This document shows, piece after piece, positions 1 to 64,000 of a stretch of DNA of 64,000 nt. Each line of letters opens with the position of its first letter. Within the stretch, counting starts at the first letter, position 1. The notes under the pieces were generated by a model. That model saw only the letters and a program-made list of their open reading frames with translations. It did no database searches and was not told the DNA's origin. Position numbers and translations under genes: made by a program. This stretch comes from Byssothecium circinans. Lineage: Eukaryota > Ascomycota > Dothideomycetes > Pleosporales > Massarinaceae. Where the stretch lies: contig ML976979.1 of the NCBI GenBank assembly GCA_010015675.1, positions 163,556 to 227,555 of the forward strand. The letters are read 5' to 3'.

Positions 1-2918
1 CGCGTGCTGAACGGTACAAGTTGCTCTTGTACGAAGAGGGCGCGTTTTTCAAGGCGCATCGGGATACTGAGAAGGTTCCGGGAATGTTCGGCACGCTAGT
101 CATTTGCTTGCCATCGTTGCACAGTGGTGGGGAAGTCTATCTGGCGCATGGCAAGAAGAAGCAGAAGTTGGAGACCGCACCGACTTCTGCATGGGAACTT
201 TCGACGCTGGCTTGGTATGCAGATGTTTCGCATGAGATTCGGCCGGTCACGTCGGGTTATCGTCTGGTTTTGACGTATAATTTGGTACAGGACCAATTCG
301 AGCCAAAGCAGACGGCTGCGGCTCTGGATGCCAGTCACGCTCGCTTCGCAAAGGTGCTGCAGGGCTGGAATAAGAACTCGGAGGTTTTAAACCTCGAAAA
401 GCTGCTCTACCCACTCGAGCATCAATATACGGAAGCCAGTCTCTCTCTCAGGAGCTTGAAAGGGCAGGATGCTGCGAAAGGCCGGTACCTAGAACAGCTG
501 TGCTCGAAAAACGGAGTGTTTTGGTTCCTGGGCCAGATGACCCGGGAAGAGGCAGGGGAAGACTATGGCTACGGCTACGATGATGGCGAAGAAGACAACA
601 AATATAGCCTCGACTATGTCGTGACACCAGCTGGGACCAGGATTAATCTGAATCTTGATGAGATCGACACGGAGACGGAACTGCTAGCTGACTTGGACGA
701 TCTTTATCATGGTCGGCATGCTGATAGTGAGGATGAAGGAGAATTTACGGGCAACGAAAATATGCCTTCGCAGTATCGGTACCACGACTCAGTAAGACTC
801 CTCTACTACGACTATTGTTCAATTCCTAACGTACTGCAAGGTGGTCATTCTGATGCGCAAGTTGCATCTTGTCGAGAAGTTCTTTGAGCGTTCGTTCTAC
901 GATCCCAACCTATATAGAGCCTTCCTCAAATTCGTCTACGATGACTACGAGGCCAATCCTGACGAAAAATCCGCCGAAGTGGTGGCCAGTGCTATAAAGT
1001 GCACGTTACAAGAGACCGTCACTTTCTTGTTGCCGAAAACTGCTGACAAGGACCTTCGTGCAACGCGCTTCTATAATTCGACGGTGTATGGGTACGGCCC
1101 CCTATCTGAATCACGTCAGATTGAAGACTGGCAACAATTATTTGCCGAGGTTGCTGATCGTGCGTGTGCCATGGGACGTTCCGATCTCGTGCGTGACGCC
1201 TTGCAAAAGCTAGTGCGCAATACATCGTGGACATCCTCAACTTCGCTCATGAAGCTGGTAGCTACGTTTGTTGAACGAGAAGCTACTGCTAAGGGGGCAA
1301 ACAGTGCGGAAATTTGGTCGGAATGGTACGTAAACCCCGAGGCGGTGGAACTGACTGCGAACACCCTTGATGAGCTGAGGTGCTTTTGTGCTGCAGTCGG
1401 GTATCACAATCTGGCATCGCTTTTTCTTATCAAGTTATCAGCTAGTTGGTTCAAAATGCTCATTCTGCCAGGCTATCCTTTCCGCCCTCGCAAACACCGA
1501 CATACGAGACCATCAACCAATATCGCAAAGTGCTCGATGACGTCAGATCTCAATCGGCTGTCGCAAATTCACCCTCCTTCTACGAATGGGAAGGGGCTCG
1601 GATTGGGGAGCTGCTCCGCTTGGTCAATTCCTACAGCATATCTGATGTCAAGGCTATGGTGGAACTGCTTTTATCCCCATGGCAGGCAGCCTACATGGAA
1701 ATGTGAGTATAGCCTCTTTGGAAGCCCTGCTTTGCTGATCGCTCCAGTATCCTACCTGTAGTATTGATGGAACGCTGCTGCTTTAGCGCGTTAGCTCTAT
1801 TATCTGGTCTAGGGAGACACGGCATAGAACGCGAGTCTTTTCGCTCTGAGGTTGTCAAGCCCACGTTTCAAGCCCTCATTCGCATAGACCCTCCGATCAT
1901 CAAGTTGACGCTGGCCAACTTGGGCATGAGCAAATCTGCCAACAGCAACACTCGTACGGGGCCTAAGTCGTCTAACGATGTCGTCTTGTCAGACGAGAAC
2001 CAACCCAGTGCATCTTTTTACGCCTTCGTGCTCAAGCAGACGATCAGCATGGGCCTTTATACCGAAGCAACAAGGCTCCTCGAACACGGCTTACCCGATC
2101 TTCCAAATGACGGGTCGAACGCCTGGAGCGAGTGGAAGCGACTATTTTCCTTCATTGAAAAGTTGTTTGACGCTTTTAAAGTGGCTGGGACAGGCACACA
2201 CCAACAAACTACACAAGCTTTCATTCTCCCGTCCTTGACGAGAGCAGCACAATGGCTTTCTCCACGTCGACCCATCGAACCTCGCGACTGGTCGCGCACA
2301 ACGAACCACGTATGTAGCCAGCCAGCATGCCAAGAGCTGCGGCGCTTCCTCCATAACCCAAGGGAGACTGTCGGGCGGTTCAAATACGCCAACTACGTCC
2401 ACGAACACCTAAAAAGCGCGCTGGGCTATCGGCACTACAAGTTCGAAGTTGAGCGGGGCAGATATCCGTACACGCTTGTTGTGTATAAGACGAAGAGCGA
2501 GTGGGAAGCGCAGGAGGCGCAGTGGCAGGCGGATGTGAAGCAGATGCGCGATGTGGTGACGAGGTTGAAGGGGCATAAGCACTGCAAGAACGTGTTGGGG
2601 GATGAAGGGGCGAAGAAGTTGGAAGAGGTTGCGTTGATGGTTACACAGATAGGTACGCGGTCTACATCTCTATATATGACGCCAGCTACGATGCCAGCAC
2701 AGCCTCAGTCGCTATATCCTGCGAATCCGGCAGCGCAGCCTCGGAGATCTTATCAACTTCCAGCGCCGGGGGGCATGCGGGCGCAGGGATTGGGTCCATC
2801 GATAGTTCAGCCATTTCATCCTACGTCCGGCTCGGCGCAGAACGTACTTGGTGGAGGTGCGAATGCGCAGCAGAAGGGGTTTGCGGATGTGATTGATTTG
2901 ACTGATGATGGGAGTTAA
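1..2918 (+). CDS. 2OG-Fe(II) oxygenase-fold protein, 5' end outside the window
   Basis: The frame is open from base 3 and already inside the catalytic domain, so the true start lies upstream. I infer exons <1-791, 841-1400, 1472-1702 and 1748-2918, giving at least 916 residues; the 49-nt first intron matches one at the same place in the downstream paralogue. The non-haem iron site looks intact: an H-R-D triplet at 57-65, the distal His at 231-233 (DVSHEIRP) and the 2-oxoglutarate-binding Arg at 261-263 (SGYR). The rest is a long helical region of unknown role, a short Cys-containing PRDW segment and a Pro/Gln-rich tail ending in VIDLTDD, which fits a SUMO-interacting motif. The family is common in fungi and its substrate is unknown. 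The third intron boundary (1401-1471) is the least certain; its acceptor is supported by alignment to the paralogue. Confidence 0.8.
792..840 (+). other. intron 1 of the 2OG-oxygenase gene
   Basis: A 49-nt phase-0 intron with donor GTAAGA, a CTAAC branch sequence near the 3' end and acceptor AG. The downstream paralogue has an intron at the homologous codon. Confidence 0.8.
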
Positions 2919-3413
2919 GGAGGCTGACTTGCTGGGTTGATGGGGACTTGGCGGACGCGTGTATGTGTATGGGTTGGGAGTTTGGAAGCGCTTTGTGGTG
3001 TGTGTATTAGTTTCCATTGTACTTTTGATATTGTAATACCAGACTCGTCGCCTTCAATACACAATCTGCCATGTGTGACTGGGATGCATTTACTTCCATA
3101 TTAAGTTTTTAACAGCGTTTTCTTATTTTGAACCCATATACAGCTCGTTTGTTGTTTGTTTACAAGATATACACGTGGAAGAACTAAGCTTAAGGGAGGA
3201 ACCACTCGTTCCATGTTGACCCTCCGTTCTGAACTCCTGAGAAAGCCCGATCCCTGCTCGGGAGGGAGCGGATAGGTCCCGTGACATCGTGTTGTTTTGG
3301 TCTTAGCACGACGCGTCGCGTTTAAGGTTTCAATTTCCCAATTGATCGTCTGTGCACCCCTTCATCCCTCTCAACGCTTTCCGATCCGCATTCCACAGCT
3401 ACACACCGGAACA
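2919..3413. other. intergenic region between the two paralogues
   Basis: No open reading frame of note. It must hold the terminator of the upstream gene and the promoter of the downstream one. The ATG at 3414 sits in a good context (ACAATGACG) after a pyrimidine-rich leader. I see no other feature. Confidence 0.5.
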
Positions 3414-6400
3414 ATGACGAGGTTTGGAAGCTATTGGGCCATGGCCCAGCGACGCTATGATATGGGTCGAAATACACTATGGGGCTACAATGAGGGAGAA
3501 GACGAAGAGGATGAGAGTGCATATGATCGACACGGGTGGGGTTTCGACTCTATGGACTGCTGGGAAGAGGAAGAAGATGAAGAAGATGAAGATAACGAAG
3601 ATGAAGATGATGAAGATGAAGATGAAGAAGACGAAGGCGAAAGCGAAGTGGATGAAGCTCAACAAGACTTCAAAACCCAACTGAAAACATGTCTAGATGG
3701 TATCCAGAACGACGGCTCCCCTTGGTCCCTCCGAACGTACCAAGATTACACCAATCCAAGTCTACAGATCGATGGGTGCGGATTAATCAGGTTACCACTT
3801 TCAGAACGAGATGCGGCGGCTATCAGCAAACAAGCAGTGCCCACGGCTGTCGGCATGTGGGCACTGGGTGCGAGCAAGGTCAAATGTCGGAACCCCGCGT
3901 GGACCGCTTATCTGGATAAGGTCGCTGGAAAGTCGGTTGGGGACCTAGGGGTCCAGGTTAAGGCATACTTGGAGGCGAGAGGGTTGATACTATACGCCAA
4001 AGGCGCCTCGGTGGGAGCCGAGACGCAGAAGTGGCAGGAAGAAAGACCGCGTGTGTTTGGTACGCTACTCGTGTGTCTAGCTTCAGAGCATGAGGGTGGA
4101 GCCGTGCATATCGTTCAGGGAAAGCAGCATGATACCTTGGAGACCAGCTCGACATCAGCCTTCGATTTATCGACCCTGGCATGGTATTCCGACGTGCACC
4201 CCGAGTTCCGGCCGCTCGCATCGGGTTATCGGCTCGCGCTAGTCTACGATCTGATGTGCAATGAAGAAGGCACCAAAAATAAGCCAGAAGCCGCAGAGTT
4301 CGAGAGAAGAGGTGCTCAGATGGAACGTCTCTTGACGCTGTGGCGTGACGAACACCAGGATATGCCTCCCCTGATATACCCTCTTTTTAATGAATATGAC
4401 AAAGGGAAGATCTCGCTTCAGACCCCGAGAGGGCCCGATTTGGAGAGATGCAAGTTTCTGGAGAGGCGGTGCGCAAGCAATGGTGTCGTTTGGCTTATTG
4501 GAACATTGAAACGACGTAAACGGTATATTGGCTCAGAAGACAGCAGGCAGAAGATCTCCTTGTCCGGCTCTTTGTTCACCTTCAGCGGGTCGAATTGGCA
4601 CATCAATCTTGGTCGAGTTTCTGAGCGAGACATTCTGGTCGACTTCGACGATTTCTACTGTCGTGACCCCGATAGCACGAATCAAGTATCAAGATTCTAC
4701 AGTCGCCATGTGTGTAGTTATTGGACCGACAAGGTACGTTTGTATTTCCACTTCTCTAGGACAATGCAGTGTCAGCCTCCAGCAACAGTCATCTGCAGGT
4801 TTGGCCGGCCAAGCGTGGCAAGACTTCTCTATTAGTACCGTGCTGATTCCAAAATACTGCTAGGTGATTGTCCTTCTTCGCAAAGAAACACTCGTCGCAT
4901 AGTTCACAAAAATGAGTCATCACGAAACGGGCCAACTTTCAGAGTTTTTTCACTTCCTTCAAGACGACCAGGCACGCTATCCCGATGCAAACCTTCCAGA
5001 GTTCGTAGGCGATGCGATGAAGAAGATCATGTCCATCGCATGCGACCAAATCATGGCAACGCCCTTCAACCCTGTTAAACAAGGCCCGTCCGAAAGTATA
5101 AGCCACATGGTTATTCGTTACCTCGCTGAGAAGAACCGATCCCATCTAGCCAGAGAGGCTTTGCTCGAGATCACTCAGAAGCCATCATGGTTATTCTCTG
5201 AAGGACGTGTTCGCATTGTCGCAACGCATATCGCGGTGACCCAGAAAAACCGGAGTGACAACAAAGTTTGGCTTGACAGGTGACAGACCACCCTCGATTG
5301 CATCATCTGGGATACTGCTAACGGAAGCCAGGTTTTCCTCAAGCCTGCCAAAGGCTAGAACCTTCACCCAAATTGTGGATACTATAAAGAGTTTCGACGA
5401 GTTTAAATTGCATTTGGTCGACACGTACCAAGACATGTGCGACAGGTGGAAAATGGCCAAGGTGGAAAGCGCGTTGAAACGTACCAACTCATTCTCCAAG
5501 GACGCCAGCCCCGCTCTTCTGTTGATCCTTCCAAAAGTTGGCATGGCGCGCTACTCCAAGTTCATTCTACCAGTCCTGGTCGCTAGCGCCGACAAGATGG
5601 CGCTTTTGAAATATTTGATCGAGCTCTACAAAGCGACAGAAACAGCAGCGCATCCAAGCATCGTGAAGCCCATCTACGCCGCTATCTTGAAGGCCGATCC
5701 GCCGATTATTCAACTGACGATCGATGACATTTGCCCGAACTCATCTCAGCCAAACAAGATCGTTCACCCCGCTCGCGTCTCGTCAAAGCCGACCCCCGAT
5801 AAGAAAGTACAACATGTCGAGAGATACTTCAGCTTCCTCACCGTATTCTACCGAACCCTGAATCTGGGTCTTATTGAAGAGAGCAAGCGCCTAATCAGTG
5901 CAAACTTCCCACCACTTTCCGTGATCGAGTCAGAGCTTGGAACCAATTGGATCGAGCTTGTCAACTTCATCATCAAATTGGTTCGATTCTTCAAACATTG
6001 TAAGGATGCCAGGGTCTACACCGTATTTCGCACCTTGGCAGTCCCCGTCGTGTACAAGTTAGCAGAATATCAGATAACGAACCGACCTCACAAACCACGG
6101 AACTGGGCACGCCTTCGAGTAAAACCTTGCGCAGGTGGATGTCCCCACTGCTCAAAACTCAACCGGTTTCTACTCGATCCAAACCAAGAAGATGCACATT
6201 TCGCATACCCGACAACGATCCGCGATAGACATAGGGGCAAGCTTAGTGAAGATGACTATAAGACGAAGATCGTCAACACTGACAAGGGACCTAACCTGGT
6301 GGTCTATAAGACAAACAATGCATACTCAAGGGCTGATAAGGCGTGGCGGGCGAGACAATCGCTGTTAAAAGAGCTTAGTGGATATCTTGGAAGAATTGAG

Positions 6401-6589
6401 CTCAGCGAGGCTGCAGAAGACGCTGCGTTCGTTGATCGCTTAATTCGAGCTGTGGAATCCGAGGAACGGGATGCTATGAGATGCGTTCAGTTACCAGAAT
6501 TTGGCGACGTGGGAGCGGAAGTCTCATCTTCTGCAACTGACTTACCGATCGTCAACGATGCTGCGAACGTGCCAATGGTTGGGACTTGA
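3414..6589 (+). CDS. degenerate 2OG-oxygenase-fold paralogue (possible pseudogene)
   Basis: This is a tandem paralogue of the preceding gene. The best model is 3414-4733, 4864-5279 and 5332-6589 (998 codons with stop), colinear with the upstream protein. After about 50 residues comes an acidic Glu/Asp run (residues 51-81) encoded by GAA/GAT repeats, which may favour a nuclear or chromatin role, though that is a guess. The fold around FGTLLVCLAS and SGYRLALVYDL is kept, but the iron-binding H-x-D is gone (the segment reads GAETQKW) and the distal His is displaced (DVHPEFRP), so oxygenase activity is unlikely. Codon 453 is TAG (4900-4902); moving the first acceptor to that same TAG would remove the stop at the cost of about 12 residues. 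A Cys-rich PRNW segment near 6100-6160 matches the equivalent part of the first gene. It could be a non-catalytic paralogue or a young pseudogene. Confidence 0.7.
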
Positions 6590-7025
6590 TGCGAGTCGAC
6601 ACTCAGTGTATGTACAATAGGTATCTCGATACAGAGGCTTCTCGTTTGTAATGCAAAGCCGTATGTCAAAGCCTTAAGTGTACGCGATTTTATGTGACCG
6701 TTGAGTGACACGTTTGAGAGTGGGACTATAAAATCTCAGTACCTGAACACTTCAACATCTCAATCCATCCGCGCACTATATCGATTAGGGGGCTGATAAT
6801 TGGTCGAAACCCTAAATCTAGGCCTTAAGGGTCAGCAGTTTGATTGCGGGATAGCTTAAATAGCCTCATTGAGATAGGTTTATTGGTCGAGTCCCATTAA
6901 GGTGATTGGACGACTAATATCGGCTTAACGACATGGTGAACCCTTTTCTCTCTTTCGCCATCTCCCCTCCCACTCTTCACACACAGAGGGCTTGACTTTT
7001 CACCGCGCAGACACTTTCTACAATC
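6590..7025. other. intergenic region
   Basis: This stretch separates two + strand genes. It becomes pyrimidine-rich just before 7026 (TTTTCTCTCTTTCGCC), as is usual in front of filamentous-fungal starts. I see nothing else in it. Confidence 0.5.
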
Positions 7026-7808
7026 ATGGACGCTTCGGTGCTTCGAGGTCTACTAAGTTCACCGCTCGAAATCCAGTGCGAAATTCTCAGGCTACTCGCC
7101 GACAACCTCGACGCGTACTCCGCGGTCATTCAACAGCCCGAAATTGCCAGAGTTCTGCAATTCAACTTCAAAACCCAGCTCCGCCTGTTGCGAAAGTGGC
7201 ATCCTGGGCCGCATGCCAACGAGCTCCAAAGCATACTCGTCACCGTCGTTCTCGTGCGCATTCAAGGCACCCGATCGACCAAGAAGCTAGTAAAGCTTTT
7301 AGATGCATCGCTCCAAACGGCAGAGATGGACTTCAAGCCCAGTGAACCGAATGATGCAGTCGAGTACATACACCAATACAACGCGTTACACAGCTCCACC
7401 AAACGCATCGCCGCATCGTTCGCCTTTACAAACCTATCTCGTTACGCGTCAACGCCACGGGACGCCAAACCTCCATCTGGTCTCGACCTCCCCACTACTA
7501 TAGAAAAGCACCGTATCCAACGTGCAATCTATCGTCTACACCTCTACGTTGCGGTCTGCAACTTACCTAAGAGCAAACGCAAGCGAAATCGCCAAAAGCG
7601 AGTCAAACTTCTCTTCACCCGAGGGACGAGCTGGGAATTCGATGAAATTCGAAGCATTGCGGAATGGATCATATCGAGATTTCCGCGAAAAAATCAGATG
7701 CGATGCGAACATGCGTACGACAGGCAATTCTTCGAACACATCCACATGCACTTTGAGCAAGACACAGCTCCCCTCGTATACAACTCTGCAGCAAAAAAGC
7801 AGCTATAG
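7026..7808 (+). CDS. F-box-like fungal hypothetical protein
   Basis: Single-exon gene of 260 residues. The N-terminus has an F-box-like start (SPLEIQCEILRLL), then a helical middle and a segment of the pattern RAIYRLHLYVAV...SWEFDEIRSIAEWI that recurs in a large family of uncharacterised fungal proteins. A basic stretch (KSKRKRNRQKRVK) near residue 185 could be a nuclear localisation signal. F-box proteins of this kind usually act as substrate adaptors of SCF ubiquitin ligases, but only the first 40 residues support that here. The start ATG follows a TCTACAATC leader. The reading frame is intact, and the gene ends 69 bp from the 3' end of the convergent zinc-finger gene. Confidence 0.7.
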   Translation: MDASVLRGLLSSPLEIQCEILRLLADNLDAYSAVIQQPEIARVLQFNFKTQLRLLRKWHPGPHANELQSILVTVVLVRIQGTRSTKKLVKLLDASLQTAEMDFKPSEPNDAVEYIHQYNALHSSTKRIAASFAFTNLSRYASTPRDAKPPSGLDLPTTIEKHRIQRAIYRLHLYVAVCNLPKSKRKRNRQKRVKLLFTRGTSWEFDEIRSIAEWIISRFPRKNQMRCEHAYDRQFFEHIHMHFEQDTAPLVYNSAAKKQL

Positions 7809-7877
7809 GTTAAAGTGTATTTTAGAATATAGTTAAGATAATATAAGAGATAGCAATAAATTGTTTAAAACTCTGTT

Positions 7878-9385
7878 TTATAGCAGCGCGACTGCGTACT
7901 GGTCGCGGGTAGTGTTGGGCTTAATTTCCTTCGGTGGACGCTCGCAAACGGGACAGATCAGGTCTTCTCGCGACCCTAACCCACGACTTCTTCGCACAAG
8001 AGAATTCTGTTTTAGCTCGGTGACATCTTTGTGTTTGTCCTTCAAGTGGCATCGAAAGTCTGCCTCACTTTCGAACTCCAGGTGGTGATCTATATCGCAG
8101 GCCCACGTCATCATATGTACTCGCCGCGCCCAATCTTCGCCGTGAAAGGATGTCATATGCGCCACTCAGTCCGTGGGCGAGTCGAAGAATCGTATGTTTT
8201 CTTAGCATTTCTCTGACAAGCAGATGTAGGGCTGAAGGTCGTGGTCGATGTGTTTTCTGAATTACGATCAGCTAGGAACTGTGAGTGACGGACGAAATAC
8301 ATGCCTCCAATATACCTCGGTCAGGCACGACTCAGGCAGTGGTTCGAAGCAATAAGGGCAAATGCACCGTCCTCCGTAGCCAGAAGGAGTTGGTGGGTTT
8401 GGATAGTCCCGCACTTCTTCCTCGCTTGGGACGGGTCCGCTCCTTTGGCTCGAGATCTCGGTTTTAGTTTTCATGCGTCTGCTTAACAGACTTGGGTTTA
8501 CCTTCGAAAGTTGAGTGGTTGATGGAGGTTGGAACTGTTTTATCGCTTCATCCTTGACGGCCGGTCGCACTGGAGCGGATTTTATAGGCGGCATTGAAGC
8601 AATTGCATGCGGCTTTGGAAAAGATTCTGTACTGGGCGCGCTGCCGCCCGTTTCGAGGTGTCCGGAATAGGCTAGCTTCTCCTCATGCCTTTGCTTGTAC
8701 AGTAATCGCTTGCAACGGAGGTATATAGAGTATCCCAGGTGGTCGGCTAGCGATTTCTGAGCTGCAGGAAACTGACGTCGTACAAGCAACTTTGCCAGTT
8801 CACAAAAATACGCATCGTCAGGCCTGGAGTAGTGGGTATCCAAGCGCTCCGACGTAGTAGGGATTGTCGACTTCCTGACCCGCACCACCAAGTCCAGTAG
8901 CATATCCATTGATAAATCAACGGTCTCCCATGGGGTGCCCTGGTACGCCTGCCATCTCTTCTCGATGCTCGTTTCATCCGGGCGTTTGTCTCTCCTCGCC
9001 CCCCTGAAATCGCGTCCACGCCGGAAGAAGCCGAGGATGCTAGCGGCCCTTGGGGAGAGCGTATGACTTTCTCCAGGTTTGAGGTGATTGCACCAAGAAG
9101 GCCAACAATAGCCATCTGAACGTCTTCATGGTCTCGCAGGCGGTCATCTAGACGAAGGCCAGGACGACTCGTCACTCCAGCGTACTTGCTCCATATTGAT
9201 AATCGTTGTTTTAAGGAGGCAACCAAAGTTGCTGCGCCCGTGTCGGATGCGGAAGTATTTGTATCGACAAGCTCCAAACATCGATTAACGGCGTACAGTA
9301 TCCTCGTGTCGTCCGCTGGAGCCGAAGTTGCCAAGTCGGCAGCCTTGTGGCCTTCATTCGGTGATTGTTTTGGGGTCGACGCCAT
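7878..9385 (-). pseudogene. C2H2 zinc-finger protein of the fungal acuF-like family, decayed
   Basis: Three reading-frame pieces join into one member of a family common in ascomycetes. The N-terminal helical region (SIWSKYAGV, LDDRLRDHEDV) starts at ATG 9385. The middle (from about 8990) includes the DMLLDLVVRVRKS and HYSRPDDAYF segments. The C-terminus has CPYCFEPLPE, YICLSEKC, TWACDIDHHLEF with HLKDKH, and CPVCERPP zinc-binding pairs. Three lesions are visible: a frame change at a C6 run (8999-9004), TAA at 8202-8204 just after YICLSEKC, and TGA at 8166-8168 where a Trp is expected (SPTD-W). A short intron probably lies between about 8300 and 8240. The family's role is unknown despite the frequent oxidoreductase label. 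It could be an expressed gene if the lesions are assembly errors. Confidence 0.65.
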
Positions 9386-9710
9386 CTATACAGTGACGAC
9401 TAGAGCCTACGATAGGCTTGTAGTGCTAAGTCACGGCATGACAATCAAATGCACAGAGGTGATGGGTGGGAAAAGGTCGCCTCAACCCGCCCCTCGCTTG
9501 CAGCCTATCCCCAATCTTATCGATAAGGATAGACTTCCCCGCATCCCTTCACAGTTTCAGCCTCGCTCGAAGAGTCACCACCATGCCACCCACCACCGTG
9601 CATCGCGGATTCACTGATTATGAGGAGTTCTAGGATATCGTACAGTCTCGCCCGATCCCATACCTTTGGCGCTGTGCTCCCGATCGAACCTCTCTCGCAA
9701 ATCATTCGAT
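9386..9710. promoter_or_regulatory. divergent intergenic region
   Basis: This 325-bp gap separates the start of the minus-strand zinc-finger gene from the presumed start of the plus-strand kinase gene, so it must serve both promoters. I see no TATA box or recognisable operator, only a CACCACCAT/CACCCACCACC run near 9580-9600. Confidence 0.4.
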
Positions 9711-12700
9711 ATGGCGTGTGACGCTGCGGGCATCCAGCTGAACCCACATCAGCGGGAGAGCCTCGCCACCGATTTCGTGTGGGACATGCAGCTCCTTAAG
9801 GACGTACGCCCTGTCTTCACCCATGCCTCTTCCCGGACGAGTGGCGACGGCTGTATATTGTTCATTGGTGGAAGACTGGTGGAACTTAAACTTCAGCTCC
9901 AACCTTTTCAGATCCCCTGCGATCTATCACGCATTGCCGACGATGAATTGCGAACATGTTCGAGGTACCTCAGCTCCATCTTGTCGTCTCTGGATGGTCT
10001 GCTCAGTGACAAGATTCTCGATTACCCGATTCTCTCGAAAAGGAAAGGGCAGCTCCAGGTATTTCCCCTCGCTTTGCGAATCGGCTCATGGCCAGAAATC
10101 TAACAACCCATAGGGCCCCAACCAAAAGCTGGTAGCCATCAAAGATCTCATGTCGTTCCGGTACAAAGCATCATCAGATCCTTCCAATAGAAAGCAGAGT
10201 GGGGAACCCTATAAGGATGGGTTTTCGAGCGAGGTTCTCGCCACTTTCGTCGACTTCGACATTGGGTTTTCGGAAGCAAAAGCCCTTGCTAGCTCTCTCA
10301 CCTAGCTGACCGTGTCCTTGAACTCTATCCTTCATCGAATCCCCTACGCATCACAGCTCATGGAGAAACAGATCGACGTGCCGGTTGACGACACACTACG
10401 AATACATGATTTAGTGCCTGCCATCAAGGAGACACAGAAGCTTTGTTGCGCATTGGACCATGTCTTGGACTTGCTCAGGGCTAGTTTGGGAAGCTGTGGT
10501 GCGGACTACGTTGTTGGGGTCCAACTATTTGAGCCTTTCACTAACGTAGAAGGGCTGCGCGTCCTCCTTTCCACTTGCCATTCGTCCAAGATGCCAGGCC
10601 GTTGGTACCCTCTACGATGCCACCAACACCGGTAAGCCGTGACGAGCGAATAATCCGCGGTGTTGCTAAGACTTCGCATAGCGCTTCCGGAGCCCCGAGG
10701 GTGACTTCGAATCTGGATCTCTGTGGATGCGTCAAGGAGGCCTTGTCTCGCCGTTTCCGCCTGAAAGTTTCGTACGACGGTTCCGCCATGTGGGAAACAA
10801 CTACCGGCACCGACCGTATCGATAAAAAAGACATTCTGTCTTCCCTAGTCCGGCTCTCGCACTTTTTACAAGAGGGGTACACCACTTCTACCTCAGCTGA
10901 CGATCGTTATATCCGTAGAGGGGAGAGGAGGAGGCTACAGTGTCTCCTCACTATGGGCATGCTCTACCTCTACCGCAGTAACTGGTTCAAGACGATCTGG
11001 GACGCCGAATATATAGAATTCAACCGCACCGCACTTCCGACGCAGTTCAGCAAACCCTACGCATTCGGTAGCCTGGCTTCCGATGGATCGACCGAAGGAA
11101 ATTCTGATTCAAGCTCTTGCGACGAGGAGGATATGGGAACCTTCATGGCCAAATTTGGGCTGCTTCTCCTGCAGATCGAATGTCGGCAGCGACTGCGACT
11201 CAACGAAGAAGAGCTAGATGACGAGTGCGGCATTGAGATGGCCCTGGACCGATATTTGAAAGAAAGGGCGGGCGAGGTTGAGGATCCCATTGCCAACGTC
11301 CTTTGGAACTGTCTTGGTTTCATCAAACTAGTCGAGCAGGTCGAACATCCGTCCATCACCAGCGAGGACATGAAAGAGCGACTTGTCATCATGGAAGAGA
11401 TCTTCTTACCACTGAAAGAAAATCTAGAAATTAACTTTGGCGCGATAGCCGCCGAGATCCCGGGGATTATCCAAGGACATTGGGACCCGGATCCTTTACT
11501 CTTCAAGCATCAACAAGAGGACGGAAACGACGAATGGGCTGCCCTTTCTCCGCCGGATGTCCCGACTCCCAACCTACCTCCGGACCTCCCAAAAATTTCA
11601 GATACAACGAGCATACCCAATGGGGAACCCAAGGAGATTATCATTGATCATCTGCAGGTGGTCAATGCTGGCGTTCACGTTGATGTTCCCGAAGCCCCAC
11701 CGCATGAGGTATATTCCGAGGACAGTGCCGTTCCATGGAAACTCATCACCTTCCTCGGCAACGGCCTATGGACCAGAGTCGAAGAAGTCGAGCCAACAGC
11801 CCAAAACCCCGCCGTCCGTGGCGGCCTCGCCGGATATGTGCGCAAGGTAGTACGCAACACCGGTCTGCCCCGAGACCGAGCGAAACGTCTCGCAAGTCTG
11901 GAACAGGAAGTCCGTATCATGGCATCGCTATCGCACCGCCATGTCGTGCGCTTGCATGCAACATACACGCTCAAAAATGACTTCGCAATGATCATGAGCC
12001 CAAAAGCAGATGCAACCCTTCGAGACTACCTTGAACTCAACCCACGGCCCGACCAAAATTCCCCGGTATATCACTGGTTCGGCTGCCTGGCATCCACGTT
12101 CGCCTATCTCCACGCGCAGACGCGGAAGATCAGGCACCGAGACGTCAAACCCACAAACATACTGGTCAAAGGCTCACAAATTTTTGTCAGCGATTTTGGC
12201 ATATCCAAAGACATGTGGGATGACTTGACGTCCACGTCGGGACCCGTAGATGCACGATCATGGATGTACTGCGCCCCAGAAGTGGCGGCTGAGGACACCA
12301 GAGGCCGATCCTCGGACATCTTTTCCCTGGGCTGCGTCTTCTTGGAGATGGCCACCAACCTCCTCTGGAAGCACGGAGGCTCGATCGCGAAGCTGCATGG
12401 GATCATCAGGGTCGAAAACAGGATGGCGTATCACTCTTCCCTAGACCGCGTTCTCTGGTGGATCGTGACAATGCACCGATCATGTTCGCAGACCGACCCG
12501 TGCCCCTCCTCTCCCGCGCCGAGGAAGAAGACTCCGCCGTTCCTCGAATGATGTATATGTATGCTCTACGAGGCGCCGGAATCTCGTATTTCAGCCCAGG
12601 ACTTGGCCTCCGTAGTTTGCAGCGCGGACAGGCAATTATCTCAATGCGATCGCGGCCATTGGACGTGTGGGTCATGTAAAGGTATAGCTGTACCGCGGAC

Positions 12701-12806
12701 GAAATTGCAGTTCCAGTGGCCGATCGATACGGGAGACGATGCCTACGAGGATGGGTGTCCCGGTTGGGATTCGGTGAAGTGGGACATCAAATCTGATGAT
12801 TTGTAA
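9711..12806 (+). pseudogene. DUF7580-like/protein kinase gene with internal stops
   Basis: The N-terminal third resembles the fungal DUF7580 region (LHRIPYASQL, CGCVKEALSRRFRLKV, LLLLQIECRQRL). It is followed by a full protein-kinase core: LGNGLW in place of the glycine loop, the VAIK-like lysine in YVRKVV, HRDVKPTNILV as catalytic loop, DFGISK, CAPEV and SDIFSLGCVF, so the catalytic residues are present. A clean intron (10059-10113: GTATTT donor, TCTAAC branch, TAG acceptor) joins the first two pieces. Problems are an in-frame TAG at 10303, a frame change between 10541 and 10635 that I could not explain with a good intron, and TGA at 12549 after which the same frame continues with a kinase-like C-lobe end (MLYEAPESRISAQDLA) to 12806. 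Either two nonsense mutations have killed it or unusual splicing is involved. The start at 9711 is the first ATG of the frame and is uncertain. Confidence 0.6.
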
Positions 12807-13818
12807 CACGAGATGCTAAGAAGCCGTGACACCCTGCCCATAAGAGTATGGCTTCGCAAGCATCGACTTAGATTTGCCGGAAATGGGCCCAAGCTGCAAG
12901 AGAACCCGAAAGCCATGCGCCACCCCTCTAACGCTGTCCGCTTTGGCTCAAAAGAGAGCCATCAATAGCCCGTCAGCGCGACTACTATAGGTCAACTTCT
13001 ACATCCGATCTGGTGGACATCGCAAAGAAGCGCACAGCAAGACATCAACACAAGATCTCGACTCAGTATCTAACTAAAGCTCTCTCAGCCTCCTCTACAC
13101 GCCCTCCTCCGCATGATTGCCACAGCGACTAACGCTGCCTCGTGTCGGCGTTTGGGGGCCTGGAACCCTTTGGGGAACGAGCACGTGAGGATGTGGCAGA
13201 AGGAATCAGGCGCGGAGCACCAATCGCTCTCCTGCTTCACTCGCTCGCTTCGCGTTCGGATTGACTCGTTCAAGTCCAAAGAAAATATTTTGCAGACGCC
13301 ACATTTGAAGGGAGTTTGATATCCTGTGTCACGCTGTAGTAGCCGACACTCCTCTCGATCGTGTCTCCCGCACGAGCCGCGTCCTGTGGAGACTCGGAGG
13401 TGCAATCTGGTGGGGACAAGGAGGTGACACCAAGGCCGGGCTTGAGAGAAGCGCGCAATCACAAAGCGTTGTATACACCATAAGGTCCAACCGCCGCTAT
13501 CGTGCTTGTCATGATAGCTTCCCGAATACTTATTATCCCGGCAGCCAAGCCAGTTGCAAAGTGTATTGAAAATTAAACCAGTTCAACTTGGCCCACTAAT
13601 ATTCGCCACTCTTCCGACCTTATTTTTTGAGTCCGAATAAAAGAGATGGGTTGTGGCAGCTGATTTGACAGGAAGGAATTTCTAGTATGCCCGGATGGAA
13701 AGAACCGCGAATCCACCACGAAAGCAAGGTGATCCACCCTTGCCGGGTCGACCCGAACATATTGGTATAAGGGGTTTGATATGAAGTCAGTAAGAATGCC
13801 GGGATAGAAATGAAAAGG
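12807..13818. other. gene-free region
   Basis: About 1 kb without a convincing gene. A minus-strand frame at 13085-13462 has one CGVC pair but no other family feature and poor coding character. The rest is ordinary intergenic sequence. Confidence 0.4.
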
Positions 13819-14313
13819 TCAGAAAATATTCCACCTGTGCTTCCAAATTGCTTGCTGGAAGGATTGAGGTGACACCTCTGCATGGCAGGCACTACACCTA
13901 TTGTGATCACACACAGGACACGCAGGTGCGTAGGCGATGAGATTAGATGCTCCGCATGCACACTTCCCCTTGTGAGCATCAGTCAACTGATGTTGGCGGG
14001 GAACACCTACACACACCCACACATCGGCTGGAGGGTTTGAGGTTGGCATTCCTAGCATCTCGAAAACGTGGGCTAGAGAAGCAATCTTTCGCGCTGTAAT
14101 CGTATTGGCCCGGCATGAAGAGCATTTTGGATGCTTGCAGTGCTGATTTTGGCACACCGTTGTGGTTTCCGGGTTTGTTTGACCACAGTCCGTTTCGCAC
14201 TTCAGATATCAGTAGTCATCTCGAAACTGGACAGAGAGCCATACGCAGGTCCATGTGGTGGCGCATGAGGAAGGCCAAATGGACTCATAAACAGGATCAT
14301 CAAGCAAATTCAT
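13819..14313 (-). CDS. small double-zinc-ribbon protein
   Basis: Two exons (14313-14245 and 14199-13819) joined by a 45-nt phase-0 intron with donor GTATGG, a CTGAT branch and acceptor AAG give a protein of 149 residues. It has the signature of fungal double-zinc-ribbon proteins: an N-terminal W-T-C then CETDCGQTN, CQNQHCKHPKCSSC, then after about 40 residues CACG and CPVCDHNRCSAC. Two four-cysteine zinc ribbons are therefore likely. Proteins of this size and layout are widespread in ascomycetes and have no established role. The frame is intact. The start is the only ATG that leads into the WTC motif. The gene diverges from the CorA-like gene at 14680. Confidence 0.72.
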
Positions 14314-14679
14314 GAGTCTGATGTTGACATGCATCTACGCTTTACGTTAACAACTTCCTGGTTCGAACCCAGTCAAAACGAACCTTGCGCGAGTTGAGGA
14401 AGTGATGGCACCACGATAGTGCACCGAACTTTCTCTCGCGATTCTGAAATCTTTTGACCGGTCCCGATCTTGGCCGGTCAATTGTGATAAGACGTGTCGG
14501 CACCTCAGTGGCTGGGAGATTGCGGAGGGCGCTGGCGCCCCTAGCCGTTTTCGGTTCCCTTCTCGTAAATAACTCGGTGGCCGTGATGGTTCTTACACTT
14601 CACCTTCATACTCACTACTTTACGCACTGGAAATGGCCCTGCGGTAATCCGAGTATGCATTTCTCGTTAGTTAGCCGGC
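14314..14679. promoter_or_regulatory. divergent promoter region
   Basis: This 366-bp region separates the zinc-ribbon gene (leftward) from the CorA-like gene (rightward) and must hold both promoters. An isolated T-loop-like sequence (GGTTCGAACCC, about 14358) lies here without the rest of a tRNA. Confidence 0.4.
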
Positions 14680-16627
14680 ATGAATCTCAACAGAGTTGAC
14701 GGCGGGATCTTAAACCGCCTATGGGAAGAAAAATATAGCCGCCAGCAGTCAGCCGCCGTTTATCTTGGAGAGGATCGTCGAGAAGATCCTCTCTTGTTTC
14801 CGGGAGGAATTTCTCTCTTTCAGCATCTCCAAAATGGGGATAAACGGAGGCTTATTGAGACATTCCTGAGGTTCGTGAAAGATCGCCTAGACCCTCCCGG
14901 GGAGCTTCACCTTTCAGCCTTGCGGGAGTGGCTCTCAACGGCTGTCATCGAAAATCTTCAACAGCATCAGGTATACAACGGCCCTGGGTCTAGTACAATC
15001 GTCCTGGATGAGCGCCGTGATCCAACAGATACTACCTCCGCCACGCGACATTGGGACTCCGAAACTTATCTGCGATATCCTCCTATAGGCTTGGATGTGA
15101 ATACGGAGAAGCTAGATCTACCCAGATTAGCTAGCAGACTTAGTAGGAAGGTTCTAACATCCCCAGTCGGTACGTGTTCTTTTTTCTCATGGCCGGCTGA
15201 CGCTGGTTTAGAGGCTTGAACATGGTGTCGAGAGACGCACGCTGTAGGTACGGCTAAAGAACGGACGGGGACATGAGACTAATATCTTCAGACATGTCTG
15301 TGATGTGACCTCATCATGCGCTATGATCATTATTGCTACTGCGCCTACCCGTTTGATCCCTATCCTGCGAACATTTTTCTACAATTACCTGCGGTTCCGT
15401 CCCCTGATTCGCATCTCGATGGTACTACCCATGGGCCAGTATGATCTTCATTTGCTGATAGAATAGGCCACAATCTACAACCTGGAGTTTCATATTCCAT
15501 ATCTCGCGCTTCGACAGGCCCCCAAGAAAATAGACAGCCGAGGGTTACGAAAGGCGTACAAACTTCCGTTGCCGCGTCCGAAAGACAAGGAAGCCTACTT
15601 CTATGAGGCACAAACCTCGTTCGTCCTCACCGGCGTCGATGAGCGTCTTTACACCGCCATTTGTTTGGCGGACACTTTTTTCGGGAGCGAGGAGCAACGA
15701 GGCTCTTACACTGACCCCACCAGCCCATTGGACGCACCCTCTGGAGGAGGTCACTGGCTCAACAATCCGATTTGGAACCCTCGCCAGTACCTGCTCAAGG
15801 TCCTCGCAAAGAGGATATCACAGACGAGGGGGGAATGGATGGACCTAATTGATCAATTTGTCGCCCGTTTGGATCACTATGTGTGTGACCGAAGCCTCAC
15901 CTGAGCAAATAATGCCGGCTAATTGACGATAGGAGAGCGGCTTCGAGCTCCCCGATGATCCAAAGTTGACCAAAACAACAGCCCTCACCTCGGCCGAGAT
16001 AACGATACGCCTGTTCAGGGATCGGCTCGCTAGCACGATAAGGGCCTGGGAGGACTTTTACAGCCACAAGGGCGGTCTGTTCGAAGTGGAAAGTATAAAG
16101 CTCTACAGTTGGTGGCAGACCGACGTGACCGCAATTACGGAGTCCATTTCCGACCTCAAGGAGAAGCACGAGCTGATGGCCGAGAAGCTGGAGCAGTTTA
16201 GGAGTATGCGGGACGGGGTGTGTTTGCACCATGCAATGAGACATTCAGATGCTAAATTCCAATAGCTTGTGAATGCGTCTTCGTTTAGAGAAAGTGCCGA
16301 AGCCACCCGTCAAGGAAACATGATAGGCATCCTGACTCGAATGACCGTGGTAAGTAGCTGTGTTCCGTTGTTCTTCGCTAAATCGGTGTCAATGATCGGT
16401 TAACCGCTGTAGCTCTTCCTTCCACTTGGATGGGTGACGGTAGGTCACTTCGTTGTCGACATGACTAGGGTTGACCCTATTAGGCATTCTTCGGCATCCC
16501 GCTCCTGCCACACACGCTTTATCTTTGGATCGCTTACTGTGGTGTCCTTGTTGTCGCCATATTGGGGACGCTGTATTTCGCCCGCCGACCAAAGCTGTTG
16601 GAGTCTCTATTTGAGTCGGGAATGTAG
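14680..16627 (+). CDS. CorA-like divalent-cation transporter family protein
   Basis: Eight exons fit together without a frame error: 14680-15169, 15214-15247, 15292-15421, 15467-15880, 15933-16217, 16266-16349, 16413-16439 and 16484-16627 (535 residues). The protein follows the fungal CorA-like family: a variable N-terminus, an ATAPTRLIPILRTFFYN segment, LEFHIPYLALR, ADTFFG, WNPRQYLLKVLAKRI, a long helical stalk (AITESISDLKEKHELM) and two membrane helices at the C-terminus (TVLFLPLGWVTAFFGI and LYLWIAYCGVLVVAILG). Classical CorA has a GMN motif after the first helix; here the equivalent position reads FFGIP, as is common in this fungal branch, so transport of Mg2+ is not assured. Exons 2 and 7 are only 34 and 27 nt. 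It is the best-preserved gene next to the AT-rich compartment. Confidence 0.8.
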
Positions 16628-17356
16628 TGACCCAGGCCACCGATGGATACCTCGTCTGCTGATGGCACGGGAAGCTGGTCATACTTCTGCTCGTACTCCT
16701 CCAGAGCAACAGATCAAAGTGGATTGATGTGCTCATAATGGTCTGCGTCGTAGCAATTTGTGGGCTTTAATCATCGCTTCGTGGTTGGCTCCCACGACCC
16801 ATCGAACGGAATATCTATCCCAAGCGTTTCTTTTATGGCGAAAACGTTTTCCCTTTACTATATTGCTACTACTACGCTCCCGCTTCTCTATAATACTTAT
16901 AAGAGGTGTTATCTAAGCCGAAGAGTCTCGCGAAGATGCTTACAAGTTGTTATTAGCTGTGTGGCGATGCAGTCACCACCCCTGTCGGTACTTCCGACGC
17001 AAGCATTTTCCAATCTGGCTAGTGCAATACCGCGCAAGTGGCCGTAATTAAGATTATGTGATTTATTCAAGCTGGCTGTGGCTGTGCAGTAGCTAATGAC
17101 CGCTGTTACTTGAATCGCAACTGTTTCTCATAGGCCTAAGCGCTACTGCTAATCACTTTTGGTAAGACGCAGAATAAAATACATCTAGCGAGCATCATGT
17201 AATTATACAGGATTCCTACGCTAAAATTTAGAGTCAATACTCTGGCACGGGGGGACTGTTTACAGAGCATGTCCTAAGGGCTAAGCGCTTTCAAGAGTTA
17301 ATTTATTATCCTCTTCTTATAGGAGCACATTCTTAGGATACTAAAATAAAATATTA
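16628..17356. other. transition into AT-rich RIP-affected DNA
   Basis: Composition changes at about 16,850: the sequence becomes rich in TA, CTA and TAG, and no coding frame survives. I see no gene here. Confidence 0.6.
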
Positions 17357-18341
17357 ACGTAAAGCACCACCGAACCGCCCACACCACCGANNNNNNNNNN
17401 NNNNNNNNNNNNNNNNNNNNNNNNNNNNNNNNNNNNNNNNNNNNNNNNNNNNNNNNNNNNNNNNNNNNNNNNNNNNNNNNNNNNNNNNNNNNNNNNNNNN
17501 NNNNNNNNNNNNNNNNNNNNNNNNNNNNNNNNNNNNNNNNNNNNNNNNNNNNNNNNNNNNNNNNNNNNNNNNNNNNNNNNNNNNNNNNNNNNNNNNNNNN
17601 NNNNNNNNNNNNNNNNNNNNNNNNNNNNNNNNNNNNNNNNNNNNNNNNNNNNNNNNNNNNNNNNNNNNNNNNNNNNNNNNNNNNNNNNNNNNNNNNNNNN
17701 NNNNNNNNNNNNNNNNNNNNNNNNNNNNNNNNNNNNNNNNNNNNNNNNNNNNNNNNNNNNNNNNNNNNNNNNNNNNNNNNNNNNNNNNNNNNNNNNNNNN
17801 NNNNNNNNNNNNNNNNNNNNNNNNNNNNNNNNNNNNNNNNNNNNNNNNNNNNNNNNNNNNNNNNNNNNNNNNNNNNNNNNNNNNNNNNNNNNNNNNNNNN
17901 NNNNNNNNNNNNNNNNNNNNNNNNNNNNNNNNNNNNNNNNNNNNNNNNNNNNNNNNNNNNNNNNNNNNNNNNNNNNNNNNNNNNNNNNNNNNNNNNNNNN
18001 NNNNNNNNNNNNNNNNNNNNNNNNNNNNNNNNNNNNNNNNNNNNNNNNNNNNNNNNNNNNNNNNNNNNNNNNNNNNNNNNNNNNNNNNNNNNNNNNNNNN
18101 NNNNNNNNNNNNNNNNNNNNNNNNNNNNNNNNNNNNNNNNNNNNNNNNNNNNNNNNNNNNNNNNNNNNNNNNNNNNNNNNNNNNNNNNNNNNNNNNNNNN
18201 NNNNNNNNNNNNNNNNNNNNNNNNNNNNNNNNNNNNNNNNNNNNNNNNNNTAGCTTTGTTATTAAGATATCCTGTTTTGATTTTCTAATGCCAAGCTTTT
18301 GAGCGGTTCGGTGGTGTGGGCGGTTCGGTGGTGCTTTACGT
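17357..18341. mobile_element. TA-flanked TIR element with its interior missing
   Basis: The 34 visible bases at the left end (17357-17390) are repeated in perfect inverted form at the right end (18308-18341), where the repeat runs on to 41 bp. The ends begin ACGTAAAGCACCACCGAACC and are flanked by TA (17355-17356 and 18342-18343). The repeat contains the subunit CACCGAACCGC twice. The same termini, with many C-to-T changes, bound the neighbouring Fot1/pogo-like element, so this is a younger relative. Nearly all of the interior is unknown because of the assembly gap. Confidence 0.8.
17391..18250. other. assembly gap (860 N)
   Basis: Undetermined bases. The gap begins inside the left inverted repeat of the surrounding TIR element, so the repeat itself may have broken the assembly, and the true length may differ. 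Confidence 0.95.
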
Positions 18342-18414
18342 TATAGGATTAAGCTTAATAAATTAGGGGTGTAAAGCTAAAGTAGTTTTAGATACCTTAA
18401 AAAGTATAGTTAAT

Positions 18415-20713
18415 TGTTACAAATAGAAAGAATACAAGGTATCCAGAGCTAGATAATGTAGCGTAGAAGGTATTGAGCCTAGGGAATAGCGACACAATAA
18501 TGCGCGGGGCAGGTTTACGTTAGTAGGTCACGTGACATACTCAAAGTGCTACGTGCTAAGAAGACGTAGCAGACGTAGCAAGGATAGAGCAAAAGAACAG
18601 AATAAGTAGTATAAAGACTAGATAGGTTTCCTTTATCTTTCTAATTCTAATTCTTTGTAGTTAACTCTCTTTAGTTTATCTCTTACCTAGATTAATACTT
18701 AGTTATTCTATAGTTAGTTATAGAATTAGTTATCTTTAGATAAATACCTTTTATATATTTACCTCTTAAATTACTAAAGCCTACTACTTAAAGTATATAA
18801 CATAAAGCACTATCAAACCGCCTACACTATTGAACTGCCTAACTTTCCTTAGTAATACTAACTCACTTAATTTCATCATTATTATTGTCTGTATCACTAC
18901 TTGATATAATAAACTAAGTACTAGCCTTTAACTTAAAAGAACCTTCTTTATTAGCTTAACACATTCTCACGTTATACCTAGCCTTACTATAATTGCCGTA
19001 GTAGTAAACACCTAGTTATTATACTTCGCGTTTACTCTTTACTTTTACTCTCTTATGGTTCTAAATAGTTTCTAATAGTTTAAAACTATTCTAGTCTACT
19101 ATAGAACTATACTCTATAGTACTACCCTTCTAAATATACTTACACTTGCGTGTTTTATGCTTAGTTACTACTGCAAGTTACTTTTCAAGCTTTTTAATGC
19201 GCGCTTTTATAAGTGTAGTGTTATGCAGCACTAACTTAGTACCTTTAATAAGCTATAAAAGCCTATCCTACGTTATTCATGGTAACTAAGTAATAGAATC
19301 ACGTATAAACTTTAACTATAAGCTAAATTTGCGTGTATTACTTAGAGTCCTTAATAGCTATAGCGTCTCTAGTAGTAGGGGTCCTAGTAAAGTACGTATA
19401 CGCATATTAAAGTAATTAAGTACTACCTGCGCGTTTAGAGGGACTAGCCCTATTACTTTAAAGGCCTTTCAATAGTTCTAAACTGTAAACACGCTTAAAA
19501 ACGCGTCTTTAAAGGCTAGTAGGAACGCTTCCTTATTAATGTAAAAGACGCGCTATTGCGCTAAGCCCTAAATAATTTTAGAGTACTTACGCTTAAGCGA
19601 CAAGAATAACACTACATTAAGCGGCTAGAGGATGTGTGATAAGTATAGTAGTATACAAAGCATAAAGATCTTATTATCATGATAATAATCCTTAAAATCC
19701 TAATTTAGGTAGCTTTTATAGCTATCTAAAATTAGCAACTAATAGACGCTAACAGTTCTTACCTTTATATACGCGTTAAAGTACTTTAACTACATAAGAC
19801 TAAGCTTATTAGTTATCTATCTATTCTCTAAAACTAAGAGCTTCTAATCACATAGTATATTAGCTTCCTAGTACTACAAAGAGATATAGACGCGTCCTTT
19901 ATATATAATAAATAGTAAGGTGAATGTACTATTTAAATATATACTTTAGATATCTGTCACCTACTCCTTATCACCTAGCTGAATTATTGTAGGCCTTTCT
20001 TACTTCTTTAAGCTAGTAACTACTTTTATAGAGCTAATAACACCTATCTAAAAGCTAGTCTTATCAAAGTTATATATATTATTATTATGTATGCTATACT
20101 TTGCTTTAGTATCCTATATAAGCTTAAACCACGCGCTAACTACCTTAGGATCTTCCTATAGTGCCCTCTAATAGTCCTTTAAATAGTTCTAAACCATTTA
20201 TAACTATTCTAAATAGTTCATGAACTATTCTACTTAGTTAATGCCTACTTTCTTACTACCCCGCTCGCGCAGTAGTTTATTCGCTATATCTAATACTTCG
20301 CCTAACGTAGGCGCGAATCCTCGCAAATTAAGGTTAAGGATATATAGGACGAGCGTCTCCTGCTTAGTTAGGGATAGTTTCAAACGGTTTAGTACCATTT
20401 CTAGTCAGAATAGTATTCCTCTAGCACGTTTAGTAAAGATGCGATGCTTAACGTTAAAGGCCTTAGCAGCGCGTTAATAGCTATTAAATTAGCCTCTATT
20501 GTATGCGGTAAGAGCAAGCTATAGTCTGCCTTCATGTTGGATTTATTCAGAGCAGTATTGTTAAGGCATTATCGCGATAAAGATAGTGTTGGTATTGCTA
20601 AGGAAAGTTAAGCAGTTCAATAGTGTAGGTGGTTTGATAGTGCTTTACGTTACCTTATACTACCTACCTCTCCTAATATAGATTAGGATTAAGTAAGTAT
20701 ACCTCTTAGTAAT
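18415..20713 (+). repeat. 5' LTR of Gypsy-A, split by a pogo element
   Basis: It starts TGTTAC at 18415 and ends at 20713, where the shared CTTAGTAAT end gives way to the element's interior. The part from about 18,600 to 18,799 and the part from 20,651 to 20,713 align with the Gypsy-B LTR, while the first 150 bp are diverged. Without the pogo insertion the LTR would be about 445 bp. No matching 3' LTR was found in the window. Confidence 0.7.
18800..20650 (-). mobile_element. Fot1/pogo-type (Tc1-mariner superfamily) DNA transposon, RIP-degraded
   Basis: The element is 1851 bp, flanked by TA on both sides, with inverted repeats of about 50 bp that start ACATAAAGCAC at the left and ACGTAAAGCAC at the right. 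On the minus strand a transposase relic is readable despite many stops. One segment (about 20,380-20,240) matches the helix-turn-helix region of pogo-family transposases (LYILNLNLRGFAPTLGEVLD). Another near 20,130-20,040 matches the start of the DDE domain (AWFKLI, AKYSIHNNNIYNFDKT). Length and TIR type fit Fot1-like elements of ascomycetes. It is inserted in the 5' LTR of Gypsy-A. Confidence 0.8.
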
Positions 20714-21509
20714 ACTTTAACTACCTATAAGTTTAAGAACCTAAATATATAAAATAGTAGCTCTTACTACTCTACGTGCTACTAGTAGTATTAGTATACC
20801 TACTTTAAGTCTAGTATTAGTAATAGCTAACTAGGCTAACTAGATATAGTAATAAGTTAAATAGATTAATAGATTAATATAGGTAATTACTTAACTCTAG
20901 GCTAAGGACACTATACCCTATAGAAAGATCATGGCGCTAGAAAAGTATAATAGAGGATGAAATAGCTTAAAGCTATTCCTTACTAATATAGATTTATACT
21001 ATTAGTTTAACTCTATAATAGGGGAATAAGATAAGATCCTCGCAGGTAGTATATACTTAAAAGATAGGGTAGCTACCTAGATACAACCCTTTATAGATAC
21101 CTATCTTACGAATAAGATAAAGCACTATAAAGATAATATAAAGGCTATCTTTAAGAGCTAGATAGCATTTAAAGAAGAGATTTAGAAGGTATTTAGTAAA
21201 CTTAATAAAGAGACCTAGGTAAAGCAAAAAATATCTTAGATCTAGTAAAAGAAGTTAGTCGCAAAGTATATAATAGAGTTTAAGCAGCTATAGTTAAAGA
21301 TTAATTAAGATAATATACTATTACGTATAGCCTTCTATAATAAGTTAAAGGAAATAGTTAAGGATAGGATAATCTATTATAATAAGCTACATAACCTGTA
21401 AGATATAATTAACCTAGCTACCTAAATTAATAATAGGCTCTATAAATAAGTACTATAGAAGAAATAAAGGGATATAATAATTATTCTTAACTTTAAAACG
21501 TATAAAAAG
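20714..21509 (+). mobile_element. Gypsy-A internal segment 1 (gag)
   Basis: Sequence colinear with the start of the Gypsy-B interior (from 21,971) but more degraded. It covers the untranslated leader and the first part of gag and stops exactly at the Gypsy-B insertion, after the target sequence AAAAG at 21505-21509. Confidence 0.75.
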
Positions 21510-21970
21510 TGTTACAAGATAATGTATGAGCGCAGCCACGGAAGAACGATACGCTTAGGGAGAGTATCAAATAGTAGGGCGCAGGATAGGGTTAAGGCAT
21601 TAGTCACGTAGTTATGATCCTACTAAGACTAAGAGATCCTAGGAGCAGACTAAGGTCCTAGATCAGATAGTAATCTAGGGAGTAGAGGCTCTAGGCGGGA
21701 TCAAGGACTTAGCGAAGGAATAGAGTAAGTAGTATAAAGACTAAATAGATCTCCTTTATCTTTCTAATTCTAATTCTTCATAGTTAACTCTTAATAGTTC
21801 ATCTCTTACCTAGATTAATACTTAGTTATTCTATAGTTTATTATAGAATTAGTTGTTTTCACACGTTTACCTCTTAAACTACTAAAGCATAACTACCTAA
21901 CGTATACACTATACACTAACCTTCCTCCCTTTACATGGATTAGGCTAGGCTAGTATACCCCTTAGTAATA
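21510..21970 (+). repeat. 5' LTR of Gypsy-B
   Basis: 461 bp, starting TGTTACAAGATAATG and ending GTAATA (expected GTAACA). It matches the 3' LTR along its whole length with mainly C/T and G/A differences, as RIP would give. Confidence 0.9.
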
Positions 21971-22099
21971 CTTTAACTACCTATAGGTTCAAGAACCTAA
22001 ATGTACGTAATAGTAGCTCCTGCTACCCTACGTGCTACTAGTAGTAGTATTAGTACACCTGCTTTAAGTCTAGCATTAGTGATAGCTAACTAGGCTAAC

Positions 22100-25000
22100 T
22101 AGTTACAGCAATAGGCTGAATAGATTGATGGATTGATGTAAGCAATTACTTAACTCTAGGCTAAGGACACTGTACCCCATGGAAAGATTACGGCGCTAGA
22201 GAAGTATAATAAAGGATGAGATAGCCTAAAGCTATTCCTTACTAACATGGATTTGTACTGTCAATTCAATGCTCTAATAGAGGATTTAGATAAAATCCTT
22301 GCGGCCAGTATACACCTAACGGACAAGGCAGCCACGTGGATGCAACCCTTTATAGACGACTATCTTATAAATAAGATAAGGTATTATAAAGATAACACGA
22401 AGACTATCTTTAAGAGCTAGACAGCGTTTAAGGATGAGATTTAGAAGGTGTTTAGAGAACTTAATAAAGAGACTTAGGTAGAGTAAAAGATATCTTAGAT
22501 CTAGTAGGATAGGTTAGTCACTAGATATATAATAGAGTTTAAATAACTATAGTTAAAAATTAATTAGGATGATGCGCTATTGCGTATAGCCTTCTACAAC
22601 GGGTTAAAGGAAATAGTTAAGGATAGCATAATCCATTATAATAAGCTAAAAGACTTATAAGATATAATTAACCTAGCTACCTAAATTAATAATAGGCTCT
22701 ACGAATGAGTAATGTAGAAGAAGCAAAGGGATATAATAGTCATTCCTAACTCTAGAAGATATAGGAAGCTAAAGACACTATAATATAACTAAAATAGTAA
22801 TGTAGTAATAATAGATAAAGTCTAATAAAAGAAGTAATTTAATAAAGGTAAGGGAAGATAGCTAGACAGCCTAACCTACGAATAACGCTAGGAACGCTTT
22901 AAGAAGAGAGCATGTCTCTAATGCGGCGAAGTAGGACACTTCTACAGAGACTACCTAAAGAACTAAGGCTAAGCAAGTAAGCTTAGAGTAGTCAAGATTA
23001 GGATAATTAAGTTTAAGGTAATAAGACCTAAGGAGGGTAAACTAGAAGTACTATGTTAGTAGCCTACTTCTTGCCCACCTCTAGAACTAGACTAGATAAT
23101 AGAATCCTCTAATAATAACGTTAGTAACACAGAATTCATTCTAGCCTAAATAACTTACCCTTTAAACTAGATAGACGACCACAAGGTCCTTTAATAGCTT
23201 AAAGAGGATCTATGCTAGATATATAGGGACGACTCATATAAAGGAGAAGCGTGTATCTAAGATATACTAGTACGCGGCGGCCACACCTATGAAGTAGTAG
23301 TAACAGTAATAAGAGAACAAGGTCTATAGATAAAAATATAATAAATTAAGATTAATAATAAATATAATAAAGTTAAATAGTATAACTGCATAAGAGAGCA
23401 TTATATTACTTATTAGTAGGAAAGAAGAAGCGTGTAACACACGCCTAGATAAGCCTCTTACGCCCTCCTTCCTAAGAAGGACTACTTAGAAGATAATTGC
23501 CACGTACACTATTTCAAGTACTAGTAGAGATAGCATGAACGCCTAGGATAAAGTAGGTGCTATAATACGCACTACTAACTATACTAGCTAAGTAAACACG
23601 TTGCAGGATACTAGCTAGCTAGTAGGATAGATAGGGAAGTAATAGTATATAAGAATAGCGCATATCTCTACTATTACCCTATAGGACACCCTTTAGATAA
23701 GGGACATAAGGAGCTTAAGTAGAATAAGTGTAAGGCACTTCTAGGATGTATGTTCTATCTCCTCCTAAAGGAAGAAGTAGCATAGGCTAGGTACAGAGCT
23801 AGCTATGAACTACTGCCCCCTTCTAAGTGTCTAGTAGACGTATGCAAACACTATAAACTTCTAATGCTTCCTAATAAGACTAAGGAAGACGCTTTCAGAT
23901 GAAAAATAATACTTACATAATAGATATGGCGAACGTTGCTAGAGATGCAGCACTGGCTACAAGGCTATCTAGAGGACAGGGCTGCTAGAGATAATATCTC
24001 GCATACTTAGACTATGAGACGCCCACCTGGAGCCATAATAAGGAAAGAAGGGCATAATAACTTACCCTACAAATAGTGCTTTAATGATATATGTCAAGCA
24101 CACCTCTTAGAGAAACTTAGGAAGGGTTTCTCGCGATAAAATAAATAACTAATAGAGCATAGATGCTTATTATAGATAGCATGCTATGATAACAGCTATT
24201 TAATACACCTATCTAATAAACAAGGATTAGGTTAGTTTCTAAAGAAACCTAAGGGGTTAAAAAACTAGGATGCTACTAGGGATAAGGTTACGCTAGTAAG
24301 AGCATTTCTATAATAACCCTATATAATATATGATACCTAGAGCCACTAGTTTATTAATTAAAGGTAGAGGTGCACGTACACGGACGCAGGCTTATAGCAC
24401 TAGTAGATAGTAGAGCTGCATAGATAATTATCTCCCTATAAGTAGTTAAGAGATATAGCATACCCTATCAAGATAAGGAACGTCTAATATAAGTGGTATT
24501 CGCTAATAATAGACTGATGTCCTATAGCAATGGATTCTTAAGGTTAGAGACCTAAGAAGTGTTATTCCACGTACTTAGAATTAAGGACATAACATCCCTT
24601 AACATTATAGATCTTAGTAAAGAAGACATATTAATTAGTTATAATTAGCTTAGGAAGCACAATCCTACTATTAATTAGTAAAAAGGCACGATGTTTAGCT
24701 AAGAACTAGCGCGTAAGGTTGCTAGAACACGACACGAAAGATTAAGCCTGGCAATCTAGAGCTTACCTAGTTAGACTAGATAGATTAGTAAGATATTACC
24801 TTATAAGATTAAGAGAATCTATAAGAAGGACCTTTTATAAATAGGAGTTATCTAGATATAGAGAGTTACGCCTATAAAGGATAAACCCTAACTAATGATA
24901 CCACTAGAATACAAGGAGTTTCAAGACCTATTTAAGGAAATAGAGGAAACTGTATTACTAGATTACTAGGATTAGGATCACAAGATTCACCTAGAAGAAG

Positions 25001-27860
25001 GCGCAAAGCTGCGCCTAGGACTAATATACCTACTTACATTTAAATAGCAGCTAGAGCTATAGGAATACATTAAAAAGAACTTAAAGCAAGGGTATATATA
25101 AGAGAGTGTAAGCTTAATAGCTTCACTAATTCTCTTTGTCCTAAAGAAGAATAGAAAGCTATAACTCTATATAGATTATAGATAGCTAAACTATATTATA
25201 AGGAAGAACTATTACCCCCTTCCTTTAATCTAGGAACTTATAGACCGCCTCTAGGGAGTTAAGTAGATCATGAAATTTAATATATAAGATAGATTCTATT
25301 AAATATAGATAGCTAAGGGCTTTAAATGGCTAACTACCTTTAAAACTTAGTATAGACTATATAAGTATATAGTTATACCCTTTAGACTAATGAACGCGCC
25401 TACAACGTTTTAGGCACTTATTAATAGAGCCCTTTATAAATACTTAGACGTTTTTATGACTGCGTACCTAGATGATATACTAGTGTATACCTTAGGGACG
25501 CTTAAGGATCATATTAAACACGTTAAGAAGGTGCTTAGGAAGCTTAGGGAGTATTAATTACCCCTATAGCTAGAAAAATGCGAATTCTACGTTATAGAGA
25601 TGGATTACTTGGGATTTATTATCTTACGAGACGGCATCGCTATAGACCTGAAGAAAGTCAAAACTATAAGGGAATAGCTAAAACCTAAGATAGTTAAGGA
25701 CGTATAATCTTTCTTAGGATTTGCTAACTTCTACTAGAAGTTTATTTAGGGATACTTAAAAACTACAGCGCCTCTTATAGAGATTACTAAGAAGGAGAAG
25801 AGATTCTAATAGGGACAAGAATAGTAGAAGGCTTTTAAAAGGCTAAAAGAACTATTCCTGTTAGCCCTTATACTATAGATGCATAACCTAGAACGACTAC
25901 TACAAGTAGAGATAGATGCATTAGATTACGCCCTAGGAGTAATTCTCTTATAGTAGGGTAAGGATAGGAAATAGAGACTAGTATTCTACTATTCTTAGAA
26001 GTTCTTAGGAGCAGAACTTAACTACAACGTTTATGATAAGGAACTACTGACGATAGTAGATGCCTTTAAACAATAGTAAGCTTAGCTAGTAGGCGCTAAA
26101 TACTAGGTAGAGGTGTATTCAGATTACTAGAACCTAATAAGTTTTATAATAACTAAGAAACTTAACTAATAATAGGTTAGATAGGCTAAAATAATAGTAG
26201 ACTATAACTTTAAGGTATATCATCGCCTAGGATTACTAAATAGAGTGGTGGACGCTCTTAGCTAAAGATCTAACCTTTAGGAAATAGATAGACCTATCAC
26301 GTATAACGCGGTCCTATAAGAGGACAAAGATAGTAGTCTAGGCTATAACTAACCACGACTATCTAAAGGAACTCTAGTTAAACGATTAGCTAAGGTTACT
26401 AAAGTTACATAATTATGGAATAAGAAGCTTAATAAGCTTACTAAAGTAGGCAGGATTAATTATCAAGGACCAAAGGTACACGACTAAGTAGATTACAATT
26501 ATTTGACCCCTAAGTAGAGGGTAAAGTATGATTTAGTAAACTATCTAAAGGCAAGACTACCTTAAGATAAAGAATAATAGATTAAGTTACGTGAAGACCT
26601 CGCACTAACCCTAATATAGAAGCTACATAAGTCTAAAGAATACGGACACCCCAGGATTAATGAAATGGTTTAACAGATTTTAAATAAGTACTTAATCCCT
26701 AATGTATGAAAAACAGTTTAGAACGTAATAGGCAACTATTTAGCATGTTATAAGAACAAGCCTAAGAGATATAAGCCCTATAGACTACTCTAATTACTTA
26801 AACTACCCGCACGCCTATAGATTAGCGTCACGATAGACTTCATAGTAAAGCTCCTAAAATCATTAGAACCTAGATTAGCATGGCTATGCAACTTAATATT
26901 AGTAATTATTAACTAATTAACTAAGGCATTAATATTCATACTAATAGAAGAAATAGTTATAGCTAAAGAGATAGCTTACGAAGTAACTAAGGCACTTATT
27001 AGCTAGTATAGTGTACTAGAATAGTTTATTACTAATCATAGAACACTATTCACCACTAAGTATTAGAGCACGTTCCTAGTAAAGCTTAGAGTTAATAAAA
27101 AACTTTCAACTAGCTTTCACCCGTAGACTAATAGTTAAATAGAATAAACGAATCAGATACTAGAATAGTATCTAAGAATGTACGCTAATAAGCTATAGGA
27201 TAACTAGGTTAAACTCCTGCTAACAGCATAATTAGCCTATAATAGCATAAGATCCTTAATGATAGGATACTCACCGCACTACGCGAATTATAGATATGAG
27301 CTAATTGCTTATCAGAATCCTAAGGACGTTAAGAGCCTTTTAGCTAGAGCTAATGATAAGGCATGATTACTTCGCAAACTATATAATAAATTAAGCTAAC
27401 AAATCGCTTAAAGGAACCTCATGATAGCTAGATTAGTAAATAAGAAAAGGCTTAAGGGACTAACCCTTAAAGAGGGGGATAAAGTTTTCCTATTATAAAA
27501 AAATTTAAAAACTAAATAACCATGCAATAAACTAGATAACCTCTAAATAGGACCTTTTCAAATCCTAGAGGCTAAAGGACTAGTAACGTTTAAGCTAGAA
27601 CTCCCTAAAGGCATACGCATACACCTTATCTTTTATAAATTACTCCTTAAACTAGCACCACTAGACGCTAAAGTTAAAACACGAGTTAAACTTAAAGACG
27701 AAGACTATAAGGTTGAAGAAATTAAGGACCTATGAAAATTCAAGCGTTAGTGGAAGTACTTAGTTAAGTAGAAGAACTAGCTAGATAGCTAGAATACCTA
27801 GGAACTAATATAGAATCTTATAGACTATAGGGAACTAGTAAAGGACTACTACTAGTAGTA
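22100..27860 (+). pseudogene. Gypsy-B gag-pol relic with chromodomain
   Basis: The polyprotein is readable only through many stops. Capsid-like sequence precedes a CCHC knuckle; protease, reverse transcriptase (VDYR-QLN, PLPLIQELIDRL, YLDD), RNase H and integrase (DFIVKLL, TSFHPQTN) follow in the Ty3/Gypsy order. The end (YKVEEIKDL, WKYLVKWKN-like, NTWEPIENL-like positions) is a chromodomain, which in chromoviruses directs integration to heterochromatin by binding methylated H3K9. RT and integrase order and the chromodomain place it with fungal chromoviruses (Maggy/Tf-like). Confidence 0.85.
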
Positions 27861-28546
27861 TCTAAAGGCAGTAACTCTATGTTTACTAGGAAAATAGAAA
27901 AGTTAAAGGATAAAGAAGGATTAAAGGAGATTAAAGAAGGATTAGCCTGCAACTAGCCTAGGTCAGTTAATGATGGTTTAGATAGTGGTAGTTTAGATAA
28001 AATAGTAGATTCTATACTCTTTAAAGTCTCTACCTCTTAAGCAGCATCTATTACGTTTAGGACATGGTAATCCTAGTTCACAAAGGAGCGTTTACAGGCC
28101 TTAAGCTTAGCTAACTTAATGTAGAGCTACGCCACCTTAGCCTTAAAATAAAGAAGCGTAATTTACTTCTCCTTCTTCTCCTTCTTCTCCTTCTACACTT
28201 TTTCCTATTTCTCCTTAAAAATAAATAGACTACACTTAGCGTGGACCTAAATGTAAGCGGCGCACTAACCTAGAGCCGCATTAATAAAATAGTAAAGCTT
28301 GCGCTTCTAATAGCGTTTATAGCTAGGCGTTATCTCTAGACCTTAAGAACGGATTTAATTAGCTTCGTATCAATGACATATGGTTAATAACTTGGACGGA
28401 ACCTTAGGTATAGTTAGGAAAAGGTTAGTAAAACCCTAAAGGAGGCTATAACACCATAAGTAACTAGGGACACGCACGACTTATATACTAGCTATAAGAA
28501 GAAGCGGCACAGCAGACACACCTCCTAGGATATTAGGATGATAACC

Positions 28547-28562
28547 TTAAAGAGGGGGATGA
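28547..28562 (+). other. polypurine tract of Gypsy-B
   Basis: AAAGAGGGGGATGA lies immediately upstream of the 3' LTR, the place and composition expected for the primer of plus-strand DNA synthesis in reverse transcription. Confidence 0.75.
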
Positions 28563-29023
28563 TGTTACAAGACAATGTATAAGCGCAGCCACAGAAGAAT
28601 AATACGCTTAGGGAGAGTATTAAATAGTAGGGCGTAGGATAGGGTTAAGGCGCTAGTCACGTAGTTATAATCCTACTAAGACTAAGAGATCCTAGGAGTA
28701 GACTAAGGTCCTAGATTAGATAGTAATCTAGGGAGTAAAGGCTCTAGGTAGGATTAAGGACTTAGCGAAGGAATAGAGTAAGTAGTATAAAGACTAGATA
28801 GATCTCTTTTATCTTTCTAATTCTGATTCTTCGTAGTTAACTCTTAATAGTTCATCTCTTACCTAGATTGATACTTAGTTATTCTATAGTTTATTATAGA
28901 ATTAGTTACTTTCACACGTTTACCTCTTGAACTACTAAAGCATAACCACCTAACATATATACCGTATACCAACCTTCCTCCCCTCACACGGATCAGGCTA
29001 GGCCAGTATACCCCTTAGTAACA
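28563..29023 (+). repeat. 3' LTR of Gypsy-B
   Basis: 461 bp, TGTTACAAGACAATG to GTAACA, homologous to the 5' LTR over its full length. It is followed directly by the target duplication AAAAG. Confidence 0.9.
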
Positions 29024-30037
29024 AAAAGCTAAAGACACTATAATATAACTATAATAGCGATGTAGTAATAATAGATAAAATCTAATAAAAGAAGTAATTT
29101 AATAAAGGTAAGAGAAGATAACTAGACAGCCTAACTTATAAACAATGCTAAGAACGCTTTAAGAAGAAGGTATATCTCTAATATAGCAAAGTAGGATACT
29201 TCTGTAGAGACTACCTAAAGAACTAAGGCTAGGCTAGCAAGCTTAAAGTAGTTAAGATTAGGATAATTAAGTTTAAGGTAATAAGACTTAAGGAGGATAA
29301 ACTAGAAGTACTATATTAGTAGCCTACTCCTTACCTACCTTTAGAACTAGATTAAGCAATAAAACTATCTAATAATAATATTAGTAATATAGATCCTACT
29401 CTACCCTCTAAGGAATTCTAGGAGTTAGAAATATTACGCCTAAGCTAAGGTCTAGCCTAAAATAAAGTACTAGACTAGGTAATTTAACTCTAATTAGATA
29501 TAAAAGTATGCTAGAGGTACGCTAGCACTACACATAAAAGACTAGCTTACATTATATCTATATTAGTGTACAGTAAGAAAGCTAGCGAAGTAGTAGTAAA
29601 AGCTATGCAACTCTAAGGCCTATACGTTAAAGAGGATTATATTAAGGTAGAAGTACTAGAAAAGGATCCTTACTAGAAGGTTAACTAGTATTACTACTAA
29701 GAGAATTACTACCTCTACTATAAGCGCGAATAGGATAAGGTAAGGTATTAACCTAGACGCATGTTATATATTATAGTCCTAGATAAAAACTATCTAGTAT
29801 TAACTTACTATACTTATTACTTTAGTAATTAGCAATAGTAATATAAATATGTTAGATAGTAGAAGTGCTATAACTAGTACTACTAAATATATTAGCTAAA
29901 TAAGTATATTATAGGATATTACCTAGTAGGACTAATAGATAGTAATACACTAGAATATAATATTAAAGACTACTAATATTAACATCCTCTAGAGTACCCT
30001 ATAGACTATAAGTATAAGAAGGTAGACTAGGTATAAT
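29024..30037 (+). mobile_element. Gypsy-A internal segment 2 (gag end)
   Basis: It resumes Gypsy-A right after the Gypsy-B insertion: its first 400 bp align with Gypsy-B from 22,767 on, including the zinc-knuckle region. The rest is more diverged but has the same style of stop-ridden coding sequence. It ends at the outer edge of Helitron copy 1. Confidence 0.7.
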
Positions 30038-30044
30038 AAGATCC

Positions 30045-30072
30045 TTCTAATTTTTGTAAATGGGAATTAGAA
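30045..30072 (-). other. 3'-terminal hairpin of Helitron copy 1
   Basis: TTCTAATT (30045-30052) and AATTAGAA (30065-30072) form a perfect 8-bp stem with a 12-nt loop, about 7 bp from the element's 3' end. Copy 2 has the same hairpin with one G-T pair. Confidence 0.65.
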
Positions 30073-30335
30073 TTTGCAGAGCGATTTATCACTTAGGGTA
30101 GAGAAGAAGAGTAGATACGCAATAAAGCTTTTTCATTCAGATAGTTGAGCTACCTATCCTAGCTAGTATGCTAGAAACCTTCCGTGTTCTAGTCCATTAT
30201 AACTCCTTAAATTAAGTAGTATAGAAAGCTATACTTTACAGATAATATCTATTTAACGCTAGTAGTCATGCCTCATACCGCCTAATACCCTTAAGCTTGA
30301 CATATAGGAGATAGGTAGCATAGTAAGATACAGCA

Positions 30336-31082
30336 TTAGGTGGGTAAGTCCTGCAGAATCTTACTATATAGAGCAAGAATCTTGCCAACACTAATAATAT
30401 GCTTAACATCCTTAGCTTAAATAGTGACGCGCTTCCCATAGATAGCACTAAGGTTTATAGCTAGGCACTATTATTAGCAGAGGCTAATACTATACAAATT
30501 AGACTAATACCTTGTAAGATGTCTACTAGGAAGGCCTTAGTAGTAGCCTATAAGGCGTCTAAAGCCCTAGACTAGAAACGGGACACAGGGTCACTATTTC
30601 CCTCTTAATTATTCTATAGCACCTCGCGAACTAATCTCCTAAATGGCGCTACTAGAATTAAGTTACCTAGAGTCTTCTAGTAGAAACGGATCTCTGCTAG
30701 AGTAAAGGCTAATACTAGTATTAGTCTAGCTATAGTAATATAGGTTAAAAACTTACTACTAGGCTTACGACGCCTAATGTGAGGGCCTCCCTTGCTAGGG
30801 CCTTTATAGATAGGAGCACGCTCCTTCTACATAGCGTAGCTTATTAGCTTCTATGTTAGCGGCGGTGACCCTCCCTTCTTCTTGCGACCCTCATATAGGT
30901 TCGTGCTAGTATTAGTAGGAAGCTTCTTCTAGCCTTTCTTACAAGGACCTAAAGCTAGATATAGTTAACATGTAGCTAATACCAAGACTAATACCTAGCC
31001 TACCTTAGGCGCTATTACCCTTGCCAGCTCTGCCACGAGGAGCCTTTGCAGGCAGCTTGCCTTAATTCTTCTTAGCGGCCAT
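30336..31082 (-). pseudogene. histone H3/CENP-A-like gene carried by Helitron copy 1
   Basis: Starting at ATG 31082 a basic tail (GKLPAKAPRGRAGKG) leads, through probable introns, to IRRRKP and an unmistakable H3 histone fold. The helix alphaN is AEIRFYQKTLGNLI, then APFRRLVREVLQ (H3: LPFQRLVREIAQ), RFQSRALDALQATTKAFLVD (H3: [20 protein letters not shown]) and KRVTI.AKDVKH (H3: KRVTIMPKDIQL). The loop between the first two long helices looks one to two residues longer than in H3, as in CENP-A. In-frame TAA/TAG codons stand where Gln is expected. The closing part (KILALYSKILQD) differs from H3, so the C-terminus or a last intron is uncertain. It lies divergently from the second cargo gene. Copy 2 has the same gene with the same 747-bp span. 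Confidence 0.8.
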
Positions 31083-31892
31083 AATGGTATATTGTAAGGT
31101 ATATAAAAGAAAATAAGGTAGACGTAAACTAACTACTTTTTAGTTAGAAAATAGACGGAAAACCAATAACGTTAATAGTGAAAGTGAAAGTGAGAAATAA
31201 GAATAGTAAAAGTAAGAAATAGGAATAGTAATAGTACGCAAGGAAGTCAAAATTAGTAGGCAATAGAAGGGGAAATTATAGGGGAGTATATACATAGAAA
31301 GGCTAATACTAAGCCTAATACTTTAGTTATAGCTATACTATAGCTATAAAGCTTTGCAACCACAAAGATAGTAAAATTGCAAAGATCGAGAGTTGTTAAA
31401 GTGCGGGGTGGTAGGTAAGCGCGAGAAGTAAGAAGGTAACATAAAGGTAGCTAGTAAGGGTAAGTAGTAAAGGTAAGTAGTAAAGGTGCAAAGAGAAGTA
31501 AAATAAGAGAGAAAATATTACGTTAGCAAGAAAACTACGTATGAAGATAGGAAATAGCTTCTAAAGAGAGACTAATACCTAACCTAATACTATGATTCTA
31601 GTATGTACTTATGCAGCTAACTAAGCTGCACACGCTCATGCCAGAATCATGTCATAAAGTGTTGGGCGCATTTAACGCACATGACAGGCTGGTAATAATT
31701 TCCCGTGATTACTGCCTAGCCCTACTTTTAATTTCATGTAACTATAAATAAACTTATTACTAAAAATTTACTACTTAATACTACTTCCTATATACTCCTT
31801 ATATAACGTCTACGCACTACACGCAACTTTGCCCCACTACTAAATAACGCCTAATACCTACCTAATACATCCTACTAAGCCCTCTCACTGCA

Positions 31893-33682
31893 ATAGCAGA
31901 CTAGAAGAAGGTGAAGGCTACTAATGTATACTTATTAAATGCAAGCACCATTAAAAATAACAAACTTTGCGTAAGTAAGCAGGGCGAAGACTTCATGATT
32001 TAAAAGGGAAAAAACGCTGATAATAAGGTATAACAACCCCCCTATACCTAAATAATTATATACTAACTTAGTAAAGGCGTGCTTTACTTTCTAGATAAAG
32101 AAGTTCTTACTACGTATTCAGCACCTGCTTAATAGCGCTACAGATGAAAATGAGTGTAAGCAACTTAAGGACATACTTCAAATTTAGAGTCATAATGCAG
32201 CGCTTAAGGCTAGGTATAAGAAGAGTATTAGTCTAGTATTAGGTATAACTAATAATATATAGGGAGAGTTAGAATCTACTCTAGATACAGCTAGCTATAG
32301 CACGCACTAGAAAGCTAGAATCTAACTATAAAACTATAAGATTAGTCTTTAAGCCTTAAGAAAAGGTCTAGGCACTAGAAGATAAGTTCATGCTACCTTA
32401 GTATATTATTAACGCTGCCTCATCTACTATTAATAAGAGTGTAGAGAGCAGCAAGTTAAGTAAAAAGGGCAAATCTAACGCAGGCAAAGTGGATAAAAAG
32501 ATAACGGACATTAAGGAGAAAAAAGAAAAATTTGATATAATAGTGCCTAACCTAAGTAATAAAGAGAGGGAAGAATAGACAGAGCTTAGCTACTAGCTAT
32601 AGGTGAAGAGATACTAGAATAGAGAGCTTAACATTATAGTGGAAAAGTTAAGGATTCTCTATTATTAAGGGCTAAAGGGATTTATTCTACGCATGCTATA
32701 AGGTATGTTTATTATAAGTATAACGCAACTAACCTAATACTATAGCTAATACTAAGCAGCACTATATCTAGTGGCTTAACCTAACACTTAATAACTAAGT
32801 TACTCTTCTAGTAGCTAGAAAGAAGCTAGTGCGTTTAGGATAGGTAAGTAGGGTATTAGACCTAGTATTAGTCTAGAACTAACCATTAATAGGCTAGTGC
32901 TACTTAAAAGGTGTTTAAGAAGACTAAATTAAAGCTACCTATATAATAGGGTTAAGTAAGTGTAGTATTAGTTAGGGTATTAGGTATAAGCTAACTATAA
33001 TAGATTATTACTATAAGGTTAGCACTATAGAAGTTAGAAGTGCCTTATAGATACCTAATTAGCGTTAATACTAAGTTAAAGATGCCTATTCCACTATTCC
33101 CTATGCTATTCCCCTAATAATAACGCGTGCTACTCTCTCTAATCTACTAAGCATAGCGTGATGGGGATTATGCAGACTCTACTATCTAACTCTTTCGTGA
33201 TAGTAAAGCATGTAAGCTTCCTAGTACGTATAATCTACGCACTATTAAAGACTATAGCGCACATTTCCCTAAGGTATAGGGTAAGAATGCAGGATATGCT
33301 GCAGATCTACTTAACTATATTATTGTAGAACTTCCTATAGAGAATACTTCCCAAGGCGAACTAATAGAAGGTATATAAATAGAAGAAGATGTAATAGAAG
33401 GTATTAAGCTAGAGGTTCCCTATTAAGGCTATAATAATGGTGTAAAGATGCCTAATATTATGAAATTCATAGAGCTTAAGAGGCTAGGTGATAAGGGTGA
33501 CGTTAATCTAAGTCTATATTTAGTAGATAGTATAGACATAGAGACTATATGCTCTAGGGATTAGGATATAGTCATAGAGTATTAGGCTGTAGTATTAGGC
33601 GCTCTATCTATCTAGATAGATTAGGGAAACTTTTATAGGAATACTTATATTATAGGAAACTACCCTTATAAAACCTCTTAAT
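31893..33682 (+). pseudogene. second cargo gene of Helitron copy 1, function unknown
   Basis: Coding character is visible through RIP stops and several likely introns. The start is ATA here (31893-31895) but ATG in copy 2. The N-terminal part is basic and helical (KKVKAANAYLLNASTIKNNK), followed by a charged helical segment (NSATDENECKQLKDILQIQ), a Lys/Glu-rich region (KVDKKITDIKEKKEKF) and a C-terminal domain with RTIKDYSAHFPKV, IIVELPIENTS and PNIMKFIELKRLGDKGDVN. I do not recognise any domain. It converges on the Rep-helicase gene and diverges from the histone-like gene, so it is part of the element's own set. Both copies keep the whole arrangement. Confidence 0.55.
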
Positions 33683-33719
33683 AATAGTGGTATTAGTCTA
33701 GGTATTAGACCTAGAAAAT

Positions 33720-36700
33720 AGTCTACTGCACTGTGACGTAATGACGCGCCCTACGCCTTATATCCTACTCTTATATCTCTGATACCTTACTTCTCTTTTG
33801 CTTTAACTACTAATAGGAAAATACATCCTTAAACATTAAACCATTAACAGTCTTAACCCTTAAAAGCGCAACGTACATTAAGCTAGGGCAGTAATCTCGC
33901 TCCCTACTAACCGTAATCATAGCCTTATCCACACTTAAACCCTAGGATTTATAAACTGTAATAGCCTAGGCAAGTGTAATAGGGAATTAAATACGCACAT
34001 GCATACTCTAATTAATAGTAAATTCCTAAACAAGAGGAAACACTAGAATAACCTTTGTACTATCTAGAAGGCTGTAAAGACACAGCTTATCATACTTATC
34101 TATAGCGACTAATACCGCCTTTAGTGTAGCCTTGCGATAATCCTAGGTATTAGACTACTAAAGGATATTATTAATAACCCCTATAGCCCTATTAACTAAA
34201 CTACGCTCTGTCTAGATATTATTAAGTAGCATAACCTAGGCACTAATAAATACAGGGAGCTAGTTATAGAGATTCCCTGCATCCTTAGTAGACACCTTCT
34301 CTTAATCTTAACTATTATGTGTAGCCTATAAAATAAGGATAGGCTAGCTAGAGTCCTAGAGGTAGTTATGATTAATAGCAGCTACCTCTATCCTCTTTGC
34401 GCATATACGTAAGGTAGAATTAAAGGAGTTCCGTTCTACCTCACTAAGCTTAACGCTGCAGCGTTTCATAAGGAGAAGCTAGTCATAGACATTAGGCTTC
34501 TCCTTATGGATACGTGCAAGAGTATTATAGAAGGAAGCCTATTTAGAACCCTACTAGCGCATAACTACATCTAGAACAATAGTTCTAGTAAATAGTTTAT
34601 ATAGCACCACACTAGCTATATCTAAAGAGCTGTGGCTCTTTATAGTATTAAATATAGGCCTTCTCATGATAGGGGGTAACTAGTAAAAATCACTAGCTAG
34701 GATAATGTTTAAACCGCTAAAAGGATAGCTAGCCTGTGCTAGAAAGATCTTACGGCACCTTATATTTAACCACGCTAGTGTTGTTAGCCCTACTATAGAC
34801 TTCTCATCTATAATAAGGTAATAAATATTAGTAAATAGCGCTTAGGTCTAAGCTAACGCTACTAGAGCAAGAGGTGGAAGCACACCACTAGGAGGTCAAA
34901 TTAGTATGCGGAAGGTAGAGTGGATAGTCTTTCCTAAAATAAGAAAAGTAGCTACTCTAGTTAGTGCGCACCATATAATAGGTGATTTCTTCCTTAAAGC
35001 CCTCGTAATACTATCTATAGTAGAGGTTATAACCTTAATAGCATACATCTTTCTAGTACCACCCTGGCCGTTAAGGTTAAGAAGAAGCTGCTCTAGCCTA
35101 TTCCTATCTAGGTAGGCTTGATAATAATTAATAATGAGATTGAATAGTAGCCGCTGTTTAGACTAAAGGGTATTAGGCGAGGTATTAGGTCTAGTAGCGT
35201 AATTAACTAGATAAGCTATCTTTATCTCCTTCTAATATTAACGTGCATTAAGGCCGTAACTATCCTTATGCTTAGGTACGTTCTAATCCTTCTCTAGATT
35301 AACTAGCTAACTACCTAGGTTATCCTTATTAATGATAACACTATCAGCACTAGGGAGATAACTAGCAAGCTTATTCTATAATAACTTATCCGCTAAATCC
35401 ACGTCTTCCTAATCTAGATCTTCTTCCTTGTTTTCAGGTAACACCTCTCTAAAGCTATTAGGTAAAGGGTGATTGCATACTAATAGGCAGTTCTGATAGG
35501 CTTGCAAGAATAACTAGTACTCCTAGCCGGCAAAGGTCCTTACATCTAATACCTGTTGAAATAGATGATGTAGCATAAGCTTGACGCGAGAGAAGTCTTC
35601 CCTATCTAACTTAGGAGAGTATAGAGGGTAAAACTTCAAAATCCTAGGCCTAGCCTAGGGCCTAACTTAATTCTTTGCATGGTCATAATAAGAAGGTAGT
35701 CTAAATAGGATATGGCTTTAAGTAATAGAGGCCTCTCCTTATATTTTACTAGCACAGAACGGCCCTTAGTAAACTAAGGTATATCTTCCTTAAATACTTC
35801 ATCATTAACTTAATGATTAGCTTAAAAGACGTACGTCTTAGGCTGATCCTCCTTATAATAAAGGTTAACGTTAAGAATAGTATAACTATAATCCATAAGG
35901 GATAGATTAAAGAGGATGTAGTAAACTTCCTAAGCGCTATAGTCCCTCTAGCCCACCAATTTATTTATTAACTTTGCTATAAACTTAAATATAGCATTCT
36001 TAGACTAGATATAAGGTAGTATCTTAGTAGCTATATCCTTAAATGACGTCATCTACTACTCTACCTTGCTAACATATAGACTAACATATTAAACAACACC
36101 TATAGTACTAGTATAGGGCTGTATATTAGTATTAGCCCACCAGCCTAATACTAGAGTTCGACAGTACGCGTTTAGAAGTGGATGATTCCGTTGAGCGTAG
36201 AGATGGTAAAAAGACTTCCTAGCTAATTTAGTAAAGTAGGGATTAGCTATATGTGGCTAGAGAGCCTTAAAGTAATAGACTACCTTACCTATCTTCTTAT
36301 TTTTCCTTTGGTAGTAACTAAGATAACATACATGCATGTAGCACTTAGTCAAGATAGTAGCAAGTTCGTAAAAGTCAAAAACCATCTAATTAAATATAAG
36401 AGATAAGGGGGAGCTATATGAATGCTCTAGAGTAGCCTTATGTGGGTCAGGATGAACAGCGCTAATATAATAGCCCTAATACTTTGCTAATTATCGCTTC
36501 TCAAGCTTAGTAGTATTCTGAGCTAAATACTAATTAGGATGAGGTACATCCCTATAGTAGTATAGGCTATAGTTATAAGTACTACTACGGCCCTGCCACT
36601 CGTAACAATGCTAGAAGTTAATAAGGTTAAACTTAGGCATCATAACATGCTTCTTAAATAGTTCAAATTGACGGTAGAACTAGTAAGCAACAATATGTAG

Positions 36701-39090
36701 GTTATCGCGTACGAAATCCTATACCAGCCTTGCTTAACGTGCATTAGTTATAGTCTGCTACTTAGTAAAGGCCTCCTCTCCTATAAATCTTATAAGATTA
36801 GCCTAATAGTAATCCGCAGTAGAGTATGTGATAAATAGATAAGGATATCACAGCTAACGAACCTATTAATAAAAGTTAGATATTAATAATAAGGGTATTA
36901 GCTAGGTATTAGGTAGACTATACGTACTATAGCCTTTAGGTTTATACCCTCTACTTTCTAATACGCATAAGAACCTTAAATAGAGGTAAAGAACTATACT
37001 ACAGCATTAATCAAATTCTGCCCACTATTAGCGCTATTAAACTGAGCTTGAATATCCTTAGCTGTTATAGAAGCGCCGTCTAGTGTCTTCCTTACAAAGA
37101 AACCCGCCTTTATAGTAGTTTGCCTACGGAGAAGCGTATTAAAGGTAGTAAAATAGAAACGTAAGTAATAAGTAAAACGTCTATCCTTATAGCTTATTAT
37201 ATGCTAAACATAGTCCACATATGTAACCTCCTGCATCCTTAGTTGCATATAGTTACCAATTCCATTTAGATACAAGGTAGGAAATGCAAGACTAAGGATC
37301 TTTTCCTAATTGCTATATTTAGAAATAGGTGTCCTTCGCACTAAGCCCATAGTAAGGTAGGAAGGTCTTAATTAGATTTAATAACGTAAAGTCTTAAATT
37401 TACTAATATTAGGAATAATATTAGGAACTATGGTCGTGTTAGCTCTATTATCGTTATTATCATCCTTATCAAAAATTAAGCTACCATCGTAGTAGGAATC
37501 CGCGCTAGTATTAGGCCTAGTATTAGGTAGTGACCTATCTAGTGTATAAGTAGTTATAGCAGGTATAGATAGTAGGGGTGAATAGTCTAGCGTATAGGAT
37601 AGTAACACTAGCTCTTACGTATTAGGATAATCCCCTAGCCTAATGTCTATATCCCTATACTAAAGTATAGTAAATTGATCGTCTATATACCTATTAATAG
37701 AGAGTTCTTGAATAGCCTCATCATTAATAATAATATTACTGTATCTAGAGTGATGTGCCTTTAACTATTATAGCTAACGCAACACTATAGTACGCCTTAC
37801 TTTCTAACTCTTCTTAAATTAACGTTTAACTAAAGTGTGGTCGTCCTTATCTGAATATAGTAGTTTAAGGATAATAATATTAAGCTTAGATAGAAGGATA
37901 AGAAGCCTTAAAAATACCCTAGCTATATTAATAGTGAAATGACATATATGCCCTTTATACTTATACTGCTACCCACGATGCTAACATATCTGCATAAAAT
38001 AGTGAATCTAGGCAATAAGCATCTCCTTAACATTAGTAAGAGAAGGGAGGTTAGGCATTACACCTAGATCCATATTATTTATAGTACTAAATATAGGCAC
38101 CTAATCCTCTTTAGTACTATATTTAACATGATTAGTTAAACAGGTAGTATATTCCCTATAGCAAACGTTTAGGCGAAACTAATAATAGTTATAAATTATA
38201 CACGTCTCTATCTCTTCTTTCTTAAGTGCGTTATAAAATGTAGAGATATACGTTTTATCTTAATTAGATAATGCAGGATTAGAAAGATGGGAACTATTAT
38301 CCTAAATTTATAATAGGGGCTCTTTTTAAAGGAAGTTATATATATTCTCTTCCACCTCTATAAGCATCTCTCTATCTATACTATTATTAAACTTATTAAC
38401 TACATGTTCTTAAGACTTAGCTGCTGCTATACTATTATCTAACTCGTCAACTATATGTTCTTTAGACTTAGCTGCTATATAGGTTGTATGACTAATACTA
38501 GGACTAATACTAGAGCAAGTATCGCGTAATTATACTAAAGATAGAGGGGTATTCTATAAAATACCCTCCCCTTACTATTATGAATACTATAGCTATGATG
38601 TAGAATGTATCGCGGCCATCTATAGTAATAGTTAACTAGAAAGCGTTTATAATAATAATAGGGGTTTAATAGGAGTTATAGCGCTTAGTAGTGCTAATAG
38701 GGGAAGTTAGGATAGGTAAAGTAATAGTAACGTATTTAAAGACTAAGATAGTAGCCTAATACTAAGACTAATACTAGCCGTATAAAGAAGCTGCTACTTA
38801 AGTAGAGTCCCTAGTGCAGTTAGCGCATATAGCGTAGACGTTAGTATAGATTAAGGTTAGACTAGTATTAGAGTATAGAGAATACTAGATAAAGGACTAG
38901 AGTCTAACGTTAGCGTTACGTGATACTTTGTAGGGGGTGTAGCTTTGTGTTCTAATATATTTACTTACCATTTATAACTCTAAGTAACTATAAGGCAAGC
39001 CTAACAGTTCTTCTTCTATTTATTATTACGAAATTAATTAACGCCAGGCATAAGAGGTGCGTTGCAGTAATTACAGTGTGGAACATCCAT
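33720..39090 (-). pseudogene. Helitron Rep-helicase gene (DUF6570, Rep, Pif1 helicase), copy 1
   Basis: On the minus strand from ATG 39090 a Cys-rich start (HCNYCNAPLMPG) is followed by the DUF6570 signature (EMLIAQIHYFMQICQ-RGQQYKY, VKRQFKKSQKVRRT). Next come the Helitron-like N/Rep region (LNAYCRTLVLGWWANTNIQP, VSLYVSK) and a Pif1-type helicase with Walker A (GQGGTRK for GQGGTGK, about 35,070-35,040), ASDFY-LPPI, LDVVMR and a C-terminal YKSQGLS...YVALLRVK segment. These are the parts of a rolling-circle RepHel protein. Stops are frequent, almost all at expected Gln or Trp codons. Confidence 0.85.
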
Positions 39091-39540
39091 AATAACGTGT
39101 AAGGGTACGTGGATAGAGGGAAGTAGTATTAGGTAGTATTACAAGGTATTAGGCCTATAGTATAGTGAATTTTTTCTTTATAACATAGGGTTTAGTTATG
39201 TTGCCGCATGCAGTAGCTAGTAGATAAAGTGGCGTAAGTAGCTTTTAGACCCTAAGCCCCTATTTCACTGCCTAATATAGGACACGCGACATGCGTATTA
39301 GTCGTGATTCTAAAGAACATCATTTAAAAAACACTGTTTTATCCACGCATACCTATTATAATAAATTAAATATAGGCTGCTATTAGTAGAACTATTAAGG
39401 GTACAGTTTTTAGCATATATAGAAAAATTAGCAATAAAATTCAATAGGTAGAAGTACGTCAAAATGCGATTTTTTGGAAGCTCTCAGGCGTGATTTGGAT
39501 TGTAGATTTGCTACGCTCGTTCCTCGCTCCGCAAAATAAG

Positions 39541-40160
39541 ACTATCCTTAATTATATATACTATACGCTCTATAAAGAAAAAGCCACGTAGGATAAAAAA
39601 AGTTATAATTACAACCTACTTATCCTAGAGGAATGCCTAGATAAGGACTATAAACGCTATACACTCCCCGCCCTTCCTCGTAAATCTAAGAAAGATGCTC
39701 ACTAGAGAAAGTAAAGTAATTCCCTAAGATATTAGCGAATAATGCTAGATAATTAGTATTAAGAATAGGTAGCCTATAGCAACAAGCTAGTAGTAGTACT
39801 CTAGGACCTTATAAGAATAAAAGTCCCTATCTCTAATAATACTAATAAGATAGAGCATAGATACCTATTATAGATAGTGTATTATAATAATAGCTACTAT
39901 ACATACCTATCTAATAAATAGGGATTAGGATAGTTTCTAGTAAAACCTAAAAAATTAAAAAACTAGGATGCTACTAAGGATAGGGTTATACTAGTAAGAG
40001 TATTCCTATAATAACTCTATATAATATATAATACCTAGAACTACTAATTTACTAACTAAAGGTAGAGGTGCATGTATATAGATACAGGCTTATAGTACTT
40101 ATAGATAGTAGAGCTATATAGATAATTATCTCTTTATAAGTAATTAAAAAATATAATATA
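39541..40160 (+). mobile_element. Gypsy-A internal segment 3 (protease region)
   Basis: From about 39,845 to 40,150 the sequence aligns with Gypsy-B 24,140-24,450, which precedes and enters the protease. It resumes Gypsy-A after Helitron copy 1. The match breaks off near 40,160; the rest of Gypsy-A and its 3' LTR are not in the window. Confidence 0.7.
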
Positions 40161-42770
40161 CCTATAAAGATAGTTAAACTTCTCTTATATAACTAGTCCT
40201 AGTTATAGCTACTAACCTAAGCAGTCGCTACTTTAACCTAAGTTAAGCGTAAGCGAACCCTAAGTTAAGGCTTAGCGGATTAAGCGGAGGCTACGTAGCA
40301 TAAGCCGCCCTCTATCTAGCGTGGATAAGGGGCTATTTTAGACCTCCTTAAAGCTAGCTATTCTTGCCTAATCATGAATCCTTTAAGCAAGAGTGACTAA
40401 AATAGACTACACCTTACGAAAAGTTCCTAGAAACTACCTCTGTTCTTTGCGAACATAACTTCTTATCCGCATAAATAGTATCCTAGAAACTATAAAGTAA
40501 AAATATGCAACTACTATACTACATTTACTTTAAACGTTAGTATTTAGTTCTTTCATAGTTCTCTTATTAATGACTAGATAGTTTAGCATAGATCATTTCT
40601 ATACTCTTTCACGCCTAGCGTAACCGTGAAGCAGAAGGCCTTTAATGCTAAAGTAAATCTAATAATACTATTAGCTAAGAATTAAATCCCTTAGTCTTTA
40701 TAAGTAACTTAAAGGTAAGCCTTTTAATAAAAGACTACTATTAGCCTACTCTATCTGCTATAACAACTAAGTGACATCCTCTAGTGGAGCGACGGTAGAA
40801 TCCAGGCATATAGTTAGTAAAGGAAAGCGGCGCATTAGTAAATTAAGGTTTTCTTTAGGCTAAGTAAGTAGTAAAGGATCTATATCATATAGAGCAAGAC
40901 ACTATCAGCCTTAGTAGGCTAGCAGGATAGCGTAGAGTAGAGTTAAGCTCTAGATAAGAATAACTTAAAGATATTTTTACGCTATTATAACTAACCTAGA
41001 GCCACTTTATGTGCACCTAACCTAGACAGCATATATTAAGGCAAGGTTAGACATGTCTAGTATATAAAGGCTAATTAAGTATAGTAAATTCATGCAGATA
41101 TGATTAATAAATAGCTATAGAATTAGATGCAACGGCGGCACTCTTTTAGGCTAAGTAATTAGCGTACGGATCTATTCTAAGTAAAGAGCAATAGTTGCGA
41201 TTAAAGGAATTAGCCTTTTATAAGAAGATAGAGCTAAGCTTAGTAAGATAGTGCTAGCCTTACTAGGCTAGCTAAGCGGCGCAGAATTCATGCAAACATG
41301 GCTTAGTGATAGCGGTTGTAGTATCAGCGACAAACGCAACAGCAGGATTAGATAGCTTTGCTCTCTAGGAGTTGATTAAGTAAGGCGACTTCATGCGAGC
41401 GTGCCTAACAGAGCTATGATACTAGACTAGATTGCTTGATGACGGCATTATTTAGACCTAGCAATACCATAGGATTCATATCAAATAAAAAATAACTAGG
41501 TGTGATTAGAAGGAGCTAACCCTCTACAAGTTAAAAAGATAAAGTTAAATCATAGTTTTAATAGAGCACAAGTAGATTAAGTAGCTTTCATGGATTAATT
41601 AAACGAACTAAAGTCACGCAGCGAGCCTAACATTTGCCTCATCGAATAATTAATATTAGACACGAAGTTAATAATAATGTATAAGCTTAGCTTAGATAAT
41701 ACTGCTTCCATGGTACTATCACGCGAAGACTTAAACTACTAAGGTGATTAGGATTAGAGAGAACACTATTTCTCGCATGTAAAGGGATTCATGGTATAGC
41801 AGATTATGCTAGGCAAAAGCATAGCGCGTAATCTACCTTTAGGAATAATAAAATTTCTGTAGGCATCAAAGTTAGGGTTACCTAAGTTAGAATAGGATTA
41901 AGTTTTTAAGAGACTGTAATACTAGCAACGTAGTCTATTTAAGAAATTACAAGTCTAGCATTTAAGAGCATAGCTAGAATAACCCTTGTAACATGGTCGC
42001 AAAGTCATAATAATTATGTTGCTATTTTAACTATAATTTTATTAATAAGCTTTTAGGCCGCTATGAACTTACGGTTTAAGGCTAAGGCTAAATAAGTCAT
42101 CATTGCTAAGCATCCTATCATGCTATACCTAAAAGGGGTTAGTCTTTATATTCTTTAAGACATTTAGCTTTCTACCTTCCGCATCCTTCTACTAGCTTTA
42201 AACGCGGCGGCAACATAAAGATATCTTTCTTCCCTTGTAACTACTAATTAACATAGCTAGATATCGCGAAAAATCAGCTATATAAAAAGACAGGCGGCAA
42301 TGGTCTATATAAAAAGGTGCACCCTACGCTAATTCTATAACTAAATGCCTGCCGCTAACTTGTTAGTAAGGAAACATCCTTAAGGTGTTAATAAAGCAAA
42401 AGCGCAAAGACCTATCCATAGAAGCGCATGTTTAAACCTAGAGTGTATTAAGTACATTAAGCGCTAATATTCTCTTTTAGTAAATAAGACTCTATACTAA
42501 AAAGTATATTAATTTTGTCCTACTTTACTATGTATTAACTTAAGCTAAGCTTCTATAGAACTAGTTAACTGCACTATAATCTATAGATTAAAAGCAAACC
42601 TATAAAGTTAAATATTTAGTTAATGATACTACCCCCTTTTAAAAGTAACTACGGACATTTCTAGCAGACTTCACTATTAAGATATAGACTAGTAAAGGAG
42701 CATTAGTCTATAATAGCAAGATACTACTTAATCCTATCAATTATTAGTAGAAGCAACAAACTTAGCCTAA
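40161..42770. other. unexplained sequence, possibly a decayed tandem repeat
   Basis: No coding character on either strand and no match to the other elements in the window. Some phrases recur loosely, for example TTAGGCTAAGTAA at about 40,856 and 41,148, each followed by GGATCTAT, and several ATTCATG/TTCATG words between 41,080 and 41,800. This would fit a degenerate repeat of about 290 bp but is weak. Confidence 0.35.
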
Positions 42771-43146
42771 GAAATACTTTAAGCTAGACAGCATAATAAG
42801 TCACCTGCTTGTAAGAAGGAAGTCAACGCCTTCTTTTTACCATAAATAATTAGAATTAAGATCTCTTGCGGCTAGCTCTACCACACCTAGTGATTAGAAA
42901 CCAAGAGAGGAGAAAAATGCACTATATAAGGACGCGCGTTATCTAACCCTATTAGAGACTAAAGGTAGTTTTATAAATAAGGACTAAGAAGGCCCTATAA
43001 AGGCGAGCAGAGATCTCTATCAAAATTTGCTTAAAGAAAACTAGGACGTTCTAGATGTTTTGCGTTTCTCTAATAATATATTTAAATTAACCTACAGGAG
43101 GATTTAAAATAGAAATAAGGCTAAAGTTATCTAAGATATTACTTAA
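42771..43146 (+). pseudogene. DUF7924-type gene relic, upstream part
   Basis: Through RIP stops the plus strand reads SFINKD, EGPIKASRDLYQNLL, DVLDVLRFSNNIF and RNKAKVI-DIT, the conserved N-terminal half of a fungal family with a C-terminal DUF7924 domain. The frame runs up to the Helitron copy 2 insertion and picks up again at 53,995. The family's function is unknown; it has nuclease-like character in some members, but nothing here shows it. Confidence 0.6.
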
Positions 43147-43596
43147 CTTATTTTACGGAGCGAGGAACGAGCGTAGCAAATCTACAATCTAAATCGCGCC
43201 TGAGGGCTTCTAAAAAATCGCATTTTAACGTACTTCTACCTATTGAATTTCATTGCTAATTTTTCTATATATGCTAAAAACTGTACCCTTGATAGTTCTA
43301 CTAATAGTAGCCTATATTTAATTCGTTATAATAGGTATGCGTGGATAACACAGTATTTTTTAAATGATATTCTTTAGAATCACGACTAATACGCGTGTTG
43401 CGTGTCCTGTATTAGGCAGTGAAACAGGGGCTTAGGGTTTAAAAGCTACTTACGCTACTTTGTCTACTAGCTACTGTATGCGGCAACATAACTAAACCCT
43501 ATGTTATGAAGAAAAAATTTGCTATACTATAGGCCTAATACCTTATAATACTACCTAATACTACTTCCTTCTATCTACGTACCTTTACACGTTATT

Positions 43597-46500
43597 ATGG
43601 ATGTTCTATACTGCAATTGCTATAACGCACCTCTTATGCCTGGCGTTAATTAATTTCGTAATAATAAATAAAAGAAGAACTGTTAGGCTTACCTTATAGT
43701 TACTTAGAGTTATAAACGGTGAGCAAATATATTAGAGCATAAAGCTACACCCTCTATAAAGTATTACGTAATGCTAACGTTAGACTCTAGTCCTTTATCT
43801 AGTATTCTTTATACTCTAACGCTAGTCTAACCTTAATCTATACTAACGTCTACGCCGTATGCGCTAACTACACTAGGGACTCTACTTAAGTAGTAGCTTC
43901 TTTGTGCGGCTAGTATTAGTCTTAGTATTAGGCCACTATCTTAGTCTTTAAATACGTCACTATTACCTTACCTATCCTAACTTCCCCTATTGGCACTACT
44001 AAGCGCCATGACTCCCATTAAACCCCTATTATTATTATAAACGCTTTCTAGTTAACTATTACTATAGATAGCTATAATACATTCTATATTATAGCTATAG
44101 TATTTATAATAGTAAGGGGAGAGTGTTTTATAGAATACCCCTCTATCTTTAGTGTAATCACGCAATACTTACTCTAGTATTAGTCCTAGTATTAGTCATA
44201 CAACCTATATAGTAGCTAAGTCTAAAAAACATGTAGTTAATAAGTTAGATAATAATATAGTAGTAGCTAAGTTTTAAGAGTATATAGTTAATAAGTTTAA
44301 TAATAGTGTAAATAAAGAGATACTTATAAAAGTAGAAGAGAATATATATAACTTCCCTCTAGAAGAGCCCCTATTATAAATTTAAGATAATAGTTCCTAT
44401 CTTTCTAATCCTACATTATCTAATTAAGATAAAATATATATCTCTACGTTTTATAACGCACTTAAGAAAGAAGAGATAGAGACGTGTATAATTTATAACC
44501 GTTATTAGTTTTACCTAAACGTTCGCCGTGGGGAATATGCTGCCTATTTAACTAATTACGTTAAATATAGTGCTAAAGAGGATTAGGTGCCTATATTTAG
44601 TGCTGCAAATAATATAGATCTAGGTGTAATGCCTAACCTCCCTTCTCTTACTAATGTTAAGGAGATGCTTATTACCTAGGTTCACTATTTTATGCAGATA
44701 TGTTAGCATCGTGGGCAGCAGTATAAGTACTAAGGGCATATATGTTATTTTACTATTAATGTAGCTAGGGTATTTTCAAGGCTTCCTATCCTTCTATTTA
44801 AGCTTAATATTATTATCCTTAAACTACTATATTTAGATAAGGACGACCACGCTTTAGTTAAACGTTAATTTAAGAAGAGTTAGAAAGTAAGGCGTACTAT
44901 AGTATTACGTTAGCTATAATAGTTAAAGGCATATCACTCTAGATATAGTAATATTATTATTAATGATAAGGCTATTCAAGAACTCCCTATTAATAGGTAT
45001 GTAGACGATTAATTTACTATGCTTTAGCATAGGGATATAGATATTAGGCTAGGAGATTATTCTAATACGTAAGAGCTAGTATCGCTATCTTATACGCTAG
45101 ACTATTTACCCCTACTATTTATACCTACTGTAACTACCTATATACTAGATAGGTTACCACCTAATACTAGGCCTAATACTAGCGCGGATTCCTACTACGA
45201 TGGTAGCTTAATTTTTGATAAGGATGATAATAACGATAATAGAGCTAACACGACCGTAGTTCCTAATATTGTTTCTAATATTAGTAAATTTAAGACTTTA
45301 TATTATTAAATTTAATTAAGACCTTTCTACCTTACTATGGGCTTAGTGCGAAGGACACCTATTTCTAAATATAGTAATTAGGAAAAGATCCTTAGTCTTA
45401 TATTTTCTACTTTGTATCTAAATGGAATTAGTAACTATATGCAACTAAGAATAAAGGAGGTTGCATATACGGACTATGTTTAGCATATAATAAGCTATAA
45501 GGATAGACGTTTTACTTATTACTTATGTTTCCATTTTACTGCCTTTAATACGCTTCTCCATAGGTAAACTACTGCAAAGGCAGGTTTCTTTATAAGGAAG
45601 ACACTAGACGGCGCTTCTATAATAGCTAAGGATATTTAAGCTTAGTTTAACAGCGCTAATAGTAGGTAGAGTTTAATTAACGCTGTAGTATAATTCTCTA
45701 CCTCTATTTAAGGTTCTTATGCGTATTAGAAAGTAGAGGGTATAAACCTAAAGGCTATAGTACGTGTAGTCTACCTAATACCTAGCTAATACTCTTATTA
45801 TTAATATCTAACTTTTATTAATAGGTTTGTTAGCTATAATATCCTTATCTATTTGTTACATACTCTACTGCGGATTACTATTAGGCTGATCTTATAAGAT
45901 TTATAGAAGAGGAAGCCTTTACTAAGTAGTAAACTATAACTAATGCACGTTAAGTAAGGCTAGCATAGGATTTCGTATGTAACAACCTACACATTATTGC
46001 TTACTAGTTCTACCGTCAATTTAAACTATTTAAAAAGCATGTTATAACGCCTAAGTTTAACCTTGTTAACTTCTAGCATCGTTATGAGTGGTAGGGCTGT
46101 GATAGTACTTATAACTATAGCCTATACTACTATAGAGATGCACCTTATCTTAATTAGTATTTAGCTTAGAATGCTACTAAGCTTAAGAAGCGATGATTAG
46201 CAAAGTATTAGGGCTATTACATTAGCGCTGTTTATCCTGACCTACATAAGGCTACTTTAGAGCATTTATATAGCTCCCCCTTATCTCTTACATTTAATTA
46301 GATAGTTTTTAACTTTTATAAACTTGCTACTATCTTGACTAAGTGCTACATGCATGTATGTCATCTTAGTTACTGCTAAAGGAAAAACAAGAAGATAGGT
46401 AAGGTAGTCTATCGCTTTAAGGCTCCCTAGCTACGTATAGCTAATCCCTACTTTACTAAATTAGCTAGGAAGTCTTTTTACCATCTCTACGCTTAACGGA

Positions 46501-48970
46501 ATTATCCACTTCTAAACGCGTACTATCGAACTCTAGTATTAGGCTAGCGGGCTAATACTAATATACAGCCTTATACTAGTACTGTAGGTATTATTTAATA
46601 TGTTAGTCTATATGTTAGTAAGGCAGAGCAGCAGATAACGTTGTTTAAGGATATAGCTACTAAGATACTACCTCATATCTAGTCTAAGAATGCTATGTTC
46701 AAGTTTATAGCAAAGTTAATAAACAAATTAGTAGGCTAGAGGGACTATAGCGCTTAGGAAGTTTACTACATCCTCTTTAATCTACCCCTTATAGATTATA
46801 GTCATACTATTTTTAACGTTAACCTTTATTATAAGGAGGATTAGCCTAAGACGTACGTCTTTCAAGCTAATTATTAAGTTGATGATAAAATGTTTAAGGA
46901 AGATACACCTTAGTTTACTAAGGGCCATTCTGTGCTAGTAAAATATAAGGAGAGGCCTCTATTACTTAAAGCTATATCTTATTTAGACTACCTTCTTCAT
47001 TATAACTATGTAAAGAATTAAGTTAGGCCCTAGGCTAGGCCTAGGATTTTGAAGTTTTACCCTCTATACTCTCCTAAGTTAGATAGGGAAGACTTCTCTC
47101 ACGTTAAGCTTATGCTACATTATCTATTTTAACAGGTATTAGATGTAAGGACCTTTACTAGCTAGGAGTACTAGTTATTCTTGCAAGCCTATTAGAACTA
47201 CCTATTAGTATGCAATCACCCTTTACCTAATAGCTTTAGAGAGGTGTTACTTAAAAACGAGGAAGAAGATCTAGATTAGGAAGACGTGGATTTAGTAGAT
47301 AAGTTATTATAGAATAAGCTTGCTAGTCATCTCCCTAGTGCTAATAGTGTTATTATTAATAAGGATAACCTAAGTAGTTAGCCAGTTAATCTAGAGAAGG
47401 ATTAGAACGTACCTAAGCATAAGGATAGTTACGGCCTTAATGCACGTTAATATTAGAAGGAGATAAAGATAGCTTATCTAGTTAATTACGCTACTAGACC
47501 TAATACCTCGCCTAATACCCTTTAGTCTAAATAGTGGCTACTATTTAATCTTATCGTTAATCATTATTAAGTCTATCTAGATGGGAATAGGCTAGAGTAG
47601 CTTCTTCTTAACCTTGACGGCCAAGGTAGTACTAGAAAAACGTACGCTATTAAGGTTATAACCTCTACTATAGATAGTATTACAAGGGCTTTAGGGAAGA
47701 AATTACCTATTATATGGTGCGCACTAACTAAAGTAGCCGCTTTTCTTATTTTAGGAAAGACTATCTACTCTACCTTCCGCATACTAATTTAACCTCCTAG
47801 TGGTGTACTTCCACCTCCTACTCCAGCAGTGTTAGCTTAGACCTAAGCGCTATTTACTAATGTTTATTACTTTATTATAGATAAGAAGTCTATGGTAGGG
47901 CTAATAATACTAGCGTAGTTAGATATAAGGTACCGTAAGATCTTTCTAGCATAGGCTAGCTATCCTTTTAGCAGTTTAAATATTATCCTAGCTAGTGATT
48001 TTTACTAGTTACCCCCTATTATAAGAAGGCCTATATTCAATACTACAAAGAGCCACAGCTCTTTAGATATAGCTAGTGCAGCACTATATAAACTATTTAC
48101 TAGAACTATTGTTCTAGATGTAGTTATGCGCTAGTAGGGTTCTAAATAGGCTTCCTTCCGTAATGCTCTTATACGTATCTATAAGGAGAAGCCTAATGTC
48201 CATGACTAGCTTCTCCTTATAAAACGCTGCAGCGTTAAGCTTAGTAAGGTAGAACGGAACTCCTTTAATTCTGCCTTACGTATATGCGTAAAGAGGATAG
48301 AGGTAGCTGCTATTAATCATAACTACCTCTAGGACTCTAGCTAGCCTATCCTTATTTTATAGGCTACACATAATAGTTAAGATTAAGAGAAGGTGTCTAC
48401 TAAGGATGCAGGGAATCTCTATAACTAGCTCCCTGTATTTATTAGTGCCTAGGTTATGCTACTTAATAATATCTAGACAGAGCGTAGTTTAGTTAATAGG
48501 GCTATAGGGGTTGTTAACAATATTCTTTAGCAGCCTAATACCTAGGATTATCGTAAGGCTACACTAAAGGCGGTATTAGTTGCTATAGATAAGTATGATA
48601 GGCAGTATCTTTACAGCCTTCTAGATAGTACAAAGGTTATTCTAGTGTTTCCTTTTATTTAGGAATTTACTATTAATTAGAGTATGCATGTGCGTATTTA
48701 ATTCCCTATTATACTTGCCTAGGCTATTACAGTTTATAAATCCTAGGGTTTAAGTATGGATAAGGCTGTAATTACGGTTAGTAGAAAGTAAGATTACTAC
48801 CCTAGCTTAATATACGTTGCGCTTTTAAGGGTTAAGACTATTAATGGTTTAATGTTTAAGGATGTGTTTTCCTATTAGCGGTTAAAGTAAAAGAGAAGCA
48901 AGGTATTAGAGATGCGAGAGCAGGATATAAGACATAGGGCGCGTCATTACGTTATAGTGTAGTAGACTAT
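43597..48970 (+). pseudogene. Helitron Rep-helicase gene, copy 2
   Basis: Counterpart of the gene at 33720-39090, starting at ATG 43597 (MDVLYCNC-NAPLMPG). DUF6570, Rep-like (LNAYYRTLVLGWRANTNIQP) and Pif1 helicase parts are all readable. The Walker A is altered here too (GQGSTRKTYAIKVI), and LDVVMR and YKSQGLSMDKA follow. It is as riddled with stops as copy 1 but at partly different positions, so the two were mutated partly independently. Confidence 0.85.
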
Positions 48971-49019
48971 TTTCTAGGTCTAATACCTAGACTAATACCA
49001 CTATTATTAAGAGGTTTTG

Positions 49020-52000
49020 TAAGGGTAGTTTCCTATAATATAAGTATTCCTATGAAAGTTTCCTTAATTTATCTAGATAGATAGAGCGCCTAATACTATA
49101 GCCTAATACAGTAATGCGTCAAAAGTTCATTCTACTAAGCGAGAAACATTAAAACGCGTGAACGTGTTAATACCTTCAACCTACCACCACAATGCCTCAA
49201 CCACGTTGGTTTAGTACAGAAATCTCTAGAAATGCCCGTAAAAGGCTAAATACTACTCCCCTCAAGCGTAAGCAAATCATTGCTAAGTAGCAAGCTAGGT
49301 GTATAATAGGAGAGCTAGCTAATAAGTTTAGCCGTACCACGCGTAGGATACGTAAAATTATCTACTAATTTTTACAGCACTACACTACTAAGGATTTGCC
49401 TCGCTCTGGCCGTCTAAAATACCTCTCACAAAGAACAATTAATCAAATTAAATACTTTATACAAAAGACACTAAAAATCAAGTATAATACGCTTATGTGT
49501 GAGATAGGATAGGACCCCCCTACTACTAGCCCTTTACGCTCTACTATCTATCGCGTGATTAGAGAGGTTAGATTACGGAACTACTAATGCTCTAAGCGAC
49601 CTAAAATTAACCGTGTGATAGCTATTTTAAGGCTTAAGTAGTCTAGAGAGTATCGCAACTACCTATAGAGGCGCTGCCTATTTCACTTCTTAGATAAGTG
49701 CTCTATTTAAAAGGGCTCTAGGGCCAATACTAAGTAGGCCTTTCAATATCTTAATAAGAGATAGAGTTATAAGATAGTTACTAAGTATACTAAGAGCCAT
49801 CCTCCTTAACAAATGGTATAGGCAGAGGTGTGGCTTACTTAAAGGGGTAGTATACAAAAGAGTAAATTAGTGATTATAAAAAGAGACCTATAAGTTACCT
49901 ACTAAGGATATATAACCTAGAGCTATTTAGAGGCTTTAGAGGAGGGCTTATTACCCTATTACTAACTAGAAGAGATCTTTATGCAGGATAACGCTCCTAT
50001 CTATACGTTAGGGGTAGGAAAGGATTTCTTAGAGAGACACGGTATTTAGGTTACTAAGTAGCCATCCTATTCACCTGACCTTAACCTAATCAAGCACCTT
50101 TGGTGGAGGCTTAAAAGGATTATGTATACTGAGTTTCCTTAATTCAATAACTACTCAAGAGCCTAAGAGCATTGGGATGAGTTTTATGAGGCTTTAAAGG
50201 AGGCATAGCGGAGGATACCAAGCACGCTTATTAAGCGACTCATCCTTAGCATGCCCAGTTAAATCGCGGCCTGCAGGCGGGCAAAAGGCTATCAAATAAA
50301 ATACTAAGTATTTATCTACTACTACACTAAATATATCACCTGTATATGATTGCGCTCTATATATATAGCCTCAATTTGGATGGGCGTTAGGTCGTGTTTT
50401 AGTGATTTTCGCTTAGCGCGAAGCGAACTTTTAACCTAGTACTATACTCCATGACTATATCTTAATCCCTAGAGCATATAGTCTCTATGTCTATACTATC
50501 TACTAAATATAGACTTAGATTAACGTTACCCTTATCACCTAGCCTCTTAAGCTCTATAAATTTCATAATATTAGGCATCTTTACACTATTATTATAGCCT
50601 TAATAGGGAACCTCTAGCTTAATACCTTTTATTGCATCTTCTTCTATTTGCACACCTTCTATTGGTTCGCCTTTGGAAGTATTCTCTGTAGGAAGTTCTA
50701 CAATGATATAGTTAAGTAGATCTGCAGCATATCCTACATTCTTGCCCTATACCTTAGGGAAATATGCGCTATAGTCTTTAATAGTGCGTAGATTATACGC
50801 ATTAGGAAGCTTGCATGCTTTACTATTATAAAAGAGTTAGATAGTAGAGTCTACATAATCCCTATCATGCTGTGCTTAGTAGATTAGAGAGAGTAGCACG
50901 CGTTATTATTAGGGGAATAGCATAGGGAATAGTAGAACAGGCATCTTTGACTTAGTATTAATGCTAATTAGGTATCTATAAGGCACTTTTAACTTCTATA
51001 GTGCTAACCTTGCAGTGATAATCTATTATAGTTAGCTTATACCTAATACCCTAACTAATACTACACTTACTTAACCCCATCGCATAGGTAGCTTTAATTT
51101 AGTTTTCTTAAACACCTTTTAAGTAGTACTAGCCTATTAATAGTTAGTTCTAGACTAATACTAAGTCTAATACTCTACTTACCTATCCTAAACGTACTAG
51201 CTTCTTTCTAGCCACTAAAAGAGCGACTTAGTTATTAAGTGTTAGGTTAAGCTACTAGATATAGCGCTGCTTAGTATTAGCTATAGTATTAGGTTAGTTA
51301 CGTTACACTTATAATAAATATGCCTTATGGCATGCGTAGAATAAATCCCTTTAGCCTTTAATAATAGAGAATCCTTAACTTTTTTACTATAATGTTAAGC
51401 TCTCTATTCTAGTATCTCTTCACTTATAGCTAGTAGCTAAGCTCTATCTATTCTTCCCTCTCTTTATTACTTAGGTTAGGCACTATTATATTAAATTTTT
51501 CTTTTTTCTCCTTAATATTTGTCATCTTTTTATCCACTTTGCTTACGTTAGATTTGCCCTTTTTACTTAATTTGCTGCTCTCTACACTCTCATTAATAGT
51601 AGATGAGGCAGCGTTAATAATATACTAAGGTGGCATAAACTCATCTTCTAGTGCCTAGACCTTTTCTTAAGGCTTAAAGACTAATCTTATAGTTTTATAA
51701 TTAGATTCTAGCTTTCTAGTGCATGCTATAGCTAGCTATATCTATAGTAGATTCTAATTCTCCCTATGTATTATTAGTTATACCTAATACTAGACTAATA
51801 CTCTTCTTATACCTAGCCTTAAGCGCTGCATTATGACTCTAAATTCAAAGCATGTCCTTAAGTTACTTACGCTCATTTTCATCTGTAGCGCTATTAAGTA
51901 GGTGCTAAATACGTGGCAAAAACCTCTTTATCTAGAAAGTAAAGCACGCCTTTACTAAGTTAGTATATAATTATTTAGGTATAGGGAGGTTATTATACCT

Positions 52001-52133
52001 TATTATTAGCGTTTTTTCCTTTTTAAATTATGAAGTCTTCGCCCTACTTACTTGCGTGAAGTTTATTATTTTTAATAGTGCTTATATTTAATAAGTATGC
52101 ATTAGCAGCCTTTACCTTCTTCTGGTCTGCCAT
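49020..52133 (-). pseudogene. second cargo gene of Helitron copy 2, split by a Tc1 element
   Basis: Counterpart of 31893-33682. The start codon is intact here (ATG 52133, MADQKKVKAANAYLL). The C-terminal part (YNLRTIKDYSAYFPKV, IIVELPTENTSKGEPIEG) is readable up to the Tc1 element at 50444 and continues beyond it at 49108-49020. Function unknown. Confidence 0.55.
49109..50444 (+). mobile_element. Tc1/mariner element copy in Helitron 2, RIP-degraded
   Basis: 1336 bp, the same length as the copy at 60374-61709 and in the opposite orientation. TA flanks both ends (49107-49108, 50445-50446). The left end has GTCAAAAGTTC; the right end has the inverse with changes. The transposase start (ATG at 49192, MPQPRWFSTEIS) and the DNAPI and SPDLNLI segments of the DDE domain are readable among stops. 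Helitron copy 1 keeps the empty TA site at 33580-33581. Confidence 0.88.
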
Positions 52134-52949
52134 TGCAGCAAGAGGGCTTAGCAGGATGTATTAGGTAGGTATTAGGCGTTATTTAGTAGTAGGGTAAAGT
52201 TGCGTGTAATACCTAGACGTTATATAAGGAGTATATAAGAAGTAGTATTAAGTAGCAAATTTTTAGTAATAAGTTTATTTATAGTTACATAAAATTAAAA
52301 GTAAGGCTAGGTAGTAATTACGGGAAATTATTACTAGCCTGTCGTGTGCGTTAAATGCGCCCAACACTTTACGACATAATTCTAGCATAAGCGCGTGTAG
52401 CTTAGTTAGCTGTATAAGTATATACTAGAATTATAGTATTAGGTTAGGTATTAGTCTCTCTTTAGAAGCTATTTCCTATCTTTATATGTAGTTTTCTTGC
52501 TAACATAATATTTTCTCTCTTATTTTACTTCTTTTTACACTTTTACTTTTACTACTTACCTTTACTACTTACCCTTACTAGTTACTTTTACGTTACTTTC
52601 TTACTTCTCACACTTACCTACTACCCCGCACTTTAACAACTCTTAATCTTTGCAATTTTGCTATCTTTATAGTCGCAAAGCTTTGTAGCTATAGTATAGC
52701 TACAACTAAAGTATTAGGCTTAGTATTAGCCTTTCTATATATATACTCCCCTATAATTTCCCCTTTTATTACCTACTAATTTTAACTTCCTTGCGTACTA
52801 TTACTATTCCTATTTTTTACTTTTATTATTCTTATTTCTTACTTTTACTTTCACTATTAATGTTATTAGTTTTCCATCTATTTTCTAACTAAAAAGTAGT
52901 TAGTTTACGTTTACCTTATTTTCTTTTATACACCTTACAACATACCATC

Positions 52950-53696
52950 ATGGCCGCTAAGAAGAATTAAGGCAAGCTGCCTGCAAAGGCTCCTCATAGC
53001 AGAGCTAGCAAGGGTAATAGCGCCTAAGGTAGGCTAGGTATTAGTCTTAGTATTAGCTACATATTAACTGTGTCTAGCTTTAGGTCCTCGTAAGAAAGGC
53101 TAGAAGAAGCTTCCTACTAATACTAGTATAAACCTATATAAGGGTTATAAGAAGAAGGGAGGGTCGCCGCTACTAATACAAAAGCTAATAAGCTACGCTA
53201 TGCAGAAGGAGTATACTCCCATCTATAAAGGCCCTAGCAAGGGAGGCCCTTACATTAGGCGTCGTAAGCCTAGTAGTAAGTTTTTAACCTATATTACTAT
53301 AGCTAGACTAATACTAGTATTAGCCTTTACTCTAGTAGAGATCTATTTCTACTAGAAGACTTTAGGTGACTTAATTCTAGTAGCGCCATTTAGGAGATTA
53401 GTTCGCGAGGTACTACAGAATAATTAAGAGAGAAATAGTAACCCTATGTCCTATTTCTAGTCTAGGGCTTTAGACGCCTTATAAGCTACTACTAAGGCCT
53501 TCCTAGTAGATATCTTATAAGGTATTAGTCTAATTTATATAGTATTAGCCTCTGCTAATAATAGTGCCTAGCTATAAACCTTAGTGCTATCTATAGGAAG
53601 CGCGTTACTATTTAAGCTAAGGACGTTAAGCATGTTATTAGTGTTAGCAAGATTCTTGCTCTATATAGCAAGATTCTGCAGGACTTGCCCGCCTAA
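52950..53696 (+). pseudogene. histone H3/CENP-A-like gene carried by Helitron copy 2
   Basis: Same 747-bp span and exon pattern as the copy 1 gene. ATG 52950 starts the basic tail; then RRRKP, EIYFYQKTLGDLILVAPF, RRLVREVLQ, SYFQSRALDALQA, KAFLVDIL and, after a short probable intron, KRVTI.AKDVKHVIS follow. Stops replace Gln codons. The three likely introns each contain or overlap the paired GTATTAG/CTAATAC motif that is scattered through the element. Confidence 0.78.
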
Positions 53697-53959
53697 TGCT
53701 ATATCTTACTATGCTACCTATCTCCTACATGTTAAGCTTAAGGGTATTAGGCGGTATAAGGCATGACTACTAGCGTTAAATGGATATTATCTGTAAAGTA
53801 TAGCTTTCTATACTACTTAATTTAAGGAGTTATAATGGACTAGAACACGGAAGGTTTCTAGCATACTAGCTAGGATAGGTAGCTTAACTATCTGAATGAA
53901 AAAGCTTTATTACGTAACTACTCTTCTTCTCTACCCTAAGTGATAAATCGCTCCGTAAA

Positions 53960-53987
53960 TTCTAATTCCCGTTTACGAAAATTGGAA
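53960..53987 (+). other. 3'-terminal hairpin of Helitron copy 2
   Basis: TTCTAATT (53960-53967) pairs with AATTGGAA (53980-53987), seven Watson-Crick pairs and one G-T, with a 12-nt loop, followed by GGATCTTA at the element's end. Confidence 0.6.
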
Positions 53988-53994
53988 GGATCTT

Positions 53995-54870
53995 AGTTCC
54001 TTCTATGGAAGAATTTGCTAACTTTAGTTCTAAGCATCTTAAATATCTTGTTAAATCTATTAATAAAAGCTAGAATAATGCTATTCTAGTAATTAAACCT
54101 CGTCTATAATCTAACTATTTAGTAGGATTTAAACAAATAACGTTTACTAAGGACTAACTTAATAAGCTTTAACTTTTTATTAGCGAGTTCCTTAATAGAG
54201 ATCTATCTTTTTTTATAGCTATATTCTACATATACTTCCTATTCCTAACGTGCGAAGTAAAATGCGGTGCTATAGCACTTAATGTCGTAGACTAGTAGAA
54301 TGCTTATAGTATAACACTTATAGTTAAGGCGATTATTAAGCTTTTTAGGCTTATAAAGTGCGAACAATAGCTTTACTAGTAAATCCTAGCTTTCTCTATT
54401 TCTTATAACTACTTTTTAGTAAGAATCTATAGCTACTACTTTGTAATTAAGGGAAAAGATACTACTTATTATTATTACCTTATCTACGAGTTTAGTTTTA
54501 CGGCGTTTAATAGAAAAAAAAATAGACGGCATATAAGTTTACTAAGAATATCTATAATACATAGATACCTACGCACTTAGATAGGATTTACTTTATTATT
54601 AGCAAGTTACCGTTTAATTTTAACTTTAAAGTCCCGCTGCTTCTAAAGGAATCTAGACTTTCGTAAAACTTAAAAAGTTATTATTTTTTATAATTATTCA
54701 CGGCGTTAGAATCTTTACTAGGGGAGCATAGCAGTTAGTTAGGCATTATTAATGCAGGAAATATTACTCTAGACACGTTATTTACTAGACAAGAAGTATT
54801 AAAAAAGCTAAGAAGAAATACTGCAAAATTGCCGGCCCTAAGTATAAAACGCTAATAACTTGTTATCATT
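53995..54870 (+). pseudogene. DUF7924-type gene relic, downstream part
   Basis: Continues the relic interrupted by Helitron copy 2: the frame before the element ends in DIT-LI and the frame after it begins VPSMEEFANFS, as in intact family members. Conserved DUF7924 segments follow: NYLVGFKQITFTKDQLNKL, YFLFLTCEVKCGAIALN, QQNAYSITLIVKAIIKLFRL, QILAFSISYNYFLVRIYSYY and a tail with ITLDTLFTR. Stops again stand at Gln and Trp positions. Confidence 0.65.
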
Positions 54871-57800
54871 TAGCCTTTAACTTTGCGTACAATCTGCTTA
54901 TGTATACTTAGCAGAGAGTGGGTACAGATAATGTCCTATAGTTAAAGCTGTTAAATTATAATCCTTTATAGAGTACATGCCTATAGAGCTTAATACGGGT
55001 TTTATAATTGCAAACCTAAGTTTACGCGAGATATATTGCTTTAATAATTATATATATATTTTTTTTATTACTTATCAGTCGTCTTAAATCCACTACACAT
55101 CTTATTAATATAATTATGTAGCTATATTTTAAAAACTTTTAACTTGTCCTATACTTCCCTTTTACTACTAGGAAATGTATACTAGTGCTGCTTTAAAAAC
55201 TTATTAAGTTTACAGTCTATTTCTTAAGCCTTTAATTTCTTTTATTTCGTTATCTTTTAATCCCTAATTAACTCTACTTTACTAATGTAGAATAGCTTCT
55301 ATAGATAGATAGCCTTGCCTTAGAGCCATAAACTAAAGAGGGTATAGTTAATAGCGACTTTAAATCTATTAACCTCCTACTCTTTACGTATTGTGCGCAT
55401 CTAGTTTAATAGATCTAGGTTATCTAGTTTTTAAATCTTTAGGGTATTAGATTACCTTAATTAAAATAGATCTATTTCTACTCCTTTACTAGGTATTATT
55501 GCAAACGCGGCACTTTTGCTAATTTTAAATATTTTAATTTTAGCTTTGAGATTTCTATTGCGCATGTAAAAAAGTTAGTAATATAGTAGGTACTTATCCT
55601 TTACTATATTATCTAAGATGTAAGATTCTTTAATTATACGGCGACTAAGGTATACATGCTTTAGGAAGGGCATATCTCCGCCATTCTTAGCAAGACGAAC
55701 GATTGAGTCTTTGGTAGGTTTAAATCTGCGCTCGACACTTAAAGTAAGACGTGCTATAGAAGCGCATTTTGCGGTATTCTAAAAAATGCGAGTGTTTTAT
55801 AGCGCAATTTTAACGTACATGCTCCTAAAATTATGGTATAAGTCTAGTTAGCTAACTAACAATAGGAAGATTCTAGTAAAGTAGTACTAATAAAAGTAAT
55901 TTATATTCTCTATATCTAATAAACATGCCTATAGAGCTAGATCCATATTCTATTACGTGCCTACTTAATAATACCCTTTTTAGGTATAGCGCCTTAGTTT
56001 AGGGAAACCTTACCTTTATAGAATGCTTAGCTTTTATATTATCCTTTACTTCTTCCCTTATTCTCTAGACTTCTGCCTGCTGCAAGCCTTTGTACAGCTA
56101 AAGCTGCGCCTAGTAATTCTCGCAATTAGGCACCTTAGCCAATGCGAAGAGGTAAGTGCTGTATAAGCCTAATATAACTCTAAGCTTGATTCTACTTTCT
56201 ACGTGCTAATAAGACCTTTTTCCTATAGTTATTACCTTTTTTAACCCTTTAAAGATTAAGTCTACTTTATTCATTTACTTATCTATGCTACTCTAACCCG
56301 TACCCCTACTAACCTTATGTATATCAATTTCTCTTCTCTTTAATCCTATAGTAATATTATTATAACTTATAGATAGTAATACCTACTATACGAACCTATA
56401 TACTATTTAAGTGCGCCTTATAGCGTTAACCTTTCTATGCTAAAATGTTACTAGGCTAAGGCGTTATTAGACCTAGGCTAAGTTAGTTTCTAGTAGTATG
56501 ACCCTACGCATAGACTTTAGAGACGGGAATAGTAGCCCCCTTATAGATAAGACTTAATATTATGTGAATTAACTTATAGATACCCCTTATGCTATGATTA
56601 GTACTACATAATACTATAGTTATATAGCTAGCCTTATCTACTATCGCCTCTTTAACACACCTAATAAAGTCTAAGGAGATTTACGCGAGTGCTTTTATAC
56701 TTAGTATATACTTATAGTCTTAAAGATCTACTATAAATCTTTATAACTATTAACTATCTATGTATTATTGGGAAAGGTTATAGCATTATAGAGGGTATAA
56801 TTAATGCTAGCTAGTTATAGTAAGCGCGCGACAAGCAGTAGCATTAAGTAGAATAACTGCATGTTTCCTTCTTTATGCTACGTCTTGTATCTAGTCTTAA
56901 TCCTAACTAGGCTAATATAAAAGAAGGCAAGGAGCGATAGAGGCCTCTAGAGAGTATTTCCTACTTAAAATATTTTTAACCTTAGCAGCTAACTCTACTT
57001 TAAGGTAAATTTTAAATAACTTCTCTTAATACTTTAATTAACTTAAACGCGCAAATATTAGAATGCACCGCCTCTAGTAAGGCGCCGTTATAGGAGCCTA
57101 ATAAGGTTACTCCCTTCTAATGCTAATACTCCCTAGATCCCATGCATCCGCTAAACTTACTTCCCTTTCTATCAACGCGACAACCCATAAGCGACCTCTT
57201 CGTAAGAAGGAGATATAGAAGATAAGGGAAGTAAAGGAGGCATAGGTATTACTAGAGTCTTACCTAGGAAACTAAGTAGTCTAGACACCTTAGCCTCATT
57301 ATAACAGCGAGGAGGATGTAAGAGTGCTAGGCGTTAAAGATATTTTATAGGGGAGGATAGGTCTATACAATGCGTAGTAAGATAGAAGTTATTATTAGTA
57401 GCAATAAATAGCCTTATTAAAGAGCTAATAACGCTAGCTAGCATATACTTTTATCTAGAATATTTATGATTTATAACTTCTTAAGCACCTTTTAAGGATC
57501 TGTTCTATTATCGACATGCTCTTTGCTAACTTAAATTTCGAAGTCTCTAAATAACCTAAACTTTAATCTTAGAATCTAGAACTAGCCTTTTTACGCTTAA
57601 GATTATCCTAATAACTTAAAGATTGCAGCTAAGCTTAAAGCTAATTACCCTAGACACAATAATCTAGACTAGGTCTAGCAGCTCTAAGAAGAAAAAAGAT
57701 GAAGGAATGACTTGTATCTTATTATTTACATTAGGTTTAGTTATATCCCTCGCGATAAACATTAGGTTACACGCCACTCTGCAGCAACTATGAATCCGCA

Positions 57801-58290
57801 TGAGCGTGACGGGCATCTAGTGTTTAGGACTAGTTATCATTGTTAGACGTAAGCTACTAAATCTGTGATTTTCTTCTTTCTAGTTTAAGTTTAATATGTT
57901 ATGTTAATACCCTTACTATCTATAATTAACAAGAAGAAAGAAGGAGTAGGCGCAGGATCTTAGCTTAAGCGCTACGCAGTTAAGTAAGAAGTTTAAGGGT
58001 TATAGAGCTAATATTAGGCTAGCTAATAGATTTTATTCGTGCGGTCTTTATAATTAACGTAGAGTATAATAGTTAAGAGTAAGAGTTAGTTAACTTATAA
58101 AGAAGTTAAATTACATTCTTTTTTAATAGAAACATTTTTGCCTACTTTTACTATTCCTTTTAAGTGCATTACTAAGCGCTATACTATTAAGTTGCTACGC
58201 TTTCTTAATCTTCTATACTACTTTAATGTTATTAAGAATAGATTCTTCTTAAGAATCTCTAATCTAAGAGCTAATATTTCGCGTTAATAA
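54871..58290. other. AT-rich tract with unidentified coding relics
   Basis: On the minus strand about 55,740-55,250 reads as continuous coding-like sequence through stops (RRFKPTKDSIVRLAKNGGDM, IIKESYILDNIVKDKYLLYY, KIFKISKSAAFAIIPSKGVE) of a family I do not recognise. Weaker coding-like runs occur on the minus strand at 56,280-56,950 (ISLDFIRCVKEAIVDKASYI) and on the plus strand at 57,140-57,850 (NPHERDGHLVFRTSYH). A patch at 55,770-55,840 shares words with the Helitron 5' end (CATTTTGCGG, TTTTAACGTAC). Confidence 0.4.
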
Positions 58291-58299
58291 CAACTCTTA

Positions 58300-59840
58300 G
58301 GATCTAAGGATTAAGCGTGAAAGAGACTAAATATGTAAACAGCTAGAATTTATTAAAGTATAGCAAGTATGGTAATAAATTGCTTTCTTGTTATTTTACT
58401 ACTATTAAAGTCGTCTTTATGCTTTAACGCCTTATCTTCGTCCCTATTATACTGCGCTAACTAAGATACTTTCTCTTCCATGAATGCGTTTATTTTTAAT
58501 CTACGGAATTACCTCTTAAGCTTCTCCTACTTCTTACTGCTAATATGTCGCTGTAGTTGCACGAAAGAGAGATTCTTAAGGTAGTTAAAGCTATATAAAA
58601 GAAGTATATAGAGCTATATAGTCCTTAAAGCTTTAGACTACTCTATAAGTTTTAAAAGTTCTTTCCTTTCATTCCTTAAGATTCTTTCCTTTTCCTCTCT
58701 TAGAACACGCTTAAAGATCTCTAGGTACTTTAAGAACTAGGCGGCCATCTTAGGGTAGTCTTTATCATAGTAAGTATCTACGTTATTAAGTTAGATCCTA
58801 AGAAGCTACTATAGTACTAAGCTAAATAGCTAGGCTAGCCTAATATATGACTATTCAAGATCTACTAGCCTAATAATTGTAAAGTTATTCTTACTTCTTA
58901 CAATTACGTTCGCTAGGCTTAGGTCGTTACAAATAATCTTAAAATAGCTGTGATCGTAATCTAGATAAACGAAACTAGGGATTAAAGTCTTTAAGGCACT
59001 AAGCGACTTATATTTCATTCTAGCATTACTCTCGCCGCCTATTAAATTTAGCTAGCTAAGGAGCTATTTCTAGTCCTGCTCAACGACGTACTAGAAGTAC
59101 TTAGTCGTCGTAAGAAACTCTTTACTTTAATTACCTAGATGTCGTCTAGTAAGTAGATAAAGGTAAAAGAATAAAAAGAGACTTTAGGCTTTACTAAAAG
59201 TGTTCGCCCTTCTAGTCTGTTAAATATTATGCACCTTAAATATTAGCAGGTAGATTAGCATATAGAATTTAGTCTTTAATATTAGCAGGCTACTAATCTA
59301 GTTAAAGTCAAGTTAAAAAAGCTAGAGCAGAATTTTTGCAAACTATCTATAGAGGGCCTTAATAGTGTTATTACTAACGTCCTCCTTAATAAGTCTAAAG
59401 TATTGCTTAGCGTTAGGGTTACTTAAAAGGCTATTAAGAGACACGCCTTTAATAAAGTCTATTATAATAAATAGACCTAGACCTAGCGGGTTTTTAGTAG
59501 CAAGACCCTAGTGCTTAATTTCTAGAATAGAAATAGTAGTCTTTTTACTAATAAACTTTATTACCTCTACTTCTATGGCAACTTTCTCGTCCGTATACCT
59601 AAGAGAAACATACCTAAATAAAAGGAAGTAGACTAGCTACTTTATGCTATTGCAGAAGGTTACCTTCTAACTAAGGTTAAATGAACTATAAAAGAAGTTG
59701 CCATCGATTTAGCAGGCGAGTTTCTAGGGATGAATAGTTAATATTTACTTAAGAAGCTATTTGCGCTTTTAGATTACTAGGTCAACTTAACGTGAACACT
59801 TTACATTATTAATAAATATAATAGGCTTCTAAGCGTTCAT
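58300..59840 (-). pseudogene. APH-like phosphotransferase relic
   Basis: From a possible ATG at 59840 the minus strand reads, through stops, like fungal aminoglycoside-phosphotransferase-family proteins: DGNFFYSSFNL, VSLRYTDEKVAIEVEVIKFI, NPLGLGLFIIIDFIKGVSLN, then YFKIICNDLSLANVIVRSKN and LVDLE-SYI, the weakened equivalents of the catalytic HGDLxxxN and the DFG/DxE-like metal site. The remainder (KRVLREEKERILRNE) fits the helical C-terminus of these proteins. In intact relatives substrates are mostly unknown. The relic is single-copy in the window but RIP-mutated, so other copies may exist elsewhere. Confidence 0.6.
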
Positions 59841-60373
59841 GGCGTTAAAAGAAAATTAAGTTATTAAGAGCTTAAGCGTGTACTCTTTAAGAAAATGTCT
59901 TGTAAGACAAAGATTAGTAGAGAGAAGAAGGGAAGAAAAAGAATAAATTAAATAAAAAAGCTAAGGCCTCTAAATTTCCGGGCGGGTAAGGCAGTAGCGT
60001 GCACGGGCTTTTCTAGCTAGTCGCATTAGCTACACCGCAACATATGCAATGCACATTTAATGAGACATGATAAGGCAATTAGACTCAGCATAAAATTAGA
60101 GGCAAAGCATATAGGTGCGCAAAAGGGTGACATTTCCTAAGAGTGTAGCACTAGTAAAGATGCTATACATACTTAGTGCAGCTAATCTAGCAGCGGGTAG
60201 CATATCTAAGAGCCTCGTAAAAGTACCTTTAAAATTAAACTTAGTTAACCTAAAGAGATAAAGAAACTAAAAGCTACTAAAGACCTTTCTAAGCCCGCTA
60301 TTCCTAGTCTAAAACTTAAGAATAAGAAGTTAATAACTAATCCTAGTCTAAGGCTATAGAGGCTTTTTAGTTA

Positions 60374-61709
60374 CGTTACTAGGTCAAAAGTTCGTTCCGC
60401 GCTAAGCGAAAATCACCAAAACGCGACCCAACGCCCATCCAAATTGAGGCTATATATATAGAGCGCAATCGTATACAGGTGATATATTTGGTGTAGTAGT
60501 AGATAAATACTCAGTATTTTGTTTGATAGCCTTTTGCCCGCCTGCAGGCCGCGATTCGACTGGGCATGCTAAGGATGAGTCGCTTGATAAGCGCGCTCGG
60601 TATCCTCCGCCATGCCTCCTTCAAAGCCTCACAAAACTCATCCCAATGCTCTTAGGCTCTTGAGTAGTTATTGAATTGAGGAAACTTAGTATACATAATC
60701 CTTTTAAGCCTCCACCAAAGGTGCTCGATTGGGTTGAGGTTAGGTGAATAGGGTGGCCACTCAGTGACCCAATTGCCGTGTCTCTCTAAGAAATCCTTTG
60801 CTGCCCCCGACGTATGGATAGGAGCGTTATCCTGCATGAAGATCTCTCCTGGTTGGTAATAGGGCAATAAGCCCTCCTCTAAAGCCTCTAAATAGCTCTA
60901 GGTCGTATATTCTTAGTGGGCGGCTTATGGGTCTCTTTTCATGATCACTAATTTACTCCTCCGTACACCACCCCTTCAAGTAAGCCACACCTCTGCCCAC
61001 ACCATTTATTAAGGAGGACGGCTCTTAGTATACTCAGTAACCATCTTGTAACTCCATCTCTTGTTAGGATATCAAAAGGCCCACTCAGTATTGGCCCCAG
61101 AGCCCTTTTGAATAGAGCACTCATCTGAGAAGCGAAACGGGCGGCGCCTCCATGGGTAGTTGCGATGCTCTCTGGACCACTTAAGCCTTAAAATAGCCAT
61201 CGCACGGTTAATTTTGGGTCGCTTAGAGCATCGGTAGTTCCGTAATCCAACCTCTCTAATCGCGCGATAGATGGTAGAGCGTGAGGGGCCGGTAGTAGGG
61301 GGGTCCTATCCCATCTCACACATAAGCGTATTGTACTCGATTTTTGGTGTCTTTCGTATAAAGTATTTAATTTGATTAATTGTTCTTTGTGAGAGGTATT
61401 TTGGACGGCCAGAGCGAGGCAAATCCTTAGTGGTGTAGTGCTGTGAAAATCGGTGGATAATTTTGCGTATCCCACGCGTGGTGCGGCCAAACTTATTAGC
61501 TAGCTCTCCCGTCGTACACCCAGCTTGCCACTTAGCAATGATTTGCTCACGCTCGAGGGGAGTAGTATTTGGCCTTTTACGGGCATTTCCAGAGATTTCT
61601 GTACTAAACCGACGTGGTTGAGGCATTGTGGTGGTGGGTTGAAGGTGTTGACGCGTTCACGCGTTTTGGTGTTTCTCGCTTAGCGGAACGAACTTTTGAC
61701 GCATTACTG
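60374..61709 (-). mobile_element. Tc1/mariner DD34E transposon, moderately mutated
   Basis: 1336 bp flanked by TA (60372-60373 and 61710-61711). The terminal inverted repeats share GTCAAAAGTTCGTTCCGC, and CTAAGCGA lies inside. Base composition is less AT-rich than its surroundings, so this copy is younger than the copy in Helitron 2. Confidence 0.9.
60511..61626 (-). pseudogene. Tc1/mariner transposase with in-frame stops
   Basis: One frame of 371 codons runs from ATG 61626 to TGA 60511 without any frameshift, broken by about nine stop codons, mostly TAG/TAA/TGA at expected Gln, Trp or Arg positions. The N-terminus has the paired-like helix-turn-helix (TTPLEREQIIAKWQAG, LANKFGRTTRGIRKII). 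The catalytic triad is FSDE, QDNAPIH and NPIEHLW, with 34 residues between the second Asp and the Glu (DD34E). The enzyme would cut and paste the element at TA sites; as it stands it cannot be made. Confidence 0.85.
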
Positions 61710-61711
61710 TA

Positions 61712-63835
61712 TTAATGTTTAAAAGCTTTCGCTACTATTACTACCTTTCTATGTTAGTTAGCATCTCGTGCTATAGAAAGTTCTAAAAAACTACAAATAG
61801 TAGCCTTCTCTTAATCCTCTTATGCTACCTTTTCTTTAGCCTTACGCCTATCCCTCTTGCGCTAAAGTTTCTTATATTTCTTTTAGAAAGCTCTGCTAGC
61901 GTTAACTACTATTCTAACTATCCTAGACTTAGATGAAATGATTGCATTATTAACGTCCTAGTGAGCTTAGTTAGGGTTAGACATAGTAGATTAATAGCCA
62001 TCAAAGGTAGCAAGATAGTTATATTAGAAGTTTTTAGGGCAGGCAGATAGATTATGATGATAGATGATGAAAGTTAAGTCTTTAAACTATTAAAAAAGCG
62101 CTCTATAAGCTAGATATTTTATACCTTTTTAACGTTACTAGGCTAGACAACTAGTTAATGCAAACGCTAAGCTTAGACCTAGCGTTAGACTAGTATTAAT
62201 ACTAAAGATACGGCTTTACAAGGTAGACACTTTATTTTAAGCGTTCTTGCGTAGAACTAGACATACTAGCTAATCAGCCTAGAATATTATAGCAGTAAAA
62301 CTCCGCTAGTTTAACAAGCCTTTAACTTAATAATTAGTTCTAAAGGTAGTTTAGTAGGTTTAGTTATATCTTCTAGCGTAGTAGAGTAGTTTACGCTTAA
62401 CTTATATTCCTATAGATTAAGCAAATATAGTTAACCTAGTTACTTATTAAACAATAATAATAATAGTATTTCTAGATAGGGCTAGAGAAGAGTAGAGATG
62501 CAGGGTATCCTAATAGTAGCCTAATAGTAGCTAGATTATTAAAGCGTAATACCTTTCTTTTTACTACTATTTAGCTATAATGCTAGCTTAACCTTACCTT
62601 GATTAACCTTGCTACTTAGTATTATACTATCACTAGTAGCTTTGCGTATAGCATAGCGTATTACTATTACTAAAGTACTATAACTTATTTTACGTATTAC
62701 TATAATCCGTTCTAGATGACGCTATAATATAGTTTTACGCATATCTGTAATACTATCACTATAACCTGTTTTACGTATATCTATTTTAGACGTCTGCTAT
62801 AATATAGTTTTACGCATCTCTGCTGTACTATTTTTAAATACTATAACCCATTTTGCGTAGTGCTAAAGACTGCATATTCTTATAAAGGCTATAGTTTAAT
62901 TAATATTGCAACCTAATATTAAAGCACTTATTTTTTACTAAAGACTCTTTTACTATCCCTACTATGCAGACCTATAGTAAAACGCTAAATACCTTGCTAA
63001 ACATTACCCTGCTAAACATTACCTCGCTAAACATTATCTTGCTAAATATTACTTTATTAAATATTATCTTATTTTTACTACTAGCAATTAATTAGGCCTT
63101 CTAAGCGCTTAGTCTTCCTTTCCCTTAAATGCAAACTACTCCTTCCCTTAGTACCTTAGGCTTCTTTCATAAGAAATAACCTAAGAGGCGCTACATAGTT
63201 ACGGCGTTAATAAAGCTTTAGCTATAGCTTTACTATGCTATCTGCGAGGAGGATGTTAAAGCTTAATCTTCTAGTATTTACTTACTATTCACTCTAAACT
63301 CTTTTAACCTAAAGACTTATCATCTAGTACCTAGCAGAGCGAAGGCTATTTATTTCTAGTATTAGACTCCGCAATTTCGTTGCTAAGCAGACACGATCTT
63401 TCGCAAAGCTAGCCAGCTCGCAAAAATTTTAGATGCGGAGGTGTACGTCACGGTGCGCTATAATAGAGAGTGCATGGTCTTTAGTTCTACTAACCTAGAA
63501 TTACTATCCCTACTAGAGCTTAAGATATGTTAAATATACAGCATTATTTATATGTACACTAATTAGGCCTACGAGACTAAGATTGTTAAGGTTGTTATTA
63601 CTTGAAATATCATCTAGCCTATAACGCCCAAGCACCTTTAACATAGGAAAAATCACGTGACTTTTAAATGTTCAATATTAGGAGACGGCTAGTCGCGTAG
63701 TTGATTAGGGCTTTCCAAGGTTTCATAGAGCCTTAGAGGTGCGAATTTTACATAGCTATGTATGTTAGCAAATATAGCTCTTTTATATAATTAAAAGGTC
63801 TAAACACGTTGTGTATATCTCCATCTTCCCTTAAA
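61712..63835. other. AT-rich RIP-affected DNA, no gene
   Basis: No gene recognised. A basic coding-like minus-strand run lies next to the Tc1 element (about 62,000-61,715). Two near-copies of GCTATAATATAGTTTTACGC occur at about 62,720 and 62,790. Near 63,360-63,480 is a more GC-rich patch of unknown origin. Confidence 0.45.
62984..63070 (+). repeat. 15-bp minisatellite
   Basis: Five tandem copies of a 15-bp unit close to GCTAAACATTACCTT (62996-63070), preceded by a 12-bp partial unit. The differences are all C/T or single-base changes. Confidence 0.85.
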
Positions 63836-64000
63836 TCAAATGGTTCCCCGAGTGGCTCTTGGTCGCAGAGGGCCGCTTGAAAGAGGCATACCTGCTTTAG
63901 CGTTAAAAAAAAAAAGCCTTACGGAGGCTGTCCGTTGCTGGAGGCTGGGGCGTGTCGGTGTGGCGGCATCGGTGCGACGGAGGAGGGGCGACCAATAACA
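63836..64000. other. return to GC-rich sequence
   Basis: Composition changes sharply after about 63,836 (CCCCGAGTGGCTC..., an A11 run at 63906-63916, then G-rich sequence). Too short to assign; no frame was recognised. Confidence 0.5.

Follow-up and report, generated by a model that had tools for sequence, protein, structure and literature searches.

The question raised by this locus is whether a transposon can carry, and make use of, a histone of its own. The locus lies in a window of 64,000 nucleotides from the ascomycete Byssothecium circinans (contig C3, positions 163556-227555), and searches were extended from it to the genome (48.4 Mb in 109 contigs). An initial annotation of the window had placed at 30336-31082, within a Helitron, a gene for a histone H3 or CENP-A-like protein. 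These coordinates proved exact, with the ATG at 31082 and the stop codon ending at 30336 on the minus strand. The gene consists of four exons (31082-31004, 30954-30757, 30696-30511, and 30460-30336), and GT-AG borders are found at all three introns in 14 of 14 aligned copies, in agreement with the claim that the gene has its own introns and start codon. A second gene, at 52950-53696 on the plus strand, confirms that both element copies in the window carry it. The protein signatures given for the two genes had been read through in-frame stop codons as if these were residues: there are 11 internal stops in the first (copy A) and 9 in the second (copy B), and neither would therefore be able to make the protein.

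For the identity of the protein, the least mutated copy, on contig C62, was spliced to a query of 195 amino acids in which the single stop, near the start, was written as X. This query matches the Pfam Histone profile PF00125 with an E-value of 9.6e-22 (78 bits, against a cut-off of 26.4) and the solved histone H3 chain 7e9c_A with an E-value of 4.3e-19, bearing out the assignment to the H3 family fold. The best 60 of its 176 solved-chain matches are all named H3 and none CENP-A, and a scan of NCBIfam returned no family above cut-off. Even the exon of copy A matches PF00125 (E 3.2e-5) despite four TAG codons and one TAA codon, over a histone-fold stretch at 30509-30700 on the minus strand (C3:194064-194255). 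A chance match to histones was considered, and is ruled out by the E-value of the spliced protein, the four exons, and the intron borders common to the 14 copies. When the genome was searched with PF00125, 23 places were found at E-values up to 0.001, the window copy included. As read, 16 of these are the H3 exon in element copies and 7 belong to host genes, namely canonical H3 (C63), CenH3 (C13, two exons), and four other histone-fold genes.

The element protein departs from canonical H3 at both ends. Its N-terminal tail is long and is devoid of the ARKS contexts of the canonical H3 tail, the LARRIRGERA end is likewise absent from the 195 residues, and the C-terminal segment is new relative to both host H3 and host CenH3. 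With the numbering that we assume for H3, counterparts of H113, R116, D123, R83, and T118 are kept, whereas those presumed to correspond to R63 and K64 are not. Because these two residues and the usual LARRIRG end of helix 3 are missing, assembly of the protein into nucleosomes is not assured. As predicted from its sequence, the product is an orphan of the H3 family with a complete histone H3 fold.

The surroundings of the gene agree with the claim that it lies inside a Helitron. The window is AT-rich from about 18 kb on (GC mostly 0.30-0.38, compared with about 0.5 before), with a long run of N in an AT-rich stretch at about 17350-18280, and contains two inverted copies of one element. Copy A occupies 30037-39537 on the minus strand (9501 bp) and copy B 43150-53995 on the plus strand, the latter with an insert of 1.3 kb at about 49104-50441. 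The insert is a repeat that is also found, inverted and outside the element, at 60377-61714. In copy A, a RepHel reading frame at 33720-38107 (minus strand; limits approximate, transferred from those of C62) includes matches to Helitron_like_N at 36581-36865 and to PIF1 at 34545-35168, and in copy B the PIF1 helicase stretch lies at 47610-48149 on the plus strand (C3:211165-211704). Rep, the PIF1-type helicase, and H3 are all encoded on one strand, and 299 bp separate the end of the H3 gene from the 3' end of copy A. Between the helicase and H3 lies a chain of reading frames on the opposite strand to RepHel, divergent from H3 (31873-33568, plus strand in copy A; likewise approximate and carried over from C62). 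It is rich in lysine and glutamate, and two pieces of it that were scanned gave no Pfam family above cut-off. In this approximate model the antisense chain starts about 0.8 kb away from the H3 gene on the other strand, making the divergent promoter proposed for H3 plausible.

The element possesses both the Rep and the PIF1-type helicase expected of a Helitron. In what we take to be the HUH site of Rep, HNH is found in two of eight aligned copies, and the remaining six have Y at one of these places or at both. The element ends are identical at 11 5' and 14 3' junctions while the flanks differ, and no target-site duplication was seen by eye at the ends compared. A 12-bp asymmetric terminal inverted repeat, TTTGCGGAGCGA, is located near the 5' end, with its complement 36 bp before the 3' end (in copy A, within the 3' terminus at 30037-30100, minus strand). 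Such an arrangement resembles that described for FoHeli, a Helitron2 of Fusarium oxysporum, for which the paper gives an asymmetric inverted repeat of 12 to 16 bp, a 3' arm some tens of base pairs before the end, and a length of 5-11 kb, compared with 9.5 kb here, with Rep and helicase in both (PMC5148889). FoHeli differs in its end sequences, and the word histone has no occurrence in the main text of that paper (PMC5148889). Judged by its ends and predicted proteins, the element belongs to the Helitron2 group of rolling-circle transposons.

How regularly does the element carry H3? The block at the H3 end has 32 matches in the genome, 28 sizeable and four confined to the terminus. Among the 28, 25 hold the whole gene and one starts 25 bp inside it; the remaining two are a match on C59 without the gene end and one at C14:1090k that stops before the gene. 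Every one of the 26 sizeable matches extending to the 3' end thus has the H3 gene, which for this reason is regarded as a regular part of the element; since the query included the gene, end-bearing elements without H3 would be detected only as terminus-only matches. Two of the latter (C33 and C17) are short derivatives, sharing the terminus but with no H3 match of weight, and the other two (C107 and C7) represent a second family. A search for exon 4 gave 26 first-family and two second-family places. A capture restricted to the window is ruled out by the 28 sizeable matches. The initial annotation held that the gene had belonged to the element before it was duplicated, and the 26 copies, together with the second family, place it there before the copies spread. 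At three helicase-bearing loci with no H3 match in the stretch fetched (C30, C23:111k, and C99), similarity extends as far as element positions 7605, 6958, and 6566, in each case short of the gene. The derivative on C33 (L045, C33:228558-229566) measures 1.0 kb and retains both element ends, a AGCTCGATA-type internal repeat having replaced the genes. A viral-contig scan, which detects close relatives only, gave seven pattern matches, none of them confirmed.

The copies are young and heavily mutated. Eight uninterrupted copies out of the 14 were aligned over their full length; seven are 9508 bp long, with no gaps between them, and the eighth is copy A, at 9501 bp. Any two of the eight differ by 3-12 transversions and 563-1003 transitions over 9.5 kb. 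In the H3-end block of all 14 copies, the CpA context accounts for 91 of 140 two-state C/T columns and, on the other strand, for 81 of 126 two-state G/A columns. Given the few transversions between copies and their differing flanks, the pattern of substitutions points to a recent burst of insertion at independent sites, followed by RIP. Mutation of the RIP type is heavy in 13 of the 14 copies: at variable transition columns, C or G is kept at 254 of 266 in the C62 copy and at 112-198 in the other 13. Each copy has at least one internal stop in the H3 gene, from one (C62) to 11 (copy A), and no stop position is common to all 14. The 588-nt H3 reading frame has no indels among the 14, but the copies are too young for this to carry much weight, and comparison among them cannot show selection.

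For evidence of selection, the second family is more informative. The elements on C107 and C7 share a 3' end and are strongly diverged from the first family; they are known from two copies of the 3' part alone, in which no Rep was seen. In C7, exon 4 is 43% identical to that of the first family over 35 residues (E 1e-5), and the same exon 4 residue lies 312 bp from the element end, the first-family distance being 314 bp. Exon 3 can be read, though it contains stops. The position of intron 3 is shared, and the second-family intron also holds two GTATTAG motifs. The two H3 genes are treated as one capture, since they have their place, intron 3, and C-terminal segment in common. The antisense gene was also sought in this family, with matches at chance level alone (best E 0.3).

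RIP makes transitions only, and transversions were used as the measure of divergence for that reason. In a protein-guided alignment of 96 codons, which left out second-family exons 1 and 2, where the tail is not reliably readable, 33 residues agree when stops are counted as differences, and transversions at codon positions 1, 2, and 3 number 20, 9, and 36. Over the 87 ungapped codons the numbers are 18, 8, and 32 (chi-square p 5e-4; position 2 versus position 3, p 1.8e-4). Such a pattern is that of a gene kept as protein-coding, and by this codon measure H3 has been under purifying selection for at least some of the interval following the split of the two genes.

Gene capture is common to Helitrons, and a host H3 gene picked up by chance could simply ride along without function. 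The two window copies are pseudogenes and the short derivatives manage without H3, as expected of such cargo, and histone fragments are reported from a mosquito Helentron (PMC4067079). This ordinary capture is nevertheless disfavoured, and we consider it very improbable, given that H3 sits at the same place in two diverged families with a coding-type pattern of transversions. As read, host H3 and CenH3 also have their core introns at other positions than the element gene, and the indel-free frame of the 14 copies points the same way, with the little weight that young copies allow.

If the gene is kept for its product, the question becomes what kind of H3 it encodes. The initial annotation had leaned towards CENP-A, and the evidence divides. 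Core identity is 53% to each of the host proteins (48 of 90 residues for H3, 51 of 96 for CenH3), on top of the shared H3 fold; the element protein is set apart from both by its lack of the canonical tail, its new C-terminal segment, and its different core intron positions. The lengthened loop was correctly noted, as loop 1 exceeds that of host H3 by five residues, compared with three in host CenH3, and helix 2 contains EAFLV, as do human CENP-A and host CenH3. The residue before QS in helix 2, however, is F as in H3 and not the W of the CenH3 type (a W that is absent from fly CID too), and the end of helix 3 is unlike both host proteins. In a tree of eight sequences, element H3 stands beside host CenH3, with support (70/94) below significance, and constrained trees of the same eight place it with all CenH3 (p-AU 0.284) or with H3 (0.282), neither being rejected. 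It is because the tree rejects neither placement that the protein is described as an H3-family orphan, and CENP-A type membership is a possible reading of the sequence.

The loop, the EAFLV motif, the best tree, and a match to the chaperone Scm3 at one place in the host genome would all suit a CENP-A mimic, one that guides the element, or its integration, towards centromeric chromatin as a safe haven, or competes with CenH3. Against it stand the tree support short of significance, the F before QS, the divergent helix 3 end, and the spread of element insertions over many contigs, and we regard such a role as improbable.

A second unusual feature of the element is the heptamer GTATTAG. The C62 copy (9508 bp) has 41 occurrences where 1.8 are expected, a number reached in none of 500 simulations, and the window copies are similarly dense, with 48 against 5.1 expected in copy A (30037-39540) and 50 against 5.5 in copy B, insert included (43147-53995). 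Other zones of the window are at chance level (5 against 5.8, 0 against 1.8, and 3 against 4.3, and in the GC-rich part 1 against 1.4; the counts left out 16.9-18.4 kb), which rules out a motif common throughout the AT-rich zone. The motif is also in excess in the second family (17 against 1.4 and 5 against 0.7) and in the 1.0-kb derivative (4 against 0.1). In the C62 copy, 13 same-strand neighbours lie within 40 bp of each other, 11 of them at 11-13 bp, or about one helical turn, and two at 20 bp; random placement would give 0.25 pairs at 11-13 bp. Genome-wide, close pairs number 376, against one for the reversed pattern.

The distribution of the motif bears on its origin. Within the C62 H3 gene, six motifs fall in the 159 bp of introns and none in the 588 bp of exons; others lie in the 5' part (6), the RepHel span (11), the antisense span (13), the H3 5' flank (4), and behind the gene (1). 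GTATTAG opens H3 intron 3 (30461-30510 in copy A, minus strand), whose C62 counterpart has two motifs, and it is present in all three H3 introns and in several candidate introns of the antisense chain. The pairs may thus be splice-site-like pieces of spreading, introner-like introns unrelated to H3, which would then act alone. Many motifs are outside modelled introns, on both strands, as in the 5' region, the H3 5' flank, and the RepHel span, and the motif also occurs in the derivative with no H3 match; these facts and the one-turn spacing make this origin unlikely.

Such an array has a parallel in the Arabidopsis transposon VANDAL21, whose protein VANC21 binds to arrays of the sequence YAGTATTAY and causes the transposon to lose DNA methylation (PMC5735166). 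There, as reported, the motifs are dense, in a single orientation, and mainly in non-coding parts, including introns (PMC5735166), and the element described here has the dense, element-specific short motif that a VANC-like system calls for, with the same-orientation arrangement and the presence in non-coding parts and introns. The likeness between GTATTAG and YAGTATTAY may be chance, and the analogy rests on the similarity of layout. The systems differ in that VANDAL21 is a MuDR-type DNA transposon, VANC is no histone (PMC5735166), and some of the GTATTAG motifs are inside the RepHel span.

Histone H3 requires H4, and this bears on a further role, in which H3 packages or stabilises the replication product of the element, whether displaced strand or circle, and so aids rolling-circle copying. 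No H4 was seen: a scan of six element pieces returned a single histone, and each of the 16 PF00125 places in element copies is the H3 exon. Packaging would also leave the motif array unexplained. We judge it rather improbable, even though H3 adjoins RepHel on the same strand and other rolling-circle transposons carry RPA proteins for which binding of single-stranded DNA has been proposed (PMC4067079).

The best explanation, to which we assign a probability of about 0.42, is that the element makes a chromatin variant that opposes silencing. It is favoured by the tail without ARKS, the motif array, and the habit among transposons of carrying silencing-related cargo. For instance, fungal Helitrons are among the DNA transposons reported to carry a TET/JBP dioxygenase, and an oomycete proto-Helentron carries a SET domain (PMC12730594, PMC4067079). 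The TET/JBP cargo acts on a silencing mark and is thought to oppose silencing; that cargo is an enzyme, whereas the cargo here is a histone (PMC12730594). Two DNA-methylase matches in the host genome count on the same side. Every step beyond the keeping of the H3 gene by selection is one that we infer. The variant would join host H4 in nucleosomes on element DNA, and such nucleosomes would be free of the standard H3K9 and H3K27 marks, since ARKS, the context of both lysines, is missing from the tail. The paired GTATTAG motifs would be read by a protein of the element, for which the antisense gene product is a candidate, and this protein would steer the variant to the element. The resulting anti-silencing chromatin would allow the transposon to stay expressed from one round of RIP to the next. 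The complete scheme is more doubtful: a selfish element would build chromatin of its own, with an H3 variant proof against the usual silencing placed by an element protein according to an address code of paired GTATTAG motifs.

Several observations count against an anti-silencing variant. Two terminus-bearing short derivatives have no H3 gene, a lysine before GPSKGG in the element protein is a possible stand-in for K27, and GTATTAG may have multiplied passively as introns spread. Nor did the protein prevent RIP, as stops are found in 14 of 14 copies, most of them heavily RIP-mutated.

To place the finding among known elements, the full text of open-licence papers was searched, subscription papers and Repbase Reports being outside the scope, and among the papers listed no title or opening of an abstract describes a transposon with a whole histone gene. 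The closest case is Helentron-Cq-32A of Culex, a rolling-circle element with broken H4 and H15 fragments, which are described as having premature stops, a frameshift, and indels, and as 83-84% like their putative host parents (PMC4067079). The initial statement that no Helitron with such cargo was known needs qualifying on this point (PMC4067079). In the present element the cargo is a whole H3 gene, kept in two diverged families. In the text of a paper on Pleurotus Helitrons, the word histone has no occurrence (PMC4289320).

If a transposon maintains an entire histone by selection, its arsenal in the silencing contest would gain a weapon of a new type, and the system would test directly whether parasitic DNA is able to select the nucleosomes in which it is packed. 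The anti-silencing weapons known from transposons are enzymes or DNA-binding proteins. Elements of this kind would also be a possible route by which new H3 variants arise and spread, and the GTATTAG array provides a ready experimental handle. Among the motif-pair matches listed, two satellites with a 12-bp unit and one isolated site make up all those outside known element copies; the satellites, with the unit GTATTAGAACTA, a near-match to the motif pair, lie at C3:590273-590351 and C7:131977-132019.
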